From assembly GCA_001874305.1 (NCBI GenBank), contig MPCU01000003.1:434001-498000 (forward strand): DNA of 64,000 bases, written 5' to 3'. Position numbers and translations under genes: made by a program. Each line of letters starts with the position of its first letter. Position 1 is the first letter of the stretch. Origin of the DNA: Bacteriovorax sp. MedPE-SWde. GTDB lineage: Bacteria; Bdellovibrionota; Bacteriovoracia; Bacteriovoracales; Bacteriovoracaceae. The notes under the pieces are model-generated. The model worked only from the letters and a program-made list of their open reading frames with translations. It was not told where the DNA came from and did not search any database. Positions 1 through 64,000 of this stretch are shown here, piece after piece.

Positions 1-16
1 TAAAAAAGGATGTGAT

Positions 17-1186
17 ATGAGAAAGAAAATAGTTTGGATAAACCAGTACCCTAGCCGAAAAGGTGGAGCTGAAAGAGTAATTGAAAATATTATTTTATCA
101 CTTGATAAATCTGAGTATTGCAATATTTTATTATACAAGTTTGATGAAGAATTAAGTAACGAGTTTATAGGCCTCTTTGATATAGCTTTTCCAATTGTAA
201 ACTTACACAAACAACTGTCTTCTATAAATCCAGATAATATACAGATTCACAACTACATAGATGAATACATTTTTCAAGAACTTGGCAAGTATCGAGATAT
301 ATCATTTATATTCCTTCATGATCATAAAATATTTTGTCCTAGAGAGCATAAATATAAAGGAATAGGAAAAGAAACTTGTAAAAAAGAGATGAGTACTTTG
401 GACTGTTTTGCATGTTGTGGATTAATTCAGAAGAAAAAGTCGCGTGAGTTCTCGATTGTAACGCCTCACAAACTATCAAAATATCAAAATTTCATAAAAT
501 CATGTAGAGGAGTAGTTGTTGCTTCTAAGTACATGAAGAGACAGTTGATTGATTCAGGCTTTGAACAAAAGAAAATTTTCTATCATGCTTTAGCTACAAA
601 CTTTTTAAATATAGCACCAGTAAAGGCAATACCTAACGAAGTAACATACTTTGGACAATTAGAGACAGGAAAAGGGGTCGATATATTAATAAGGGCACTC
701 GCATTATGTGGAAAGGAAATAATTGTTAATATAATTGGTGATGGAAAAAGTCGTGAGTCATTAGAAAATTTAGCTCTAAAACTTGGAGTATCACATCTTG
801 TGAATTTCCTAGGTAGATTACAAGATCGAGATTTAAAAGAATATATAGGACGTTCAGTTGCTTGTATATCACCGAGTCGCTCTCCTGAGACATTTAATCT
901 TGCTGCATTAGAATCCCTATCTTGTGGAACGCCTGTCATATCATCAAAGGTGGGAGCCTATGAGGAATGGTATATCGAGAATATTACGGGAGAACTCTTT
1001 GAATCAACTAACTTCAAAGAACTATCGAATATCTTATCATCTATATATGACAATAGAGAGAAGTGGGAAATGTATAGACGATTAATTAGGGAAAACTTTG
1101 AGACCGAAAAGTTCTCTGTTGGTGTCTATCGCGATTTCTTTATGAGAAAAGTTCTAAATTTAACGATAACAGGTAAGGCCACATGA
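17..1186 (+). CDS. Glycosyltransferase family 4 (GT-B fold)
   Basis: A 389-aa retaining glycosyltransferase that probably adds a sugar to a lipid-linked polysaccharide intermediate on the cytoplasmic face of the inner membrane. The N-terminus has the GGAE motif (about residues 16-20) typical of GT4 enzymes. The C-terminal donor-binding half has the E-x7-E signature (SPETFNLAALES, about residues 287-298) followed by SCGTPVI. A cysteine cluster near residues 110-135 occurs in some GT4 enzymes. An AAGGA ribosome site lies just before ATG 17. Its stop overlaps the next start (ATGA), so it is the first visible gene of a polysaccharide operon that probably begins outside the window. The sugar donor cannot be told. 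Confidence 0.9.
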   Translation: MRKKIVWINQYPSRKGGAERVIENIILSLDKSEYCNILLYKFDEELSNEFIGLFDIAFPIVNLHKQLSSINPDNIQIHNYIDEYIFQELGKYRDISFIFLHDHKIFCPREHKYKGIGKETCKKEMSTLDCFACCGLIQKKKSREFSIVTPHKLSKYQNFIKSCRGVVVASKYMKRQLIDSGFEQKKIFYHALATNFLNIAPVKAIPNEVTYFGQLETGKGVDILIRALALCGKEIIVNIIGDGKSRESLENLALKLGVSHLVNFLGRLQDRDLKEYIGRSVACISPSRSPETFNLAALESLSCGTPVISSKVGAYEEWYIENITGELFESTNFKELSNILSSIYDNREKWEMYRRLIRENFETEKFSVGVYRDFFMRKVLNLTITGKAT

Positions 1187-1995
1187 TAATAACTTGCGAT
1201 ATTCACCATCAAAGTCTGGGGACAGGGAACCAGTTACACTCAAATAAGAGTGAACTGGATTGTGCTTATGACTTTTTTAAATACTGTGAAGAAATGAACT
1301 TTAAAATGACATTCTTTTTTAGTGGCCTGGCCATTAGAGACGATTGGAACGAAAAGCTAGAAGAAATTACATCTTCCAAGCTTGTTGAAATAGGTGGTCA
1401 CAATTGGGATTGTTTTTCACCAGAAATTGTACATAGAGTTTGTAATAAACTATTTGGTTCTTACAATGGAACCATTGATATGCAGACTAAGGATTGTGAA
1501 AAAACGATCGATATCATAAGACAGAAAACAGGGCGAGATATTACATCTTGGAGAAATCATATGTATATGCATGGTCCACATACTGAAAAAGTTCTAAGGA
1601 ATTGTGGAATAAAGGTTTGTTCAGATGGAGTAATGAGAGACTCTTCGGGATTCATAAGAAAAGGTAAATTACTTGATCTTCCTATAAACGTGCTACCTGA
1701 TCATGAACATTTATACCATGCCGAGAGAACTAAGGAGTGGGTAGAGAAATGGAAGTCACGTTATAACTGGTCAGATGACTTTGGATCAGACTCATATGAA
1801 ATAGAGGAATGGGGGATGTTTTACAAAAGATCGTATTTCGAAAAATACTCGCAAGGGCATTTACCGGTGTCAATAATTCATCCAATAACTATGTATCTTG
1901 CAGATAACTTTAAAACTATAAAAAAGCTTTTAAAAGATATTGTAAAAGACGAAACCTATACTGTCGACGAGGCAAGGATCATTTATGAGAAATAA
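1183..1995 (+). CDS. Polysaccharide deacetylase-like protein (NodB/CE4 fold)
   Basis: A 270-aa protein resembling carbohydrate esterase 4 deacetylases, which remove N- or O-acetyl groups from glycans using a metal ion. Visible CE4-like elements are the N-terminal strand ending in an Asp (ITCDIHH, residues 3-9), the TFFFSG strand, the GGHNWD segment (metal-binding His of motif 2) and WRNHMYMHGPH (motif 3-like). No signal peptide is evident, so it probably acts in the cytoplasm or on lipid-linked intermediates. ATGA overlap with the upstream glycosyltransferase and an 11-nt overlap with the downstream one put it in the same operon. The motifs are somewhat divergent from classical CE4, so the substrate is unknown. 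Confidence 0.75.
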   Translation: MIITCDIHHQSLGTGNQLHSNKSELDCAYDFFKYCEEMNFKMTFFFSGLAIRDDWNEKLEEITSSKLVEIGGHNWDCFSPEIVHRVCNKLFGSYNGTIDMQTKDCEKTIDIIRQKTGRDITSWRNHMYMHGPHTEKVLRNCGIKVCSDGVMRDSSGFIRKGKLLDLPINVLPDHEHLYHAERTKEWVEKWKSRYNWSDDFGSDSYEIEEWGMFYKRSYFEKYSQGHLPVSIIHPITMYLADNFKTIKKLLKDIVKDETYTVDEARIIYEK

Positions 1996-2863
1996 AATCG
2001 CTGTAGTTGTACGAACTTATAATAATGAAGAGATATTAGGTAAAACACTTAAAGCTATACAGTCACAGAAGAAAGTTGATTTGGAAATATATGTGATTGA
2101 CTCTGGATCAAATGATCGTACAGTTGAGATTGCATCTTTATATACTAATGAGATATTTCACCTTGTGTCTATGAAGTATCATCCAGGAAAAGTACTAAAT
2201 AAAATAATACCTGAAATAGAATGTGAAAATATAGTGTTTGTTAATAGTGATACAGTTTTACTTAGGGAGGACTCTCTATATAACTTACTTGAGGATATGG
2301 AAAATCCATTTATTGCCGCTTCGTATGGCCGACAGGAATGCCGACCGGATGCATGGCCCGAAGTTCGAAGAGCATATAAGAAAACATTTCCTGAATCAAA
2401 TAACACAGCTGAGTGGATTACCCTTAGTCTCCCTTTGGCATGTATTAAAAAATCTATATGGATGAAGAGAAAGTTCTATGTTGATTCATGGGGCTCGGAA
2501 GACACTGAATGGGGAAAATACATTGAGTCTCAAGGCTATTATATAAAATACAACTTTAAGGCAGTCGCCATGCACTCACATAATTACGATATCAGACAAT
2601 TATATAATCGTTCTTTTGTAGAAGGTGAGGCTGATCATTATATATATGACCGAAGTGTTTCGTATACAACATTCATAAGGAAAGTGATTGGGAAATCAAT
2701 TCGAGACTGCTGTGTATGTTTCAGTGAATACGCAATTAGGCATGGTGTTTCAACATTGTTCCGGTCTTTCGTTTCAGAACTAGGCTATTTGATGGGTGTT
2801 AGAAATGCATATGCCAGAGTTTTAGTAGGAAATAAAAATGTTCCAATGAAGAGTTATCAATAA
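1985..2863 (+). CDS. Glycosyltransferase family 2 (GT-A fold)
   Basis: A 292-aa inverting glycosyltransferase. The N-terminal nucleotide-binding region reads VVVRTYNNEEIL, then VIDSGSNDRT (typical DxGSxDxT motif), with the metal-binding acidic motif as VNSDTV. The acceptor-side acidic pair appears in WGSEDTEWG (about residues 168-176), consistent with the ED catalytic-base region. It overlaps the deacetylase gene by 11 nt and belongs to the polysaccharide operon. The last 70 residues are basic and may form an amphipathic membrane-association segment. The donor and acceptor are unknown. Confidence 0.88.
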   Translation: MRNKIAVVVRTYNNEEILGKTLKAIQSQKKVDLEIYVIDSGSNDRTVEIASLYTNEIFHLVSMKYHPGKVLNKIIPEIECENIVFVNSDTVLLREDSLYNLLEDMENPFIAASYGRQECRPDAWPEVRRAYKKTFPESNNTAEWITLSLPLACIKKSIWMKRKFYVDSWGSEDTEWGKYIESQGYYIKYNFKAVAMHSHNYDIRQLYNRSFVEGEADHYIYDRSVSYTTFIRKVIGKSIRDCCVCFSEYAIRHGVSTLFRSFVSELGYLMGVRNAYARVLVGNKNVPMKSYQ

Positions 2864-2872
2864 GGAGAAATA

Positions 2873-3511
2873 ATGAAAGTTATATTTTTATTATTGTTTT
2901 GCTTTTGTATATTTGCAACGAATGAAACTTGCTATACGACAGTTCATAATAAAGTCTATGGAAAGATTCTTGGTGAACAGACACGTTATTATCTAAAGTC
3001 AGGTTTGAAGACTGATTATAGTGATTCTGCAAAAAAATATACTAAAGTTCTCTGTGAAGATTTTTATAAGAATTATCGTTTATATATTCAGAATAGAATT
3101 AAAAAAGAACTGTTGATTTGTAACTGCCACAAGATAAAGAAAGATGGTTTTTACTGTCTTTATAATAGGAGAAACAAAGATCTAAGGCTACATTACGCAA
3201 AAAACATAAAGTTCACAAAGGTTCGAAATATTTATGATGACTCTGGCCGAAAAGGATGTGTGAAGAAAAGTAAAATGATTGTATGCAATCACTACCGTGA
3301 ATTACGTAAAGCGATTATACATGAACGTAAAGCAACTATCTGGACTATGAATACTTTTGATATAGATTTAGAAAATAATAAAATACTCAAAAAGAATACT
3401 GCTCACACGGATGTCATTGATCAGGATATAAAGCAACAAATTTATCTAAACTATCAGCTTCTAAAGGGGAAGGATGAGTGTATTAATCTCGCAAGAGAGA
3501 TGGAGGTTTAG
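2873..3511 (+). CDS. Secreted hypothetical protein, Lys- and Cys-rich
   Basis: A 212-aa protein with a convincing signal peptide (MKVIFLLLFCFCIFATN) and an AAGGAG ribosome site. The mature part is strongly basic, with several scattered Cys residues (e.g. LLICNCHKIKKDGFYC) that could form periplasmic disulfides. I recognise no domain. It lies between a glycosyltransferase gene and a lipoprotein gene in the polysaccharide operon, which suggests an envelope role, but nothing more specific is supported. Confidence 0.6.
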   Translation: MKVIFLLLFCFCIFATNETCYTTVHNKVYGKILGEQTRYYLKSGLKTDYSDSAKKYTKVLCEDFYKNYRLYIQNRIKKELLICNCHKIKKDGFYCLYNRRNKDLRLHYAKNIKFTKVRNIYDDSGRKGCVKKSKMIVCNHYRELRKAIIHERKATIWTMNTFDIDLENNKILKKNTAHTDVIDQDIKQQIYLNYQLLKGKDECINLAREMEV

Positions 3512-3512
3512 T

Positions 3513-3965
3513 ATGAATCAATTGGCTAGAATAATGACACTAATTGCTCTCCTAACATCTTGTAATATAAGTAAGAAGGAAGAGGGGCAGTCAGAGAATA
3601 CTATAGAGGACAAGCCCTCAAGAGAAACTCCCAAACGCAATGATGGATTATTCGAGTCAATCGTTGCATCCGAATCTCTTGATTGGAAGACAACAGACAC
3701 TATCAATTTAAATATAGAGTGTTATGACGTTACATCGAAATGTAAAGAGGGGACTAGAATTCAAGTCTATCGTTCTTATGTAGACATTAACGATCAGAGG
3801 CTACTAGATTCTGGAAATGTTAGGAATGGAAAATATGTAACAACGATAGGAGTTCCTAAATATTCTGAAGTTATCCTTGTAACAGCAAAGTACGAAAATA
3901 AAGAAGGGCAAGTAAAAATAATTGATTTTTCGAGTATTAACAGAGTTGTACTAGTAATGGAGTAA
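3513..3965 (+). CDS. Putative lipoprotein of unknown function
   Basis: A 150-aa protein. I chose ATG 3513 over an upstream in-frame ATG at 3474 because GGAGG (3501-3505) is correctly spaced from it and because it gives a proper lipoprotein signal: MNQLARIMTLIALLTSC, Cys17 in an LLTSC lipobox. After the acidic, Glu/Ser-rich linker the rest looks beta-rich (about residues 55-150), possibly an Ig-like fold, but no family is recognised. It is followed two bases later by the LruC-domain gene, so the two are probably co-translated and envelope-located. Confidence 0.7.
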   Translation: MNQLARIMTLIALLTSCNISKKEEGQSENTIEDKPSRETPKRNDGLFESIVASESLDWKTTDTINLNIECYDVTSKCKEGTRIQVYRSYVDINDQRLLDSGNVRNGKYVTTIGVPKYSEVILVTAKYENKEGQVKIIDFSSINRVVLVME

Positions 3966-3967
3966 TA

Positions 3968-5869
3968 ATGAAATGTATTATTATATTTCTCTTATTCATA
4001 TTTAGTTTTTCTTCTTTTGGGACTCATTTTCGCTATGGACATATTTCATGGAAGAGACTTCAAGGAAATAATGTTGAATTCACTGTTGTTTCTGCATGGA
4101 GAACATCATTTATAAGTAATTTAAGGCTATATTTTGGTGATGGTACAAGTGTTAGACCCAGCTATACAGTACTTAATAATTACCTCGACTATGAAGGGGA
4201 GAGTTATACTATAGTTCGATACACAGTAGAGCACACTTACTCTTCTTCAAGTTTATATACAGCATATTCATCATCCTGCTGTCGAATCAGTACTTTAGAG
4301 AATGCTGCAGATGATCCATTTTATTTGAAAACAGAGGTCGACCTAACAAATAGTAATATGGGGTCACCGGTGTCCTCAATTGTTCCAATTTTACAGATGT
4401 CCACCAACGCCTTAAATGTTGTTGAAATTCCAGTGTTAGATCCTGATGGAGACGATATTAGTATCCGGATGGCCGAAGTTTTAGAATCAAGAATTAGCGA
4501 ATATCCTATTAGTACATACCCATTATATGTCGACGGAAATTTTTTAAAGTGGGACACACAGGGAACAAGTGTTGGGGATAAGTATGCTGTGCAATTGATG
4601 CTTGAGGAAAAAAGAGGAAGTGAAGTTAATGTAAATGCTTTAGATTTTATACTCGAAATTGTTACAGGTTCCCCACCTACAATTATTGAGAATTTGGACA
4701 GCTCTGAAAAGCTTGGTGTTAAAGCGTTACCAAATACTGAAGTAACGCTAAAGTCTAGTGCGCAGGACTCTGTAAGTAATAGTGGAATTAGTGCTAAACT
4801 TGTTAATTCTCCTGCCGGAGGAGGGCTCAATTGTAGTGAAGTAGACTCAACTAAGCGACTTGATTGTGAATTTAAATGGACGCCTAGTTCTATAAATCAA
4901 GGTCGTTCTTACTCATTCAATATTTTATACACAAGTTCTAATAGTGGACTTCAGATTCAAGATAGCTTTAGTATAAACGTTGAAAATGATACAGATGGTG
5001 ACGGAGTATATGACAGTGAGGACATGGATCCTCTGAATGAAGATGTTGTTAACTATACTTATTACCCATCTGAAACCGGATTGAATACTCTTGTATTTGA
5101 GGATATGTGGCCCAAGGTGGGGGATTACGACTTAAATGATATGGTTTTATACTATAACTATAGGTTTGGTAAAAATAGCGATAATAATATTACCAATATT
5201 GTACTAAGCTATAAGGTTGCTGCAACTGGCGCAAGTCAATCAAATGGTTTTGGTGTGAAGATACCAGGTTTAAGTCGAACGAATATATCGTCAACAAAAA
5301 TTTCAAAGAATAAATCGGCATCTTTAAATCTTTCAATAGAAGATGGGCATGGAGATGATGTTGTATATATTCTTTTTGATAAATCTCATTTGATTCATCC
5401 AAAAATAGAAGGTAAGAATTTTTATAACACAGAAGTCGGTGATTGTAGAAAAAGTGTATTATACGAAGTAACAATAGAGCTAAGTAACCCTATGACTCTA
5501 TCTGACATTGGAACACTTCCATTCAATCCATTCATTTTCGCAAGTGACCAACGTGGACGAGAGGTCCACCTTAGAGATCACCTACCTACTGCATTGGCCG
5601 ACATGAGTTTGTTTAATACAGAGGATGACTTTTCATTAGAAACGGCTGAAAAGTACTATAGAACAATAAGAAATCTACCATTCGCAATTAACCTATCCAC
5701 TGATTCGAGATGGAATCATCCAAAGGAACAAGTTGATATCGTTCTTGCTTATCCTCGTATTATTCCCTATGCAAATAGTAATGGAGTTACAGATAAGGAC
5801 TGGTTCTTAGTTGGAGATAATGACAAAGTTTGGAATAAGAATTGTACAACAATATTAAACTATAAATAG
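3968..5869 (+). CDS. Secreted LruC-domain protein
   Basis: A 633-aa exported protein with a signal peptide (first about 18 residues, ending near FSSFG), beginning in the mature part with GTHFRYGHISWKRL. The middle (about residues 120-330) looks like cadherin/Ig-like beta domains. A Ca-binding thrombospondin-type-3-like stretch (DTDGDGVYDSEDMDPLNED, about 341-359) precedes the LruC domain (starting near FEDMWPKVGDYDLNDMV, through the C-terminus). LruC domains are found in surface or secreted proteins of Gram-negatives; the molecular function is not established. GGAG lies 5 nt before the ATG. Probably an extracellular or surface matrix component associated with the polysaccharide. Confidence 0.8.
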   Translation: MKCIIIFLLFIFSFSSFGTHFRYGHISWKRLQGNNVEFTVVSAWRTSFISNLRLYFGDGTSVRPSYTVLNNYLDYEGESYTIVRYTVEHTYSSSSLYTAYSSSCCRISTLENAADDPFYLKTEVDLTNSNMGSPVSSIVPILQMSTNALNVVEIPVLDPDGDDISIRMAEVLESRISEYPISTYPLYVDGNFLKWDTQGTSVGDKYAVQLMLEEKRGSEVNVNALDFILEIVTGSPPTIIENLDSSEKLGVKALPNTEVTLKSSAQDSVSNSGISAKLVNSPAGGGLNCSEVDSTKRLDCEFKWTPSSINQGRSYSFNILYTSSNSGLQIQDSFSINVENDTDGDGVYDSEDMDPLNEDVVNYTYYPSETGLNTLVFEDMWPKVGDYDLNDMVLYYNYRFGKNSDNNITNIVLSYKVAATGASQSNGFGVKIPGLSRTNISSTKISKNKSASLNLSIEDGHGDDVVYILFDKSHLIHPKIEGKNFYNTEVGDCRKSVLYEVTIELSNPMTLSDIGTLPFNPFIFASDQRGREVHLRDHLPTALADMSLFNTEDDFSLETAEKYYRTIRNLPFAINLSTDSRWNHPKEQVDIVLAYPRIIPYANSNGVTDKDWFLVGDNDKVWNKNCTTILNYK

Positions 5870-5877
5870 GAGAAGTG

Positions 5878-6858
5878 ATGAAATTTAAATTTAATATGAA
5901 TAACTTATTTCTTCCAGCGTATGTTATTTCTAGGAAACCAAATATTGTAATATGTTTTTGGGGAGATTTCTTAAAATATCAAGACAGATTCTTCAATGCA
6001 ATGAAGAATAAAAAGAAGGTATATGTATTATTCCAACTCGGCTGGGCCCCCGCTGCAGAGGAAAGTTTAAAGCAAATTGAAGATAATTTGAATATATTAA
6101 AGAATAAATTTCATATGGTTGAATTTGTTTTTATGATAAATGATAGAAATGATGCTTTTTACTTCGATAAGTATGATTTGAAGACTTTCTTTTGTCATCA
6201 AAATGCATTCATTGATGAAGCAAGAATTACGCCCATTAAACAAAAGAAAAAAGAGTTTGAAGCTGTTTACCTAGCAAGAGTAACACCATTTAAAAGACAT
6301 AGGTTAAGTCGAAAATTATTAAAGGTTTTATATATTGGAGACTACAAAAAAACTGAATCATCTTATGCAAAAGAAGTAATGCAACTTCTTAATGTTAAAC
6401 TTTGGCTCAGGAAAGTCAGGTACTACCAATTATCAAGGTACTTGTCTAAAGCAATGGTTGGTCTTTGTTTATCTCGAATTGAAGGAGCAATGTTTGCTAG
6501 TACAGAGTATCAACTTGCTGGATTGCCCGTTGTCTCAACAAGATCAGAAGGGGGGAGGGAAGCTTTATTTAATAATAAATACTGTACGGTTGTTGAAGAA
6601 GATGAAAACAAGATAGAGGCGGAAGTTATGCGATTTATCATTCGAGATTATGACCCTGGAGAAGTAAGAAAATCTGTTTTAAAGAAAATGATAAGACATC
6701 GGGAGATCTTTATTGATTATATTAATGATATTTATATTAAGGAGGGAATACCATTTAATAGAAAAAGATCATGGAGAGCAATGTTTGTACACAAGTGGGG
6801 ATTAAGGTCATTTGTGGTTAGTCCAAAGTTTTTTATCAATCGAATTTGGAGCTTTTAG
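5878..6858 (+). CDS. Putative glycosyltransferase (GT-B, GT4-like)
   Basis: A 326-aa protein. ATG 5878 is preferred over GTG 5875 because AGGAG (5868-5872) is better spaced. The C-terminal half has the GT-B signature region RIEGAMFASTEYQLAGLPVVST followed by EGGRE, matching the donor-binding EGxxxAxxEAxxxGxPV pattern. The N-terminal acceptor domain is divergent. It closes the first forward gene run and is followed within 5 nt by the convergent end of a sigma-54 regulator gene. Substrate unknown. Confidence 0.72.
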   Translation: MKFKFNMNNLFLPAYVISRKPNIVICFWGDFLKYQDRFFNAMKNKKKVYVLFQLGWAPAAEESLKQIEDNLNILKNKFHMVEFVFMINDRNDAFYFDKYDLKTFFCHQNAFIDEARITPIKQKKKEFEAVYLARVTPFKRHRLSRKLLKVLYIGDYKKTESSYAKEVMQLLNVKLWLRKVRYYQLSRYLSKAMVGLCLSRIEGAMFASTEYQLAGLPVVSTRSEGGREALFNNKYCTVVEEDENKIEAEVMRFIIRDYDPGEVRKSVLKKMIRHREIFIDYINDIYIKEGIPFNRKRSWRAMFVHKWGLRSFVVSPKFFINRIWSF

Positions 6859-6862
6859 AATA

Positions 6863-8257
6863 TCATGTCTTAATGTTGTACTTTTTAATCTTTCTATATA
6901 GCGTAGATCGACCGAAGCCTAGCTCCTTTGCTGTAGAAGATAGATTATAGTTACATCGATCTAAAGCGGCAATGATAAGATCTTTTTCAGCATCCTTAAT
7001 ATCTAAGGATTTCTCTGATGTATCAATAGCTCCATTTGATCTTAAGTCATCTCTGACTATATTTGGCTCTGATACCTCTACACTAATAAAGTGCTTTTTA
7101 AGATCTTCAAGTATTGTTTCAGATGAAATAATCTCTTCATCATGTAGAATCAATATTCGTCTAATCGCACTCTTTAATTCTCTGATGTTTCCTGGCCAGT
7201 TGTATGACTTAAGACAGTCTATAGCATCCTCTGAAAAGCTACGAGGCTTTATATTGTTCTCTTTGCAGTATTCATCAATAATATTACTAACAAGCTCTGG
7301 GATATCTTCTAAGTGTTCTCTAAGTGAAGGAATGACAATCTCTATATCACAGATTCTATAGTATAAATCAGGTCTGAAAACATCATTGGTCATCAGAACT
7401 TTAAGGTCTTTACTCGTTGCACTTATTAATTGAAACTCTACAGGAATATTTTTTGTAGCACCTACTGGTATTACTTCTCTTTCTTGTAGAACCCTTAGAA
7501 GTTTACTTTGAGCTGTACTATCTAGATCTGCGATCTCATCTAGAAATAAAGTACCGTTGTGGGCTAGAGTGAATTTTCCTGGCTTGTCCTCAGTTGCACC
7601 TGTGAAAGCCCCTTTGACATGTCCAAAGAGCTCACTTTCAAATAGTGTTTCAGGTATAGCAGGGCAGTTTACATCAATATACTTATCACCTAGATGACCT
7701 CTCCTTTCTGCTATGAGTTTTGCGAAATATTCTTTTCCTGTACCACTTTCTCCAGTAAGTAATATAGATAGCTTCTTATCCGCCAACTTATTTATCTTAT
7801 CTTCAATTTCAAGAATTATTGACGACTTCTTAAACGTTTCTATAGTACTAGCTGTAACAGTTGATAAATTCGAATCTCTCATCTGTTGGCTAAGTTCGCA
7901 TGCTTCTTTTACTGAACTTATTAAATAATTAATATCAAAAGGCTTCTTTATATAGTTATATGCACCAGATCTCAGACACTCTATTACTAGGTTCTCTGTA
8001 CTGAATGCTGTCATCATTATTACTATAGCTTTTGAATTTCTTGCAATTATCTTTTTTAGTAATTCAACACCTGAAATGTCAGGTAGTCTGATATCTAGAA
8101 TTACCACATCATATGTATCATTATATGTTGTTAGTAATTGTTCACCATTATTAACTATGGTGGTGTTGAATTTTCCAATCTTTGTTAGAATCTGATCTGC
8201 CAATACTTGAATTTTTGGATCATCTTCACAGACAAGTACTTTATAGTTTTCGAGCAT
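6863..8257 (-). CDS. Sigma-54-dependent response regulator (NtrC family)
   Basis: A 464-aa enhancer-binding protein: receiver domain (residues 5-118) with phospho-acceptor Asp55 in VVILDIRLPD; AAA+ domain (about 140-375) with Walker A GESGTGKE, the sigma-54-contacting GAFTGA loop and Walker B FLDEIADLD; and a Fis-type helix-turn-helix at the C-terminus (TAKELGFGRSTLYRKIKK). It is transcribed against the polysaccharide genes on both sides. No partner kinase is adjacent. A sigma-54 promoter about 4.7 kb away (12912-12929) is a plausible but unproven target. Confidence 0.95.
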   Translation of the reverse strand: MLENYKVLVCEDDPKIQVLADQILTKIGKFNTTIVNNGEQLLTTYNDTYDVVILDIRLPDISGVELLKKIIARNSKAIVIMMTAFSTENLVIECLRSGAYNYIKKPFDINYLISSVKEACELSQQMRDSNLSTVTASTIETFKKSSIILEIEDKINKLADKKLSILLTGESGTGKEYFAKLIAERRGHLGDKYIDVNCPAIPETLFESELFGHVKGAFTGATEDKPGKFTLAHNGTLFLDEIADLDSTAQSKLLRVLQEREVIPVGATKNIPVEFQLISATSKDLKVLMTNDVFRPDLYYRICDIEIVIPSLREHLEDIPELVSNIIDEYCKENNIKPRSFSEDAIDCLKSYNWPGNIRELKSAIRRILILHDEEIISSETILEDLKKHFISVEVSEPNIVRDDLRSNGAIDTSEKSLDIKDAEKDLIIAALDRCNYNLSSTAKELGFGRSTLYRKIKKYNIKT

Positions 8258-8428
8258 AGTATTCCTTAATTACTTGTTATCATTATAAACTAAGTGCAAT
8301 TAAACAAAATAGGAATATTTAGCCTTTGTTCCATATTGATTCACTATGAATTCGAAATATATCCAAGTATTTAATAATAAGTACATCGCTTATGGCCCAG
8401 TATTTGCTTTATTTATTATGAGGTAACT

Positions 8429-9928
8429 ATGGATATTATCCTGAAAAATACTGTATCGAATTACTTGTGTTTTATAGCAAAAGTTGTGAGTGGCTTGATA
8501 CTTACAAGCTTATTGTATAATGGACTTGGAAAGGAGTCTTACGGATTCTGGGTCTTACTATGGAGTGTGTATGGTTATACACTCTTACTTGATTTTGGCT
8601 TTGGTTTTTCAATTCAAAAGTCTTCAGCAGAGTATGTACATAAGAAAGATCTAACTAAATTGTTAAGACAGATAAATAGTATATTCTTTAGTTATGTTTT
8701 CCTAGCTATTGGAATAGTGATCTTCTCTCTAGCATTCTTGTATACTTGTGGAAGTTTGTTTGTTGCAGAGCTAGGTGATCCATATTATCAAAATGTATAC
8801 CTATTCTTTGCTGTTGTTACAGCAATAATTTTTCCAACGGGAATATTTTCAGAAATATTGGTTGGCCTGGGGCATATCTATCTTAGAAATATTGTAAGAC
8901 TAGTATTTATAAGTACAAATGCAGTAGGGATCTTATTGATGCCTGAAATAAAAATATTAGAACTAACGGTGTTCTCTTTACTACTTCATCTCATCGCCAA
9001 CCTCTTTCTCTTATACTTTGTGAAGAAGAAGATATCTTGCTTTTCCTTGAGCATTAAATATTTTGACAAATCAGAGGTGAGAGAACTAATGCGGTTTTCA
9101 CTTAGTGCTTATGTCGTTATCTTTACAAATTTAATATTATTTAACAGTGACCAAATTATCCTAAGCAGTATTGCCGGAGTGGGAAGCGTTGGGATTTATC
9201 ATCTTGCAACGAGATTACCTTTCTTCATGAAAATGTTAAACGAGCAGTTTCAAGAAAACGTGTTCCCATTACTTGTATCAAAAAGAAATATAAAATTTGA
9301 TATGATATTAACTGGAAATAAGTTTATATCATTCATTTCAAACCTTTCTTTTTCGTTTGCTTTCGTATTTGCTGAGGAAATTATATATATATGGATAGGA
9401 GAAACAAATCCTGAAATCATTTTAATTGCTCATCTCTCTCTGTGCTACTCATTTATCGCAACATTATTTAAATCAATCAACAACTCGTACCTTATGGCCA
9501 ATGATCAAGTATCAAAAGTCGTAAGGTTTTCATTGTTAGAGGTCATATTAAATTTAGCTTTAACTTTTCTATTAGTACCCCTGATTGGCGTTGTAGGCGC
9601 AGTGGTCGCATCATTGTTAGCGTTGTTTATCAGTCTCTTGTTTTACGTACCATACTTTGTAAAACAAATAGATGTCCATTTTAGTACTTGGTATAAGAAG
9701 ATTTTTAAAAAGAATAATCTAGTTCTCCTGATCAATCTATCCGCTTTATCTATTGTAAAACTGGTCTTGAATAATGATTATGGATTACTTTATATAGCAA
9801 CTTTGGCACTGGTTTCAGGTCTGTTGTATTTGTATATGTTTTTTAACTTTGTATGGGATGAGTACAAGTTTAACAATAAGTATCTGTACTTTGTTAAGCG
9901 CTACTCTTTAGACTGGAAGGGACGATGA
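8429..9928 (+). CDS. Wzx-like polysaccharide flippase (MATE/MOP superfamily)
   Basis: A 499-aa integral membrane protein with about 12-14 hydrophobic segments across its whole length, starting IILKNTVSNYLCFIAKVVSGLILTSLL. This layout is typical of polysaccharide transporters of the MOP superfamily, which flip undecaprenyl-linked oligosaccharides across the inner membrane. Downstream genes for an initiating transferase, a Wzz-like co-polymerase and an O-antigen ligase/polymerase support a Wzx/Wzy-type pathway. A GAGGT ribosome site precedes ATG 8429. The stop overlaps the start of the next regulator gene (ATGA), an unusual coupling of transporter and signalling genes. Confidence 0.9.
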   Translation: MDIILKNTVSNYLCFIAKVVSGLILTSLLYNGLGKESYGFWVLLWSVYGYTLLLDFGFGFSIQKSSAEYVHKKDLTKLLRQINSIFFSYVFLAIGIVIFSLAFLYTCGSLFVAELGDPYYQNVYLFFAVVTAIIFPTGIFSEILVGLGHIYLRNIVRLVFISTNAVGILLMPEIKILELTVFSLLLHLIANLFLLYFVKKKISCFSLSIKYFDKSEVRELMRFSLSAYVVIFTNLILFNSDQIILSSIAGVGSVGIYHLATRLPFFMKMLNEQFQENVFPLLVSKRNIKFDMILTGNKFISFISNLSFSFAFVFAEEIIYIWIGETNPEIILIAHLSLCYSFIATLFKSINNSYLMANDQVSKVVRFSLLEVILNLALTFLLVPLIGVVGAVVASLLALFISLLFYVPYFVKQIDVHFSTWYKKIFKKNNLVLLINLSALSIVKLVLNNDYGLLYIATLALVSGLLYLYMFFNFVWDEYKFNNKYLYFVKRYSLDWKGR

Positions 9929-11409
9929 TAGCAGTAATCGAAGATGATGTTAAGGTTCAACTAGTAATTGGAGCAATACTAAGAAGAGCAAAAATAGAAT
10001 ATACTTGTTATGGAAGTGTCGATGAATACAAGTCTCTTAAAAATGAGAAGAAGATTGATCTTGTCCTTCTTGATAATTACCTTCCTGGTGAAGATGGAGT
10101 AGATGCACTGGAGAGCTCTAAAGAATTATTTATTTCCACTCCTGTGATCTTGATGACAGCTGGTTCCGAGGCCGAAGTTATCGACTTAGCTTTTAAAAGA
10201 GGTGCTATAGATTTTCTGAGAAAACCATTTGCCCCTGAAACCCTTTTGGCCCGAATTAAGAAAAATTTAAATCAAGACATTTTAATAAAGCAGAAGAGTG
10301 AGGAACTCGAAAATGGTAGGGATATGCAAATCCAAAGCTATCCATTGTTTTATAATCTCTCGACTCGCTACTCTCATCAGTTTGTTAACTCATCAGAGGG
10401 GGGATTGAGTGGAGATGTTTACGAGAATATCAAACTTCCAAATGGAGAGCACCTTATCTTATTCGGAGATGTTTGTGGGCATGGACTAAAGTCAGCTATT
10501 GTCTCGCTGTTATTATCTCAATACTTTAGGCTACTTATAGAGTCTAAGGATTGTGATCTCGATATTTGTAGTATTGGAAGAAAATTAGATACATTTATAA
10601 AAAATAAGTTCTCCGAGGAAGAGTACGTAACAGCTGTCATACTGAGGGAGAAATGCTCAGGTGAAATTGAAGTAGTTTCCTATGCTCATCCATATATCTC
10701 TCAGCTTGATCTCTATGGTGATATGAGTTTTATTCGTTTTAATGAAAGCCTTCCTTTAGGACTTTTAGATAACAAAGATGTGACCAAGAGAAATCTTAAG
10801 TTAAATGAGTATACTTCATTACTGTTACTAACTGACGGAGTAGGGGAAAATATCTACAAAGAACAAGCTAAAACGAAGAACTACATCAATTTAGATCTGA
10901 AAAGTAATAGTGTATTTGAAATAGCAACAAATTTGAGTAAGGAGTATTCAGTAAAAGATGACTCAACATTTTTGCTTATTACTCCTCGTAACATTTATTG
11001 GGATAGTCGAGAACACTATGTTTCTGCCATAACGTCTACAAAAGATTTGCATAAAGTATTAGTGGAATTTAATAGTTACAAAAAAGTTTCTAAAAAAAAT
11101 CTTAACAAAATTAAGTTAGTTTTATCAGAGTACATTTCAAACTGCTTATTACATGGTCAAACCAGTACATCGACAATTGAGCCACTTGTTGTCGTAACAC
11201 TAAAGAATTCGAAAGAATCAATTGATGTGTCTGTATATCATAACACCGGGCAATTTGATTTAATTAAACATTCTGTATCAAAGGAAATTGACCGTGAAAA
11301 AGGAGGGATGGGCATCTCAATACTTAAGAATATATGTAACGATGTCGCTCAAGAATTTAGGTTTGATATGACAAAAACTAGGTTTAGTTTAGGGGGGAGT
11401 AATGAATAA
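9925..11409 (+). CDS. REC - SpoIIE/PP2C phosphatase - HATPase fusion (RsbU/RsbW-like)
   Basis: A 494-aa three-domain regulator. The receiver (residues 1-118) has Asp50 in LVLLDNYLPGEDG. The PP2C/SpoIIE phosphatase domain (about 145-345) has the metal-binding motif FGDVCGHGLKSA near 180-191 and a second acidic motif LLLTDGVGE. The C-terminal HATPase_c domain (about 365-494) has the N-box SEYISNCLLHG and the glycine box GGMGISI, as in anti-sigma factor kinases. Such a protein could both phosphorylate and dephosphorylate a STAS anti-sigma antagonist under phospho-relay control. A STAS gene lies 1.5 kb downstream. It is embedded between the flippase and a WecG-type gene. Confidence 0.92.
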   Translation: MIAVIEDDVKVQLVIGAILRRAKIEYTCYGSVDEYKSLKNEKKIDLVLLDNYLPGEDGVDALESSKELFISTPVILMTAGSEAEVIDLAFKRGAIDFLRKPFAPETLLARIKKNLNQDILIKQKSEELENGRDMQIQSYPLFYNLSTRYSHQFVNSSEGGLSGDVYENIKLPNGEHLILFGDVCGHGLKSAIVSLLLSQYFRLLIESKDCDLDICSIGRKLDTFIKNKFSEEEYVTAVILREKCSGEIEVVSYAHPYISQLDLYGDMSFIRFNESLPLGLLDNKDVTKRNLKLNEYTSLLLLTDGVGENIYKEQAKTKNYINLDLKSNSVFEIATNLSKEYSVKDDSTFLLITPRNIYWDSREHYVSAITSTKDLHKVLVEFNSYKKVSKKNLNKIKLVLSEYISNCLLHGQTSTSTIEPLVVVTLKNSKESIDVSVYHNTGQFDLIKHSVSKEIDREKGGMGISILKNICNDVAQEFRFDMTKTRFSLGGSNE

Positions 11410-12151
11410 TATTATAAACTTTATGGGTATACGGCTAATGAATTATACTATGAGTGAAGCGATAGACTCAATTGTTGATAAGGCCAACAGGAGAAGTTCT
11501 ACTGCTGTGGCATTTATAAATGCTGACTGCGTAAACAAGTTTAATAATCTAAAATATTATAAAAGCTTAAAGTATATGGATTATATCTTTGCGGATGGAA
11601 TAGGAATTAAAATAGCGAGTATGATATTTGGTAATTCTGTAAGAGATAATGTTAATGGTACAGATATGTTTCCATTTTTATTAGAAAGATGTGAACAGTG
11701 TGATTTGTCTGTATACTTCTATGGCGCGGATGAAAAAACTGTCAATAAGCTGGTTATGAATTTAAGTGAACAATACAAAGAATTAGATATAGTTGGCCAT
11801 CATTCAGGTTATACAGAAAAAAATGATGAAGCAAAACTAATCAAAACAATCCAGGAAAAAAAACCTCAAATTATATTCGTTGCAAAAGGAGCACCTTTAC
11901 AAGAGGAGTGGATGAGCCAAAATAGAGATCACTTTCCCGATAGTGTAATGATAGGTGTAGGGGGATTGTTTGATTTTTATTCTGGGAGAATTAAGCGTGC
12001 ACCAAAAATACTTAGATTAGTTAAACTCGAATGGCTCTATCGACTGTACTGTGAACCGACTCGTTTATGGAGAAGGTACATACTCGGAAATCCAATTTTT
12101 CTTTTAAGAGTGATATATCATAAATTATTTGGAGGAAAGAATGAAGTCTAA
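11402..12151 (+). CDS. WecG/TagA/CpsF family glycosyltransferase (GT26)
   Basis: A 249-aa GT26-type enzyme that transfers a sugar, typically ManNAc or its uronate, to an undecaprenyl-PP-linked sugar. Conserved family features are visible: FINADCVNKF, DYIFADGIGI, the NGTDMF segment, VAKGAPLQEEW, GVGGLFDFYSG, RAPKILR and the C-terminal LEWLYRLYCEPTRLWRRY amphipathic segment that attaches the enzyme to the membrane. Length and order match the family. It overlaps the preceding regulator gene by 8 nt and the following phosphoglycosyl transferase by 11 nt, suggesting translational coupling of the first steps of repeat-unit synthesis. Confidence 0.93.
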   Translation: MNNIINFMGIRLMNYTMSEAIDSIVDKANRRSSTAVAFINADCVNKFNNLKYYKSLKYMDYIFADGIGIKIASMIFGNSVRDNVNGTDMFPFLLERCEQCDLSVYFYGADEKTVNKLVMNLSEQYKELDIVGHHSGYTEKNDEAKLIKTIQEKKPQIIFVAKGAPLQEEWMSQNRDHFPDSVMIGVGGLFDFYSGRIKRAPKILRLVKLEWLYRLYCEPTRLWRRYILGNPIFLLRVIYHKLFGGKNEV

Positions 12152-12836
12152 TACTCTTGTAAAGTATAATCAAGCACTATATCGAAGATTACGGTTAAAA
12201 TTAATTCTATTGTTAAAGAATTATAAAATAAAATTCATCAAGTTATTCAAAAGACTTTTTGATATATTTTTAATATCAATAACTATGCCTGTAACTCTTC
12301 CGTTCCTAATTCTTGTAGGAGTATTAATAAGACTTGATTCAAAAGGTAATGTCTTATTCTCCCAGAAGCGTGTTGGGCAAAATGGAAAGTTATTTGATTT
12401 TTATAAATTCAGGTCGATGTACTCAAATGCAGAAGAAGTCAAAAAAGAGCTTGAGAATAAAAATGAATCTAGTGACGGTGTTATATTTAAAATAAAAAAT
12501 GATCCAAGAATTACTCGAGTTGGTAAATATTTACGTAAGTATAGTATTGATGAGTTACCTCAACTTTATAATGTATTAATTGGAGATATGACATTAGTAG
12601 GTCCACGTCCACCAGTACCAAAAGAAGTATCTCTTTACAAATTGAAGGACCATAAGAGACTTGAGGTCACTCCAGGTATTACATGTCTATGGCAAGTTTC
12701 AGGCAGAAGCGATATACCATTCAATAAGCAAGTACTACTTGACCTAGAATATATAGAGTCTTCAGGAACAATATATGATCTAAGAATATTACTAAGGACT
12801 ATTCCCGCAGTTGTATTTGGAAAAGGAGCATACTGA
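12141..12836 (+). CDS. Initiating sugar transferase (undecaprenyl-phosphate phosphoglycosyl transferase)
   Basis: A 231-aa small-type polyprenol-phosphate phosphoglycosyl transferase, which starts repeat-unit assembly by moving a phospho-sugar to undecaprenyl phosphate. The start ATG 12141 follows a perfect GGAGG (12131-12135); an upstream in-frame TTG is ignored. Elements: the N-terminal re-entrant membrane helix (KRLFDIFLISITMPVTLPF), the KFRSM motif, the catalytic Asp-Glu dyad in IDELPQLYNVL (D137/E138), LVGPRPPVP and the C-terminal PGITCLWQVSGR and DLEYIE blocks. It is the last gene before a strong terminator. Confidence 0.95.
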   Translation: MKSNTLVKYNQALYRRLRLKLILLLKNYKIKFIKLFKRLFDIFLISITMPVTLPFLILVGVLIRLDSKGNVLFSQKRVGQNGKLFDFYKFRSMYSNAEEVKKELENKNESSDGVIFKIKNDPRITRVGKYLRKYSIDELPQLYNVLIGDMTLVGPRPPVPKEVSLYKLKDHKRLEVTPGITCLWQVSGRSDIPFNKQVLLDLEYIESSGTIYDLRILLRTIPAVVFGKGAY

Positions 12837-12887
12837 TGCACCAAAATGAAGCAACATGAGACACATTTAGTATGATAACAGTTAGTT

Positions 12888-12913
12888 AGCTCCCTTTTGG
12901 GAGCTTTTTTTTT
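12888..12913 (+). terminator. Rho-independent terminator
   Basis: A perfect 7-bp stem AGCTCCC/GGGAGCT with a TTTT loop is followed by a run of nine T. It ends the transcription unit running through the sugar transferase and is immediately followed by a sigma-54 promoter for the next gene. Confidence 0.93.
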
Positions 12914-12929
12914 GGCACCTCTTCTGCAA
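12912..12929 (+). promoter_or_regulatory. Sigma-54 promoter upstream of STAS gene
   Basis: TTGGCACCTCTTCTGCAA has the -24 GG (12914-12915) and -12 GC (12926-12927) separated by exactly 10 bases, as sigma-54 requires. The -24 box TTGGCAC is the full consensus; the -12 box is CTGC rather than TTGC. It is 23 bases before the ATG of the STAS gene and lies just after a terminator, so the gene run 12952 onward probably depends on RpoN and an enhancer-binding regulator. Confidence 0.8.
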
Positions 12930-12951
12930 TTAAATATGTAAAGGAGGAGTT

Positions 12952-13287
12952 ATGATAGTAACAATTTTGGAAAAGGATTCTCATGCCGTCATAGAAGTTG
13001 ATGGAGCACTTACAATTGAAACAGCGATAGACTTAAAAACCAAAGCTCTTAAGTTAAAGAAAGTATATTCTACACTTATTATCGATTTGTTAGGAGTTGA
13101 ATTTATCGACAGCTCTGGAATTGGTGCACTTGCTTTAATCAATAACAAGTATAAGGCCAAAGATGGTCAGATGATTCTCACTAATATCAATGAAGATATA
13201 TCGTTGGTGTTTAGTATTACTCGTGCCTACGATATCTTTGATTTCTATGATTCTGTTGAAAATGCAGAAGAGCAATTGGCGGTATAG
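12952..13287 (+). CDS. STAS-domain anti-sigma factor antagonist
   Basis: A 111-aa single STAS domain protein (SpoIIAA/RsbV-like). The phospho-acceptor motif is EFIDSSGIGAL with Ser54/Ser55 at the expected place. These proteins bind an anti-sigma kinase when unphosphorylated and release it when phosphorylated. AAGGAGGAG sits 4-5 nt before the ATG. The fused phosphatase/kinase encoded at 9925 is its obvious candidate partner. It lies directly after a sigma-54 promoter and heads a second polysaccharide gene run. Confidence 0.93.
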   Translation: MIVTILEKDSHAVIEVDGALTIETAIDLKTKALKLKKVYSTLIIDLLGVEFIDSSGIGALALINNKYKAKDGQMILTNINEDISLVFSITRAYDIFDFYDSVENAEEQLAV

Positions 13288-13289
13288 AT

Positions 13290-14558
13290 ATGAAGGCCGT
13301 TATCAATGTTAAAGCGACAGAAAAATGGATAGAAGAAAAGCTTGGGCTCCAATCTACTTTAGCTATTCCAATAGTTAATAAAGAGCTTATAGATTATTTC
13401 TTTGATCTTATCCAAACTCTTAATGTTGAAGAAGTATTAATATTAAATGATGAGTACAGGTACATTAATCAAGGAAAATTTGGAATAAAGGTTACTCATC
13501 AATTAGTTCGCTCAGATTTAAAGGTAGATGACATACGATCAAGAATTACAAACTTCTTGGGTGATGAGCAAATGTTATATCTTGATACTTTGAACTTTGT
13601 ACATTGGGATATTCATAATGATAATCTGCTAGAATTTTTAAATGAAGATATCGATAATTTTCTTGTGACAAATTCAAACAATACCAGATTACATGTTGAG
13701 AAACTAAGTAATGTCGGTGAGTACTTTAATCTCAATCTAAAGATATTAAAAAAATATTCAAATAGCTATTGTCTTCCTGGATATAGCGGAGAAGGGAATA
13801 TTCAATATGGACAATTGTGTAGTGTTGATACAAGTGCTGTGATTACAGGGAAGTGCAATATCTCTAACTTTACGCTTGTTGCTGAAAATGTAAAAGTTAC
13901 TAATTCTATAATCGGAATGCATAGTTATATTGCAAAAAATAGCGAAGTTATAGATTCGATTCTTACAGATAATGTTGTACTTGGAGATAGCTTATATATA
14001 AAGAATAAACTAATTGCAAACGGACTTATTACAAACCCAGAAAATGGAAAAAGCATACGGTTCGATGAGGTCGATACAAATCTATCAAAAAGATCTTTAT
14101 TTAAAAATATAAGTGAAGTTTTAAAACTTGTAATTACTACTATCCTTGTAGTTATTAAATTTCCATTTTTCAAGTTATTAACAGGTAAAGAGATAATGGG
14201 GGACTTTGAAAAAAGTATTTCTAATTCAAAATTTCAAGAAATTATAGTTTGGAATAATTGTATAAGCTTTAAGAATAGATCTCTTTTTTATCGACTAGGG
14301 CTAGATAAGTATCCACTTCTTGTACATTCATTAAAGGGGAATATAAGACTTGTTGGTGATTGTATTCTTAATTCATACTCACGAAATAGTGGTGTTTATA
14401 GTTATGCTGAATCATATTGTCATTTAGAAGATGTTGAGAATGTTGAGAGTGTTGAAATACATGACAGGTATTATGGTCATGAAAGAAGTGTTGTTAAGGA
14501 TCTCATGGTAATTATTAATTTTTATCACAATCGTTTAACAACGAGTTTGTATGAATAA
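13290..14558 (+). CDS. Left-handed beta-helix protein with a degenerate phosphoglycosyl transferase-like C-terminus
   Basis: A 422-aa fusion. The N-terminus (about 18-40, LAIPIVNKELIDYFFDLI) recalls the nucleotidyltransferase fold of NDP-sugar pyrophosphorylases but lacks the glycine-rich NTP loop. Residues about 165-245 look like a hexapeptide left-handed helix (GKCNISNFTLVAENVKV, SIIGMHSYIAKNSEVIDSIL). Residues about 275-422 follow the plan of initiating sugar transferases: a Pro-broken hydrophobic helix, then LGLDKYPLLVHSLKGNIRLVGD, aligning with the usual LDELPQLxNVLKGDMSLVGP. The catalytic Glu of the Asp-Glu dyad is Lys340 and GPRP is GDCI, so this domain is probably inactive or regulatory. 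It starts 2 nt after the STAS gene. Confidence 0.65.
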   Translation: MKAVINVKATEKWIEEKLGLQSTLAIPIVNKELIDYFFDLIQTLNVEEVLILNDEYRYINQGKFGIKVTHQLVRSDLKVDDIRSRITNFLGDEQMLYLDTLNFVHWDIHNDNLLEFLNEDIDNFLVTNSNNTRLHVEKLSNVGEYFNLNLKILKKYSNSYCLPGYSGEGNIQYGQLCSVDTSAVITGKCNISNFTLVAENVKVTNSIIGMHSYIAKNSEVIDSILTDNVVLGDSLYIKNKLIANGLITNPENGKSIRFDEVDTNLSKRSLFKNISEVLKLVITTILVVIKFPFFKLLTGKEIMGDFEKSISNSKFQEIIVWNNCISFKNRSLFYRLGLDKYPLLVHSLKGNIRLVGDCILNSYSRNSGVYSYAESYCHLEDVENVESVEIHDRYYGHERSVVKDLMVIINFYHNRLTTSLYE

Positions 14559-15438
14559 CATAGAACAAAAGGCCATTGACTTTTTGATTATGAGCCTCTG
14601 GGTTTGTTTCAAGAAATTAATACCTTTATTTATTATTATCCCTGGAATCACTATGTATCTGCTTAATGACAAGATTAAGGAAATACCTACACGTTATCAG
14701 GTAAAAGGTGTTGTTAAGATGGGATACCTTAAAGTACGCACATTTAAATCTTCTATATTGGAAAAAATGAGTGAAGTCACGAAGAGGGAACCTGTGGCCA
14801 CAGCAATGGGGCATACTAAGCAAGACCTGAAACTAGTTTTAGAAACAAAGTTTATGTCTGATAGAGGAAAAAATAAAAAAATCTTAGATGATGGTCCATT
14901 TATTACATCAATATCTTTTCCTGAAGAATCAAATTTAATTGTTGTATTTGGTGAAGGGAAGGATATTGAACTGGCAAAGAAAAAAGTTTTCGAAGTCATC
15001 TCATATTTAGAGGATGAATATATAAAGAATAAGAAAGTCTTTATGAAAACAGTTCGCTATAGAGTTAAAACTCTGACTGAAGATCATATGAAAATGAAAG
15101 AAAACCTAGTGAGAATTGATAAAGTCGAAAAAGAATTCGGGTTTACACCCTTTTTGTCAAAGCAGAAAAATGAAATCTTAATACATGAAACAAGATTAAG
15201 ATATATGTTGTTAGATGTTCAATCACAAATGACACCATCTAATATTCAGGACTTTGAGCTAATCTCAGTAGGTACAAGTAGTTATCCTGTAACGAAAAGA
15301 AAATTGTATTATTACATTGGATGTGGTGCTTTAGGTGTGCTCGCGACGATATTACTTATTTTAGGTATATCAATTTATTATTATCAGTTCATACCTCCTC
15401 CTGTTCCAGTTAGTCCAAAACTAGTGGAGGCGAAATGA
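14551..15438 (+). CDS. Wzz-like polysaccharide co-polymerase / chain length determinant
   Basis: A 295-aa inner membrane protein with one N-terminal transmembrane helix (about 16-37, CFKKLIPLFIIIPGITMYLL) and one near the C-terminus (about 257-280, YYYIGCGALGVLATILLILGISIYYY) flanking a periplasmic domain with a helical, charged stretch (about 150-230). This two-helix layout with a Pro-containing C-terminal tail is that of polysaccharide co-polymerases that control chain length. Sequence similarity to Wzz is not obvious, so the call rests on architecture and on its place beside an outer membrane TolC-like protein and polymerase/ligase genes. It overlaps its upstream neighbour by 8 nt. Confidence 0.65.
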   Translation: MNNIEQKAIDFLIMSLWVCFKKLIPLFIIIPGITMYLLNDKIKEIPTRYQVKGVVKMGYLKVRTFKSSILEKMSEVTKREPVATAMGHTKQDLKLVLETKFMSDRGKNKKILDDGPFITSISFPEESNLIVVFGEGKDIELAKKKVFEVISYLEDEYIKNKKVFMKTVRYRVKTLTEDHMKMKENLVRIDKVEKEFGFTPFLSKQKNEILIHETRLRYMLLDVQSQMTPSNIQDFELISVGTSSYPVTKRKLYYYIGCGALGVLATILLILGISIYYYQFIPPPVPVSPKLVEAK

Positions 15439-16739
15439 TATTAATAACTCTGTTTTCTACACTATTTGTAAATGCTCACTCAAAGAATGATGACTATAAA
15501 AATTTATATACATTATATAGTAAAGCTTTTGACGAGATGGCCTACTCTAAAGAATATGAGAAAAATATTGAACTAGATAAAGAGAAATATAGAAATAGTA
15601 AAAATAGAAAAGAGTTAAAAGTAAGTATAGTGAGTGAAAATGGAGGACTTTTTCCTATAGAAGGAACTGAGGGAGAATATGTAATAAATAATTCTCTGAT
15701 AAAAGATGAGTCTACATTTACAACATTTAGTAATGTTGCAATAGATTCAACATATCCAATATATAACGGGGGAAGAAGGTTGATTGAGCAGAATATGTAT
15801 AAATATAAAGCTGAATCAACAAACTATCTACTAAAGAAACATAAGAGAAATAGAGTCCGATTTTATACTGCAAAGATAATTAGTTACTTTTGTCTAGAAG
15901 AGAGAATTAGACAAATGTCAAAGTTTGTTAAAATGTTAGAAAAGTTAGAGAAAAGATTTACCAAGTTGAGTAAAAAGAGAGGAGTGAGTGTACTAAAAGC
16001 AGAGCTTATCTCCAGTCGTATTATAATGTACAAGCAAAAGCTCTATAAGATGAAATCACAGTCAGCGTATAGTTTTGGATTTCTTGGTCGTAAAACACAA
16101 GCTTATATTATTTCTCAAAAAAGAAATATAGTTAAAGATTTTGAACTTATAGTTAATCATGACCACAAATATAAAATCCAATATTGTGATTCACTTATGT
16201 TTGATAAGAAAATTATAAAAATGTCTTCTTTGGCCTTTAAAGCAGAGGCGAGGATAAAGCAATTGGACTATGCTCCGAGAGTGGAGTTTAGAAATCGCTT
16301 ATCTAGGCAACACACTAGCTTCTTTGAAGAGTCTCAAAGTGACTTTAGATCAGGTGTTTTTATAGAGATACCTCTCTTTGATAAAAAAGAAAAAAAGCAT
16401 GTTTCTAATATTGCCTTATTAAAGGCAAGACGATCTGTCGCAGAATTGAATTATCTTCAGAAGCAAAACCTGGAATATGAGAATGCATACAAGATTGAAG
16501 TTATTGAAAGAAAGAAGTTAATAAGAAAGCTGTATCGCCAAATACAGGAAGTTCAGAAGAAGAGATACTTTAATATAAAAATACTTAAAGCAGGGATAAT
16601 TAAAGTTGAAGACTACTTAAGCCTCTTGGATGTAATGATTTCGACCTATGAGTTCTATATTGATGAGAGATGGAAATATATAAATACATACTTTAACAAT
16701 TCTCTACTTTGCAATCTTCATAAGAGAAAAGGAGTCTAG
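15435..16739 (+). CDS. TolC-like outer membrane channel protein
   Basis: A 434-aa exported protein with a short signal peptide (MILITLFSTLFVNAHS) and long alpha-helical, charged regions (about 140-200 and 330-420) typical of the periplasmic tunnel of TolC-family proteins. Between these, a beta-rich block with YAPRVEFRNRLSR and FRSGVFIEIPLFDKKEK matches the recurrent outer-membrane-strand pattern (VxIPLFD) of the family. ATGA overlap with the co-polymerase gene suggests the two form a trans-envelope export route. No Wza-type export lipoprotein is visible in the window. Confidence 0.72.
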   Translation: MILITLFSTLFVNAHSKNDDYKNLYTLYSKAFDEMAYSKEYEKNIELDKEKYRNSKNRKELKVSIVSENGGLFPIEGTEGEYVINNSLIKDESTFTTFSNVAIDSTYPIYNGGRRLIEQNMYKYKAESTNYLLKKHKRNRVRFYTAKIISYFCLEERIRQMSKFVKMLEKLEKRFTKLSKKRGVSVLKAELISSRIIMYKQKLYKMKSQSAYSFGFLGRKTQAYIISQKRNIVKDFELIVNHDHKYKIQYCDSLMFDKKIIKMSSLAFKAEARIKQLDYAPRVEFRNRLSRQHTSFFEESQSDFRSGVFIEIPLFDKKEKKHVSNIALLKARRSVAELNYLQKQNLEYENAYKIEVIERKKLIRKLYRQIQEVQKKRYFNIKILKAGIIKVEDYLSLLDVMISTYEFYIDERWKYINTYFNNSLLCNLHKRKGV

Positions 16740-17888
16740 ATGAAAAAAGTTGATATATTCGTTTTTGTTGATGCTTTAGGGCATGAAGTTATAAAGAAGC
16801 ACCCTTGGTTCTTAGATAAACTTAAATATCGAAAGGCAGTAACAATGCAGTTTGGTTATAGCTCTACAGCGCTACCTACAATCCTAACTGGACGCTCACC
16901 ACGTGAACATGAGCATTTCTCTTTCTTTTACTATGATCCAGAGAATAGTCCGTTTAGAAATTCACGCTTATTTAAATTATGTTCTTTTTTACCATTGAAG
17001 CTACAAACATGGTGGCGTCTAAGAGGAATCATAAGTGATTTAGTTAAGAAATTGAATGGTTTTACTGGTTATTTTCAACTCTACAATATGAACTTCTTAG
17101 ATTTACCTAAAATTAATTACTGTGAAAAAAATGATATTTTTGCTGAGAATGCATTTCAAAATATCGATGGATTAAGAGATCTTTTGATAAAGAATGATAA
17201 GAAGTTCTTTATCTCACCTTGGCAAAATACAGAAGAGGAAAACTATGAGAAAGCAAAAGATGTACTAAACAAGGGGGACGTGGATTTTCTATTTATGTAC
17301 ACCGCTGGGCTAGATGGTGTTTTGCACTCACATTGTTGTGAAAGTGCGGAAGCTAAAAGTGAAATGAATAAGTATGAAGATATGATTCTTGGTCTACAAA
17401 AAGTTGCTGAAGATATGTATGAGGATGTTTCTATTACAATTATCAGTGATCATGGAATGACGCCACATCAATATAGTATTGACTTAAAGAAGACTGTAAA
17501 TGACCTGGGATTTGTTCAGCATAAGGATTATTTCGCAGTATATGACAGTACTATGATGAGGGTTTGGTACTTCAATCCTCTAGCAAAGAATAAAATTCGT
17601 AGAAAGATTCAAGAGGGGCATAGGAAAGATGGTCATTTTTTAAGTACACAAGAGAAAATTGACTTTGGAATTGACTTTGAAAACGATAAGTTTGGTAATG
17701 ATATTTTTCTCCTAAGGCCTGGAGGGCAAATTGTCCCAAGTGATATGGGTAAGAATGCTATGCCTGGCATGCATGGTTATCATCCAGTTGATAAAGACTC
17801 TAATGCAGCAGTTATCTCTTCAAAGCCAATTCCCGAATATGTTTCGCATGTTTCTGACTTTTTTAGATTATTTAAGGAGTGTATTTAA
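16740..17888 (+). CDS. Alkaline phosphatase superfamily protein (type I phosphodiesterase/nucleotide pyrophosphatase-like)
   Basis: A 382-aa metal-dependent phosphodiesterase or phosphotransferase fold. The N-terminal IFVFVDALGHE gives the first metal-binding Asp. FGYSSTALPTILTGRSPREH supplies the likely nucleophile Thr/Ser (about residues 40-52). FMYTAGLDGVLHSHC and IISDHGMTPHQY supply further metal ligands, and GMHGYHP supplies the last His. No signal peptide is seen, so it may act in the cytoplasm. It starts immediately after the upstream stop codon and shares one base (TAATG) with the next gene. Within a polysaccharide locus it may process a phospho-substituted intermediate; this is inference. 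Confidence 0.82.
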   Translation: MKKVDIFVFVDALGHEVIKKHPWFLDKLKYRKAVTMQFGYSSTALPTILTGRSPREHEHFSFFYYDPENSPFRNSRLFKLCSFLPLKLQTWWRLRGIISDLVKKLNGFTGYFQLYNMNFLDLPKINYCEKNDIFAENAFQNIDGLRDLLIKNDKKFFISPWQNTEEENYEKAKDVLNKGDVDFLFMYTAGLDGVLHSHCCESAEAKSEMNKYEDMILGLQKVAEDMYEDVSITIISDHGMTPHQYSIDLKKTVNDLGFVQHKDYFAVYDSTMMRVWYFNPLAKNKIRRKIQEGHRKDGHFLSTQEKIDFGIDFENDKFGNDIFLLRPGGQIVPSDMGKNAMPGMHGYHPVDKDSNAAVISSKPIPEYVSHVSDFFRLFKECI

Positions 17889-18994
17889 TGAAACCAATTA
17901 TGAAATATACAAAATATGATCACATTACACTAGAACATCAAATTGATGTTGAAATCCGTAGTGCTAGAACGGCGGTTCTAAAGTTTTTCGGTGGCTATGT
18001 AAAGGGTGTTTGGCTTATCGGAGGTTATGGAAGAGGAGAGGGTGGTGTTCTGATTAACGGACACAATGTTAGCCCAAAGAATAATTACGATTTTCTCGTG
18101 ATATATGAAGGTTTAACAAAAGATATGATCAATGAGAAAAGCAATAAGGTTCAAGATTTTCTGCAGGGAAAATTGAGTGTTAAACTAGAAATGAGTTTTA
18201 GAAGCATGGATGAGTTGAAATTAGCTCCTCATTTGTTGATATATAAGGATATTCTAAAAATGGGGAAATGCCTATTTGGTGTTAAACCTATAGATATTCT
18301 TTCTCGTTTTGATGGTTTAGAACTCGATAAGTCTGAAGCTCTAAAAGTTATACGAAATAGAGGTATGTTATGGATTGCCTTAAGAGATAAAATTGGTCAT
18401 CTCTCTTATGACTGTACTCAGTCTCAAAGGCAAGTTTGGTTAAATAAAGTGATTCTGGGATACCTTGACGCTATTTTGATTGTTGAAGGGGAGTATGTCG
18501 TTGGTTACTGTGAGAAGTTAAATAAGCTAAAGTCTATAATGAATAGAGACAGTATTGTGAATGCTTTTGACGCTGAGTACTTTCTAGATTTAGTTCGAAA
18601 GTCATTAATATCTCGCTTCTATGATATTAGCTATGATTTTGACTCTCAAATGATTGAGTTAGAGCGTATTTTATATTCTATTCATTGCCATGTAAGTCGA
18701 GAAGTATTTCAAAGTACTAATCGTAATCTAACGTTAAAAGAATATACGGGAGCTATTGGATTTTTAAAGTCGATGGTACGTTCTGTACAAACATTTGGTG
18801 TCGTTGGTGCAGTGTCATCATTTTTTATACACCCCGTTGATCAACTTAATAAATACTGTTCAGATGTTTTTTATAAAAATGTAAATAAAGATTTAGATAA
18901 AAAGATTTTCTCTCCCTATAGGCCTTTAGGGAAAATATCAATCAGAGATTTAACTTCTGATTTAATGAAAATATATATTAAGCATTTAGTTTAA
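17888..18994 (+). CDS. Nucleotidyltransferase-fold protein
   Basis: A 368-aa protein; ATG 17888 overlaps the previous stop by one base and has AAGGAG 8 nt upstream. The N-terminal block VWLIGGYGRGEGGVLI followed by NNYDFLVIYEG (about residues 40-80) is the GG/GxGRxE...DxD/V pattern of the DNA polymerase-beta-like nucleotidyltransferase fold; the acidic pair is only partly kept (YDFLVI). The remainder is helical and unassigned. It might modify a polysaccharide precursor or a protein. It pairs consistently with the phosphodiesterase gene before it. Confidence 0.6.
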   Translation: MKPIMKYTKYDHITLEHQIDVEIRSARTAVLKFFGGYVKGVWLIGGYGRGEGGVLINGHNVSPKNNYDFLVIYEGLTKDMINEKSNKVQDFLQGKLSVKLEMSFRSMDELKLAPHLLIYKDILKMGKCLFGVKPIDILSRFDGLELDKSEALKVIRNRGMLWIALRDKIGHLSYDCTQSQRQVWLNKVILGYLDAILIVEGEYVVGYCEKLNKLKSIMNRDSIVNAFDAEYFLDLVRKSLISRFYDISYDFDSQMIELERILYSIHCHVSREVFQSTNRNLTLKEYTGAIGFLKSMVRSVQTFGVVGAVSSFFIHPVDQLNKYCSDVFYKNVNKDLDKKIFSPYRPLGKISIRDLTSDLMKIYIKHLV

Positions 18995-19003
18995 GGAGTT
19001 TTT

Positions 19004-19234
19004 ATGGATACATTAATGAATTTATTTATGGATATTGATAAGTGTAAAGGCGTAAAGGTTCGTTGTGTTGATTGGGATTTTAGAATCAGATATTTTTTGG
19101 TCCTAAAATTTCACCATGATACAAAGAAGTTCTATGGTGTTTTAAATAACGGTGAAGAGTATTCTGTTCATATGGATACCGGTTTTTGGCAGTTCTATGA
19201 ACCAGGTATGGAGAACACTGCTAAAGCAGCTTAG
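19004..19234 (+). CDS. Small conserved-looking hypothetical protein
   Basis: A 76-aa protein with a strong AAGGAG ribosome site 7 nt before ATG 19004. It is rich in aromatic residues (WDFRIRYFLVLKF, TGFWQFYEP) and looks like a small beta-barrel fold with no signal peptide or membrane segment. No family recognised. It ends 2 nt before the O-antigen ligase start and so is probably co-translated with it. Confidence 0.6.
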   Translation: MDTLMNLFMDIDKCKGVKVRCVDWDFRIRYFLVLKFHHDTKKFYGVLNNGEEYSVHMDTGFWQFYEPGMENTAKAA

Positions 19235-19236
19235 AT

Positions 19237-20568
19237 ATGGCAGATCTAAAATACTATATATTCTTTTTTACTTTATTTATAATTGCTCCTGCTACTGGTG
19301 TAGTAGGAGGTTATTATAAAAAACTATCGAATTTTATATTCGGCCTTAGTATTTTCTTTACCTGTAGATTATCCGAAAGTATTAATTTTGTGAGTCATGA
19401 ATTCTATAGAGGAACAAGTCGTGGCTTTGAGATAACCTTAGTTGATTGCCTTTGTATATCCTTATTTATCATTTCTATTTTTAGAAATAAATTTAAAGAT
19501 ATAGTCTTTTTTCCTCCTGGGTCGACTCTAATGGTGATGTACTTCATCTTTAGTATGATGAGCATTATAAATGCTGCAAATATAACTTATTCATTATTTG
19601 AATTATTTAAAATGATCAGAATGTATTTCGTATATTGGGTGTTCTACAACTATATTAATTCTTTAGATGACATAAAAGTATTCTTTAAATCTATGTCTAT
19701 TGTTATTTGTTATATATTTATAAGTGTTCTTTGGGATAAGTATATTGGTGGGCGATATCAAGCAAGAGGACCTTTTCCTCATCAGAATAGTCTTGTCATG
19801 TATATGCAAATCTTTGCAGGTATATCGTTTGCACACTTCTTTAATTCAAGGAAGTTTGCTTTTAAGTGGGGGTGGTTAAGCGCTATAAGTACAATGCTTA
19901 TCATTATGACGTTATCCCGAGGTGGACTACTTTGCTATGCTATCTCAATTTCAATTATATATTTTCTAAGTATTATTAATAACTTCTCTAAGCAGAAAGT
20001 AATTCTAACTCTGTATATGCTAATGGCTCTGTTTGGAATTGGATTAAAATCAATTGGAACTTTATATGAAAGATTTACTACTGCACCCAAAGAGTCGGCC
20101 CATACTCGTGTCTACCTTGCTAAGTCTGCGGTTAACATGGCCAATGATAAGTTCTTTGGAATTGGACTAAATAATTTTGGAGTTAAAGTTAATAAACCCT
20201 TCCTTTACTCTAAAGATTCTCCTCGTTATGAAGAAAAGGGTTTTAAAGAAGGTCTTGTTGAGACAAGTTACCTAATGATTGCAGCCGAAACCGGTTGGTT
20301 AAACCTATTGGTATTTTTAATTTTATTATCTTCTTTTTATTATCGAAATATCCGAATGCTTATCAAGTATAGAAAAAATAACTATTACCCTCTTTTACTG
20401 GGCGTGTTTGGAGGTTTGACGGCAATATATGTAGAGAGCTCTCTTGAGTGGGTATTAAAGCAGACAACGAATTCTTATCAACTAATTCTAGTCTTTTCTA
20501 TTCTATCCGTTTTATACACGAAGAAAATTCTGGATGAACCAGTAGTTAACACTAAGGAAGCTATATGA
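19237..20568 (+). CDS. O-antigen ligase / Wzy-type polymerase (Wzy_C superfamily)
   Basis: A 443-aa integral membrane protein with about 11-12 predicted helices. The polymerase/ligase signature is visible in the loop with R-rich and acidic residues before the final helices: MTLSRGGLL (about 226-234), RVYLAKSAVNMANDKFFGIGLNNF and AAETGWLNLLVF (about 349-360). Family members polymerise repeat units or ligate them to a lipid acceptor at the periplasmic face. No good ribosome site is seen before ATG 19237, which suggests coupling to the 76-aa gene. The next gene starts in its stop codon (ATGA). Confidence 0.88.
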   Translation: MADLKYYIFFFTLFIIAPATGVVGGYYKKLSNFIFGLSIFFTCRLSESINFVSHEFYRGTSRGFEITLVDCLCISLFIISIFRNKFKDIVFFPPGSTLMVMYFIFSMMSIINAANITYSLFELFKMIRMYFVYWVFYNYINSLDDIKVFFKSMSIVICYIFISVLWDKYIGGRYQARGPFPHQNSLVMYMQIFAGISFAHFFNSRKFAFKWGWLSAISTMLIIMTLSRGGLLCYAISISIIYFLSIINNFSKQKVILTLYMLMALFGIGLKSIGTLYERFTTAPKESAHTRVYLAKSAVNMANDKFFGIGLNNFGVKVNKPFLYSKDSPRYEEKGFKEGLVETSYLMIAAETGWLNLLVFLILLSSFYYRNIRMLIKYRKNNYYPLLLGVFGGLTAIYVESSLEWVLKQTTNSYQLILVFSILSVLYTKKILDEPVVNTKEAI

Positions 20569-21794
20569 ATATAATCCATGTTATTAGACGTTTTTCTTTG
20601 AATGAATGGGGGGGGGCAGAAGAAGCTTGTCTCAACCTTGCAAAAGAGCAGAGTGCAAAGGGTCACAATGTAACAATTCTTAGTACTAATGCACTAGATG
20701 GAGAGTCTTATTCTACCGTTGAAGGAGTTGATGTTTATAGGTTTAACTATTTCTACCCTTATCTTTCTCTTAATATGGGACAAAGAGATAAGTTTGACTT
20801 AAAGGGGGGGAACCCTATTTCAATGGGCCTTTATTATTACATTAGAACTAATGATGTTGATATAATTCATGTTCATAATAAAGGTTACTTATTAGATGTA
20901 TGTTCTGTTTTATCTAAAGTTAAAAATATTCCTATTTTCCTAACATTACATGGTGGACATGTTGATGTTCCTTCCAAAGAAACTGCTTACTTTAAAACAT
21001 TATATAAGAGGTCTATTAATCTGGGTAGAATCCTTGAAATATTCTTTAAGATTTCTGCAAAGATAAATGAATTGTCCGGTGTTATATGTGTTGGGTATTC
21101 TGAGTATTGGAATAATAGAAAACAAGGTGTAAATGCTAAGTATATTCCTAATGGTATAAATATTGATAGTGATACTAATACTGAGGAAGTCGATATTTAT
21201 AAATATTTTAACATTCCAAGGTCACGAAGAATTGTTTTAAATGTCGCGAGAATAGATAGTCAAAAGAATCAAGAAGTAATCATAAAGTCGATGAAATACT
21301 TTAAAGATAAAGATATTCAATTTGTAATTGTTGGAGCTGTAACTGAGAAAAGTTACTTGAATAAACTCAAGGAAATTTCTATTGAGCTAAATGTGAGTAG
21401 TCATTTAACTATTGTTGAGGGAATTCCTAAAGGATCACCATATCTAGAAGCTCTGTACAATTCATGTGAAGTCTTCATTCTGCCCAGTAGACATGAACCG
21501 TTTGGAATAGTTGTACTTGAAGCATGGAAGGCGAAGAAGCCTGTTATAACTTCAGAAGTTGGAGGTCTTAAAAGACTTGTAACTAATGAAGAAGATGGCA
21601 TATTTTTTGATAATAAGAGTGAAGTCTCTCTAGCTAATAACTTAAAGAAGCTACTGAATAATCCTGAACTTGCTAGTCATCTAGGAAGCTCTGGGTATCA
21701 AAAGGCTATCTCGACATACCGCTGGTCATCAATAGCGGAAGAAGTCCTAAGCTTCTATAAACATGAAACAAATAAACTAATCTTACAGAGGTGA
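20565..21794 (+). CDS. Glycosyltransferase family 4 with G-tracts
   Basis: A 409-aa GT4 enzyme. The N-terminus has the acceptor-side motif FSLNEWGGAEEACLNLAKE; the donor-binding half has NVARIDSQKNQE and the E-x7-E region EVFILPSRHEPFGIVVLEAW. The WGGAEE motif is encoded over a run of nine G (20608-20616) and a second run of seven G lies at 20804-20810. Both are exceptional in this AT-rich DNA and would shift the frame if they slipped. The gene overlaps the ligase stop (ATGA) and precedes another GT4 gene by 3 nt. Confidence 0.93.
   Translation: MNIIHVIRRFSLNEWGGAEEACLNLAKEQSAKGHNVTILSTNALDGESYSTVEGVDVYRFNYFYPYLSLNMGQRDKFDLKGGNPISMGLYYYIRTNDVDIIHVHNKGYLLDVCSVLSKVKNIPIFLTLHGGHVDVPSKETAYFKTLYKRSINLGRILEIFFKISAKINELSGVICVGYSEYWNNRKQGVNAKYIPNGINIDSDTNTEEVDIYKYFNIPRSRRIVLNVARIDSQKNQEVIIKSMKYFKDKDIQFVIVGAVTEKSYLNKLKEISIELNVSSHLTIVEGIPKGSPYLEALYNSCEVFILPSRHEPFGIVVLEAWKAKKPVITSEVGGLKRLVTNEEDGIFFDNKSEVSLANNLKKLLNNPELASHLGSSGYQKAISTYRWSSIAEEVLSFYKHETNKLILQR
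20608..20616 (+). repeat. Poly-G tract (9 G) within glycosyltransferase gene
   Basis: Nine consecutive G occur in codons for Trp-Gly-Gly-Ala near the start of the gene. In AT-rich DNA this is a typical slippage-prone contingency tract; the present length is in frame (ON). A second tract of seven G at 20804-20810 lies in the same gene. Confidence 0.9.
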
Positions 21795-21797
21795 TTT

Positions 21798-22892
21798 ATG
21801 AATGTTGCATTTTGTTTATTTTGCTATGATAACGGTCAGAGTGGTATTAGTACTTATTGTGATAATGTTATTGAAGAACTGTCTAAACAGGATATTAATT
21901 TAACAATATATACCAGTGCATATCATTATAAATATTTTTTAGAGAAAAATGAGTTAAATGATAATTTGAATTTTCATGTTGCCAATATTTATTTCGGTCT
22001 ATTAGGTGAGCTGATATATCACTATTTTATTCTTCCTCTTTTACTAAAAAATAAATATGACAGGGTTATATTACCTGTCGCGAATAGAAGACTTTTTGCA
22101 CTTCGAATCGAAAATGTGTTTGGGGTATTTCATGATCTATCACAAATACACATTAAAAATAAGTATGATAAATTTAGAATGTTCTATATTAATAATGTTA
22201 TAAAGTTTTTTTTAAGATATATTACAAAAGTTCACTGTGTTTCTGAATCAACACTAATTGATGTTGTTAATAGTTATGAACTTTCCAAGAGTAAAGTAAT
22301 TGTTAATTATAATGGTCATAAATTTATAGAACCAAATGAGTTTAAGCCCATTGATATTCCGTTAAAAAAATATAATATATCCTTTGTTAGTCGGCTAGAG
22401 TGGCCTGGAAAGAATCATAAAGCTCTACTTTATGCTATTTCACTCCTTCCTTCAGCAATCTTAGATAACCTCAATCTAATATTAGTTGGAAAGGATTGGG
22501 GCGGTCAGTCACATATAGAAAAACTTAGAGATGAATTAAAGTTGACCAAACAAGTACATATTTTAGGACATCTAGAAAATAGTGAGCTTGAATGGGTATA
22601 TAAAGAGTCCGATCTCTTTGTTCACCCCTCTCTATATGAAGGATTTGGCTTGCCTTTACTAGAGGCCATGCAAAGAAATATTCCCTGTATTTGCTCAAAT
22701 GTTGGTGCTCTCAATGAGGTTGGTGGAGATGCTGTTGTAACTTTCTGTCCTTATGACTATAAAGAGCTTTCAGACAAAATAGGGCTATTATTACTTAATC
22801 CTTCCCTAGGTAAAGAACTCAGCCAAAAAGGTCAGATAAGATGTCGAGACTTTTCTTGGAGTGATCATGTCAGTAAATTGATATATACTTAA
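21798..22892 (+). CDS. Glycosyltransferase family 4
   Basis: A 364-aa GT4 enzyme. Features: N-terminal GQSGISTYCDNVIEEL acceptor motif, central FVSRLEWPGKNHKALLYAI, and the C-terminal signature FVHPSLYEGFGLPLLEAMQRNIPCICSNVGALNEVGGDA (E-x7-E and trailing GxGxE). AGAGGTGA lies just before ATG 21798. It is the last biosynthetic gene of the polysaccharide locus; the next gene is a signalling protein. Mannosyl- or rhamnosyl-type donors are common for this class, but the substrate cannot be told. Confidence 0.93.
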   Translation: MNVAFCLFCYDNGQSGISTYCDNVIEELSKQDINLTIYTSAYHYKYFLEKNELNDNLNFHVANIYFGLLGELIYHYFILPLLLKNKYDRVILPVANRRLFALRIENVFGVFHDLSQIHIKNKYDKFRMFYINNVIKFFLRYITKVHCVSESTLIDVVNSYELSKSKVIVNYNGHKFIEPNEFKPIDIPLKKYNISFVSRLEWPGKNHKALLYAISLLPSAILDNLNLILVGKDWGGQSHIEKLRDELKLTKQVHILGHLENSELEWVYKESDLFVHPSLYEGFGLPLLEAMQRNIPCICSNVGALNEVGGDAVVTFCPYDYKELSDKIGLLLLNPSLGKELSQKGQIRCRDFSWSDHVSKLIYT

Positions 22893-22917
22893 GAGACAAT
22901 ATTTATATGAGGTGATG

Positions 22918-24075
22918 ATGCATACGATACTTGTTGTAGACGATGAAAAATCTATTATTGAAGGATATAAGAGAATATTTCAAAATGTAAAAAATGATAG
23001 CTCTCATTCTCTTCTTGAAAATGCCAAAAATCTCTTAGATGTTGATACAGAGGGATTATTAACTAAGCAAGATGTGAACACATACTCTTTACTAGAGGCT
23101 TCTTCTGGAGAAGAGGCGATAAGTACTTATAGGAATTTACATACTTCGAGACAACCTATAAAGGTCGTATTTATGGATGTACAAATGCCTCCTGGCATCG
23201 ATGGTTTTAAGGCCGCTACTGAAATACGAAAAATAAATCCAAATGTTCAAATTGTTTATGTTACTGCTTTTTCTGAAGCTAGTTTGCTTCGAGATGATAG
23301 TGATACAAATAATACACTGATACTAAAAAAACCTTATGAGAAAATTGAGGTTTTACAAATTGCCGACAGCTTAACAAAGAAATATGACTTGAAGTGGACC
23401 TATGACAAGTTTTTATCTCAAGTTTCTCATGAACTAAAAACTCCACTTGTTTCAATACTTGGGTTTAGTGACTTACTTCTCGAAGATAAGGATATATCTG
23501 AAGAGAATCATAGCTTCCTAGAGCTGATTAACTCAAGTGCTCATCTGCTTGAAACACTTGTAAATGATATGTTTACATTTATGCTACTAAAAGAGCGTAA
23601 GATGACTTTATCCAAAGAGAAAGTAGAGCTAAATAGCTTATTTGAGGATATTTACAAAAAGACTCTATTCTTATTTAATACTAAGGCAGAGACCTTAACA
23701 TTTGAATATATCAAAGATAGTGAAGAGTGCTTTTGCATTTGTGACAAAATGAGGATTGAACAAGTCATTACTAATCTTATTTCGAATGCATTTAAATATA
23801 CAGAAGAGGGACAAATAACAATAGGCTTTGAGAGAAGAGGTCAACATGTACATCTTTTTGTTGAAGACACAGGAGTAGGAATAGATAGCGCTAAGTTTAA
23901 AGTAGCACTAAGAGAGTTTGAAAGACTCGAAGACTATTCACCACAACCTGGGTTAGGACTAGGGCTTACAATTTCACATGGGATAATATCTGCACATAAT
24001 GGAGATTTTAGAATCGTCGATGACTTAGATAGTGGAAATGGAGCAAGGTTTGAAGTTATTCTTCCTGTTGAATAA
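22918..24075 (+). CDS. Receiver - histidine kinase hybrid protein
   Basis: A 385-aa cytosolic two-component protein. GTG 22912, ATG 22915 and ATG 22918 are stacked; 22918 fits the GAGG ribosome site best. The N-terminal receiver has phospho-acceptor Asp87 (VFMDVQMPPG). It is lengthened by an insertion of about 35 residues between the first helix and second strand. Then follow HisKA with His171 (QVSHELKTPLVSILGF) and HATPase_c with N-box ITNLISNAFKYT, G1 VEDTGVGID and G2 GLGLGL. No membrane segment. Its 3' end overlaps by 20 bases the convergent REC-PilZ-like gene. Confidence 0.94.
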   Translation: MHTILVVDDEKSIIEGYKRIFQNVKNDSSHSLLENAKNLLDVDTEGLLTKQDVNTYSLLEASSGEEAISTYRNLHTSRQPIKVVFMDVQMPPGIDGFKAATEIRKINPNVQIVYVTAFSEASLLRDDSDTNNTLILKKPYEKIEVLQIADSLTKKYDLKWTYDKFLSQVSHELKTPLVSILGFSDLLLEDKDISEENHSFLELINSSAHLLETLVNDMFTFMLLKERKMTLSKEKVELNSLFEDIYKKTLFLFNTKAETLTFEYIKDSEECFCICDKMRIEQVITNLISNAFKYTEEGQITIGFERRGQHVHLFVEDTGVGIDSAKFKVALREFERLEDYSPQPGLGLGLTISHGIISAHNGDFRIVDDLDSGNGARFEVILPVE

Positions 24076-24787
24076 CTTCTTTTGCCTGATCTAATTCTCG
24101 TTTGTTTACAGTCAATTCTCGAATACGTCTCGAAATATCTTCATCTAAGCCAGAGAAGATTAATTTTGATGTGTATAAGTTTGGTTTTGTCTGTTTAGAT
24201 GTCTCTACAACACAAATTAGTTCACTTTCTTCTCCCCAAAGAGAATCTAGGTAAGGAACTTTGATAGTTATAGGCTCGTTACTCTCTAATTCAAATGGAG
24301 AGTCTAGCTCTAAGTAACTTTCCGATAATTTATTAACTTTTAGGTCTATTTTAAATGGTGCACCTTTAATATTTGCATTCAAATTTGTTTTTAGGACAAC
24401 AAACTGATTATCATTGTTTGTATTTATTAGTCTTTTCACCTTATCTAAAAGAATATCTTTATCAATAACTTTAACGATATAGTCATGAGCACCTAACTTT
24501 AAAGACTTTAAGATCTCTTCTTTTTCGCTTATCGCTGTCATCATGCAAATTTTTACATCTGATAAGTTACTTACCTTCTTAAACGCCTGAAGGAAGTCAA
24601 AACCGCCCATAATCGGCATCATTATATCTAGCAAGATAAGTTTTATATCATTAGTTTTCTTTAGTATTTGCATACCATTAAGTCCATTAGACGTTTGAAT
24701 GACTTCATATCCCGCTCTTGTAAGTACTGTAGATACGTAAAGCCTAATGTTGTCATTATCGTCTATAACTAGGATTTTCTCTTTCAT
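24056..24787 (-). CDS. Response regulator with C-terminal PilZ-like domain
   Basis: A 243-aa protein. Receiver domain 1-120 with Asp54 (LILLDIMMPIMGG), the conserved Thr in MMTAISE and Lys in YIVKVIDKD. The second half (about 130-230) is beta-rich and ends SGLDEDISRRIRELTV, the layout of PilZ or PilZ-like domains that bind c-di-GMP; the RxxxR signature is not clearly present, so binding is uncertain. AAGGAG precedes the ATG on the minus strand. Its tail overlaps the hybrid kinase gene tail by 20 bases. Confidence 0.82.
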   Translation of the reverse strand: MKEKILVIDDNDNIRLYVSTVLTRAGYEVIQTSNGLNGMQILKKTNDIKLILLDIMMPIMGGFDFLQAFKKVSNLSDVKICMMTAISEKEEILKSLKLGAHDYIVKVIDKDILLDKVKRLINTNNDNQFVVLKTNLNANIKGAPFKIDLKVNKLSESYLELDSPFELESNEPITIKVPYLDSLWGEESELICVVETSKQTKPNLYTSKLIFSGLDEDISRRIRELTVNKRELDQAKEVIQQEE

Positions 24788-24939
24788 AATAAACTCCTTA
24801 GTATTTATAGAGCAATGGCCATGCCATGTTGTCTGCTGTGTTTTCAGTAGGTTATGGAGTGTGTGTCACATTCCACTTCAGTACTGCTTCAGAATGAATC
24901 AGTTTATATTCTTTTTCTTTGGTGTGCCTTAGCGGAGAT

Positions 24940-24957
24940 TTGGCACAGATAATGCTT
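24940..24957 (+). promoter_or_regulatory. Sigma-54 promoter upstream of small ORF and HD-GYP gene
   Basis: TTGGCACAGATAATGCTT has GG and GC separated by exactly 10 bases with a consensus TTGGCAC -24 box. It lies 22 bases before a strong AGGAGG ribosome site and a 37-codon ORF that is coupled to the HD-GYP gene. Confidence 0.82.
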
Positions 24958-24978
24958 CTTAATGGATAGGAGGAGCTT

Positions 24979-25092
24979 ATGACAACGAAGAACTTTATAA
25001 AAGATATGGTTCGTATGTGTGTTTTATTATTTTGCCTATCATACCTACATAGTGTTTCTTTTTATATGGCCTATGGAGGTAACTTCCAATGA
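24979..25092 (+). CDS. 37-aa hydrophobic small protein coupled to the next gene
   Basis: ATG 24979 is preceded by AGGAGG at good spacing. The 37-residue product starts MTTKNFIKDMVRM and has a single hydrophobic segment CVLLFCLSYLHSVSFYMAY, like a small membrane peptide or an uncleaved signal. Its TGA overlaps the ATG of the HD-GYP-like gene (ATGA), so translation of the large gene may depend on this ORF. It lies directly behind a sigma-54 promoter. No family recognised; a leader role is possible. Confidence 0.6.
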   Translation: MTTKNFIKDMVRMCVLLFCLSYLHSVSFYMAYGGNFQ

Positions 25093-26423
25093 GTCGTAAT
25101 AGAGTCGCCTATATTGATGATGATTTATTGTCTCAAAAATTTGTTTCTAATAAGTTAGATAGTGAATTTGAAGTTGATACTACAGCATTTTCTTCCAACG
25201 TTGAGGCGCTAAGGTATATCAATAATACATCGAGTGTAAATATTGTGATCTTGAGTATAAAAGATAACAATGAATCTTTTAAAAACTTCTTAGAAAACCT
25301 CGCGAATATTCATCGCGAGTTTCTTGTTATTTTGCTCGTTGATAACCCTGAGAGTGTCGAATATATTCCTAAGTTGAAAGGAGTTACATTTGAAGTCGTA
25401 CAGTACAATAACGTTGCTGAAATAGAAAAAGTTTTTCAACATTTTGGAATTCTAAAGAACTCTACTATTGATGATAAATATGACAAACTATCGGTAGATG
25501 AAATAAGTCGGTTTGATTCATTTGCTTTTGATATATTCATACGAATTAATGAAAGAAAATATATAAAGGTAATTAATAAATCTGATTCCTTTGGAGCTAT
25601 TACTTTGAAAAAGTATATAGATAAAGGACTCCAGTATGTCTTCGTAGAAAGATCAAATTACTCAATGTATATTAATCAAGTATATGAGGATGTGACTTCA
25701 TTCTATGAATATGATTGTATTTCAAGCTCTCTAAAGTTGGACGGTCAACTACAATCCATCGACTTTGTTTATAGGTCTCTACAAGGTATAGGCCTATCAC
25801 AGAAATCAATTGAGATAGCAAATAAAACGATGAATATCGTACTCTCTGATTTTAAAAAGAACAAATCTCTGTGGAAATTACTTACTGAGAAACTAAATGA
25901 TTCAAACTATCTTACTCAACATTCATTATCCTTATCGTACCTAACAAGTACTGTTGCCCATGAGCTCGGTTGGAATACTCGAAGTACTTTAGAGAAGCTT
26001 GTTATGGCATCATTCCTACATGATATAGGTCTTAATAATCATGAATTAGCAATAATAAATAGTTTTGATAGTGAAGACTTTCTTATGCTAAATCAAGATG
26101 AAGTAGACGATGTAACTGAGCATCCTATGCGAAGTCTTGAGCTATTAGAAGGCGTTATGGAGTTGCCTCCAAATTTGGAAAGCTTAATACTGGAGCATCA
26201 CGAGCGTCCAGACGGAAAGGGGTTTCCAAGAAAGAAAAGATCGGGAAGAATATCTCCTATGTCATGCCTCTTTATTCTTTGTGAGGTTTTTTGGAATAAG
26301 ATCTCAAGAGATGAAAAAAATATGCTTAATAGGAAAGCGATTCTTAGACAAATGTCGAAAGAGTATGATCAGGGTAATTTTAGAAAACCACTTGAAGCCT
26401 TGATTAGAGTTTTTGGTAAATAG
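25089..26423 (+). CDS. Degenerate receiver - HD-GYP-type phosphodiesterase-like protein
   Basis: A 444-aa protein. The N-terminal 120 residues keep the receiver start (RVAYIDDDLLSQKF) but the usual phospho-acceptor Asp is replaced (VNIVILSIKDNN), so it is a pseudo-receiver. The C-terminal HD-GYP domain has FLHDIGL (HD pair about 310-311), a central His in VTEHPMRSLELL, and EHHERPDGKGFP, which is the HHExxDGxGYP motif with GFP for GYP. Members hydrolyse c-di-GMP. Most metal ligands appear kept. It is behind a sigma-54 promoter and 9 nt before a histidine kinase gene. Confidence 0.87.
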   Translation: MSRNRVAYIDDDLLSQKFVSNKLDSEFEVDTTAFSSNVEALRYINNTSSVNIVILSIKDNNESFKNFLENLANIHREFLVILLVDNPESVEYIPKLKGVTFEVVQYNNVAEIEKVFQHFGILKNSTIDDKYDKLSVDEISRFDSFAFDIFIRINERKYIKVINKSDSFGAITLKKYIDKGLQYVFVERSNYSMYINQVYEDVTSFYEYDCISSSLKLDGQLQSIDFVYRSLQGIGLSQKSIEIANKTMNIVLSDFKKNKSLWKLLTEKLNDSNYLTQHSLSLSYLTSTVAHELGWNTRSTLEKLVMASFLHDIGLNNHELAIINSFDSEDFLMLNQDEVDDVTEHPMRSLELLEGVMELPPNLESLILEHHERPDGKGFPRKKRSGRISPMSCLFILCEVFWNKISRDEKNMLNRKAILRQMSKEYDQGNFRKPLEALIRVFGK

Positions 26424-26431
26424 GAGATGTT

Positions 26432-27484
26432 ATGAAAGATACAGCTACTTTGTCTATGTTACCAATTCCTCTGGCAATCTATAGTGAAGATGGGACTCAT
26501 ATATATTCAAATAAGTTGTTTGAAGAGCTTGTTCTAGGTGTATACCCATCCGTTCCAGAACTTAATATATTAATTAATACAGAAGCCTTTGAGTATGATG
26601 TGAATAAGGCATTTGAGGATAAATCATTGCTACTTGTTAGCCTTAAAGAAAAAGTTACGCCAAAGTCAGAGCTAAGAAATACAACTATACACTGTAATAA
26701 TGAGACCGTGGGTATTCTACATAGCATTGGTAATGTTTTAACTATTATTAAAGGTGAAGCAACTTACCAAAAGAGTATTGAAGATATCGATATTTCGTTA
26801 AGAGTACTAACTAAAATACATAGCAAGCTAGAATCAGTTATTAAGGAAAAGAAGTTAGCAGATTTAGATGGAATAGATGAAGTATTTAAACAGTCGATAG
26901 ATTTGTTAAAGAATTCGGGCGTTGAGTTACAAAGTAAATTGGATAATATCGATCGTAATACTTCTAAAATAGCTGATATAATTCGTTCATATCAAAAGTA
27001 TTCAAGTAAAGATAATAAGCAACATAGGATAGTTTCTATTTCTGATGTTGTAGATGACTGTGTGAATTTATGTGACTCAATGTTTAAAGAATCTGCTGTA
27101 GAAGTTAAAACTATAGTTCCTCCATTACTTGAAGTAAGTGTTGATCCGAGTATTCTTGTACAAATTATTACTAACTTTATTAAGAACTCATCGGAGTCTA
27201 TTGATGAAAGGGTTGCCTTAGATCCTTTCTATAATAATCCTGAGATAATTATTGAAGTGGTACAGGAAGATGGGAGAGTACTCTTGTCTGTAATAGATAA
27301 TGGAGTGGGTCTTAGTGAAGAGAATTCTGAAATTGAGTTTGGAACTAGTACGAAGGCGCGAGGAAGTGGTTTTGGGCTAAATCATTGTTTAGAATTGGCC
27401 AAGAAAATGGATGGAGAGGTTTCGTTGAGTTCAGAGGGATTTAATCTTGGTGCTTGCGCTACTCTCGTACTAAGTGAAAAATAA
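26432..27484 (+). CDS. Cytosolic histidine kinase with PAS-like N-terminus
   Basis: A 350-aa protein. Residues about 7-60 look PAS-like (LPIPLAIYSEDGTHIYSNKLFEEL). The likely phospho-acceptor is in GILHSIGNVLTII, resembling the HxIGN-type H-box. The kinase domain has N-box ITNFIKNSSESID, G1 SVIDNGVGLS and G2 GSGFGLNHCL. No membrane segment. Co-transcribed with the HD-GYP gene and ends at a terminator shared with a convergent gene. Confidence 0.87.
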   Translation: MKDTATLSMLPIPLAIYSEDGTHIYSNKLFEELVLGVYPSVPELNILINTEAFEYDVNKAFEDKSLLLVSLKEKVTPKSELRNTTIHCNNETVGILHSIGNVLTIIKGEATYQKSIEDIDISLRVLTKIHSKLESVIKEKKLADLDGIDEVFKQSIDLLKNSGVELQSKLDNIDRNTSKIADIIRSYQKYSSKDNKQHRIVSISDVVDDCVNLCDSMFKESAVEVKTIVPPLLEVSVDPSILVQIITNFIKNSSESIDERVALDPFYNNPEIIIEVVQEDGRVLLSVIDNGVGLSEENSEIEFGTSTKARGSGFGLNHCLELAKKMDGEVSLSSEGFNLGACATLVLSEK

Positions 27485-27485
27485 A

Positions 27486-27509
27486 AGAGGTGGCCTTTAT
27501 GCCACCTCT
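27486..27509. terminator. Bidirectional hairpin terminator
   Basis: A perfect 9-bp stem AGAGGTGGC/GCCACCTCT with a 6-nt loop lies between two convergent genes, with A-rich sequence on one side and T-containing sequence on the other. It probably serves both directions. Confidence 0.85.
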
Positions 27510-27518
27510 AAAATCTTC

Positions 27519-28217
27519 TTATTGTCCTAACTCACTTGCTCTCATCTGATCATAACAACCTTTAAACAATGTAGAAAGATTACTTCCTGTTAGTGGAAAC
27601 TCAATTGCATCACCACTATTGTCAAAACACTGTCCAAAGAAATCATATAAGTCTTCATCTGATGGTACATCTTCTGTAAGAAGTGAGATATTTTCTCCTA
27701 CACAATTTCCTAACATCTCGTCACCTTGCTCATCTGATGGAGGACCTTGAAGTTCGCTCCCTTCTGTTGCCAAACATAGTCCCACTGCATCTAAGAAAAA
27801 GTAAGCTTCTTCTTCATTATAGGTATGGTTACTATCCTCCTGGTGGTTAGTATCTTCTCTGTTTTCATAGCAAGAAATAAACATTGAAGCTAAGCTTCCT
27901 TCCTGAAGAGGGAATTGAATATTGTCCCCATTGGCATCAAAACAACTTCCAAAGAAATCCATGAGCTGCTCGTTGGCCGGTACATCATAAGTTAGGATTC
28001 CAATATTATCAGCAACACATGCTTCTAACATTATATCTCCTTCGCCATTTTCTGGAGCTTGTACGAGGTGTGATGCTTCCGCTTCGATACATGATCCGAC
28101 TTCTTGTAAGAATTCATAGGCCTCGGTGTCGTTTCCAAAAGCCGCAATAGGAGCGCCAAACAAAACGCCGAGAAACGTGATAATACAAATTACTTCCTTT
28201 AGTTTTACCTTTTTCAT
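27519..28217 (-). CDS. Secreted two-repeat Cys-containing protein
   Basis: A 232-aa exported protein with a signal peptide (hydrophobic core VICIITFLGVLFGAPIAAFG). The mature part is a tandem duplication of an about 95-residue acidic unit: residues about 32-120 and 137-225. Each carries the pattern EAYxFLxxVGxC, EGDxMLxxCV, LTxDVP, DFFGxCFDxxGDxIxFPL, LFxxCY, with four aligned Cys, suggesting two disulfides per unit. I recognise no family. GGGGAAA precedes the ATG on the minus strand. A sigma-54 promoter about 165 bases upstream probably drives it along with a 24-codon ORF. Confidence 0.72.
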   Translation of the reverse strand: MKKVKLKEVICIITFLGVLFGAPIAAFGNDTEAYEFLQEVGSCIEAEASHLVQAPENGEGDIMLEACVADNIGILTYDVPANEQLMDFFGSCFDANGDNIQFPLQEGSLASMFISCYENREDTNHQEDSNHTYNEEEAYFFLDAVGLCLATEGSELQGPPSDEQGDEMLGNCVGENISLLTEDVPSDEDLYDFFGQCFDNSGDAIEFPLTGSNLSTLFKGCYDQMRASELGQ

Positions 28218-28273
28218 AATTTCCCCTTAGTTGATACTTGTTAATAAATCCGCTTACGTGCCGCTTGAAAAAC

Positions 28274-28348
28274 TCAAAACATATATTTAATTGAATCCGC
28301 CATTTGGATGAGAGTTACCAATAATGTGAGTGTCTTTGCCGTTTTCAT
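28274..28348 (-). CDS. 24-aa small ORF in sigma-54 leader
   Basis: The ORF begins at the complement of 28346-28348, with GGGAGA at good spacing, and encodes MKTAKTLTLLVTLIQMADSI plus four residues. It is a short hydrophobic, signal-peptide-like product. It sits between the sigma-54 promoter (28382-28399) and the secreted two-repeat protein gene. It could be a leader peptide or a truncated exported protein. Only position and ribosome site support it. Confidence 0.4.
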   Translation of the reverse strand: MKTAKTLTLLVTLIQMADSIKYMF

Positions 28349-28381
28349 CTCTTTCTCCCTAAGTTTGTTCTGACTTCTATA

Positions 28382-28399
28382 AAGCACAGGAGATGCCAA
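28382..28399 (-). promoter_or_regulatory. Sigma-54 promoter (minus strand)
   Basis: Read on the minus strand, TTGGCATCTCCTGTGCTT has GG and GC separated by 10 bases. It points at the 24-codon ORF and the secreted two-repeat protein gene. Two GTGCTG/CAGCAC copies lie 41-60 bp upstream. Confidence 0.75.
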
Positions 28400-28439
28400 A
28401 AATAGTGGAGTTAACTGCTTGAATATATAGGGCTGGTGA

Positions 28440-28459
28440 GTGCTGAAAAACCTGTGCTG
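28440..28459 (-). promoter_or_regulatory. Paired CAGCAC motif, probable enhancer site
   Basis: Two GTGCTG copies (28440-28445 and 28454-28459), i.e. CAGCAC on the minus strand, 14 bases apart start to start, lie upstream of the minus-strand sigma-54 promoter. The same hexamer pair, 13 bases apart, lies upstream of the promoter at 34637. The pairing and location suggest a binding site for an NtrC-type activator. Confidence 0.5.
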
Positions 28460-28507
28460 CTGAGTTTTTAGCGGCCGAAAAGCTGGTTTTTAATGTATTA
28501 TTGGTGA

Positions 28508-29947
28508 ATGTTAAAATACTTAATCATGGCCTTGGGCCTAAGCACATATACTCAGGCAACAGAGCTCTTTCATGTATTCTCTCCTCCTATGGGACAGAGG
28601 TTCTTGCATATTAAATCAAGCCCTCTGAAATCAAAGTTTCAAATAACAGGAACCTTAAGCCCGCGCTTTATTCTTCTTAATGGTGAAAAAGCTAATACTG
28701 GTTTTAAGAAAATTAAGTGTCGTGGGCTTCGTGATATGAAGATCAATGGTGAAGGTGTAAAGACAGAGTCTAAACTGAGAAGGTTCTTTAAAGAGGTAAC
28801 AGTCCCAGCGAATAGAAACTACTTTGATATCTCGTACCGTAAAGGTAAAAGCTGCTACCTTTCTAAGATCTCAGTAAAGAAGGGGATTTTTAATAGGCCC
28901 ATATCTCGCAGAATTATTCAAAACGAAAGCTCAAGTAAGGACTACTTGTTAAAACTTAGTGGTGATCACACTAAAGGTGAGACTTTAAAAGTTGATCAGG
29001 GAGACCTTACAATTAAAGGTGGTAAGTCATATTACGAGGTTAATCTCAAAGAAGGGATAAACCATATCACTGGAACCTATGCTAATTCATTTGGAAGAGA
29101 AAATGTTTTAAACCTTCCTGTAGAACTTAGTTATGAGAGATATTCAAAGAACTCAATTGTACTTAGTTTAGAAAAGAGTCTTGAGTGGGATAAACAACAA
29201 GTTGAAACGGATAAAGAAGAAATTATCATAAAAGGTCAGGCCAACCCTAACTTAGACCTGTACCTCAATGGTGATGATATTGATGTGGAGAGTGATGGAA
29301 GCTTTGAATACGAACTTGAGCTAGAGAAAAAGGTCACGGAGCTTAACTTCACTGTAAGACGAGCAAGTGAATCTAAAACGTTTAAAAGAGTTATTCTATT
29401 TACTCAGTATAGACAACGTCCTCCTTGGTATCGTCCGATGAAAGTCGCAGAGGGGAAGTACTACTTCAACTTTAATTTGAATCAAGTCTACTATGCTAAG
29501 TCTAGAGAAGTGCATGATACAAGATTTCAAGAGAACTTATCTCCGGGACTATCTATAGCTAAGAAATGGAGTGAAGAACACTTCTACGAATTTGGTTTTA
29601 GATTCTTTAATCGTCGATCATATCATGAAAGAGATACCTGGCAAGAGATCAGCGATCACTACTACTTCTACGCAAAGAAGATCTTCGATAGGGGTGGAGG
29701 ACTCTTCTATGGATTAGGTGTTGGTTATAAATTTGGAGATTATTCTCTTTACCAATATAGTTCAGAAAATACTGGTGATAGCTTTGGGACTTTAACACTA
29801 GACGCTAGTATTTCATATCGTATGAGGATTAGTGGGAAATTCTACTTTCACCCTCGTGTTAATTTTCTACTACCAGTTGGGGTTCCTAAAAGAGCAGAGT
29901 CTTGGAACTTAGATGTCGTTCCTGTACGATTTGGTTACGAGTTCTAG
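28508..29947 (+). CDS. Putative outer membrane protein with C-terminal beta-barrel
   Basis: A 479-aa exported protein with a signal peptide (MLKYLIMALGLSTYTQA). Residues about 30-290 look like repeated beta-sandwich units (e.g. EIIIKGQANPNLDLYLNGDDIDV, similar in style to a segment of the FecR-like lipoprotein at 31375). The last 170 residues are rich in alternating aromatic strands (YYFNFNLNQVYYAKS, FYEFGFRFFNRRS) and end in Phe (PVRFGYEF), as outer membrane barrels do. The ribosome site is weak. It lies next to a two-component system and a FecR-like gene. No family name is offered. Confidence 0.65.
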   Translation: MLKYLIMALGLSTYTQATELFHVFSPPMGQRFLHIKSSPLKSKFQITGTLSPRFILLNGEKANTGFKKIKCRGLRDMKINGEGVKTESKLRRFFKEVTVPANRNYFDISYRKGKSCYLSKISVKKGIFNRPISRRIIQNESSSKDYLLKLSGDHTKGETLKVDQGDLTIKGGKSYYEVNLKEGINHITGTYANSFGRENVLNLPVELSYERYSKNSIVLSLEKSLEWDKQQVETDKEEIIIKGQANPNLDLYLNGDDIDVESDGSFEYELELEKKVTELNFTVRRASESKTFKRVILFTQYRQRPPWYRPMKVAEGKYYFNFNLNQVYYAKSREVHDTRFQENLSPGLSIAKKWSEEHFYEFGFRFFNRRSYHERDTWQEISDHYYFYAKKIFDRGGGLFYGLGVGYKFGDYSLYQYSSENTGDSFGTLTLDASISYRMRISGKFYFHPRVNFLLPVGVPKRAESWNLDVVPVRFGYEF

Positions 29948-29950
29948 ACC

Positions 29951-31312
29951 TTATTCAATAAGGCCTAGCTCTTTCATCTTTTTCAACTTGTATTGAAGAG
30001 TTCCACGCTTTAGCCCAAGAGACTCAGCAGTCTTAACCTGATTAGAATCTTCTCGCTCGTAAACCGATTTAATTATTGAGAACTCCATCTCTTGCATATA
30101 GCTCTCAAGGTCTGTGATATCTTCAGTTGAAATACTTGTATTCGACGCCCCTGTAGCTTTAGGTGCAATATCTCTTGGAAGTGAATCAAGAGTAATAGGG
30201 CCTTCTTGTGGTCCAAGTACAATCATTCTTTCAAGAACATTCTTTAGCTCTCTAATATTTCCAGGCCATGAATATGCTTCAAGGTGCTTAAGAGCTTCGA
30301 TCGTAAGAGTAGATTTTCTATTTAGCTCTGGTAGAAGCTTTGCCCAGAGAAACTCAGCAATTGGTTTAATATCTTCGACGCGGTCTTTTAAAGCTTGAAG
30401 ATTAAATACTAGAACATTTAATCTATAAAGTAAGTCTTCTCTAAATGTACCCTTTGATACCATTTCTTCGAGATTCTGATGTGTCGCTGCTAGCACTCTA
30501 ACATCACACTTAATAAGCTTATTTCCACCAATACGGTAAAACTCTCTTTCTTGAAGAACTCTTAATAGTTTTGCCTGTAGATCTAGAGAGAGCTCTCCAA
30601 TTTCATCAAGGAAGATTGTCCCGCCATTGGCCAGCTCAAATTTTCCCTGCTTTGTTTCAGTTGCTCCTGTAAATGATCCCTTCTCATGGCCAAATAACTC
30701 AGACTCAATTAATTGATCATTAAGAGTTGCGCAATTAATAGCAACAAAAGGCATAGTGCTTCTATTTGATACTTCGTGAATTGATCTACCAAGAACTTCC
30801 TTACCAGAGCCAGTCGGTCCTAGTACTAATACGGAAGAAGGAGCATCTGCCACTTTTTCAACAAATGCCTTCGCCTCTTGTATATTGGAGCTTTCTCCAA
30901 TTATATTTTCTAGTCCCTTCTTACTTTCTTCTGAAAGTGTAGAGATGGATCCATAAAGACGAAGTTGTTTAATTCTATTTACTCGAAGCTCCATTTCATC
31001 AAGGTCAAATGGCTTCATTATATAATCATCAGCCCCTTTTTGAAGAGCTTCAATAGCTTGTTGAATTGAGGCATATGCCGTCATAAGAAAGAATGATGTC
31101 TTTGGACTTATGGCCTTTACCTTTTCAATTAACTCAACCCCGGTCATTCCTGGCATTTTTTGATCCGTTATGACGAGATCTGCTGTGTTTTTCTCGAGGT
31201 AGGCAAGAGCGTCCTCTGCATTTGGAAAGTCGCAAACGTCGTACGCCTCGCTCAACACAGTGGTTAAACTCATTCTGATATTATTGTCATCATCAACAAC
31301 TACAATTTGCAT
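29951..31312 (-). CDS. Sigma-54-dependent response regulator (NtrC family)
   Basis: A 453-aa regulator: receiver with Asp50 ([13 protein letters not shown]), AAA+ domain with Walker [16 protein letters not shown] loop, Walker [10 protein letters not shown], and a C-terminal Fis-type helix-turn-helix ([19 protein letters not shown]). It is divergent from a FecR-like lipoprotein gene and a membrane histidine kinase gene (32250), which is its likely partner. It is the nearest candidate activator for the sigma-54 promoters at 24940, 28382 and 34637. Confidence 0.95.
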
Positions 31313-31374
31313 TATGTTTTGTCCTCGAAGTAAAATTAGTAGATATATTTTATAACAAAGTCAGAGTGTAATAA

Positions 31375-32253
31375 ATGAAAAGAAAATGGCTCCTGATCCT
31401 TTTAGTCGGATTAATGTCTTGTAGTAAGAAAGTAGATGAGAAAGTTGTTGAGAACTTTGTGGCAACAGTTAGTAAAAAACAGCTAGAGGTTAAACATAAG
31501 CGAGCAAAAAGCTTTGAATGGCTTGAGACAAGTCTTGGACAAAAACTGGATAACTTTGACTCGATTCGAACAGGTGAATCATCTCAAGCACATGTTAAAT
31601 TCGAAGAAGGTGGAGAGATTGATATTGATCAAAACTCCTTGGTCCTTATTTTAGAAAGAAAATTGAGAGAGCAGAATCTTGCCCTTCCTAAGGGGAGAGT
31701 TGACGGTGTCATAGAAGACTCAGATAAGAAAACAGAGATACTGATAAAGACTCCTAACGGTTGGGTTAGTGCTAAAAATACTAAAGGTCGTGTTAAATTT
31801 AATATCAATGTAAAAAAGAAAGAAACACGAGTTAAGAGTGTAAGTGGGAATTTAAAACTTACCGTTAAAGGACAAAAGAAAATTATTGAAGAAGGTAAGG
31901 AAGCCGTACTAAAAATTAAAGAAGAAAGCAGCGACTATAAAGAAGCTCCTGTTGAGGCAGAAATAGTTTTTGAAGAAGCCAAACCTATTGAAAAAGTAAA
32001 ACCTGTAATCAAATCGATATTTGAAATCAAAACTCCAAAAAAACTCGAGTTTACTACTAAAGCGAATGAATTAATCTTTAATGGTCTCCTTGAAGGAAGT
32101 ATTGAAGTTTTTCTCAACGGTGAAGAGTTAGTACAAACCGAAGGTAAATTCGAAACTACGATTGCTCTAAAACCAGGATTGAATATCTTTACTTTTCAAG
32201 TGATTAAAGGAAAGAAGGTTAATTACCATATCTACAAGGTGGTAAAAAAATGA
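31375..32253 (+). CDS. FecR-like domain lipoprotein
   Basis: A 292-aa lipoprotein: MKRKWLLILLVGLMSC with Cys16 in a lipobox. Residues about 45-165 match the FecR-like beta-helix domain (GQKLDNFDSIRTGESSQAHVKFEEGGEIDIDQNSLVLI, then VRVKSVSGNLKL). The C-terminal domain (about 215-292, FTTKANELIFNGLLEGSIEVFLNGEEL) is an Ig-like unit similar in style to the 28508 protein. It overlaps the following histidine kinase by ATGA. It may sense envelope state and feed the kinase; that is inference. Confidence 0.8.
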   Translation: MKRKWLLILLVGLMSCSKKVDEKVVENFVATVSKKQLEVKHKRAKSFEWLETSLGQKLDNFDSIRTGESSQAHVKFEEGGEIDIDQNSLVLILERKLREQNLALPKGRVDGVIEDSDKKTEILIKTPNGWVSAKNTKGRVKFNINVKKKETRVKSVSGNLKLTVKGQKKIIEEGKEAVLKIKEESSDYKEAPVEAEIVFEEAKPIEKVKPVIKSIFEIKTPKKLEFTTKANELIFNGLLEGSIEVFLNGEELVQTEGKFETTIALKPGLNIFTFQVIKGKKVNYHIYKVVKK

Positions 32254-33638
32254 AGATAAGAATTAAATTATTTCTAATTTTCTTAGCACTTGTAATACCG
32301 GCCATCGTCGCAACAAATTTTTGGTCTCTTAATAAATTTTCAAAAATCAGAAAAAGCGAACTTCTAGAGAGAATGAATACCCAGAGCTTCTTTCTCTCTC
32401 GCTATCTCAATACGTATGAGGGTGATCTCTCAACAATATTACAAAGTAATGCACTCTTTATGAGAAGCCCCTTTTCAATTTCTCTCGTAAATATGGATAG
32501 TGGAGAAGTATATAGAAATCATAGCTTAAAAATTGATCTCTCTGCATATATCTCTCAGGTTATAAAAAATAAGATTGCTGTCTCAAAAGAAGTTAAAACT
32601 AATCACGGCGATTTTCTCATTTCAGTTACTGCAACTGGAAATAAGAATGGTACGGCGCTTATTCTTATATCCAAGATGGAAACGGTACAAATTCTCATGA
32701 AGGAGAGTTATCGATTCATAGGGATACTCATTCTTATTTCTCTAATCTTAACATTCATAATTTCGTATGCTGTCTCTAGAAAATTAACCAAACCAATCGA
32801 GAAGTTAATTGAAGGTACTAAGAAATTTGCGGAAGGAGACTATGATCACAAACTCAATGTGCAAGCGAGTAATGAATTTGGTGGTCTCGCGAAATCATTT
32901 GAGACAATGGGACAATCGATCACGGTTAGAGAGAATAAAATTCGCGAAATGAATCAAGAGCTTATGCTAAAAGAAAAGCTCTCAACCTTAGGACAATTCA
33001 GTGCAGGTGTTGCCCATGAGATTAAGAACCCACTCGGTGCTATTTTGGCCAATACTCAATTAGCTCAAAGAGGAATAAAGAAGATTGATCCTGAAGCAAA
33101 GGAGATGAATTATCTTCAAGTTGTTGTTGATGAAGTTTATAGAGCAACCCATATTATTCAGGATATCCTATCATTTTCTAGACAGGATACATTAAGTTTA
33201 GAAACTCACTCTGTTCACGACTTTGTAGTCAATGTCGTTGCTAGACAAGAGGAGGTTGTAAAAATTAAGGGACACAACTTTGTTTTAGAAAATGGTGTGA
33301 ACTCTCTTGTTGAAATGGATCACGATAAGCTCATTCAAGTTGTGGGAAACTTCATTGAAAATGCCATTTGTGCTATGAGCTCTCCCGGTGAGATTAAGCT
33401 TTGGACTAAAGAGGACGACTCTAGTGTGAGTATCTGCGTGAGTGATAATGGAGATGGAATCCCTGACAATATAAAGAATAAAATATTCGATCCATTCTTT
33501 ACTACTAAGAGCTCTAAAGATGGGACAGGCCTTGGGCTTTCAATGTGTCATGGAATTGTTATGGGGCATGGTGGTGAGATTTTAGTAGACTCTGAAGTAG
33601 GTAAGGGATCAACGTTTGAGATAAAGTTACAAAAATAA
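32250..33638 (+). CDS. Membrane sensor histidine kinase (HAMP-HisKA-HATPase)
   Basis: A 462-aa kinase. Transmembrane helices at about 5-25 and 155-175 flank a periplasmic sensor region of about 130 residues. A HAMP domain follows (SRKLTKPIEKLIEGTKKFAEGDYDHKL). HisKA carries His256 in FSAGVAHEIKNPLGAILANTQLA. HATPase_c shows N-box VGNFIENAICAM, G1 VSDNGDGIP and G2 GTGLGLSMCHG. This is the NtrB-like kinase type that pairs with NtrC-type regulators; the divergent gene at 29951 is the likely partner. Confidence 0.94.
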   Translation: MKIRIKLFLIFLALVIPAIVATNFWSLNKFSKIRKSELLERMNTQSFFLSRYLNTYEGDLSTILQSNALFMRSPFSISLVNMDSGEVYRNHSLKIDLSAYISQVIKNKIAVSKEVKTNHGDFLISVTATGNKNGTALILISKMETVQILMKESYRFIGILILISLILTFIISYAVSRKLTKPIEKLIEGTKKFAEGDYDHKLNVQASNEFGGLAKSFETMGQSITVRENKIREMNQELMLKEKLSTLGQFSAGVAHEIKNPLGAILANTQLAQRGIKKIDPEAKEMNYLQVVVDEVYRATHIIQDILSFSRQDTLSLETHSVHDFVVNVVARQEEVVKIKGHNFVLENGVNSLVEMDHDKLIQVVGNFIENAICAMSSPGEIKLWTKEDDSSVSICVSDNGDGIPDNIKNKIFDPFFTTKSSKDGTGLGLSMCHGIVMGHGGEILVDSEVGKGSTFEIKLQK

Positions 33639-33666
33639 GAAGGGCCGCAATTAAGCGACCCTTTCT
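33639..33666. terminator. Hairpin terminator between convergent genes
   Basis: An imperfect stem of AGAAGGGCCGC with GCGACCCTTTCT around an AATTAA loop lies between the kinase stop (33638) and the convergent gene end (33669). Confidence 0.7.
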
Positions 33667-33668
33667 AA

Positions 33669-34298
33669 TTATAAGTTCTCGAAAGTAAAAACTGGCTGCA
33701 TCATTTCACACTGAGCACCATTATCTTCAATCTTCCCAAGTGCATTTACAACAAACTTAGCAATTGAGCCCTCTGAAACAACAAGCGGTGCAAGAAGTTG
33801 AATCCCTAAGTTTGTATCTCCAGCATGTGGAGGCAAGAACGGTGAGCCCGTTTGTGCTGCATTCGTACTTCCTGTTGAAAGCCACATCGTTGTCTTTTGA
33901 GCACCGTTAGAACAAGTTGCTGACGTTCCATCGATGAACTTTATGGCATCACCTGGTGTCCCTCGACAGATCTCATTATCAAGTTGTACTCCGGCCGAAC
34001 AGTTACCACTGTCAGAGTTAGAAAGAGATGCAAATTGAATAATATCTTCAAACTCAATTGCGATACACTTATATGTACCAAGATCTACTGTCCCACTTCC
34101 AATTGTTGGTGCGTTGAGAAAGTTCTCATATGATGCTGAAAGTGCGTCTTTAGAAAAAACGGTCTTCATATTCGTACAGTATTCACTTTGTGAAATTGCA
34201 ACTTTGTAGACTTTAAGATTGAGAAAGTCTGGATTAAGTCCAACATCTGCTGCAAAAGTCTTAAACGTAATTAGTGTCGCTATTAGTAGTTTCTTCAT
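33669..34298 (-). CDS. Secreted hypothetical protein
   Basis: A 209-aa protein. I chose the ATG at complement 34296-34298 because GGAGG lies just upstream and it starts a signal peptide (MKKLLIATLITFKTFAADVG); a longer frame reaching 34391 has no support. The mature protein has several Cys residues (SEYCTNMK, TYKCIAIE, NCSAGVQ, EICRGTP, TCSNGAQ, AQCEMM) and small-residue-rich loops, fitting a disulfide-stabilised secreted beta protein. No family recognised. It lies 28 nt after a 44-aa lipoprotein in the same direction. Confidence 0.7.
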   Translation of the reverse strand: MKKLLIATLITFKTFAADVGLNPDFLNLKVYKVAISQSEYCTNMKTVFSKDALSASYENFLNAPTIGSGTVDLGTYKCIAIEFEDIIQFASLSNSDSGNCSAGVQLDNEICRGTPGDAIKFIDGTSATCSNGAQKTTMWLSTGSTNAAQTGSPFLPPHAGDTNLGIQLLAPLVVSEGSIAKFVVNALGKIEDNGAQCEMMQPVFTFENL

Positions 34299-34326
34299 TT
34301 TAGTATCCTCCGATATTAGGTTTTTA

Positions 34327-34461
34327 TTAGTTTCCTGCGCCCTGGATTTCAAGTGTTGTTGCTGATGGTGTTGAAGTAACCTTCGTTTCATCAGATCCTG
34401 CCTGGCATCCCACTAGGGCAGTTAATAAGATTGTTACTAGAATTGTTTTTGCGTTCTTCAT
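34327..34461 (-). CDS. Small 44-aa lipoprotein
   Basis: GGAGG sits 5 nt before the ATG (complement of 34459-34461). The product begins MKNAKTILVTILLTALVGC, a full lipoprotein signal with Cys19 in an LVGC lipobox, then has a short Thr/Ser/Ala tail ending in GAGN. It probably forms a two-gene unit with the secreted protein downstream. Such tiny lipoproteins are easily missed; function unknown. Confidence 0.7.
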   Translation of the reverse strand: MKNAKTILVTILLTALVGCQAGSDETKVTSTPSATTLEIQGAGN

Positions 34462-34495
34462 TTTTCCTCCGTGGTTGTTGTGCTTGCTTTCTATA

Positions 34496-34513
34496 TTCCA
34501 AGACTGATGCCAA
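34496..34513 (-). promoter_or_regulatory. Possible variant sigma-54 promoter (minus strand)
   Basis: On the minus strand TTGGCATCAGTCTTGGAA has a consensus-like -24 box, but the -12 element is TTGG instead of TTGC at the correct 10-base spacing. It faces the 44-aa lipoprotein gene and shares the upstream region containing CAGCAC repeats with the divergent promoter at 34637. Confidence 0.4.
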
Positions 34514-34571
34514 AAAAAACGAGCTAACCTCTTGAATTCACGGATTCAAAGAATTCTGTATGCTAGATTCT

Positions 34572-34607
34572 CAGCACTAAAATTCAGCACCCCCAGAGAT
34601 TTAGCAC
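34572..34607 (+). promoter_or_regulatory. CAGCAC repeats, probable activator site
   Basis: CAGCAC occurs at 34572-34577 and 34585-34590 (13 bases apart) with a related TAGCAC at 34602-34607. The group is 30-65 bp upstream of the sigma-54 promoter at 34637 and matches the pair upstream of the promoter at 28382. Confidence 0.5.
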
Positions 34608-34636
34608 CTAATTCTATGCCCTTATAAAGAGAGGAT

Positions 34637-34654
34637 CTGGCACAGGCCTTGCTC
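34637..34654 (+). promoter_or_regulatory. Sigma-54 promoter, near-perfect consensus
   Basis: CTGGCACAGGCCTTGCTC matches the sigma-54 consensus TGGCAC-N5-TTGC fully, with 10 bases between GG (34639-34640) and GC (34651-34652). It lies 36 bases before the ATG of a 58-codon ORF. Confidence 0.9.
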
Positions 34655-34689
34655 TATATATAGGTATAAGACCTAACAAGGAGAAGAAG

Positions 34690-34866
34690 ATGGCAACTTT
34701 AAACTACCAACAACTAAAGAGAGAATTTGTTGAAAAGAGTAAGAGAATTGATAGAGAGGAGAGAAGAGAAAGAAGAAAAGAGGTGACTCTCTCAACTTTA
34801 AAGAGAATACAGAGTAAGAACTTACCGTGGAAGTACGACATATTTAAAAAGAAGGCAGAGCTATAA
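34690..34866 (+). CDS. 58-aa highly charged small protein under sigma-54 control
   Basis: ATG 34690 follows AAGGAG at good spacing and a near-perfect sigma-54 promoter. The 58-residue product is cytosolic, with a very basic/acidic helix (KRIDREERRERRKEVTLSTLKRI) and a short C-terminal segment ending KKKAEL. It may bind nucleic acid or protein as a small regulator; no family is recognised. It ends 2 nt before the tail of a convergent lipoprotein gene. Confidence 0.65.
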   Translation: MATLNYQQLKREFVEKSKRIDREERRERRKEVTLSTLKRIQSKNLPWKYDIFKKKAEL

Positions 34867-34867
34867 T

Positions 34868-35323
34868 CTAGTTAGTACAGCTTTTGCCATTATTTCCGTT
34901 ATTTCCTCTATTACAGTTGTTACCGTTATTACCGTTATTACCGTTATTCCTATGCAACGATGCTTGAACAAGTTTAATAATTTGACCATGATTTCCTGTG
35001 TAGGCGACTTCAATAACATCAACAGCGGTAGGAATATCCAAGGATACAGATACAACTCCATCAGTGTCTGAAATATACTGACCTATATGATTTGAAGCAA
35101 CAGTAGCATCATCATAGTAGAGATCTACAAGAGTATTAGGAGCGAGAGAGCTATCCTCATTCTCGATAACAATATCGTCCTCATACAGATAAGTGTTAAC
35201 GTCTGAGCTCCCTGTTGGACCATTTTCATGAGAAGTTTTTTTCACCTCTGGGTCTAATGTTCTTCCAACCTCCCCACAGCTCGATAAAGATATGCACATA
35301 AATAACAATACGAACAACTTCAT
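34868..35323 (-). CDS. Lipoprotein with Asn/Gly repeat tail
   Basis: A 151-aa protein with MKLFVLLFMCISLSSC (Cys16, LSSC lipobox). The central part (about 45-120) looks like a transthyretin/Ig-like beta domain (NTLVDLYYDDATVASN, VVSVSLDIPTAVDVIEV). The last 30 residues are low-complexity NNG repeats with two Cys, encoded by a 9-bp tandem repeat (about 34913-34945) that may vary in copy number. An AAGGAAGGTA ribosome site precedes the ATG. Function unknown. Confidence 0.72.
   Translation of the reverse strand: MKLFVLLFMCISLSSCGEVGRTLDPEVKKTSHENGPTGSSDVNTYLYEDDIVIENEDSSLAPNTLVDLYYDDATVASNHIGQYISDTDGVVSVSLDIPTAVDVIEVAYTGNHGQIIKLVQASLHRNNGNNGNNGNNCNRGNNGNNGKSCTN
34913..34945 (-). repeat. 9-bp tandem repeat (GTTATTACC-like)
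   Basis: Three to four adjacent copies of a GTTATTACC-type unit (coding Asn-Gly-Asn on the minus strand) make the C-terminal tail of the lipoprotein. Such repeats can expand or contract in frame. Confidence 0.75.
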
Positions 35324-35474
35324 AGTACCTTCCTTCGTTTGTATATTTATTAAGCTGCAAGTAGGAAACCAGTAATTCTTTCAAGCTTTCAATAGGTTAT
35401 ATAGGATTAGAAACCGACCTTGTATCAAATTGGTACGTAGTATAATCAATAGCTTAAAGATGTATATGAAGTGT

Positions 35475-35500
35475 TTGACGTTTTTCGTAAATTCCGTCAA
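35475..35500. promoter_or_regulatory. Inverted repeat TTGACG...CGTCAA upstream of paralogous pair
   Basis: A 6-bp inverted repeat with a 14-nt spacer lies 70 nt before ATG 35570, in the 246-bp gap between a divergent lipoprotein gene and the tandem paralogs. It could be an operator; TTGACG could also serve as a -35 box. No clear -10 box decides between these. Confidence 0.35.
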
Positions 35501-35569
35501 CGCTATGCTTTGTAAGGTGACTATCGGTCAGATATAACTTCTCCACAAAACTAATTGAGGAGAGACAAT

Positions 35570-36076
35570 ATGAAAACAATCTTACTAGCAGCACTATCAA
35601 TTATGATTACACTAGCACCAGTTCAAAAAGCACACGCAATTGCCGGAACAGTTATGGCCGTTGGTGGAGTAGCAGGAGCAGGCGCAGTAGCACTAACAGG
35701 TTTAGCATCTCCAATCATTGGAACGGTAATCGCAACATCAGCAGATAGCTATGATGAGTGGGCCGGTCTTGGTGGCTTCATGGTGGGAACAGTAATCGGA
35801 ATCCTACTTTTAGACGAACAACAAGGTTCAGTAACTTTCAATACAATCAACGAAGCAACATTCAAAAACTTAAAGATCACTAAGTCTGAAGCAGCAATCT
35901 ACAACTCTGAAGTAGAGGAAGCGAATATTCTTTTTGAAGAAGTAAGCTCTGAGCTATCAGCATACTCTACAGTAGAAGAGTCAAGAGCACTTTGGAGTGA
36001 CATGAAAGATTTCGTATCACCAGAAACTTTCAAAGTAATGAAGAGACTTACAGAAAAAACTAATTATAAGAACTAA
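35570..36076 (+). CDS. Exported Gly/Ala-rich protein, paralog A
   Basis: A 168-aa protein. ATG 35570 is preferred over an upstream in-frame start at 35555 because GAGGAGAG is well placed and a signal peptide starts here (MKTILLAALSIMITLAPVQKAHA). The mature part begins with a Gly/Ala/Val-rich double hydrophobic segment (about 24-85). A charged domain follows with the shared block YNSEVEEANILFEEV and SRALWSDMKDFVSPETFKVMK. It is a paralog of the next gene, of identical length. Possibly a small membrane-inserting envelope protein; no family recognised. Confidence 0.72.
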   Translation: MKTILLAALSIMITLAPVQKAHAIAGTVMAVGGVAGAGAVALTGLASPIIGTVIATSADSYDEWAGLGGFMVGTVIGILLLDEQQGSVTFNTINEATFKNLKITKSEAAIYNSEVEEANILFEEVSSELSAYSTVEESRALWSDMKDFVSPETFKVMKRLTEKTNYKN

Positions 36077-36094
36077 TTTTTAATGGAGAAATAT

Positions 36095-36601
36095 ATGAAG
36101 AAATTATTAGCAGCAGTATTTTCAATAATGTTAACAGTAGCACCAGCACAAAAGTCAGAAGCAGCAGTAGCTGCAGTTATGGCAATGACTGGAGCAGGAG
36201 CAGCAGGGTCTGTAGCAATAGCTGGACTTGCCTCTCCATTTGTAGGCTCAATTGGATATGGAATCGCAGGTTCTGGAGATGATATGAGCCAAGGAATTGG
36301 TATTATCGTTGGAGCTTATATTGGTATTCTTGTCGGAGCTGTTCTTTTAGATGAAGAGAGCGGAGACATTCAATTCAATGAAATTGACTCTTCTGTAGCT
36401 GCACAATTGAATATCTCAAAAAGTGATATCGCTACTTATAACTCAGAAGTTGAAGAGGCCAACATCGTATTTGAAGAGGTAAGAGCTAACTTATCTGGAG
36501 AGTCTTCAGTAGAAGAATCTAGAGCAGTATGGAGTGATATGAAAGAATTCGTATCTCCAGCAACTTTCAAAGTAATGCAAAAGCTAGCAACGCAAGAGTA
36601 A
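36095..36601 (+). CDS. Exported Gly/Ala-rich protein, paralog B
   Basis: A 168-aa paralog of the upstream gene, 18 nt away. ATG 36095 has GGAG 6 nt before it and begins MKKLLAAVFSIMLTVAPAQKSEA, a signal peptide; ATG 36083 is unsupported. The hydrophobic Gly/Ala-rich middle and the C-terminal block (YNSEVEEANIVFEEV, SRAVWSDMKEFVSPATFKVMQ) match paralog A closely, while the middle has diverged. This is a recent tandem duplication. Function unknown. Confidence 0.72.
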   Translation: MKKLLAAVFSIMLTVAPAQKSEAAVAAVMAMTGAGAAGSVAIAGLASPFVGSIGYGIAGSGDDMSQGIGIIVGAYIGILVGAVLLDEESGDIQFNEIDSSVAAQLNISKSDIATYNSEVEEANIVFEEVRANLSGESSVEESRAVWSDMKEFVSPATFKVMQKLATQE

Positions 36602-36612
36602 TAGTCAAAAAA

Positions 36613-36632
36613 GGGCGGTATCTCTACCGCCC
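36613..36632. terminator. Strong GC hairpin after paralog B
   Basis: A perfect 8-bp stem GGGCGGTA/TACCGCCC with a TCTC loop lies 12 nt after the stop. The A-run is on the 5' side, so as an intrinsic terminator it reads better on the minus strand; on the plus strand it may act as a 3' stabiliser. Confidence 0.6.
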
Positions 36633-36755
36633 TCCAACACAAAGCTTTCCATAAATGACATGATATGATATCTATATAGAACGGTTTTCAAAGACCGTAG
36701 CTCTTTAAAATTCAATACAATAGGAACACCTATTTATTGAGTCGATAAATTCGCT

Positions 36756-37124
36756 GGGGGTGCCCTGGTTTCGACGAGATAGCAGACGGGTTTCCGGGCG
36801 TGTCCAGGTTGGTCTCCAAGGTCCTGGTTAAAAGGAGTCCAAATCTTAATTGCAGATGATTTCGCAATGCCAATGGCTGCCTAATAATTTAGGAATAGTC
36901 TTGTGAGGCGCTACTGCCAAGAAACAGAATGTAGCAACGCAGTTTGAGTAGGCTGTTTAACTCTGCTCTGAGGTTGTCGGTTCACCTCGTAATAACACAC
37001 CGAGGTTCGTTAGGTTCACGTAACCTAAACAGCCTTGTCTTCTGGCGATAAATGAAGACTACACACGTAGGCCGCACTTCAGACGTTGTTTCGGACGTGG
37101 GTTCGATTCCCACCACCTCCACCA
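36756..37124 (+). ncRNA. ssrA: tmRNA (SsrA), one-piece
   Basis: A 369-nt transfer-messenger RNA that rescues stalled ribosomes. The 5' acceptor strand GGGGGTG pairs with CACCTCC, followed by the encoded ACCA at 37121-37124. The tRNA-like 3' end has the T-arm GTGGGTTCGATTCCCAC. The tag frame begins GCA GAT GAT TTC and reads ADDFAMPMAA before two stop codons (TAATAA), with the hydrophobic -AA end needed for proteolysis. Pairing of GACGGG/CCCGTC-type pseudoknot regions is not traced base by base. Accessory genes start just after it, consistent with ssrA being a common integration site. Confidence 0.95.
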
Positions 37125-37136
37125 AAAGATTACTTA

Positions 37137-37163
37137 AAAAGCTCCATCCTAGGAGCTTTTTTT
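37137..37163 (+). terminator. Terminator of tmRNA
   Basis: The stem AAAGCTCC/GGAGCTTT with a short ATCCTA loop, followed by a run of T, lies 12 nt after the tmRNA 3' end. Confidence 0.88.
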
Positions 37164-37228
37164 ATACCAATAAAATTAAATAGTTAACTAACCGAGTTTC
37201 CTCTAGGTCGTCTTCATTATCATTCTAA

Positions 37229-37247
37229 ATCACAGTAAATCACGTGA
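37229..37247. repeat. 19-bp direct repeat, left copy
   Basis: ATCACAGTAAATCACGTGA occurs here and again, with one mismatch (A to G), at 52548-52566. The two copies flank the Druantia-like and RES genes. The element may mark an attachment or recombination site of the island; alternatively it is a shared fragment of a decayed gene. Confidence 0.55.
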
Positions 37248-37308
37248 GTCGTAGTCAATTTGTAGTGGATGCTCATTTTGATGACTCACATTTTTAATGA
37301 TGACTACG
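37244..37308. promoter_or_regulatory. Inverted repeats upstream of XRE regulator
   Basis: GTGAGTC (37244-37250) is inverted as GACTCAC (37283-37289), and CGTAGTCA (37250-37257) is inverted as TGACTACG (37301-37308). These overlapping inverted repeats lie within 100 bp of the XRE gene start and are a candidate autoregulatory operator. Confidence 0.45.
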
Positions 37309-37336
37309 CACCGTAGGCCACTTAGAGGAGAGTAAA

Positions 37337-37690
37337 ATGAAGAGGAAGTTTAGATACAGAAGGACAGAAGAAATAAAGATTACTAATGAAGCTAGATTAT
37401 TGAGACAGTTGAGATTGAATGCTGGTTTATCTATTCGAGAAACAGGTAGAAGGTTAGGGAAGTCGGAGACGTATATTAGACATATTGAAAATGGAAGAAT
37501 GGATGTTCCAGTAAAGGAGGATGTGAAAAAGATACTAGAGGTATACGGAGTAAGTTGGAGAGTTTATTCAAGCAAGACAAAACATGAGGTGGAGCTTGAT
37601 TCAGTAATTCACTTAAAACACATTATTAGTAATTTAAGTCAATCAGAAGCTAAGATGGTTTTAAAGTTTATTCATTCAATTAAGTCCTAA
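37337..37690 (+). CDS. XRE-family helix-turn-helix regulator
   Basis: A 117-aa DNA-binding protein. The helix-turn-helix covers residues about 21-70: ARLLRQLRLNAGLSIRETGRRLGKSETYIRHIENGR, a typical Cro/CI-like pattern. The C-terminal 45 residues may dimerise. AGAGGAG precedes the ATG. It leads the accessory island and is a candidate regulator of the Druantia-like operon; inverted repeats in its own upstream region support autoregulation. Confidence 0.88.
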   Translation: MKRKFRYRRTEEIKITNEARLLRQLRLNAGLSIRETGRRLGKSETYIRHIENGRMDVPVKEDVKKILEVYGVSWRVYSSKTKHEVELDSVIHLKHIISNLSQSEAKMVLKFIHSIKS

Positions 37691-37858
37691 AAAATTGTTA
37701 AGAAATTTTTTATTTTAAAATAAAAATCAGTAAACCGTATTCCATACGACCTGTCTAATTGGATTAGACGTAATTACGTCAAATTTTCCGAATATCTACA
37801 TATAAATGTCAATACAAGTGTATAGACATTAAGGAGAGGTTCAAATAAAATATATAAA

Positions 37859-38032
37859 ATGAAAAAAATTAAAATAAAAATTAAAAACAATCTTGGAAGA
37901 GAGAAATCGGCAAATTTAAACATTCGAATTGAAGAAGGTTTGTTAGATGACTTTAGGGTTGTTTGTTCTGAGGTTTTGGAAATGTCTCAAGGAGAGGCAG
38001 TTAGAGAAGCCATAAGACAGATTGTAAAGTAA
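37859..38032 (+). CDS. Small ribbon-helix-helix (CopG-like) protein
   Basis: A 57-aa basic protein starting MKKIKIKIKNNLGREKSANL. The strand-helix-helix order fits a ribbon-helix-helix fold: ANLNIRIEEGLLDDFRVVCSE, then SQGEAVREAIRQIVK. The best ribosome site (AAGGAGAGG, 37831-37839) is about 20 nt from the ATG, so a non-ATG start further upstream (e.g. ATA at 37850) cannot be excluded. It lies 25 nt before the methyltransferase gene and may repress the defence operon. Confidence 0.6.
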   Translation: MKKIKIKIKNNLGREKSANLNIRIEEGLLDDFRVVCSEVLEMSQGEAVREAIRQIVK

Positions 38033-38057
38033 AACAAAAAGGATTAGGTTCAAGTTT

Positions 38058-39203
38058 ATGACAAGGAAGTTGAAGTATTTAAGTTTATTTTCAGGACTAG
38101 GTGGCCTAGATTATGGATTGGAAAAAGCAGGGTACAATAATCTTGGATGCATAGAGTTTGATAAAGATTCTTGTGAAATGTTAAGACAGAATAGGCACTG
38201 GCAAGTCTTTGAAGGAGATATTAGAGATCTAAATATTTCAACAATTAAATCCAAAATAGGATTGAAAAAAGGAGAGCTTGATTTATTAGTAGGAGGCCCT
38301 CCTTGTCAGAGTTATTCAAAGTCAAGCTTTTGGAATGAAAGTACAAAAAGAGGTTATAAAGATAGCCGAGGTAAGTTGATCGATCATTATCTGAAATATG
38401 TAGAAGAATTTTTACCGAAAACATTCTTAATTGAAAATGTTCCAGGCTTTTGTTACTCAAAGCAAAATGGTGGAATGAAGACTATATTTAAGTTTTTGAA
38501 GTACTTAAAAAACTCCTTTGGCGTAGAGTACAAAATAGATTATAAAGTTTTGAATTGCATGGATTATGGAGTTCCACAGAAACGTGAAAGATTTTTCTTA
38601 GTAGGTAATAGAGTAAATAAAGACTTTTCATTTCCAGAGCCTTCACATGGAGACATTAGTTTAGGATTGCTACCATATAAAACAACAACTGATGCGTTTA
38701 AAAATATTCCTGATGACCACTTTAGGGATGAGGAATTAGCCGTAGGAGGAAAGTGGGCAGAGCTTTTACCATGTATTCCTGCTGGAGCTAACTATCAATA
38801 TTTTACCGAAAAAGGGGAGGGCAGAGATATTTTTGCTTACCGATCAAGGTACTGGACTTTTTTGCTTAAGCTAAGTCCTCGAGAGCCAAGTTGGACAATT
38901 CAGGCAAGTCCTGGTTCTTCAACAGGTCCTTTTCATTGGAAAAATAGAAAGCTCTCAAGTCGCGAGCTAGCCCGAATCCAAACTTTGCCTGATAGTATGA
39001 AGTTAATAGGTAGTAAAACTGCTCTGCAGAGGATGATTGGAAATGCAGTTCCATCACTAATAGGTGAGATTTTAGGAAGGGAGATTAGGAGCCAAATTTT
39101 CTCTCATCGTAGATATGATAAATACTCTTTGATGCCTGATATATCGAGTAAGGTATATCGTCCAAGAGTGATAAGAAATGTACCCCAGGCGTATCTAAGT
39201 TAA
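38058..39203 (+). CDS. druM: DNA (cytosine-5) methyltransferase, Druantia DruM-like
   Basis: A 381-aa C5 methyltransferase with motif I (SLFSGLGGLDYGLEKAGY, 9-26), motif IV catalytic GGPPCQSYSK (about 79-88, Cys83), motif VI IENVPGF, motif VIII QKRERFFLVG and motif X MIGNAVPSLIGEILGR near the C-terminus. It methylates cytosine at C5 using AdoMet. The target recognition region (about 200-290) is unassigned. Followed by two unknown proteins and a giant DUF1998-type helicase, it fits the methyltransferase of a type II Druantia system, presumably marking self DNA. Confidence 0.88.
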   Translation: MTRKLKYLSLFSGLGGLDYGLEKAGYNNLGCIEFDKDSCEMLRQNRHWQVFEGDIRDLNISTIKSKIGLKKGELDLLVGGPPCQSYSKSSFWNESTKRGYKDSRGKLIDHYLKYVEEFLPKTFLIENVPGFCYSKQNGGMKTIFKFLKYLKNSFGVEYKIDYKVLNCMDYGVPQKRERFFLVGNRVNKDFSFPEPSHGDISLGLLPYKTTTDAFKNIPDDHFRDEELAVGGKWAELLPCIPAGANYQYFTEKGEGRDIFAYRSRYWTFLLKLSPREPSWTIQASPGSSTGPFHWKNRKLSSRELARIQTLPDSMKLIGSKTALQRMIGNAVPSLIGEILGREIRSQIFSHRRYDKYSLMPDISSKVYRPRVIRNVPQAYLS

Positions 39204-39258
39204 GAATTCTTGACTCATGTACTTCATACTAATTCCGATATGTTAGTTGAGGTATTTC

Positions 39259-41172
39259 ATGAAATTAATTGATTTAATAACTAGCAGCAGAATTTCTGAT
39301 GATGAAGCGAATCGCATTCTTAATAAAATGAGAGAGGATGATGAGTTTTATCAATCACTAAAAAAACACTCTAAATATGCTTACGATAAGATATACAAAA
39401 GACTTTCAAATACCGCGGTTAAAAAGAAGTATAACAAAAAAAGAATGAATAGATTTATCGAAGACTACTTAAAAGACTTAAAAATTGTAGGAAGGCATGA
39501 TTCTAGATACTTGTCGGCATATAGAAATCTTCCCATTTTTATAGCTAAGAATGGTTTTATTGGAAATGCTTATCGAGACTTATATACTTTTCTAGTAATG
39601 GGACTTGTTGGTGAAAATGACAGTTATAGAAAACTTTTGGAAACTGTTGAAGTTGAAAAGGTTGGGGTAAAAGAATGTAAGGACGGTAATGAGTACCCCA
39701 CGATAAGTCTCTTTAGGTCTATCTTGAAAGAAGCAGGAAACTTTGGTTTAGGTACTAAAGATATCTTATATATATATGAGGTTATACATTTTGAAAGAAT
39801 GACTGCTGAAGAAGAAAATGAAGTCTTTCATGAGGAGCTTGTGGGTAAACAAAATAGGAACTCTCGGGAAAGCTCAAGCAATACTACTAAAGAGCTTATC
39901 AGCCAGGTTGAAAGTAAAATTGATAAAGTGCTTAAGGAACAAAATGTAAAACTAAAAGATATTAAATCAGATATAAAAAGTTTAAGTTATAAAGAAAGAG
40001 ATTTAGAAAAAAATAGTAATACACTTTTACAAGTAATTGACTCTTTAAAAGATGATATCAAAAAAACAGTGTCATTGGATGATATCGGAAAAATAAAACA
40101 AGATGTGAAATCTTGGGAAGATAAGATTCGCTCCTTGGAGCACAAGATGAAAAAAGAGATCTCTAGATTAGAGAAGGAGTTTAAATCAATAATATCCTCC
40201 GAGAAAAGTGTTGCTGAAGAAAGATTCTTGCAAAGCACAATTGAACATCAAAAAATCATAGATTCTAGAATTAGAGAAATCGTCGAGGATGAAAAAAGAA
40301 AATTTTACGAAATAGACTTTAGGCCAGTTTGGCTTGAGAAAGTTGAGGGGAAAAGGGAAAATATAGGGCAAGAAATAGTTTTTCTTTCAGCTTGGAAAGC
40401 TTACTTGTCTTCAAAGTATGAAATTTATCTAACTGATGAGCAACTTGTTGTTGCACACTGTATACTTAAGACATTTAGCTGTTCAATATTCAATGAGGAG
40501 AAAATCTTGCAGTCTTGGCTTGAACTGCTTGATGTAGAGGAGAATACATTTATAGAGTCAGCGAATCCCTTGTGGACTAGGAGGTTGGATTGGATTGGAT
40601 TATCAACTCACCTCGAGGATCAGTCTCTCCCAAGGAGATTTGGTATTATGAGAGATTTCGACACCGCAATAGTAGGGGCTTACCTAGTTCCTCAGTTGGC
40701 AAAATGGAATAAAAGTTCCATACAAGAGAGAATACATTTATATCTAGTTCCCGCTGGGAATAGTTTGGATAAACTCGACAGTACAGAAGTCGCACATCTT
40801 GCACCTGAATACGACATGAGTATTGCAGGAAGTTGTTCTCTCGAGAAAAACATTCCTACAAATCAGTTTCAATTTAATAAGTATATACCAAGAGTTCAAG
40901 AGAAAAACTTGAAAAGTTGGATTGTAAGACAGCCTGAAATTCTATTTAGAGAAGAATTAATTGTTGTTCCATCAAAAAGCTTTCAGATAGATATTCCTTT
41001 TGAACTCTTAGATAGCTTTAATTCTTTATATCCAAATCTAGATGTTTACTTAACTGAACAGTCTGCAAAAAGTGTTGCTTTAAAGCTTACGATTGGAGGC
41101 TACCTTTCTAAGAGATATGGTGAAGAAGTTGCTGACTCATACGTTGACTTTGTTATGGGGTACTTCGTATGA
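39259..41172 (+). CDS. Coiled-coil protein, putative DruF
   Basis: A 637-aa cytosolic protein; ATG 39259 with TGAGGT upstream is preferred over TTG 39247. The N-terminal 190 residues are helical and basic. Residues about 205-345 form a long charged coiled coil (e.g. SQVESKIDKVLKEQNVKLKDI, RSLEHKMKKEISRLEKEFKS). The C-terminal 280 residues are a mixed globular domain with no recognised motif. Its position between the methyltransferase and a 274-aa gene before the helicase matches DruF of type II Druantia; that name rests on gene order. Confidence 0.6.
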   Translation: MKLIDLITSSRISDDEANRILNKMREDDEFYQSLKKHSKYAYDKIYKRLSNTAVKKKYNKKRMNRFIEDYLKDLKIVGRHDSRYLSAYRNLPIFIAKNGFIGNAYRDLYTFLVMGLVGENDSYRKLLETVEVEKVGVKECKDGNEYPTISLFRSILKEAGNFGLGTKDILYIYEVIHFERMTAEEENEVFHEELVGKQNRNSRESSSNTTKELISQVESKIDKVLKEQNVKLKDIKSDIKSLSYKERDLEKNSNTLLQVIDSLKDDIKKTVSLDDIGKIKQDVKSWEDKIRSLEHKMKKEISRLEKEFKSIISSEKSVAEERFLQSTIEHQKIIDSRIREIVEDEKRKFYEIDFRPVWLEKVEGKRENIGQEIVFLSAWKAYLSSKYEIYLTDEQLVVAHCILKTFSCSIFNEEKILQSWLELLDVEENTFIESANPLWTRRLDWIGLSTHLEDQSLPRRFGIMRDFDTAIVGAYLVPQLAKWNKSSIQERIHLYLVPAGNSLDKLDSTEVAHLAPEYDMSIAGSCSLEKNIPTNQFQFNKYIPRVQEKNLKSWIVRQPEILFREELIVVPSKSFQIDIPFELLDSFNSLYPNLDVYLTEQSAKSVALKLTIGGYLSKRYGEEVADSYVDFVMGYFV

Positions 41173-41993
41173 CGCCTGAAAAGTTGTTTAAATGTGTATT
41201 AGACCAGTTAGAATTCTATGTCGATGGTTCATTAGAGAAATTCTCAGATGTTTTTGAAAAAGCTTGTCGCTTGTGTAGGGTAGAGGTCGACCAGGGCTAT
41301 ATGTCGTACATATATTTTGATTTCTTAATCATGATTGGTGTAATTGAGAAGTACCAAAGGTCTGGAAGGCATAGATGGAGATTTAACTCAATTATAGAGT
41401 CTAATGAAAATGTAATTAATACTGAGTTCGAGTCTAATCATGGCTTTGAGTTGTTTCCATCTAGAGAGTTTGTATCAGAGTTTATCGGGGATACTAGTCA
41501 TTGGCTAGATGTCGTAGTTTCAAATGAATTTGATGTAAGTACTGTTTGTAATTATTTAACAAGGCAATTAAGGTCTGAAAATCTGGAAGTTAAATACTCT
41601 CAAAAATTTAATTTCGAAAAAAACCAATGGAGTGGAGAGGAATTTTCTTATGATAAGTATGGTTTGTACCTCTTGGGCTTTCATAAGTTCCAAAGAACTC
41701 CAACAATCGTAAGCAAAGGTGTTTGCTTGAGTGTGTTTGACCTAGACTATAGCTTTTTATTTTATTTTTTAATAAATAAAGACTTTAGCCTGTTTGAACC
41801 AACCGAAGGAATTATAGTTATCCCTTGGAAAATAAAACTTCCTACCATAGTAAAAAGAATACTTTTCATCAACTCTTCTGTCGTTAGCTATCAATACGAA
41901 GGCGTAAAATTCACCTTAAATCAAAATGACAGATATTTAGAGATAATGAAAAAAATTGAAACATTGGAAATCGATTGGAAGGACATCGCATGA
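41169..41993 (+). CDS. Hypothetical protein, putative DruG
   Basis: A 274-aa protein whose ATG overlaps the upstream TGA and whose TGA overlaps the helicase ATG (ATGA both sides), implying strict co-translation. The N-terminal 75 residues (CRVEVDQGYMSYIYFDFLIMIGVIEKY, RHRWRF) look like a winged-helix-type domain; the rest is beta-rich. No catalytic motif is visible. It fits DruG of type II Druantia by position only. Confidence 0.55.
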   Translation: MTPEKLFKCVLDQLEFYVDGSLEKFSDVFEKACRLCRVEVDQGYMSYIYFDFLIMIGVIEKYQRSGRHRWRFNSIIESNENVINTEFESNHGFELFPSREFVSEFIGDTSHWLDVVVSNEFDVSTVCNYLTRQLRSENLEVKYSQKFNFEKNQWSGEEFSYDKYGLYLLGFHKFQRTPTIVSKGVCLSVFDLDYSFLFYFLINKDFSLFEPTEGIIVIPWKIKLPTIVKRILFINSSVVSYQYEGVKFTLNQNDRYLEIMKKIETLEIDWKDIA

Positions 41994-44900
41994 AAAAAGA
42001 CAAAAGCCTATATGATGTTTATGAAAGTATTAAGAGCGCAGTCTGTTCCTATATTGAGACAGCCTATTATGTTAATGATAATGATGTGATGGAAACCCGT
42101 AAAGGACTAATTACGGATGATGAAAAGGGGCCGATCTTTAAACAACCAAGATTTGAGTTTTTGAGAAGATATAAACTATCAGACGAACAGTTTTTTGAGT
42201 TCGTAAAAAAATTAGATGAGGTTAAAAATCTAAGTAAAGATGATTTTGAAGTATTTAAAGACTTCTTTATGCAATTTACCCCTGTTGCAACGAATAATGG
42301 AAAGGGATCACTGTTTTCACATCAGATACAATCTTTAAATGAGAGTATCGTTAAAAAGAGAAATGTTGTTGTTACAACGGGGACAGGGTCTGGTAAATCG
42401 TATTGCTTTATGTTACCTGTCCTTTTAAATATACTGTTAGAGGGAATACGAGATAGCTGGAAGGGACCTTCTGAGTCTCACGAAAAGTGGTTTTTGAATT
42501 CAAAAAAATTCTCACATAAAAGAAGAACTTCTAGTCGAAAAGCAGCAGTAAGGTGTCTGATAATTTATCCACTTAATGCGTTAGTGCAAGATCAAGTAGA
42601 GGAGTTAAGAAGTGTATTAAATTCTAAAGTCGCTAACGACATGTATGGGAAATTGTTTGATTCAGATAGAGTATATTTTGGTCAATATAGTGGGACAACA
42701 CTCGGTGGTGGGCGTTTCGATGACGCTAAAAATAGGAGAATTTCCGAAGTTCGTTCAGAGTTAAAAGAAATAAACAGAATATATGAAAGATCAGGTAAGG
42801 GTGATCCTACGATAACCAATTATGACGGTAGTGAACTTTTAACCAGATGGGATATGCAGGATTATCCGCCAGATGTTTTCATTACAAATTTTAGCATGCT
42901 ATCAATTATGCTAAATCGAGATCATGAACAAAAGATTTTTCAAAAAACTAGAGAGTGGCTAGAAGAAGATCGAAAGAATCATGTCTTTTACTTAGTTTTA
43001 GATGAACTCCATAGTTATAGAGGAACAGGAGGTACTGAAATCTCATGTATCGTTAAATCCTTCTTAGATAAAATTGGTCTTGCTCCTGATAGTCCCCAGT
43101 TAGAGGTGATTTGTACATCAGCCTCTCTTGAGGAAGGAAATGTAGAACGAGATAGTAAGTTTATTTCTGATTTCTTTGGACTTGATAATAAGGAGAGTTT
43201 CTTTACACAGATAGATGGCAACCGTGTAGATTACGGAGACACTAAAAATACATTAAAGTTTTTGAGAGAAAATAAAAGGTTATTTGAAGATTACTATAGT
43301 AATTCTTTAGGCTTTGATGAGTTTCAGCAAAGTCTAAGGCAAAAATCAAGTATGAAAGATGCGAATGTCGGTGAGATATTCAACAAATTAAATATTGAAG
43401 GACTTTTTGTAGAGATATCAGAAAAATATAAAAGTAAGAATCAAAGTTTAGATACCTATCCATTAAACTATATGGAGTTGGCAAAAGAGATATATGAGTT
43501 AGACGCCGCGCCAACACTAGGTTTATTAAAAGCTGTAACAAACGAACATGAGGCAGTTTCCAGCTATTTAGGAAAAACTCGTTTGCATATATTTGTTAAA
43601 AATTTAGGAGCATTGAGAGGATCGTTTAGGAAAGAAGGTGAGAAGACTAAGATTAAAGTTTACCCAGAAGTAACTCTTGTGTCAGAGGATTCCAAACTGA
43701 ACTACGAGCTAATGTACTGTCAAGAATGTGGAATGCCATATTTCAGAGGCTACCAATTAAAGGATGAAAGCACAGAAGAGTCAGGGAAGTTTGTTTTAAC
43801 TAATGAGCCAATAATTAAAAAAACTACAGATAAAATCAAGCAGGTTGTCTTCACTCCAAGTGTTGGTTCTTCCGACGTCGTTACATGTGGTCCAACTAAG
43901 GCAGATATTCATCTTGTGCAGGGTGGTTGGTTCTCTGGGTATCGAGTCAATGTATTTACTGGCGAAATGAAAACGGGAGTAGATAAAGAAAATTGGTTTC
44001 CTGTGGATGTCTATTTTTGTGACGAGTCTGATCCATCAAATGAAAATGTACTACCTTATCAGTGTAATTATTGTGAAGCAGATTGGCAGAGGAAACAGGG
44101 AGCAACCTCGCCAATACGTACCATGGGGACTGGTTACAATAAGGTTTCTCAAATTATTGTTGAACAGATTATGAAAGAACTTTCAAGCGTTGTGAATGAG
44201 GAGAAGTTTGAACGAGAGAAATTGGTTGTGTTTAGTGACAGTAGGCGAGATGCGGCAACCATTTCTGCCGAGTTACAACTAAACCACTACAGAGATGCAG
44301 TTAGGGCATGGGTTGAGTCGACATTAATATCTCAAAATGAACCTAATGCGGAATTAAATGACTTTATAGAGGCTGTTGAGCGAGGAAGTAATGATGAGAT
44401 TTTCAGAACTAAATATGCTATTGAAAATCCTCAAAATGCTCCAGTTTTAATGATGTATTTAAACAAGCAGCTTCCTCAGACTTCACCTTTGTATTCAAAA
44501 ATGGATGCAATAGTTCAGAGTAAAGACTCTAAACCCGTTAAGTTTTCAAAAATTCAAAATATAGTTTTCAGGAGTTTGATAAACTCTGGAATAAACCCTG
44601 CAGGACTTTGGTCCATAGGTAAAGTAAAAGAAAGGGCCGAGGATTGGAGATATGCTTTGGTAGAAAGTCCAGTCATTAACTCGGATGAAAGTGAACATGA
44701 AAATATTGAAAACATTAGAGAGAAGTATAGTGGAAAACTTGGAAAACAAATAAGGGAAATAGTTGCTGCACCTAGGGGAAGAGACTTTGAATCACTTGGT
44801 TACGGCTGGCTGACATACAATAGGGATATTCAGGTTCCAGCAGAGACAGAGTTCATAGACTCAATTATTAGGGTTCTTGCTTATCATTATAAAACTAGAG

Positions 44901-47578
44901 ATGAAGACAACTACTATAATGGGTTTGAGGGAGGCGTCCTTCCACCTTTTGTTGTTAAGTGGTTGGTTAATATCAAGCCAGAATTATTCCCAAAGGCAGA
45001 TAGAATAAGTGTTTCCCAAGTAGTTAGTGACCTCTTGAAACCTCTGAATATTGTGGATGCAAACTTTGTTATCAAAAGAGATAATTTGTATCTAAAAAAG
45101 TATGATGAGAAGTTTTGGGAGTGTGAAAAATGTGGTTCAATTCAACTGTTTCATTTTAATTACAGCTGTAGGACAGTAACCCACAAAAATGTCTGTGGGG
45201 GGAAATTAATTGAAGGAGATGTAGGTCAATTAAGTAATCGTGTGAATTATTATCGAGCTTTTACCAAGGATCGCAGGCATACTTCATCTTTGAGGTCCGA
45301 AGAATTAGTCGGACATACTGATAAAAAATATCAGAGGTTAAGACAATTAGTTTTTCAAGGAAAGTATATAGATGAATACGAAGATCATCTTAAAATGTTT
45401 GGCATAGGAGACAATAAAAAAGATAAACTCCAGTTTCTTAATAAGTACTACTCTATAGATCTTCTAAGTGTTACCACTACAATGGAGGCAGGTGTTGACA
45501 TTGGTGGTTTGAAATCCGTCTTTATGGGGAATATGCCACCAAAAAGATTTAATTATCAACAAAGAGCTGGTCGTGCAGGAAGAAGACTGGACAAGTTGTC
45601 CGTTGTTGTTACCTTCTGCAAAGGTCAAAAACATGATGAATATTACTTTGATAATAACTTCGATATGATTGGAGCAAAAGCGGTTTCACCTAGCTTGGAT
45701 TCATCTAACCCAAGGATCTTAATAAGAGTATTCATCAGGCAGTTAATATATAAATTTATTGAAAAAAATAATGATATTAAGAATGATATCATTTCTTCAG
45801 ATAGACCTGATGGAGATATCAATCAAGGTAACTTCGGAACACTGGACTATGCAAAAAAACTTCTAAGTTTGATCTATGGATTAAATGAAGACAGTTTTAT
45901 AGAAATGACGAAAAGTTTCTCCTATTTAACAGATAATACAGGCGTTGATCTGAATGATCTCTCAATAGAGGCAAAAAATAAGCTTAAAATCTTCATCGAT
46001 AACTTACCATTTTTAATCGCTAGGTTTGGACCGATGTATTCATTGTCTGAAGTTTTAGCTTTGGAGGGATTACTGCCAATATATGGAATGCCTTTAAGAA
46101 CAAGTAGTTTAATTCAGAGAGACCCAAATTTAAGACCAAACGACAGGAAGTGGCCGATTGCTAACGAGATAATTCAGCGAGGATCCGATATTGCGTTGTA
46201 TGAGTTTTCACCAGGACGTTCTGTTGTGAAGGAGAAGAATGTTTATACAATCAATGGTGTTTGTTGGCCAAAGCCCTCCGGAACAAAAGGACATAGTCAG
46301 ATAACATTTACCCCTCCTAGTGGTGCTGAATGTGTAGACATTGGTGTATGTAAGAAATGTGAAAACATCGATGTAAAACCAAAGAATCCTAATTGTAGTG
46401 CTTGTAATGCAGGAGGGGAAGACTACATAGTTATGGAGTCATGGAAACCTTCTTTTTATTTCTCTGATCAAAGGCCAAAAGAGTACGACGGATATATTGA
46501 TAGAAGAGATATAAATTCTCGTAAAGTCGCAATGCCTCTAGAGGTTCTAAGGGAGAATGCTAAAATAGATGACTTTAATTTAAAAATGACATCCAACGTA
46601 GGTAAAATTATGAATATTAACCTTAATAATGGGAATGGTTTTGAGTTTATAGAACTAGATGATTTCCCAATAAAAGGTGGATATTTAGAAATGGACTCTG
46701 GAAAAGAGTCTAAAACTCCTGAGTGGGTAAACTTAAGTAGTAAAAAAGAGCCTCTAGAGTCTAGAATCGCTCTCTTTTCTGAGAAGTACACGGATTTGTT
46801 GTTTGTAGAATTTGTAAAGGTTCCTGAATATTCTATGTTTTTTCACAAGACTAGCTCTGAAGATATAGCACTTAAAACAGCGTGGAACTCTTTTGGTGAG
46901 ATTGTTGCACAATCAATCTGCAATAAAGAAGACATTGAGAGAAACGAGATTGATGTTGGAGTGAAATACATACCTAATTCTCAAGATCGAAACGACTTTG
47001 GTAAGTTTTTGCTATATATCGCTGATAATTTAGATAATGGTGCTGGATATAGTTCTTCATATTCTAATCCTGAAAAAATTAAGCAACTATTAGTGTATGC
47101 TAAGAGCTACTTTGAAGGAAGACTATTTGGTAGTGAACATCTCTCAGGTTGTACATCATCATGTTACAAATGTTTACGAAATTATGAGAACAGGTTTACC
47201 CATAGCTTTTTAGACTGGAGACTTGGGCTAGATCTTTTAAATTTAGCAATTGATGAAAATTATGAATTATCACTTGAAAATGATATTTGGAGTTATTTAT
47301 TGAGAAATCATTTTTTGAATTGGATTAATAATGCTGTTGAAGATGCTAATTTCATAATTAAGAGAGAGGGGGATACAACATACTACTATAGCGAGAAAAA
47401 AGATATCGCGATTATTCCTTATCATCCCCTTGAAAATGTGGATTCTAGCTCTAATAGATTTAAAACAAGAAATATAAATAGGAAGATAAAAGCTAAGAAA
47501 AAATATTGGCTTGATATTTTAACATTTGAAAAGAATACGGCTGTCCTCCATCAGGCAACTAGAAGGGCTGAGGAGTAG
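41990..47578 (+). CDS. druE: Giant DUF1998-type helicase, Druantia DruE-like
   Basis: A 1862-aa superfamily 2 helicase-like protein; ATG 41990 is in the ATGA overlap, and the upstream TTG 41975 is unsupported. Motif I is VVVTTGTGSGKS (about 126-137), motif II VLDELHSYRG (about 336), motif III ICTSASLEE, motif V TTTMEAGVDIGGL, motif VI YQQRAGRAGRR (about 1189). Several CxxC zinc-binding pairs follow (CQECGMPY, CEKCGS, CKKCEN, CSACNAG). The DUF1998 region lies near 1680-1770, ending HLSGCTSSCYKCLRNYENRF. Size and domain order match DruE. It probably moves on DNA during anti-phage defence. Confidence 0.88.
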   Translation: MKKDKSLYDVYESIKSAVCSYIETAYYVNDNDVMETRKGLITDDEKGPIFKQPRFEFLRRYKLSDEQFFEFVKKLDEVKNLSKDDFEVFKDFFMQFTPVATNNGKGSLFSHQIQSLNESIVKKRNVVVTTGTGSGKSYCFMLPVLLNILLEGIRDSWKGPSESHEKWFLNSKKFSHKRRTSSRKAAVRCLIIYPLNALVQDQVEELRSVLNSKVANDMYGKLFDSDRVYFGQYSGTTLGGGRFDDAKNRRISEVRSELKEINRIYERSGKGDPTITNYDGSELLTRWDMQDYPPDVFITNFSMLSIMLNRDHEQKIFQKTREWLEEDRKNHVFYLVLDELHSYRGTGGTEISCIVKSFLDKIGLAPDSPQLEVICTSASLEEGNVERDSKFISDFFGLDNKESFFTQIDGNRVDYGDTKNTLKFLRENKRLFEDYYSNSLGFDEFQQSLRQKSSMKDANVGEIFNKLNIEGLFVEISEKYKSKNQSLDTYPLNYMELAKEIYELDAAPTLGLLKAVTNEHEAVSSYLGKTRLHIFVKNLGALRGSFRKEGEKTKIKVYPEVTLVSEDSKLNYELMYCQECGMPYFRGYQLKDESTEESGKFVLTNEPIIKKTTDKIKQVVFTPSVGSSDVVTCGPTKADIHLVQGGWFSGYRVNVFTGEMKTGVDKENWFPVDVYFCDESDPSNENVLPYQCNYCEADWQRKQGATSPIRTMGTGYNKVSQIIVEQIMKELSSVVNEEKFEREKLVVFSDSRRDAATISAELQLNHYRDAVRAWVESTLISQNEPNAELNDFIEAVERGSNDEIFRTKYAIENPQNAPVLMMYLNKQLPQTSPLYSKMDAIVQSKDSKPVKFSKIQNIVFRSLINSGINPAGLWSIGKVKERAEDWRYALVESPVINSDESEHENIENIREKYSGKLGKQIREIVAAPRGRDFESLGYGWLTYNRDIQVPAETEFIDSIIRVLAYHYKTRDEDNYYNGFEGGVLPPFVVKWLVNIKPELFPKADRISVSQVVSDLLKPLNIVDANFVIKRDNLYLKKYDEKFWECEKCGSIQLFHFNYSCRTVTHKNVCGGKLIEGDVGQLSNRVNYYRAFTKDRRHTSSLRSEELVGHTDKKYQRLRQLVFQGKYIDEYEDHLKMFGIGDNKKDKLQFLNKYYSIDLLSVTTTMEAGVDIGGLKSVFMGNMPPKRFNYQQRAGRAGRRLDKLSVVVTFCKGQKHDEYYFDNNFDMIGAKAVSPSLDSSNPRILIRVFIRQLIYKFIEKNNDIKNDIISSDRPDGDINQGNFGTLDYAKKLLSLIYGLNEDSFIEMTKSFSYLTDNTGVDLNDLSIEAKNKLKIFIDNLPFLIARFGPMYSLSEVLALEGLLPIYGMPLRTSSLIQRDPNLRPNDRKWPIANEIIQRGSDIALYEFSPGRSVVKEKNVYTINGVCWPKPSGTKGHSQITFTPPSGAECVDIGVCKKCENIDVKPKNPNCSACNAGGEDYIVMESWKPSFYFSDQRPKEYDGYIDRRDINSRKVAMPLEVLRENAKIDDFNLKMTSNVGKIMNINLNNGNGFEFIELDDFPIKGGYLEMDSGKESKTPEWVNLSSKKEPLESRIALFSEKYTDLLFVEFVKVPEYSMFFHKTSSEDIALKTAWNSFGEIVAQSICNKEDIERNEIDVGVKYIPNSQDRNDFGKFLLYIADNLDNGAGYSSSYSNPEKIKQLLVYAKSYFEGRLFGSEHLSGCTSSCYKCLRNYENRFTHSFLDWRLGLDLLNLAIDENYELSLENDIWSYLLRNHFLNWINNAVEDANFIIKREGDTTYYYSEKKDIAIIPYHPLENVDSSSNRFKTRNINRKIKAKKKYWLDILTFEKNTAVLHQATRRAEE

Positions 47579-47582
47579 GTTT

Positions 47583-48611
47583 ATGAAATATATTTCATTC
47601 ACGAATTATATTAAAGCAAGAAAGTGCAAGGCAAGCGTGATTACACCATCTAGGCTTTTGGGGAAGAGTACACCAAGACTGTATTCCAAGAGGCAGATTG
47701 TCGGATTTCTATTTCATGAAATAAAAGAAAAGTCTGCTGAATCCAACTTGCTTGATGATCATAGCTCTTATTTAAAATTTCTTGATGAATTTAAAAAGAA
47801 ATATTCAAATTCTTTTGATTTTGATTCACTTTCAAATCTAGATTTATGGTCGGAAACAAATGATATTCTTGGTTACATGATGGATATGAGTGACCAACTT
47901 CAGGATAAAGCTGAGAAGGTTTTTGCTATAAGAAGAGAGCAGGAATTTGTATCTAACGATAAGATTGTTTTGGCTAAGCCTGATTTAGTCTTAGAAAAGG
48001 GAGACGAAGTCGTAATTTATGACTTCAAGTCAGGTAGACTAAATGATTCAAAAGGAGAAACAAAAGAAGAGTATATTATTCAACTTCACTTTTATGCAGG
48101 TGTGCTAAATGATCATTATGGAGAAAAGGTCTATAAAGGGGTGTTGGAAAGCTATCTAGAGGGGACAAAGATATTAAGCCTAGATATGAATTACTCTAGA
48201 AATATAATTGCTGAAGCTAAAAGAATTCGTGAACAATTAAACGACTTATTTCCTGATAAACAAGTACCATTTGAGACATTTAATGAGAATGCTACTTATG
48301 ATATGAATAATTGTAAGTTTTGTAATGTGAGAGCCTTCTGTAAGGTTTATAAAAATGATTATGTTCCACCGGTTGATGACCAGCTTTATTGCTTCTCCGG
48401 AGCGGTGGAGAGTGTTGATTGGCCTGGTGAAGATAAGTTTGCCACTATCATTATTGCCTTGGGTGAAAAAAATATTTCAATTAAATCAATTCCATCAAAA
48501 TTTGCAAAGCTTGTAAGTACGGGGCAGCTCATTTGCCTGAATGATGTTAAGCTTATATCTGATGGAGAATACAACTACCTTCCTTGGAGCAGGTTGGAGG
48601 TGTATGAGTAA
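47583..48611 (+). CDS. RecB/Cas4-like PD-(D/E)XK nuclease with Fe-S cysteines
   Basis: A 342-aa protein; ATG 47583 has GAGGAG upstream, and an earlier ATG inside the helicase gene is rejected. It has the full RecB/Cas4 nuclease set: His45 in GFLFHEI, Asp134 in KPDLVLE, Asp147-x-Lys149 in IYDFKSG, and Gln167-Tyr171 (QLHFY). It also has Fe-S cysteines: Cys15 at the N-terminus and C244-x2-C247-x5-C253. Residues about 265-342 form an extra beta-rich domain. It starts 4 nt after the helicase stop and overlaps the next gene by 8 nt, so it belongs to the same operon. It probably cleaves or resects DNA. Confidence 0.85.
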   Translation: MKYISFTNYIKARKCKASVITPSRLLGKSTPRLYSKRQIVGFLFHEIKEKSAESNLLDDHSSYLKFLDEFKKKYSNSFDFDSLSNLDLWSETNDILGYMMDMSDQLQDKAEKVFAIRREQEFVSNDKIVLAKPDLVLEKGDEVVIYDFKSGRLNDSKGETKEEYIIQLHFYAGVLNDHYGEKVYKGVLESYLEGTKILSLDMNYSRNIIAEAKRIREQLNDLFPDKQVPFETFNENATYDMNNCKFCNVRAFCKVYKNDYVPPVDDQLYCFSGAVESVDWPGEDKFATIIIALGEKNISIKSIPSKFAKLVSTGQLICLNDVKLISDGEYNYLPWSRLEVYE

Positions 48612-50361
48612 AATTGTATGTGCTCTTTGGCGACATTTTGAACCATTTTTACTTAAACAAGTTCCTGTTTACTTCACTTTTAATAAAAAATTGATTGTAG
48701 ACATTGTTTCTAATGAACTAGAGCTTGTTGACCATGATGAGGCTTACCGTGAGTTTTTGAATTTGGCACGTTCATTTATGGTCACAAGTGAAAGCAAGGT
48801 TGCAATATGTGAAAACGTTTATAAAAATGTCTATAGAAACAAAAGCTCATCAATCGTTTTGATAGCATTACAAATATTAGCGGTTGAACAAATGGATAAA
48901 GACGGAGGGAATTATACTGAACATGCGTATTTCCCAAGATTAAGAAACTTAATAAATGAAAACTTAATGGAGGGGACCTCACTTCCTTTTGACTCTGATG
49001 AGTATGTTAGATTGTGGGATACATTCTCTGAAGAGGTCAGGAGTTATTATAGTGATAATAATTATGTCGTAACTTTTGACCTTGAAGCAACAAAAGCTTA
49101 CAAAAACAAAATTATGCCCTTATCTCAGGCTCTCTTATCTCATGCTGACCTTGTTAAAATGGGGTTAGCTCTTTATGAGAAGTATAGTGAAGTAAATGTA
49201 GATAAATTCGACTTTGAAACTTTTTTAAAAAATGAAAAAAGAATAGTGTCTCCACGAGGAAGAGAGTGCTTAAGTAAGAACGCTATAAGATCCAAGGTCG
49301 CTGAGCAATTTCGTGGGTTTATATCCTCTACAACAGTAGATCAACTTATTCATATTGATACAGAAATTAAAAAGAATATTGATCATCTTGACGTTGTTAT
49401 TAGGCTTGAAGAGGACCCATTTGAAGGTACTTTCGATTATTTGTTAGAGTTCAAAAAACAGAATAGAGATATTGAAGCTCTAGTGGGAATGAGCCAGCTT
49501 GTAACTTATTTAGATAAGTCGAAATATATGTGTGTCGCTAAGACGCTAGATTTTCTTCAGGGAGGGAATAAGTTTTCAAAAACTCTAAAATCAGAGTTAG
49601 TCTCATATCTTGTGCAAGACGAAAAAAATATTAATTATATCGAGACTTCACTAGAGATCAATAATTTAGATTACAATGTAGTAGACCTCGGAATAAATAA
49701 TCTTAAACTCGTAAAAATTATTGATAAACGTATTAAAGGTCGAGTTGTCGGGATCTTCAATGGTAGACTTAAGAATGGGACTGAGGCCGTTGCAATAGAG
49801 TTTGAAGGAGGTATTCAGATATCAAAAGCAGGATACTCATTTTTAAAAGGGTACTATCCTGAGAAGTTATTAATAGATGGTGTTGAATTTGCTGATACAG
49901 ATACAATAAAGGTAAATTCACAGACTATGGTCTGGCAATCATTTGTTGAAATGATGAAAAGAAATGAGAGAGATGAATATCAATTGTTAATTAATGGGAG
50001 CAAGATAAGATTGGCAATAGAGTCTCCCTCCACAGCAGAAAAAGCACCTGTTGGAATGAGAGTTGTTGAGAAAGTTATCAACATACATTCTGTCGCATGT
50101 GATTTTAACGAAAAGTTCATTTGCGGATTTAGCTTGAATAATATCAATAAACTAAGTTCAATTACACAGAGAGACTTCTTATACTTTATTTCAGATTTAG
50201 ATCACCTACATGAAGAAGTTGATAATGAAATGCTTCTTCTCGTTGAAGAAAGCATAAGAAGTAGTAAACACCTAGGCAAAACCCATAAAGAATACCTTAT
50301 ACTTAGGCTTAGAAGCACAAGAAAAGTACCAATAAGAATAATTAATCGACTAGTCTCCTAG
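48604..50361 (+). CDS. Unknown 585-aa protein of the Druantia-like operon
   Basis: A 585-aa protein; ATG 48604 has GGAGG upstream and overlaps the nuclease stop by 8 nt. I recognise no domain. The first 270 residues are helical. The middle (about 250-330) has acidic/Lys pairs within beta strands (DHLDVVIRLEEDP, FDYLLEFKKQNRDIEALVGMSQ), which resemble but do not complete a PD-(D/E)XK core. The second half looks beta-rich with a short C-terminal helical tail. No signal peptide or membrane segment. It is the last gene of the operon; a 355-nt gap follows. Confidence 0.7.
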   Translation: MSKIVCALWRHFEPFLLKQVPVYFTFNKKLIVDIVSNELELVDHDEAYREFLNLARSFMVTSESKVAICENVYKNVYRNKSSSIVLIALQILAVEQMDKDGGNYTEHAYFPRLRNLINENLMEGTSLPFDSDEYVRLWDTFSEEVRSYYSDNNYVVTFDLEATKAYKNKIMPLSQALLSHADLVKMGLALYEKYSEVNVDKFDFETFLKNEKRIVSPRGRECLSKNAIRSKVAEQFRGFISSTTVDQLIHIDTEIKKNIDHLDVVIRLEEDPFEGTFDYLLEFKKQNRDIEALVGMSQLVTYLDKSKYMCVAKTLDFLQGGNKFSKTLKSELVSYLVQDEKNINYIETSLEINNLDYNVVDLGINNLKLVKIIDKRIKGRVVGIFNGRLKNGTEAVAIEFEGGIQISKAGYSFLKGYYPEKLLIDGVEFADTDTIKVNSQTMVWQSFVEMMKRNERDEYQLLINGSKIRLAIESPSTAEKAPVGMRVVEKVINIHSVACDFNEKFICGFSLNNINKLSSITQRDFLYFISDLDHLHEEVDNEMLLLVEESIRSSKHLGKTHKEYLILRLRSTRKVPIRIINRLVS

Positions 50362-50529
50362 CTTGGCCACCCTATAACAAATTTACTTTTGAAACTCTGT
50401 TTTTAATTAAATTCAACCTCCTCTTTCCCTCTCTCTAGTTTCTTTGGTGAGTAATGAGATTTTTTAACAATTTAAAAGCTTAATCTATTTCGATTTTTCT
50501 ACTCTTTATATTAGATAAAGTATGCATTC

Positions 50530-50646
50530 ATGGAGAGATACATCAGGCAAGCCGGTGTCGATATTAAAGGGATTACTGCATGTTTGGATGATCTTCATAA
50601 CCCATTGTTATCTGATAATAGAGTTCTATCTCTAGTAAATAATTAA
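50530..50646 (+). pseudogene. Short ORF, possible gene remnant
   Basis: The gap 50362-50716 holds only this 38-codon ORF (MERYIRQAGVDIKGITACLD, ending VLSLVNN). It has no ribosome site; it may be a fragment of a decayed gene. The rest of the gap is AT-rich sequence with nothing recognised. Confidence 0.25.
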
Positions 50647-50716
50647 TTAAATTCACTTCTTTGAGCTAGTATAATTAGGTGATACTAATGTAATTAGTTC
50701 GAAGGAGTGTCTGTAA

Positions 50717-51184
50717 ATGTCTAAAAATAATAAAATTGGAAAGAGTAAACTAGAGATAGTTCAGGATAATTCACTTTATTGGTGCATTGAAAAAGAGAAT
50801 GTTTTCTCTGATGTGAAAAATCACTTTTGCTTTGATATATCTCTTAATGATCGTATTGAAGGTGACTATTGCTGGTATAGGGCTTTAGATGAAAAAGGTC
50901 TCACTTTGGGTTATTGTTGGGTACGAGCTGACGATGAGGTCTTTGAAGTCTCTATTGCCGTTTCTAAGCAATTTAGAGGTAATGGTGTAGGTATGAAGCT
51001 CTTTGAATTTGCACTTTCAAGAAATGAAAATTCAAAAGTAATTTCTGCAGTAATAATGCCTGAAAATAAGAATAGGGATAAGATATATAAATGGTTACTT
51101 CGACAAGGGTTTGAAGAAACTCCAGGAAATGAAAGAATCTTATGGAATAATGGACAGAATGTTACAGTTTATAAGCAGGTTTAG
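50717..51184 (+). CDS. GNAT-family acetyltransferase
   Basis: A 155-aa N-acetyltransferase fold. The acetyl-CoA-binding motif A is SVAVSKQFRGNGVGMKLFEFAL-like (actual: IAVSKQFRGNGVGMKLFEF, about residues 77-95) and motif B is NKNRDKIYKWLLRQGFEE. GAAGGAG lies upstream. It is 6 nt before a HEPN/RES toxin-like gene. GNAT proteins can acetylate tRNA, antibiotics or proteins; here it may modify or be the partner of the RES protein. Target unknown. Confidence 0.85.
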   Translation: MSKNNKIGKSKLEIVQDNSLYWCIEKENVFSDVKNHFCFDISLNDRIEGDYCWYRALDEKGLTLGYCWVRADDEVFEVSIAVSKQFRGNGVGMKLFEFALSRNENSKVISAVIMPENKNRDKIYKWLLRQGFEETPGNERILWNNGQNVTVYKQV

Positions 51185-51190
51185 GAAAAT

Positions 51191-52372
51191 ATGGGTTTAA
51201 TGAAAAGTTATATTGGTCGTGAGCATATGCTAGTCGCTGGTAGTGTTTGTTGGGAGTGTTTTGAGAACGAAGGCATACAGAATTATATAAAAGAAAACTA
51301 TAACGGGAAAGATTGTGACTATTGCTCTAGAGAAAATAAATCATATGACTTGTCTGAGGTAATAGATTTTGTGTATTCCTGTTTACGTGATCGTTATGAA
51401 AATCCAGCAAATGGAATGGGGTATAACTCCAGAGAGGGAGGTTATCAGGGGCAAACATATGACTCTCATGAAATATTAGATGAGGTTGGGTTGGGTTGTG
51501 ATTGTTCTTCTTTGTTCGAAGATGTTGCAAATAATCTACCTGAAGCTCATTGGTGTAAAATCGACCCCTATCAACTGTGGCCACATGAAGAAGTCAATTA
51601 TGATTGGCAAAACTTTTCTAACTTATTAAAGCATAAGTGTAGGTTTCACTTCTTACATCATGGAAAGAAGCATGATGATTACTTTTCTGGAGAGCCTAAG
51701 TTGTTATCCTCGATTCTTGAATATATTGTGGATACCTTTATAGAATGTAGCATTGTTAAAAAAATTCCGGTAGGGCATGTTTTTCATCGAGCAAGATATT
51801 TTGATGAAAATCATCCTTTTGATATGGTTGTAGGAGAGATTGCCCCTCCTCCTGAAAGTCTAGCTTCGAGCTCTAGAATGAGTCCTGCTGGTATACCAAT
51901 GTTCTATGCCGCTGAGAATTTAGAGACGGCATTAAGAGAGATTAAAATTGAAGAAGGAAAGAGTGCTGTAGTCGCAGAATTTAAAAACTCCATTGAGCTA
52001 AGAGTTATAGACTTAACAAGGTTGCCTAGTATTCCTGATATCTTTGATCAATACGATGTTGCAGAAGAAACAGGAATTCGTTTTATTAATGATTTTAAGC
52101 GGGATTTTGTAAAAGTGATTAACAAAGATGGAAAAGAGCATATAGAGTATGTTCCAACACAAGTTGTATCGGAGTATATAAAGTATAACGATGATAAATT
52201 TGATGGAGAGGTACATGGTTTTGCTTACCCGAGTTCTGTTACTGGTGATAAAGCCTACTGTCTATTTTTAGATCGTTATCAATGTGGGGTAATTAAGGAA
52301 GGTTTTTTTAGTAATGAAGAGTCTTTTGTTGTAGATATTGTTTCTGACTCAATTAAGAAAATTGTTAGATAG
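51191..52372 (+). CDS. HEPN/RES N-terminal domain plus RES-domain protein
   Basis: A 393-aa protein. The N-terminus has CxxC pairs (CWEC at 17-20, CDYC about 38-41) and a helical, His/Glu-rich region that matches the HEPN/RES N-terminal type. The RES domain (about 195-360) begins GHVFHRARYF and contains ASSSRMSPAGIPMFYAAENLETALREI, keeping the Arg, Tyr/Ser and Glu positions typical of RES NAD-targeting toxins. No Xre-type antitoxin is adjacent; the GNAT gene is the only partner. ATG 51200 is an alternative start. RES toxins degrade or transfer from NAD; that activity here is inferred. Confidence 0.82.
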   Translation: MGLMKSYIGREHMLVAGSVCWECFENEGIQNYIKENYNGKDCDYCSRENKSYDLSEVIDFVYSCLRDRYENPANGMGYNSREGGYQGQTYDSHEILDEVGLGCDCSSLFEDVANNLPEAHWCKIDPYQLWPHEEVNYDWQNFSNLLKHKCRFHFLHHGKKHDDYFSGEPKLLSSILEYIVDTFIECSIVKKIPVGHVFHRARYFDENHPFDMVVGEIAPPPESLASSSRMSPAGIPMFYAAENLETALREIKIEEGKSAVVAEFKNSIELRVIDLTRLPSIPDIFDQYDVAEETGIRFINDFKRDFVKVINKDGKEHIEYVPTQVVSEYIKYNDDKFDGEVHGFAYPSSVTGDKAYCLFLDRYQCGVIKEGFFSNEESFVVDIVSDSIKKIVR

Positions 52373-52467
52373 AAAAATGTCGTTTAATGTTTCTCGTTCT
52401 AGCGTGTCATCTAATTATAATAGTAACTTAAAGACTTTTTAGTATTTCCACCACTACTAAGAGAGAT

Positions 52468-52493
52468 AAGCATCTTAATTGATGCTTTTTTTA
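52468..52493 (+). terminator. Rho-independent terminator after RES gene
   Basis: A 7-bp stem AAGCATC/GATGCTT with a TTAATT loop is followed by T-rich sequence, 95 nt after the RES gene stop. Confidence 0.85.
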
Positions 52494-52498
52494 TTTCT

Positions 52499-52762
52499 GT
52501 AATATTAATAACTTATACAGAAGAAGCTCAATGGTCTTCTCTTCTTCATCACGGTAAATCACGTGAAATCACTCCTGTTGCATCAATTTTGTGGTTAAGA
52601 CATCAAGTTAGTCATAGGCAGTACAAAGCAAGGTTAAGAGGAGGGTTCGTTTCCAAAGATCCTAGGGAGGAGTTATATAAAATAACAAGATATGCAGATA
52701 CTGAAAATGTAAAGGTAATTTTGAAGATGGCAAAAGCAGTTCTAAATATTAAAGAAGAGTAA
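52499..52762 (+). pseudogene. 5'-truncated open frame, remnant gene
   Basis: An open frame of about 87 codons ends at TAA 52760-52762 and has no usable start or ribosome site. It includes QWSSLLHHGKSREITPVASI then LWLRHQVSHRQYKARLRGGF and ends AVLNIKEE. The composition looks like real protein, so it is probably the 3' part of a decayed gene. The right copy of the 19-bp direct repeat (52548-52566) lies inside it, at HHGKSRE. I do not recognise the family. Confidence 0.4.
52548..52566. repeat. 19-bp direct repeat, right copy
   Basis: ATCACGGTAAATCACGTGA differs from the left copy (37229-37247) at one base. It sits between the RES gene and the Septu-like genes, within the truncated open frame. 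Confidence 0.55.
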
Positions 52763-52816
52763 TTTTTAGTTTCACTTTAATTATTGTACTATTTTATAGA
52801 ATAGGAGTTGTTAATT

Positions 52817-54286
52817 ATGTTTTATGTTATTGATCAAAAAAAGAGGAAATCAGTATTTTCTAATGAGAGAGAAATAGAAAAAAATATTATTATATACTGT
52901 CAAAAGAAGGGGATAGGTGAGAATAATTTTTTATTAGTTCGAGACAATTTTGATGATTATACATACAAAACTACATTTCTAATGTTTTACCTTAGGAAGA
53001 ATAAAAAAAATGATCTTGAGGTAGTTAACGTTGGAGAAGTTAAAATATTACAGTTGCACAGTAATGTAACTGAACTTGATGAAAGCTTTTCTAGTTTGTC
53101 TAACGAATTTTGTTCTATAGGGGACAGTATTGACTTCTATTATAATCTAAAATCTTTAGGGACAGATCAATTTCCTGAAGTCGTAAATGGGCTGAATGAT
53201 ATTTTCTACTTTAAAGATATTTACGATAGATTACGCGAAGAAGAAGGAGTGAGAGTTTCTTTGTTAAGGAACAGTTCTGCTAAAGCTTTGATTGATAAAA
53301 GAGATGAGTTTATAGAAAAGTTATCAATAGATGAGTATAAACTGTCTAGATCGAATATTACTCTAGGTTTTAGTTATATGATGAAGTTTAAGGGGGCTAA
53401 AACAAAAACCAAGGCTTCATTTCAATTTAATGATAATGAATTCGGGAGAATAAATGTCATAATAGGAAAGAATGGATCTGGTAAATCGACTTATTTATCT
53501 CATATGGGGTTGGATATTGCGCAAGAGTCAAAGACTGGGAAGGATAGATTGACTCCAAGTAAAATTGATATCGATAGAGTTATTCTTATTTCTTATAGTA
53601 TGTTTGATACATTTGAACGTCTGGAAGAAGTCAATTCAAAATCTTATACACTCTGTGGATTCATAGATAAGACAAAAATTAGTTCTAAAAAAGATTCATT
53701 ATTGAATCAAGTTAGAAAAGAGTTTGAGTTTTTTATAAATAGCCCTAAATATGGCTTCTTAATGGCAAACCCTCGTTCGAAATTACGTAGCTTGTTGGAG
53801 ACATTAGAGATTGATTATAAACATAAAGATGATAGAAACAAGAAAATAAACTTAAGCTCAGGTCAGATTATTATTCTCAAAATTGTACTCGATATTGTTA
53901 ATAATGTACAAGAAAGGTCTTTGATACTTATTGATGAAATTGAAAATCATTTGCATCCAAACTATATCTTAGAATTACTTGAGATATTAGCAGGGGTTCT
54001 TAAGGAGTTTAATTCGTTTTCTATTATTACAACTCATTCACCTTTAGTCGTTCAGCAAATTGATTTAAATCTTGTGAATATATTTGATCGAGATGGAATG
54101 ATTACGAAGGTTAGAGAGAAGCAATATAATTATATTGGTATGAACTTGGATGCAATAACTGAAGATGTCTTTGGGCTAAAGCCAGAAGACAATATTTACT
54201 ATAATATATTAAAAACATTAAGTGCTAGTGACTCTTATAATAAAAAATTTAATGATATTGCAAAAGTTTTGATGGAGCGACAGTGA
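52817..54286 (+). CDS. ptuA: ABC-type AAA ATPase, Septu PtuA-like
   Basis: A 489-aa cytosolic ATPase; ATG 52817 follows AGGAG (52803-52807). The N-terminal 200 residues are unassigned. Walker A is IIGKNGSGKSTYLS (about 215-228), the ABC-like signature LSSGQIIILKI about 347-357, Walker B LILIDEIENHLHP about 369-381, and the switch His TTHSPLVVQQ. The next gene encodes an HNH nuclease and overlaps the stop (GTGA), giving the ATPase-HNH pair of Septu anti-phage systems. No retron RT is nearby. Confidence 0.82.
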   Translation: MFYVIDQKKRKSVFSNEREIEKNIIIYCQKKGIGENNFLLVRDNFDDYTYKTTFLMFYLRKNKKNDLEVVNVGEVKILQLHSNVTELDESFSSLSNEFCSIGDSIDFYYNLKSLGTDQFPEVVNGLNDIFYFKDIYDRLREEEGVRVSLLRNSSAKALIDKRDEFIEKLSIDEYKLSRSNITLGFSYMMKFKGAKTKTKASFQFNDNEFGRINVIIGKNGSGKSTYLSHMGLDIAQESKTGKDRLTPSKIDIDRVILISYSMFDTFERLEEVNSKSYTLCGFIDKTKISSKKDSLLNQVRKEFEFFINSPKYGFLMANPRSKLRSLLETLEIDYKHKDDRNKKINLSSGQIIILKIVLDIVNNVQERSLILIDEIENHLHPNYILELLEILAGVLKEFNSFSIITTHSPLVVQQIDLNLVNIFDRDGMITKVREKQYNYIGMNLDAITEDVFGLKPEDNIYYNILKTLSASDSYNKKFNDIAKVLMERQ

Positions 54287-55077
54287 GGAGAGTAAGGGTT
54301 AAAGTTAAGCATAATATGAAACTATTTAGTAAAGTATCAGCAAACAGACAGTTAATTTTAACAAGAAATACTCTACGGGGATTAGCTAATTTAGTAAGTG
54401 CAACATATCGGCTTTATATGAGGCAAAAACCAAGATGGGGTAGCTTTACGCCTAATCGTACATTGGCTGCCCATAGAACGATATTGGAAGCTAATTATAA
54501 TAATCCAATGATGGAAGATATTAAAAGTGAAATAAGACAAAATGGTAAAGATTCAGGTGATTGTCCATTCTGTGGTTTCGGAGAAATTACAGATGTTGAT
54601 CATTTCTTACCATCAAGTTCATATCCTGAATATTCTATATACACTAATAATTTAATTCCATCATGTCATAGATGTAACAACTTAAAAAACAACTCTGGCC
54701 TAGTAAATTTTCATCCATATTTTGATAATGTTATAAATTCAGAGTTCTTAGTATGCAACCTGACTAACAAACGACAAACGGTACTTTTTTCAGGGAGATT
54801 TTCAATTGATTATTCATTGTTAACTACGACAGAAAGCTCTTTAGTTAATGATGTTTATGGTAAGTTAGATCTAATTGAACGTTTTGAGAGCGTAGTTACG
54901 AACCATGTTGAAGGAATTCGAACTGATTACGATAAAATTAGGAACTTTGTTACAATACAAATCTTTCTTCAATCGCACTATGATTCTAAGCTTCAATTAC
55001 ATGGGCCAAATCACTATAAGACAGCTACAGCAAAGTCCCTTTTAAATAATGTAAGCTTACTTAGTACAATATGGTAA
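54283..55077 (+). CDS. ptuB: HNH endonuclease, Septu PtuB-like
   Basis: A 264-aa protein with a GTG start overlapping the upstream stop (GTGA) and GGAG 6 nt earlier; ATG 54316 is an alternative. The HNH region (about 92-150) has CPFCGFGEITDVDHFLPSSS with zinc CxxC and catalytic Asp-His, then NNLIPSCHRCNNLKNNS with the second CxxC and Asn. Flanking helices fit PtuB-type nucleases. It is the effector nuclease of the Septu-like pair. Confidence 0.85.
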   Translation: MRRVRVKVKHNMKLFSKVSANRQLILTRNTLRGLANLVSATYRLYMRQKPRWGSFTPNRTLAAHRTILEANYNNPMMEDIKSEIRQNGKDSGDCPFCGFGEITDVDHFLPSSSYPEYSIYTNNLIPSCHRCNNLKNNSGLVNFHPYFDNVINSEFLVCNLTNKRQTVLFSGRFSIDYSLLTTTESSLVNDVYGKLDLIERFESVVTNHVEGIRTDYDKIRNFVTIQIFLQSHYDSKLQLHGPNHYKTATAKSLLNNVSLLSTIW

Positions 55078-55116
55078 TTAATAGGTAAAAATAAATAATA
55101 TATACGGTAATGAAAA

Positions 55117-55146
55117 CTAATGTTACCAGAAAGTTGGTAACATTAG
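55117..55146. terminator. Long hairpin after Septu-like genes
   Basis: A perfect 11-bp stem CTAATGTTACC/GGTAACATTAG with an 8-nt loop lies 40 nt after the ptuB-like stop and probably ends the transcript. Only a weak T-run (CTTT) follows. Confidence 0.7.
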
Positions 55147-55246
55147 CTTTGCAAGTTCTTTAAAATTCAATTGTTACTTTGTTACCATTTCTAAACAACA
55201 TAATTCTAGAAGTCTTCGCTAGACTGTTGATGCTTAGCTCCTCTGG

Positions 55247-55447
55247 TTATGCCGTTTTAAGCTTTAATACATTAGAATCATCTTTCGTTACTCTGTTCTT
55301 AGAATTCGCCAAATAGTTAAATGATCTAGCACCTGCTTGCGAAACGACTCCTAGGATAAATGCTTTTCCTACAGCAAATGCAAATACCTTTGCTTCTTTT
55401 TTTACTTTGTTAATTGTTCTTCTAGAAACGACTTTTTTCTCTACCAC
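55247..55447 (-). CDS. Small 66-aa membrane-associated protein
   Basis: On the minus strand a GTG start (55445-55447) is preceded by GGAG at 6 nt. The product is basic at the start (MVEKKVVSRRTINKVKKEAK) and has one moderately hydrophobic segment (VFAFAVGKAFILGVVSQAGA). No family recognised. It may be an island-borne small protein; coding status is not certain. Confidence 0.45.
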   Translation of the reverse strand: MVEKKVVSRRTINKVKKEAKVFAFAVGKAFILGVVSQAGARSFNYLANSKNRVTKDDSNVLKLKTA

Positions 55448-55630
55448 GTTATCTCCTTTGTTAGAGGTAAATCATTATGTAAGACTAGCTGGAGTGCATG
55501 TGAAAGATAGCTTAGATTGTATAGATGATTTAGAATTTAAGTTAAATGAGGCCAATGTAGTAAATTTACACGTCGAGTCTCATAAGCATGTGGTTAACAC
55601 TTGATATAGCCAGTGATATCATGCAATTAG

Positions 55631-55762
55631 GGAGGTTGCTTAACCTCCACCATCGGATTCCGGTGGTGGACACCTCTTTTCCCAAAACATTTTTAAATTC
55701 AAGTACTTAATTACGATGACTTGCGCTTTTTGAGGCGAGATAAACCTGCCTTGGGCAGGGCA
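55631..55762. other. Intergenic stretch with hairpins before transposase
   Basis: The 462-nt gap 55448-55909 has no solid gene. It holds a GGAGGTT/AACCTCC hairpin (about 55631-55649), a CCACC...GGTGG inverted pair directly after, and a CTGCC/GGCAG hairpin near 55746-55760. These may be terminators or part of a mobile element end; no clear terminal inverted repeat was found. Confidence 0.35.
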
Positions 55763-55909
55763 TAAGTATCATCGACAAAATGGCTACCTCTCCGGAACTT
55801 ATAAAAAATCATAAAAACAAATGTAAATACTACAAGTTCGACAACCTAGCCTAGAATTTCTATGAATTCTATTCGATATCTGTCGAAAATTCGTCAGGAG
55901 AGGAAGTAA

Positions 55910-57124
55910 GTGAGTTATAGGAAGTACTGTGAAGATGTTAAGCGCTTGGTAATTGAGACTCGAAACCCTAATTTGTTTCCAGAGTTAAAGATTCCAAGAA
56001 CAACAGCATTGTACTGGATAAAAACAGCAAACAAAGTGAGAAAGAAAACAGCTTATAAAGAATCATCAAGTAAGCAGATATCGAGTGTTGCCAAGTGCCT
56101 AGAGACTGAGAAATATAAGACATATGTTTTGTCTACAGTTGTAAGAGATAATCTAAAAGAAAAAGGAAAGATTGGGCGACACAAGATAGTCGACCTTGTA
56201 GACGAGGGAAAGCGTAGGTTTAATATCCCTTATACTCACTTTTGTAAATTACTTGGTATTCACATTGCTACACTAAAAGACTGGAGGATAGATCTTTATG
56301 GTTGTAACTGGAAGTTCAAGAAATGTGAGATTAAGACTTCTAACGACTTATTACCACGAGAAAAAGAGACTCTTCTAAAGCTATTAAAAAGTGAGGAGCA
56401 TAAGCACTATTCTTTAAAGTCACTATGTTTTTATGCAAAAAGAAATAATTTAGTCTTCGCATCCGTAAGTACTTGGTACAAATATATGAAAATAAATAAT
56501 ATCATTAGGCCTTTAAATAGAAAGACAAAAAAGTTATATAGAGAAGGAATTAGGGCAAACCGACCAAATGAAATTTGGCATATAGATGTTACTCAATTCA
56601 AGCTAAGAGGTGGCAGAAAAGTATACTTACAGGCAATTGTTGATAATTACTCTAGATGTATTGTTAATTATTCTATTACAAAGAGAATAGGAGGAAGGTT
56701 CACTTCTGATTTATTGAAGTCGACATTTGAAAGTAAGAAATGTCTTAGATTGATGAGTGACGCGGGAACTGAAAACTTAAATGGACCAGTTCGTAAGATT
56801 TTAGAAGGAAGAGCGCTGAAGCATATGATTGCAAAGAAGAATTGTTCATGGACAAATTCCATGGTTGAATCTGTTTTTTCAGCGATAAAAAGGAAGAGAA
56901 GAGACTTTCTTTATGAAACTAGCTTTGAAGTTGTAAATAAATATATTAAGGAAACTATACATGAATATAATGAGATAACACCTCATTCTGTCCTCAATGG
57001 AGGAACACCGAAAGAAGTGTATGAAAGAAGATGGACTGAAGAAAGCTCTAATGCATTGAAAGATAAGCATAGAATGATGGTAAGTAATAGATTAGATCAG
57101 GCCTTAGATTGTTATTGTTTTTAA
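55910..57124 (+). CDS. DDE transposase / integrase-core (rve) protein
   Basis: A 404-aa transposase with GTG start and AGGAGAGG upstream. The N-terminal half has DNA-binding helices (about 1-190). The rve catalytic core has Asp226 in IWHIDVTQF, Asp284 in MSDAGTEN and Glu320 in NSMVESVFSAIKR. The spacing of 57 and 35 residues fits the D,D-35-E pattern of IS3/IS481-like and retroviral-type integrases. The frame is intact. No terminal inverted repeats were identified within the flanking 100 bases, so element ends are unknown. Confidence 0.88.
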   Translation: MSYRKYCEDVKRLVIETRNPNLFPELKIPRTTALYWIKTANKVRKKTAYKESSSKQISSVAKCLETEKYKTYVLSTVVRDNLKEKGKIGRHKIVDLVDEGKRRFNIPYTHFCKLLGIHIATLKDWRIDLYGCNWKFKKCEIKTSNDLLPREKETLLKLLKSEEHKHYSLKSLCFYAKRNNLVFASVSTWYKYMKINNIIRPLNRKTKKLYREGIRANRPNEIWHIDVTQFKLRGGRKVYLQAIVDNYSRCIVNYSITKRIGGRFTSDLLKSTFESKKCLRLMSDAGTENLNGPVRKILEGRALKHMIAKKNCSWTNSMVESVFSAIKRKRRDFLYETSFEVVNKYIKETIHEYNEITPHSVLNGGTPKEVYERRWTEESSNALKDKHRMMVSNRLDQALDCYCF

Positions 57125-57226
57125 GTTGCTTTTCAAACGCATCTCTAATTGGGTACTTCCAATGCCAACTGAGGCCCACCATTTCAACTCTAGTCAAACA
57201 TGACCAGGTTGCCTTAGAATTATCCC

Positions 57227-57991
57227 ATGATCGTAATAAACTTAAAAAATGACCTACAAGAGTTTTGGAATAAAGCTAGTGAAAATACTCACGCTGAACG
57301 AGTAGATTTATGGGGAAGCTCTATTGAAAAAAAGTATAAGAAAATTTTTGATGAGCAATGCAAAAAGTATAAATCTGTCTTTAGTGACTCAGACTTCTCA
57401 AAGACACCCTTCTATGTCATGCCTTCTTGTATGACATTTAATGGTAGAGGCGGGAGTAACTCTGATTATCCAGGTCAGCCAGTTATGTATATGGGAATAG
57501 ATTATATTTCAAAAAGAAATGATGACCTTGATTTGTTTTTCTCACACGAGCTATTTCATATATATCATATCAATCGAATGAAAGTAGATGAGAAAGTTTT
57601 TATGACAGAAGAGAGACTAACTCTTCCTCTTTGGTTGGAAGGGCTTGCAACTTATGTAAGTGGTGAGTTCTGTCCAAATAGAGTATTACCTGAGCTATTA
57701 ATGGACAAAAACTTTGAAGATTTTGACGAAAGTTGTGTCGCGAATATCTGCTCAAAGTTTAAAGTTGTTGCTAATGAAAAGATTGATCATAATGATATGA
57801 AGACTTATCAATCTCTATTTAACTTTCAAACAGCTCCTTTCATAGAGGGGTTGCCTCCAAGACTAGGTTACTTCCTGGGTTACTACGTCGTAAAAGAAGT
57901 TTTAAAAAGTAATGTGCTTTCAGATGTTGTTATTTGGGATCACAAGAAAGCACATACTAAAGTTTTGGAAGCGCTTCAGTGTCTGAGCTAA
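57227..57991 (+). CDS. Putative zinc metalloprotease (HExxH)
   Basis: A 254-aa protein with the gluzincin-type motif SHELFHIYHINR (His107, Glu108, His111), preceded by YPGQPVMYMGIDYI. A distal LPLWLEGLATYVS segment (about 140-152) supplies the probable downstream Glu ligand, as in DUF2268-like/peptidase MA-type families. No signal peptide, so it is probably cytoplasmic. It follows the transposase by about 100 nt and may be a native gene adjoining the island. Substrate unknown. Confidence 0.75.
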   Translation: MIVINLKNDLQEFWNKASENTHAERVDLWGSSIEKKYKKIFDEQCKKYKSVFSDSDFSKTPFYVMPSCMTFNGRGGSNSDYPGQPVMYMGIDYISKRNDDLDLFFSHELFHIYHINRMKVDEKVFMTEERLTLPLWLEGLATYVSGEFCPNRVLPELLMDKNFEDFDESCVANICSKFKVVANEKIDHNDMKTYQSLFNFQTAPFIEGLPPRLGYFLGYYVVKEVLKSNVLSDVVIWDHKKAHTKVLEALQCLS

Positions 57992-58103
57992 CTTTAGGAA
58001 CTGGAAATAAGGACCGTTGTGAAAATATTAACAATCCCTCAACATATGTAAATGAAACTAATCCAAATTCTAAATATAGTGTCTATATAACAAAAGGATA
58101 TAT

Positions 58104-58853
58104 ATGAAATCACTATTAAGAATTACATTACTTACAATTACACTTTTACTTTCATCTAACTCAATGGCAGAAGCTAAGTCCAAGGTTCTTCTCGTTCTGA
58201 CAAGCCACGACAAGCTTGGAAATACAGGGAAAAAAACAGGGTTTTGGCTACCAGAGCTGACTCATCCTTATTATGAACTGATTAAGGAAGGCTTCTCTGT
58301 TGATATTGCAAGTCCTCAAGGTGGAATGGCACCTGTTGATCAAAATAGTTTTGAAGAAAAGGACGACTACAATCAGCGCTTTTTAAATGACTCAACTTTA
58401 ATGGCGAAGGTTATGAGAACTATTCCTCTGTCAAAGATAACTCCTAAGGACTATGAGGCGATTATCTTTAGTGGCGGATCAGGGGCGATGTGGGATTTTC
58501 CAAAGAACCCTGAAGTTAATAGAATATCAAAGGCGATATATGAAAATGGTGGGGTTGTCTCTGCAATCTGTCATGGAGTCGCAGCTCTTGCTGATATTAA
58601 GCTCTCTAACGGTAAATACTTAATTGATGGTAAGAAGTACTCTTCTTTTACTCGTGAAGAAGAAAAGATGATTAATCAGCTTGATATCATTCCCTTTGTC
58701 ATAGAAGACAAATTAAATAGTAGGGGTGGAAAGCATATTTACGGTAAAGCATGGAAAGAGAATGTTATTGTTGATGGGCGACTTGTGACGGGACAAAATC
58801 CAGCGTCAGCTAAGAAGACTACACAAAAGGTTATTAGTATTATTAAGAAGTAG
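58104..58853 (+). CDS. Exported DJ-1/PfpI-family protein (Hsp31-like)
   Basis: A 249-aa protein with a signal peptide (MKSLLRITLLTITLLLSSNSMAEA), unusual for the family, placing it in the periplasm. The DJ-1/PfpI fold shows KVLLVLTSH, GFWLPELTHPYYEL, YEAIIFSGGSGAMWDFP and the nucleophile elbow SAICHGVAAL with Cys156. This matches type 1 glutamine amidotransferase-domain/Hsp31 proteins, which deglycate or detoxify methylglyoxal. An AAAGGA ribosome site lies upstream. Confidence 0.88.
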   Translation: MKSLLRITLLTITLLLSSNSMAEAKSKVLLVLTSHDKLGNTGKKTGFWLPELTHPYYELIKEGFSVDIASPQGGMAPVDQNSFEEKDDYNQRFLNDSTLMAKVMRTIPLSKITPKDYEAIIFSGGSGAMWDFPKNPEVNRISKAIYENGGVVSAICHGVAALADIKLSNGKYLIDGKKYSSFTREEEKMINQLDIIPFVIEDKLNSRGGKHIYGKAWKENVIVDGRLVTGQNPASAKKTTQKVISIIKK

Positions 58854-58904
58854 TTATATGGTAAAATACCTTAAACGACTTAAATAGCTTTAAAGTAGGA
58901 ACTA

Positions 58905-59519
58905 ATGGCAATAGAAGTTAAGAATCCTGAAATTTCTCTAGAATGTTTACTCAATAAGATGAATTCCTATGGCCCTATCTCTAATGAGACCTGGGCCGAA
59001 TTTAAGAAGATTTGTAGAGTCTATGATATTGAAAAAGATGAGGAGATTGTTTCTCTCGGAGAGAAGTCTGATTCTCTCTTCTTTGTAGTTAAGGGGATCT
59101 TTAGGGCCTATGTCTTAGGTGGCGAAGATGGAGAAAAAGATGTTGTTAAAAACTTCTTTGATGAGGAGAGATTTCCCGCGAGCATAACTTCAATGCTTAA
59201 AGGTGACGTATCTAATTTCTGCATACAAGCTCTAGAGGAATCAACAGTCGTTAAAATTAACTTTAAAGGCTACCGTGAACTTCTTAAAAAGTATGATGAT
59301 CTAAAGTGGTACCACATTCAATATATAGAAACACATTGGTTATTGGAAAGGGAGCCCCAGGAACTCTCTCTTCTTAATCAGGATGCAAAACAAAGATACT
59401 TAAGTTTTTTAGAACAATATCCCGGAACAATCGATCGAGTAGCACTATATCATGTCGCTTCTAGAATCGGCGTTACTCCAACACAATTAAGTCGTATAAG
59501 AAAAGAACTAAAAGTCTAG
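58905..59519 (+). CDS. Crp/Fnr-family regulator
   Basis: A 204-aa protein. Residues about 25-115 form a cyclic-nucleotide-binding-like jelly roll (DEEIVSLGEKSDSLFFVVKGIFRAYVL). The C-terminal helix-turn-helix is short: HVASRIGVTPTQLSRIRKEL (about 185-203). Key phosphate-binding residues of cAMP binders are not obvious. It is a single-gene regulator of unknown targets, near the DJ-1 gene. Confidence 0.85.
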   Translation: MAIEVKNPEISLECLLNKMNSYGPISNETWAEFKKICRVYDIEKDEEIVSLGEKSDSLFFVVKGIFRAYVLGGEDGEKDVVKNFFDEERFPASITSMLKGDVSNFCIQALEESTVVKINFKGYRELLKKYDDLKWYHIQYIETHWLLEREPQELSLLNQDAKQRYLSFLEQYPGTIDRVALYHVASRIGVTPTQLSRIRKELKV

Positions 59520-59572
59520 TTTCCTCAACATATGTAAAGGATAACCTCCGTGTCACAATATATTATATTCTT

Positions 59573-60025
59573 ATGAATATAATATATATGACATTGATAT
59601 CAATGACTGCAGGAATAGCAATTGCTCTTCAAAGCTCAATGAGTGGACAATTTAGCAGTATCATTCGAAGCCCTTCTTGGACAAGCTTAGTTATTTATCT
59701 AACAAGTTCTATCGTTATGAGCACCTATTTACTCATAACAAAGACCCGTGCGCCAAGTCTTGAAACATTAAAGCTAGTACCAAGTCATCTGTGGTTTATG
59801 GGAGCATTCTTAAGTGTATTTGCTCTAACGCTAGTCTATTGGCAGATGCCTAAGATTGGTGTCGCAAGGGTTATGACGGGCGTATTAACAGGGCAGCTCG
59901 TTATATCTCTAATAGCTGCTCACTATGGATGGTTTGGTCTTCCTGTAACGTCTCTGACAGCGGTTAGAGTTGGAGGACTGGTCTTTATGCTAGTTGGGTT
60001 AGTTTTAATAAATGGTAGTAACTGA
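59573..60025 (+). CDS. Small DMT-type membrane protein (DUF606-like)
   Basis: A 150-aa integral membrane protein with about five helices: MTLISMTAGIAIALQSSMSGQFS, SLVIYLTSSIVMSTYLLI, LWFMGAFLSVFALTLVYWQMP, GVLTGQLVISLIAAHYGWFG and VGGLVFMLVGLVLI. This matches the DMT-superfamily DUF606/YdcZ group. ATG 59573 has little ribosome site; ATG 59588 is possible. Transport role unknown. Confidence 0.82.
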   Translation: MNIIYMTLISMTAGIAIALQSSMSGQFSSIIRSPSWTSLVIYLTSSIVMSTYLLITKTRAPSLETLKLVPSHLWFMGAFLSVFALTLVYWQMPKIGVARVMTGVLTGQLVISLIAAHYGWFGLPVTSLTAVRVGGLVFMLVGLVLINGSN

Positions 60026-60097
60026 TATATTTTCTTTTTTGCGCTCTCTATAGTAAAATTGTTTAGAAGTGTAGTTTTACAAAATAAGAAGATCGCT

Positions 60098-61270
60098 ATG
60101 GAAGAATTATCGGTAAGTGAATTAATAAAGTCATTCGTTGAGGTAAGGCAGAGTACCATTGAAATTTGTAGGCCTCTCGTAACTGAAGATTATGTTGTCC
60201 AACCAATCCCACAAGTAAGTCCACCGAAGTGGCACTTGGCCCATACAACGTGGTTCTTTGAAGAAATGATTCTGGTTCCATTCTTAGATAATTATAAGAG
60301 GTTTAACAAAAACTTTAATCTTCTATTTAACTCTTATTATAAAGCTGCAGGAAAACATTGGCTGCAAGCAGAAAGAGGGCAGCTTTCAAGGCCCACTGTT
60401 TCTGAGATAAAGAATTATCGACAATATGTAGAAGACTTCATTGAGAAGCTTTTAAATATGGGTACTCAAAATGAGAAAGTGTTATTTCTATTAGAGTTAG
60501 GAATACACCATGAACAACAACATCAAGAATTACTCCTCATGGATATAAAGTATATCCTTGGTACTAATATTGAGCTCCCAACATATCGAGAAACTGAATT
60601 AGCGAAGGCTTCAAAACTCAAAGTAGAATGGTTCTCTATAGACGAAGGTGTCTATGAAATTGGTCATAAAGATAAAGGTTTTTCATATGATAATGAACTT
60701 CCTTGTCACAAGAGTTACTTACAAAAGTCTGAAATACGTACAGGGCTAATCACAAATGGTGAGTACCTTGAGTTCATAGAAAGTCGTGGATATGAGAAGG
60801 CGGAACTTTGGTTGAGTTTAGGTTGGGATTGGGTAAATGATAATGATGTTAAAGCTCCACTTTACTGGATTAGAAAAGAGGAGAAGTATTTTGAGTTCAC
60901 TTTGAATGGATTAAGAGAGCTCGACTTAAATGCACCCGTGGCCCATATAAGTTACTTTGAAGCGGATGCATTCTCTAGATGGTCAGGTCACAGACTTCCC
61001 ACAGAGCAAGAGCTAGAGATCTTTGAGAGTAAGTCTCAAATTAAAGGTGAGCTTTGGTGTTGGACAAGTAGTCACTATTCTCCATATCCAGGATTTAAAA
61101 ACTTTGAAGGCGCCATTGGAGAATATAATGGCAAGTTCATGTGTAATCAATTTGTTTTAAGAGGAGGATGCAGCGCAACTCCAAAAAATCACTATAGAGA
61201 AACGTATCGCAACTTTTATCCTCCTCACGAGAGATGGATGTTTTCTGGAATAAGGATTGCAAGGAATTAA
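60098..61270 (+). CDS. egtB: EgtB, ergothioneine sulfoxide synthase
   Basis: A 390-aa non-heme iron enzyme that joins hercynine to a thiol (cysteine or gamma-glutamylcysteine) with oxygen. The DinB_2-like part has FHxxH-like iron ligands, with LELGIHHEQQHQELLLMDIKY (about 130-150). The C-terminal FGE-sulfatase-like domain has GHRLPTEQELE, LWCWTSSHYSPYPGF and VLRGGCSATPKNHYRETYRNFY, typical of EgtB. ATG 60098 is chosen because an upstream TTG has no ribosome site. The next gene egtD starts 1 nt after its stop and makes the hercynine substrate. Confidence 0.92.
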   Translation: MEELSVSELIKSFVEVRQSTIEICRPLVTEDYVVQPIPQVSPPKWHLAHTTWFFEEMILVPFLDNYKRFNKNFNLLFNSYYKAAGKHWLQAERGQLSRPTVSEIKNYRQYVEDFIEKLLNMGTQNEKVLFLLELGIHHEQQHQELLLMDIKYILGTNIELPTYRETELAKASKLKVEWFSIDEGVYEIGHKDKGFSYDNELPCHKSYLQKSEIRTGLITNGEYLEFIESRGYEKAELWLSLGWDWVNDNDVKAPLYWIRKEEKYFEFTLNGLRELDLNAPVAHISYFEADAFSRWSGHRLPTEQELEIFESKSQIKGELWCWTSSHYSPYPGFKNFEGAIGEYNGKFMCNQFVLRGGCSATPKNHYRETYRNFYPPHERWMFSGIRIARN

Positions 61271-61271
61271 T

Positions 61272-62261
61272 ATGGAAAACTCAAAACTAATAAATGAAGA
61301 TGGTAAGATTTCGCACAAAGAGCAATTTGCAATAGATGTCCTTACTGGATTGTGCTCATCTCCAAAGCAGCTACCTTCAAAGTACTTCTATGACGATATT
61401 GGAAGTGACATTTTTCAAAAAATTACAAACCATGATGACTACTATCTCACACGTACAGAATTTGAAATCCTTTCAAAGTTTAAAAATGATATCCCAGACT
61501 ACGTTGAAGAAGATGAAATTGATATCATCGAGCTTGGGGCAGGTGATGGACATAAGAGTCAGTTAATTCTTCAAGGTTTTTTAAATAAGGGAAAGAGAGT
61601 TAATTATTATCCTATAGATATCTCTAGTGAGGCGATGGATCAACTTAAGAAAACGATAACGCCACATGAGAATTTAATGATTAATGGAATCGTTGCCGAG
61701 TACTTGATGGGCCTTAGGTTCTTAAGAAAGAAATCTAAAAATAAGCAAATCGTTTTATTTCTCGGATCTAATATTGGAAACTTTGATAGGGTTCAAAATC
61801 AAGCTTTTCTAAGACAGCTTTGGAATAGTCTTAATACAGATGATCTTGTGCTAATCGGATTTGATCTTAAAAAAAGTGTTCCTATCTTAACTACTGCTTA
61901 TAATGATTCAGCTGGACTAACTCGTGATTTTAATCTTAACCTTCTGCATAGAATAAATACTGAATTGGGTGGTAACTTTGATTTAAATAAGTTTGATCAC
62001 TTTGGATGCTATAATCCTGTTCTAGGAGCTATGCAAAGCTACTTGATTTCAAATGAACCGCAAAAGGTTTATATTGGTGAAATTCAGAGATCCTTTCTCT
62101 TTGATGCTTCAGAGCCAATTCATCTCGAACATTCATTTAAGTACTTAAGATCAGATATCAGCTACCTATGTGAGCAAACTGGATTTTCTCTTGAGAATAA
62201 TTTTGCAGACGATAATGAATACTTCATCGATTCTCTTTGGAAAGTTGCTAAGGGAGTATAG
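61272..62261 (+). CDS. egtD: EgtD, L-histidine N-alpha-methyltransferase
   Basis: A 329-aa AdoMet enzyme that trimethylates histidine to hercynine, the first ergothioneine step. ATG 61272 follows AAGGAA; ATG 61257 is rejected. The family start LPSKYFYDDIGSDIFQKITNHDDYYLTRTEFEIL is very characteristic. Motif I IDIIELGAGDGHKSQ (about 82-96), then FLGSNIGNFDR and DLVLIGFDLKK are visible. EgtB-EgtD pairing shows a minimal bacterial ergothioneine pathway without egtA, egtC or egtE seen here. Confidence 0.94.
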   Translation: MENSKLINEDGKISHKEQFAIDVLTGLCSSPKQLPSKYFYDDIGSDIFQKITNHDDYYLTRTEFEILSKFKNDIPDYVEEDEIDIIELGAGDGHKSQLILQGFLNKGKRVNYYPIDISSEAMDQLKKTITPHENLMINGIVAEYLMGLRFLRKKSKNKQIVLFLGSNIGNFDRVQNQAFLRQLWNSLNTDDLVLIGFDLKKSVPILTTAYNDSAGLTRDFNLNLLHRINTELGGNFDLNKFDHFGCYNPVLGAMQSYLISNEPQKVYIGEIQRSFLFDASEPIHLEHSFKYLRSDISYLCEQTGFSLENNFADDNEYFIDSLWKVAKGV

Positions 62262-62300
62262 TAAGTCGTGATATAATAAAGCGAAATCTAGGAGAACAAT

Positions 62301-63647
62301 TTGTTGATTACAATCGCTGGAGCATCAGGCTTTATAGGTAAGAATCTAACAAAAAATCTAGTATCTCGTTTTAATGTTAGAGGACTAAGTAGAAGCACTA
62401 AGAGTTCCGAAGGGAATCTCGAATGGGTGTGTGCTGATCTCTTCTCATTTCAAAGTACAAATGAAGCATTAAAAAATAGTGATGTAGCAATCTTCTTAGT
62501 GCACTCGATGCTTCCATCATCACGTTTATTTCAAGGAAATTTTCAAGACACGGATCTTATGATTGCAGATAATTTTGCAAAGGCCTGTGTTAATAATAAT
62601 ATCAAACATATTATTTATCTTGGTGGCCTGGTTCCAGATCATGGAATTAGCAAACACTTAGAGAGTAGAAAAGAAGTTGAAGATGTATTTAAGGCAACTA
62701 ATATTCCATTGACAGTCTTGCGTGCAGGTATGGTCGTAGGTGATGGAGGATCATCTTTTGAAATATTAAAGAACTTAGTATTAAACCTTCCTGCGATGTT
62801 ATTACCACAGTGGACTAAGAGTAATACTCAGACCATATATATAGATGATTTAATTTCTGTTATAGCTGAGTCCGCTGGCAACGAGACCTTCTATAATAAG
62901 ACTATAGACGTTGTGAATGGAGAGAAAATAACTTACGGAGAGTTGATTGAACAAACCTCAATTTATCTAGAGAAAAAGAAACTAATGATACCTGTTCCTA
63001 TTAATTATACTTCCTTCTCTAAGTTATGGGTCAAGATATTTGGCGAAGCGGACAGTGAGCTTGTATCTCCATTAATTGATAGCCTCTTATGTCATTTACC
63101 TACTCCTGAAGTTCCTAAAGAAATCGATCACCTCATAAAGTTTAGAAAGTACAAAGATATGCTCAATAATATATCTAAAGAAAAACTTAAAAGAGTTAAA
63201 AGGAAAGGACATAGAGCAGAAAGAAATGTTCGCTCCATTCAGCGCCTTTCTAACCCTCATAAGCTATCTCAAATAGATATAAGTGACGAGTATCTTAATT
63301 GGTTACCAAGTCATATGAATCATTTTATATTAGCGCAAAGAGATGGTGATAATATAACTTTTGTAGTTACTGGACTACAAGCACCTTTATTAAAATTAGA
63401 GCGAATTGAAGATAGTAAAGGTCTAGATAGAATTAAGTTTCATATTACTGGAGGACTTCTTACGCAAGATAGTCACTCCGGTTGGCTAGAGTTTAGGCAT
63501 GTGGCAAAAGGGAAGTATACATTAGTTTCTATCAATAACTTTAAGCCTTCACTACCTTGGTACTTGTATAAATTTACCCAGGCCCTACTTCACAGTAGAG
63601 TTATGAATCAATTTGGTAAGCATCTAGATTCAATGGAAAGCAAGTGA
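62301..63647 (+). CDS. NAD(P)-binding epimerase/NmrA-like protein (DUF2867-type)
   Basis: A 448-aa protein with a TTG start after AGGAG (62289-62293). The N-terminal Rossmann domain begins TIAGASGFIGKNLTK (GxxGxxG) with IIYLGGLVPD and LRAGMVVGDGGSSFE (about residues 102-160), as in extended SDR or NmrA proteins. The C-terminal part (about 310-448) ends in a barrel-like FHITGGLLTQDSHSGWLEFR and SLPWYLYKFTQALLHSRVMNQFGKHL, resembling the DUF2867 SDR-fused domain. It may reduce a lipid or quinone-type substrate; unknown. Confidence 0.82.
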   Translation: MLITIAGASGFIGKNLTKNLVSRFNVRGLSRSTKSSEGNLEWVCADLFSFQSTNEALKNSDVAIFLVHSMLPSSRLFQGNFQDTDLMIADNFAKACVNNNIKHIIYLGGLVPDHGISKHLESRKEVEDVFKATNIPLTVLRAGMVVGDGGSSFEILKNLVLNLPAMLLPQWTKSNTQTIYIDDLISVIAESAGNETFYNKTIDVVNGEKITYGELIEQTSIYLEKKKLMIPVPINYTSFSKLWVKIFGEADSELVSPLIDSLLCHLPTPEVPKEIDHLIKFRKYKDMLNNISKEKLKRVKRKGHRAERNVRSIQRLSNPHKLSQIDISDEYLNWLPSHMNHFILAQRDGDNITFVVTGLQAPLLKLERIEDSKGLDRIKFHITGGLLTQDSHSGWLEFRHVAKGKYTLVSINNFKPSLPWYLYKFTQALLHSRVMNQFGKHLDSMESK

Positions 63648-63716
63648 ATCCTTGTCCATTCTTCTCGTAGCGTCTAGAATATTACATAGTAAAAACTAAA
63701 ATAAAGGAATATTGCT

Positions 63717-64000
63717 ATGTTCAAACTATTACTTATTTCAACTCTAGTATTATTATTTCAATCTTGTGCTGGTCATAAGAGTATGAAGAATGAAGTTACA
63801 AAAAAGCCATTCTATGGAAAAGAGATCAAGAAAACTAAGGCGATTGCTTTAGATAAGATTATTAAGAATCATTCTGCGTATAATAATAAAGATGTCGTGA
63901 TGGAAGCGAATGTTGAAAAAGTATGTGCTAAGAAAGGTTGTTGGATGACTCTACAGGGAAGCGATAAAACTTTCAGAGTTAAGTTTCATGACTATAGCTA
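63717..64000 (+). CDS. Lipoprotein with DUF4920-like domain (truncated by window)
   Basis: The open frame begins at ATG 63717 after AAAGGAA and runs off the window end. The first 94 residues start MFKLLLISTLVLLFQSC, a lipoprotein signal (Cys17). The KVCAKKGCWMTLQG block (about residues 71-84) is the Cys-x4-CWM signature of DUF4920 domains. The 3' end lies outside the window. Function unknown. Confidence 0.72.
   Translation, partial: MFKLLLISTLVLLFQSCAGHKSMKNEVTKKPFYGKEIKKTKAIALDKIIKNHSAYNNKDVVMEANVEKVCAKKGCWMTLQGSDKTFRVKFHDYS

Follow-up and report, generated by a model that had tools for sequence, protein, structure and literature searches.

A likely anti-phage operon of Druantia type II/IV from a rare, deep DruE lineage in Bacteriovorax

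What kind of defence system is encoded when a C5-cytosine methyltransferase, a coiled-coil protein, a YprA-family helicase and a Cas4-like nuclease stand side by side with two further, highly diverged proteins? The question is raised by six genes in the window, by which we mean the whole stretch of 64,000 nucleotides analysed here (G000:C9:434001-498000), part of a 3.76 Mb genome. An earlier note read them as a Druantia type II operon in the order druM, druF, druG, druE, extended by a nuclease gene and a gene for a 585-aa protein of no recognised family, and considered a new subtype. An ORF check found its coordinates to be correct, together with the 4 nt that separate the druE stop from the druK ATG and the 8-nt overlap between druK and druF; X and druL overlap by 4 nt. 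Long ORFs, close spacing and an order kept in other genomes rule out chance, and the locus is almost certainly a Druantia-family operon for defence against phages (Table 1). The reading that we favour, and regard as likely, is a Druantia II/IV-type operon of a rare, deep lineage, arranged druM - X - druL - druE - druK - druF, with the mechanism proposed below.

Table 1. The operon and neighbouring features, in window coordinates
Feature	Position	Strand	Basis
Two tandem paralogous small-protein genes	35555-36601		
tmRNA gene (ssrA), upstream of operon	36756-37124		
ATCACNGTAAATCACGTGA, first copy	37229-37247		
XRE-type regulator, between tmRNA gene and operon	37337-37690		
57-aa ORF, possible ribbon-helix-helix repressor	37859..38032	+	read from sequence
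Operon of six genes	38058-50361	+	
druM, C5-cytosine methyltransferase, 381 aa	38058..39203	+	PADLOC, Pfam, motifs
X ("P2"), 637 aa from ATG 39259, 641 aa from TTG 39247	39259..41172	+	read from sequence and orthologues
druL homologue, 274 aa	41169..41993	+	clade-excluded DruL profile, HHalign
druE, YprA-family SF2 helicase, ATG 41990	41990..47578	+	PADLOC, motifs, tree
druK, PD-(D/E)XK nuclease of Cas4/AddB type, 342 aa	47583..48611	+	PADLOC, Pfam, residues
druF homologue, 585 aa ("P6")	48604..50361	+	PADLOC DruF4, clade-excluded profile
GNAT acetyltransferase, then toxin-like protein	50717-52372		
ATCACNGTAAATCACGTGA, second copy	52548-52566		
ATPase and HNH pair	52808-55077		
DDE transposase/integrase-core gene (rve)	55910-57124		

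The family assignment begins with the helicase. DruE reaches 1062 bits against the PADLOC model DruE2 (over 14-1855) and 1015 bits against DruE4 over its whole length, Pfam recognises DEAD/Helicase_C, and a relative of solved structure, 9wae, matches at 616 bits; the helicase motifs are established (Walker A GTGSGKS, DELH, QRAGRAGR and CxxC). The methyltransferase matches DruM2 (3e-73) and MTase_II (1.5e-79) in PADLOC and DNA_methylase in Pfam (4e-58), with FSGLGG, PPCQ and ENV all present. Membership of the helicase in the YprA family, and the resemblance of the methyltransferase to DrmMII (1.7e-46), would also suit a variant of DISARM, BREX or ARMADA, yet the helicase models of DISARM and BREX fall far below DruE (34 bits for DrmA, within the DruE motifs, and 27 for BrxH, against 1062) and the operon has no separate DrmB-type, PglX or BrxHII gene. 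Contradicted by the profile scores, such a variant is highly improbable, which bears out the earlier preference for Druantia.

Within that family, the placement of the locus follows from its relatives. A DruE alignment scan of 84,980 species genomes returned 302 relatives, from which 80 loci were kept, and plasmid loci were added; gene content was counted with home-made profiles in 88 loci, 77 of them with enough sequence for the druK test. The nearest DruE proteins are those of L028, from a Bdellovibrionales MAG (37%), and L090, from Microbulbifer rhizosphaerae (33%), all others being much farther. The three form one branch (FastTree 100; IQ-TREE SH-aLRT 100, with long branches as a caveat) and constitute one separate, deep and well-supported DruE lineage, which has no match among viral contigs; the Druantia variant of the window is rare. 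Conservation of the gene set and its order is established: L090 repeats the order of the window as druM (441) - 651 - 324 - druE - nuclease (380) - 629 aa, and L028, cut at its 5' end, runs druL - druE - nuclease - 589 aa, followed by an inverted druM downstream. Across the family druF - druL - druE is the usual arrangement: 79 of the 88 loci have druF on the upstream side, and 34 have a druM no more than 6 kb away. Of the proposed new subtype, the separate deep lineage with a gene order of its own holds, but the case extends no further than a variant. A 57-aa ORF located 25 nt 5' of druM was overlooked in the first reading; its match to Pfam RHH_1 (E 0.072) is short of the cut-off, no ribbon-helix-helix ORF is seen 5' of druM at L090, and whether it is part of the operon is uncertain.

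Druantia type II consists of DruM, DruF, DruG and DruE, and the cluster could be taken for this canonical set with two unrelated genes downstream. A druM at the upstream end and DruE2 as the best-scoring DruE model speak for that reading, but the identities of the remaining genes contradict it. To keep the test from being circular, new profiles were made with only those loci that lie outside the lineage of the window, L028 and L090. With these clade-excluded profiles the third gene is DruL, weakly in the window (E 1.1e-5) and more clearly at L028 (9e-7) and L090 (4e-20), and HHalign gives 90% over 251 columns; PADLOC finds no Dru match for it, its DruL model matching in L090 only. The last gene, which PADLOC assigns to DruF4 through its N-terminal part only (2.8e-8), is recovered by the clade-excluded DruF profile at E 2.7e-26 in the window, 1.8e-38 at L090 and 5.6e-18 at L028, with an HHalign value of 99.7% over 459 columns. 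By these profiles, the 585-aa protein belongs to DruF but has diverged, and its gene has shifted from the usual site 5' of druE to the 3' end of the operon. DruG models matched neither the operon genes nor four L090 proteins, although HMMER filters can lose weak matches, and the profile search has accordingly confirmed DruM2, DruE2/DruE4 and DruF4 but not DruG. A Druantia II/IV-type operon was thus correctly recognised in the earlier note, but its druF is X, its druG is DruL, and its two genes beyond Druantia are DruK and a relocated DruF, so that the 585-aa protein does not lack a family. Both are found next to DruE within the lineage as well as outside it, and the canonical type II reading is very unlikely.

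A structural model of DruF (pLDDT 72, 50 sequences) gave no Foldseek match in the PDB at E 0.001. Its best VIA-align hit, to FERM subdomains over 79 residues (Z 6.3), was judged a common arrangement and set aside. Searches of genome contigs and plasmids with this protein gave no match.

The nuclease is matched by PADLOC as DruK (1.1e-10) and Cas4 (3.4e-12) and by Pfam as PDDEXK_1 (7e-11). A clade-excluded DruK profile, whose outside set had first been collected by iteration from lineage seeds, recovers it at 2.8e-27 in the window, 9.7e-41 at L090 and 9.4e-20 at L028; PADLOC's own DruK models independently match the window, L090 and L044. DruK is a family in the PADLOC-DB of 2023, and we found no paper in the literature searched that names it together with Druantia. 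Its nuclease motifs are established, the residues listed earlier (His45, Asp134, Asp147-x-Lys149, QxxxY and four cysteines) all being present, as C15, H45, D134, D147-x-K149, Q167-x3-Y171, C244, C247 and C253. Across three DruK proteins of only 17-19% identity these are invariant, except for D147, which is D, E and D (Glu in one relative). RecB/AddB/Cas4-type nucleases with an Fe-S cluster show this residue pattern, and DruK is therefore expected to be an active enzyme, with four putative Fe-S cysteines.

How closely does DruK belong with DruE? Both additional genes are conserved beside DruE in other genomes, and 22 of the 77 testable loci, spread over many phyla, carry druK as the next gene after druE. 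DruK is absent from the other 55 and hence not essential to all Druantia II/IV systems, and its presence takes about 9 changes on a DruE tree of 46 rows. Such frequent loss and gain, together with a druM that is separate or inverted at several loci including L028, would fit a patchwork in which a core of druL, druE and druF lies next to a methyltransferase and a Cas4-like nuclease that are independent of it and act separately. Yet the genes overlap or adjoin, DruK is found repeatedly and directly 3' of DruE in distant phyla, and druM shares the strand of the other genes in both the window and L090. A patchwork is accordingly an unlikely explanation, if less so than the canonical arrangement, and a single operon of the Druantia II/IV type is preferred.

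The second gene, X, the only truly unfamiliar one in the operon, encodes a helical N-terminus, a coiled coil at about 197-355 and a conserved C-terminal part. It matches no Dru family in PADLOC and none of the clade-excluded DruF, DruL and DruK profiles, and plasmids gave no match. Orthologues are found at L090 (E 7e-7) and L115 (E 3.5e-15). Among 369 genomes of the window's phylum, strong matches are confined to the window's own genome and G343, the MAG of locus L028, and among 391 genomes of the Microbulbifer order to the Microbulbifer genome. In G343 the gene lies at a contig end, in the right direction and cut by the contig edge, in agreement with the truncation of L028 at its 5' end, although the join is not proven. 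X accompanies the DruE lineage of the window in 3 of 3 members. Weak matches in G208, G046, G203 and G027 were discarded as confined to the coiled coil; the DruE of the lineage is absent from G208 and G027. An AlphaFold model from two sequences (pLDDT 38) was unusable.

Beyond the lineage, distant relatives of X stand immediately 5' of druL in loci of Poribacteria, Gastranaerophilales and Bacteroidota. There, and also in a Treponema, a gene of 560-700 aa lies between druF and druL. With the X profile the gene of Poribacteria is matched at 1.6e-11, and HHalign gives 96.6% over 537 columns for that gene, 89.6% for the Bacteroidota set and 40% for the Gastranaerophilales set. Because coiled coils match one another by chance, this segment was removed from X before a retest. 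Among 4370 ORFs the C-terminal part then found, besides X itself, only genes between druF and druL, each weakly (E 0.03-0.3), and its HHalign values of 16-39% are weak, yet well above the DruF, DruL and DruK controls. On the DruE tree, an extra gene before druL requires 3 changes against 12.1 in shuffles (0/500).

The Poribacteria X in turn matches DruC1 of type I at 1.3e-20. A DruC1 search across 321 genomes had returned coiled-coil noise only, up to 33.7 bits, so that the coiled coil was left out when DruC matches were checked again, and the Poribacteria match persisted (9e-9). The window's X has no direct match to DruC; a far relationship between the two is suggested by these intermediates, not shown. 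It is a tentative idea, somewhat short of probable, that X descends from the same stock as type I DruC and, much diverged, is carried by several deep Druantia II/IV lineages; the operon would then link type I with II/IV and count as a subtype in its own right, unusually complete in its parts (methylase, scaffold, helicase and separate nuclease). The DruC1-like genes themselves (L066:7006-9096 and L071:5385-7415) lie between druF and druL, and these Poribacteria loci combine components that are assigned to types I and IV.

The surroundings of the operon suggest how it arrived. An XRE regulator stands beside the tmRNA gene also in the congener L163 (52% identity). Since L163 keeps this pair and no island genes were found there in the 7.7 kb beyond it, the island was probably inserted behind a conserved tmRNA/XRE pair. 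As for integration at ssrA, no copy of the tmRNA 3' end lies downstream within the window, so no att site is shown. The two small proteins encoded just before the tmRNA gene (173 and 172 aa) have signal-peptide-like starts, and a relative of their genes adjoins tmRNA in L163. One copy of the near-identical 19-nt motif ATCACNGTAAATCACGTGA precedes the XRE gene and the other lies about 240 nt before the ATPase and HNH pair; two matches occurred in 0 of 100 shuffles, and a common operator for the XRE regulator is one conceivable role of the motif. The pair corresponds to the PADLOC candidate PDC-M01A/B (3e-97, 4e-35), also matches PtuA, and by these profiles is a second, Septu-like defence system. 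Between both defence systems, the acetyltransferase gene is followed by one for a protein with HEPN/RES-NTD1 and RES domains, and the transposase gene lies on the far side of the defence genes.

In the literature no established mechanism was found for Druantia I, II or IV, many of whose proteins are without an assigned function. DruE of type III engages and processes ssDNA-containing replication intermediates, and the authors regard DruE as a common Druantia core whose partners are specific to each subtype (PMC13192584). In types I and II, the nuclease domain at the C-terminus of DruE is reported to be inactive (PMC12458937), which a nuclease separate from the helicase fits; type III DruE carries its own nuclease. 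Activity, methylation target and mechanism we infer as follows: in this operon a helicase probably drives the processing of phage DNA that lies exposed, DruK being the cutting subunit and DruM marking self. DruM would methylate host DNA, which would thereby be spared; DruE would load where phage DNA, replicating or unmodified, exposes single strands, and then translocate; DruK, as a separate Fe-S PD-(D/E)XK nuclease, would cut the DNA opened by DruE; and X, DruL and DruF may form a sensing or loading scaffold that activates DruE. The lineage suggests that DruK is often the cutting enzyme of such Druantia systems, and, by keeping DruM, X, DruL, DruE, DruK and DruF together while having DruF in a new place, it provides a natural experiment on which of these parts form a unit.

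Druantia type I comprises DruA-E, with which the window shares DruE and possibly, by way of the Poribacteria X, DruC; no DruA model matched, and a search of six related genomes with the DruB1 and DruD1 profiles turned up nothing clear. Equating DruB with DruF and DruD with DruL was tried and rejected, neither profile having a match that could be placed at any Druantia locus. The Poribacteria loci L066 and L071 (druF - X - druL - druE - druK), for whose arrangement we found no published name, hold the same set of X, DruL, DruE, DruK and DruF, but have druF first, no druM seen nearby and an X that is recognisably DruC1-like. Type IV is made up of DruE, DruF and DruL without DruM (PMC8565338). 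The window also has these three and no DruG, but it adds druM and X, places druF last and not first, and is very divergent in sequence. PADLOC models miss or barely reach its DruL and DruF, and such systems are as a result probably under-counted or mis-typed. As in type II, druM comes first, DruE2 is the best model and DruF is present, whereas DruG is not detected, DruL is separate, DruK and X are added and druF is relocated. The operon fits the definitions of type II and type IV only in part. We class it as a new variant within Druantia type II/IV, not as a new kind of system.
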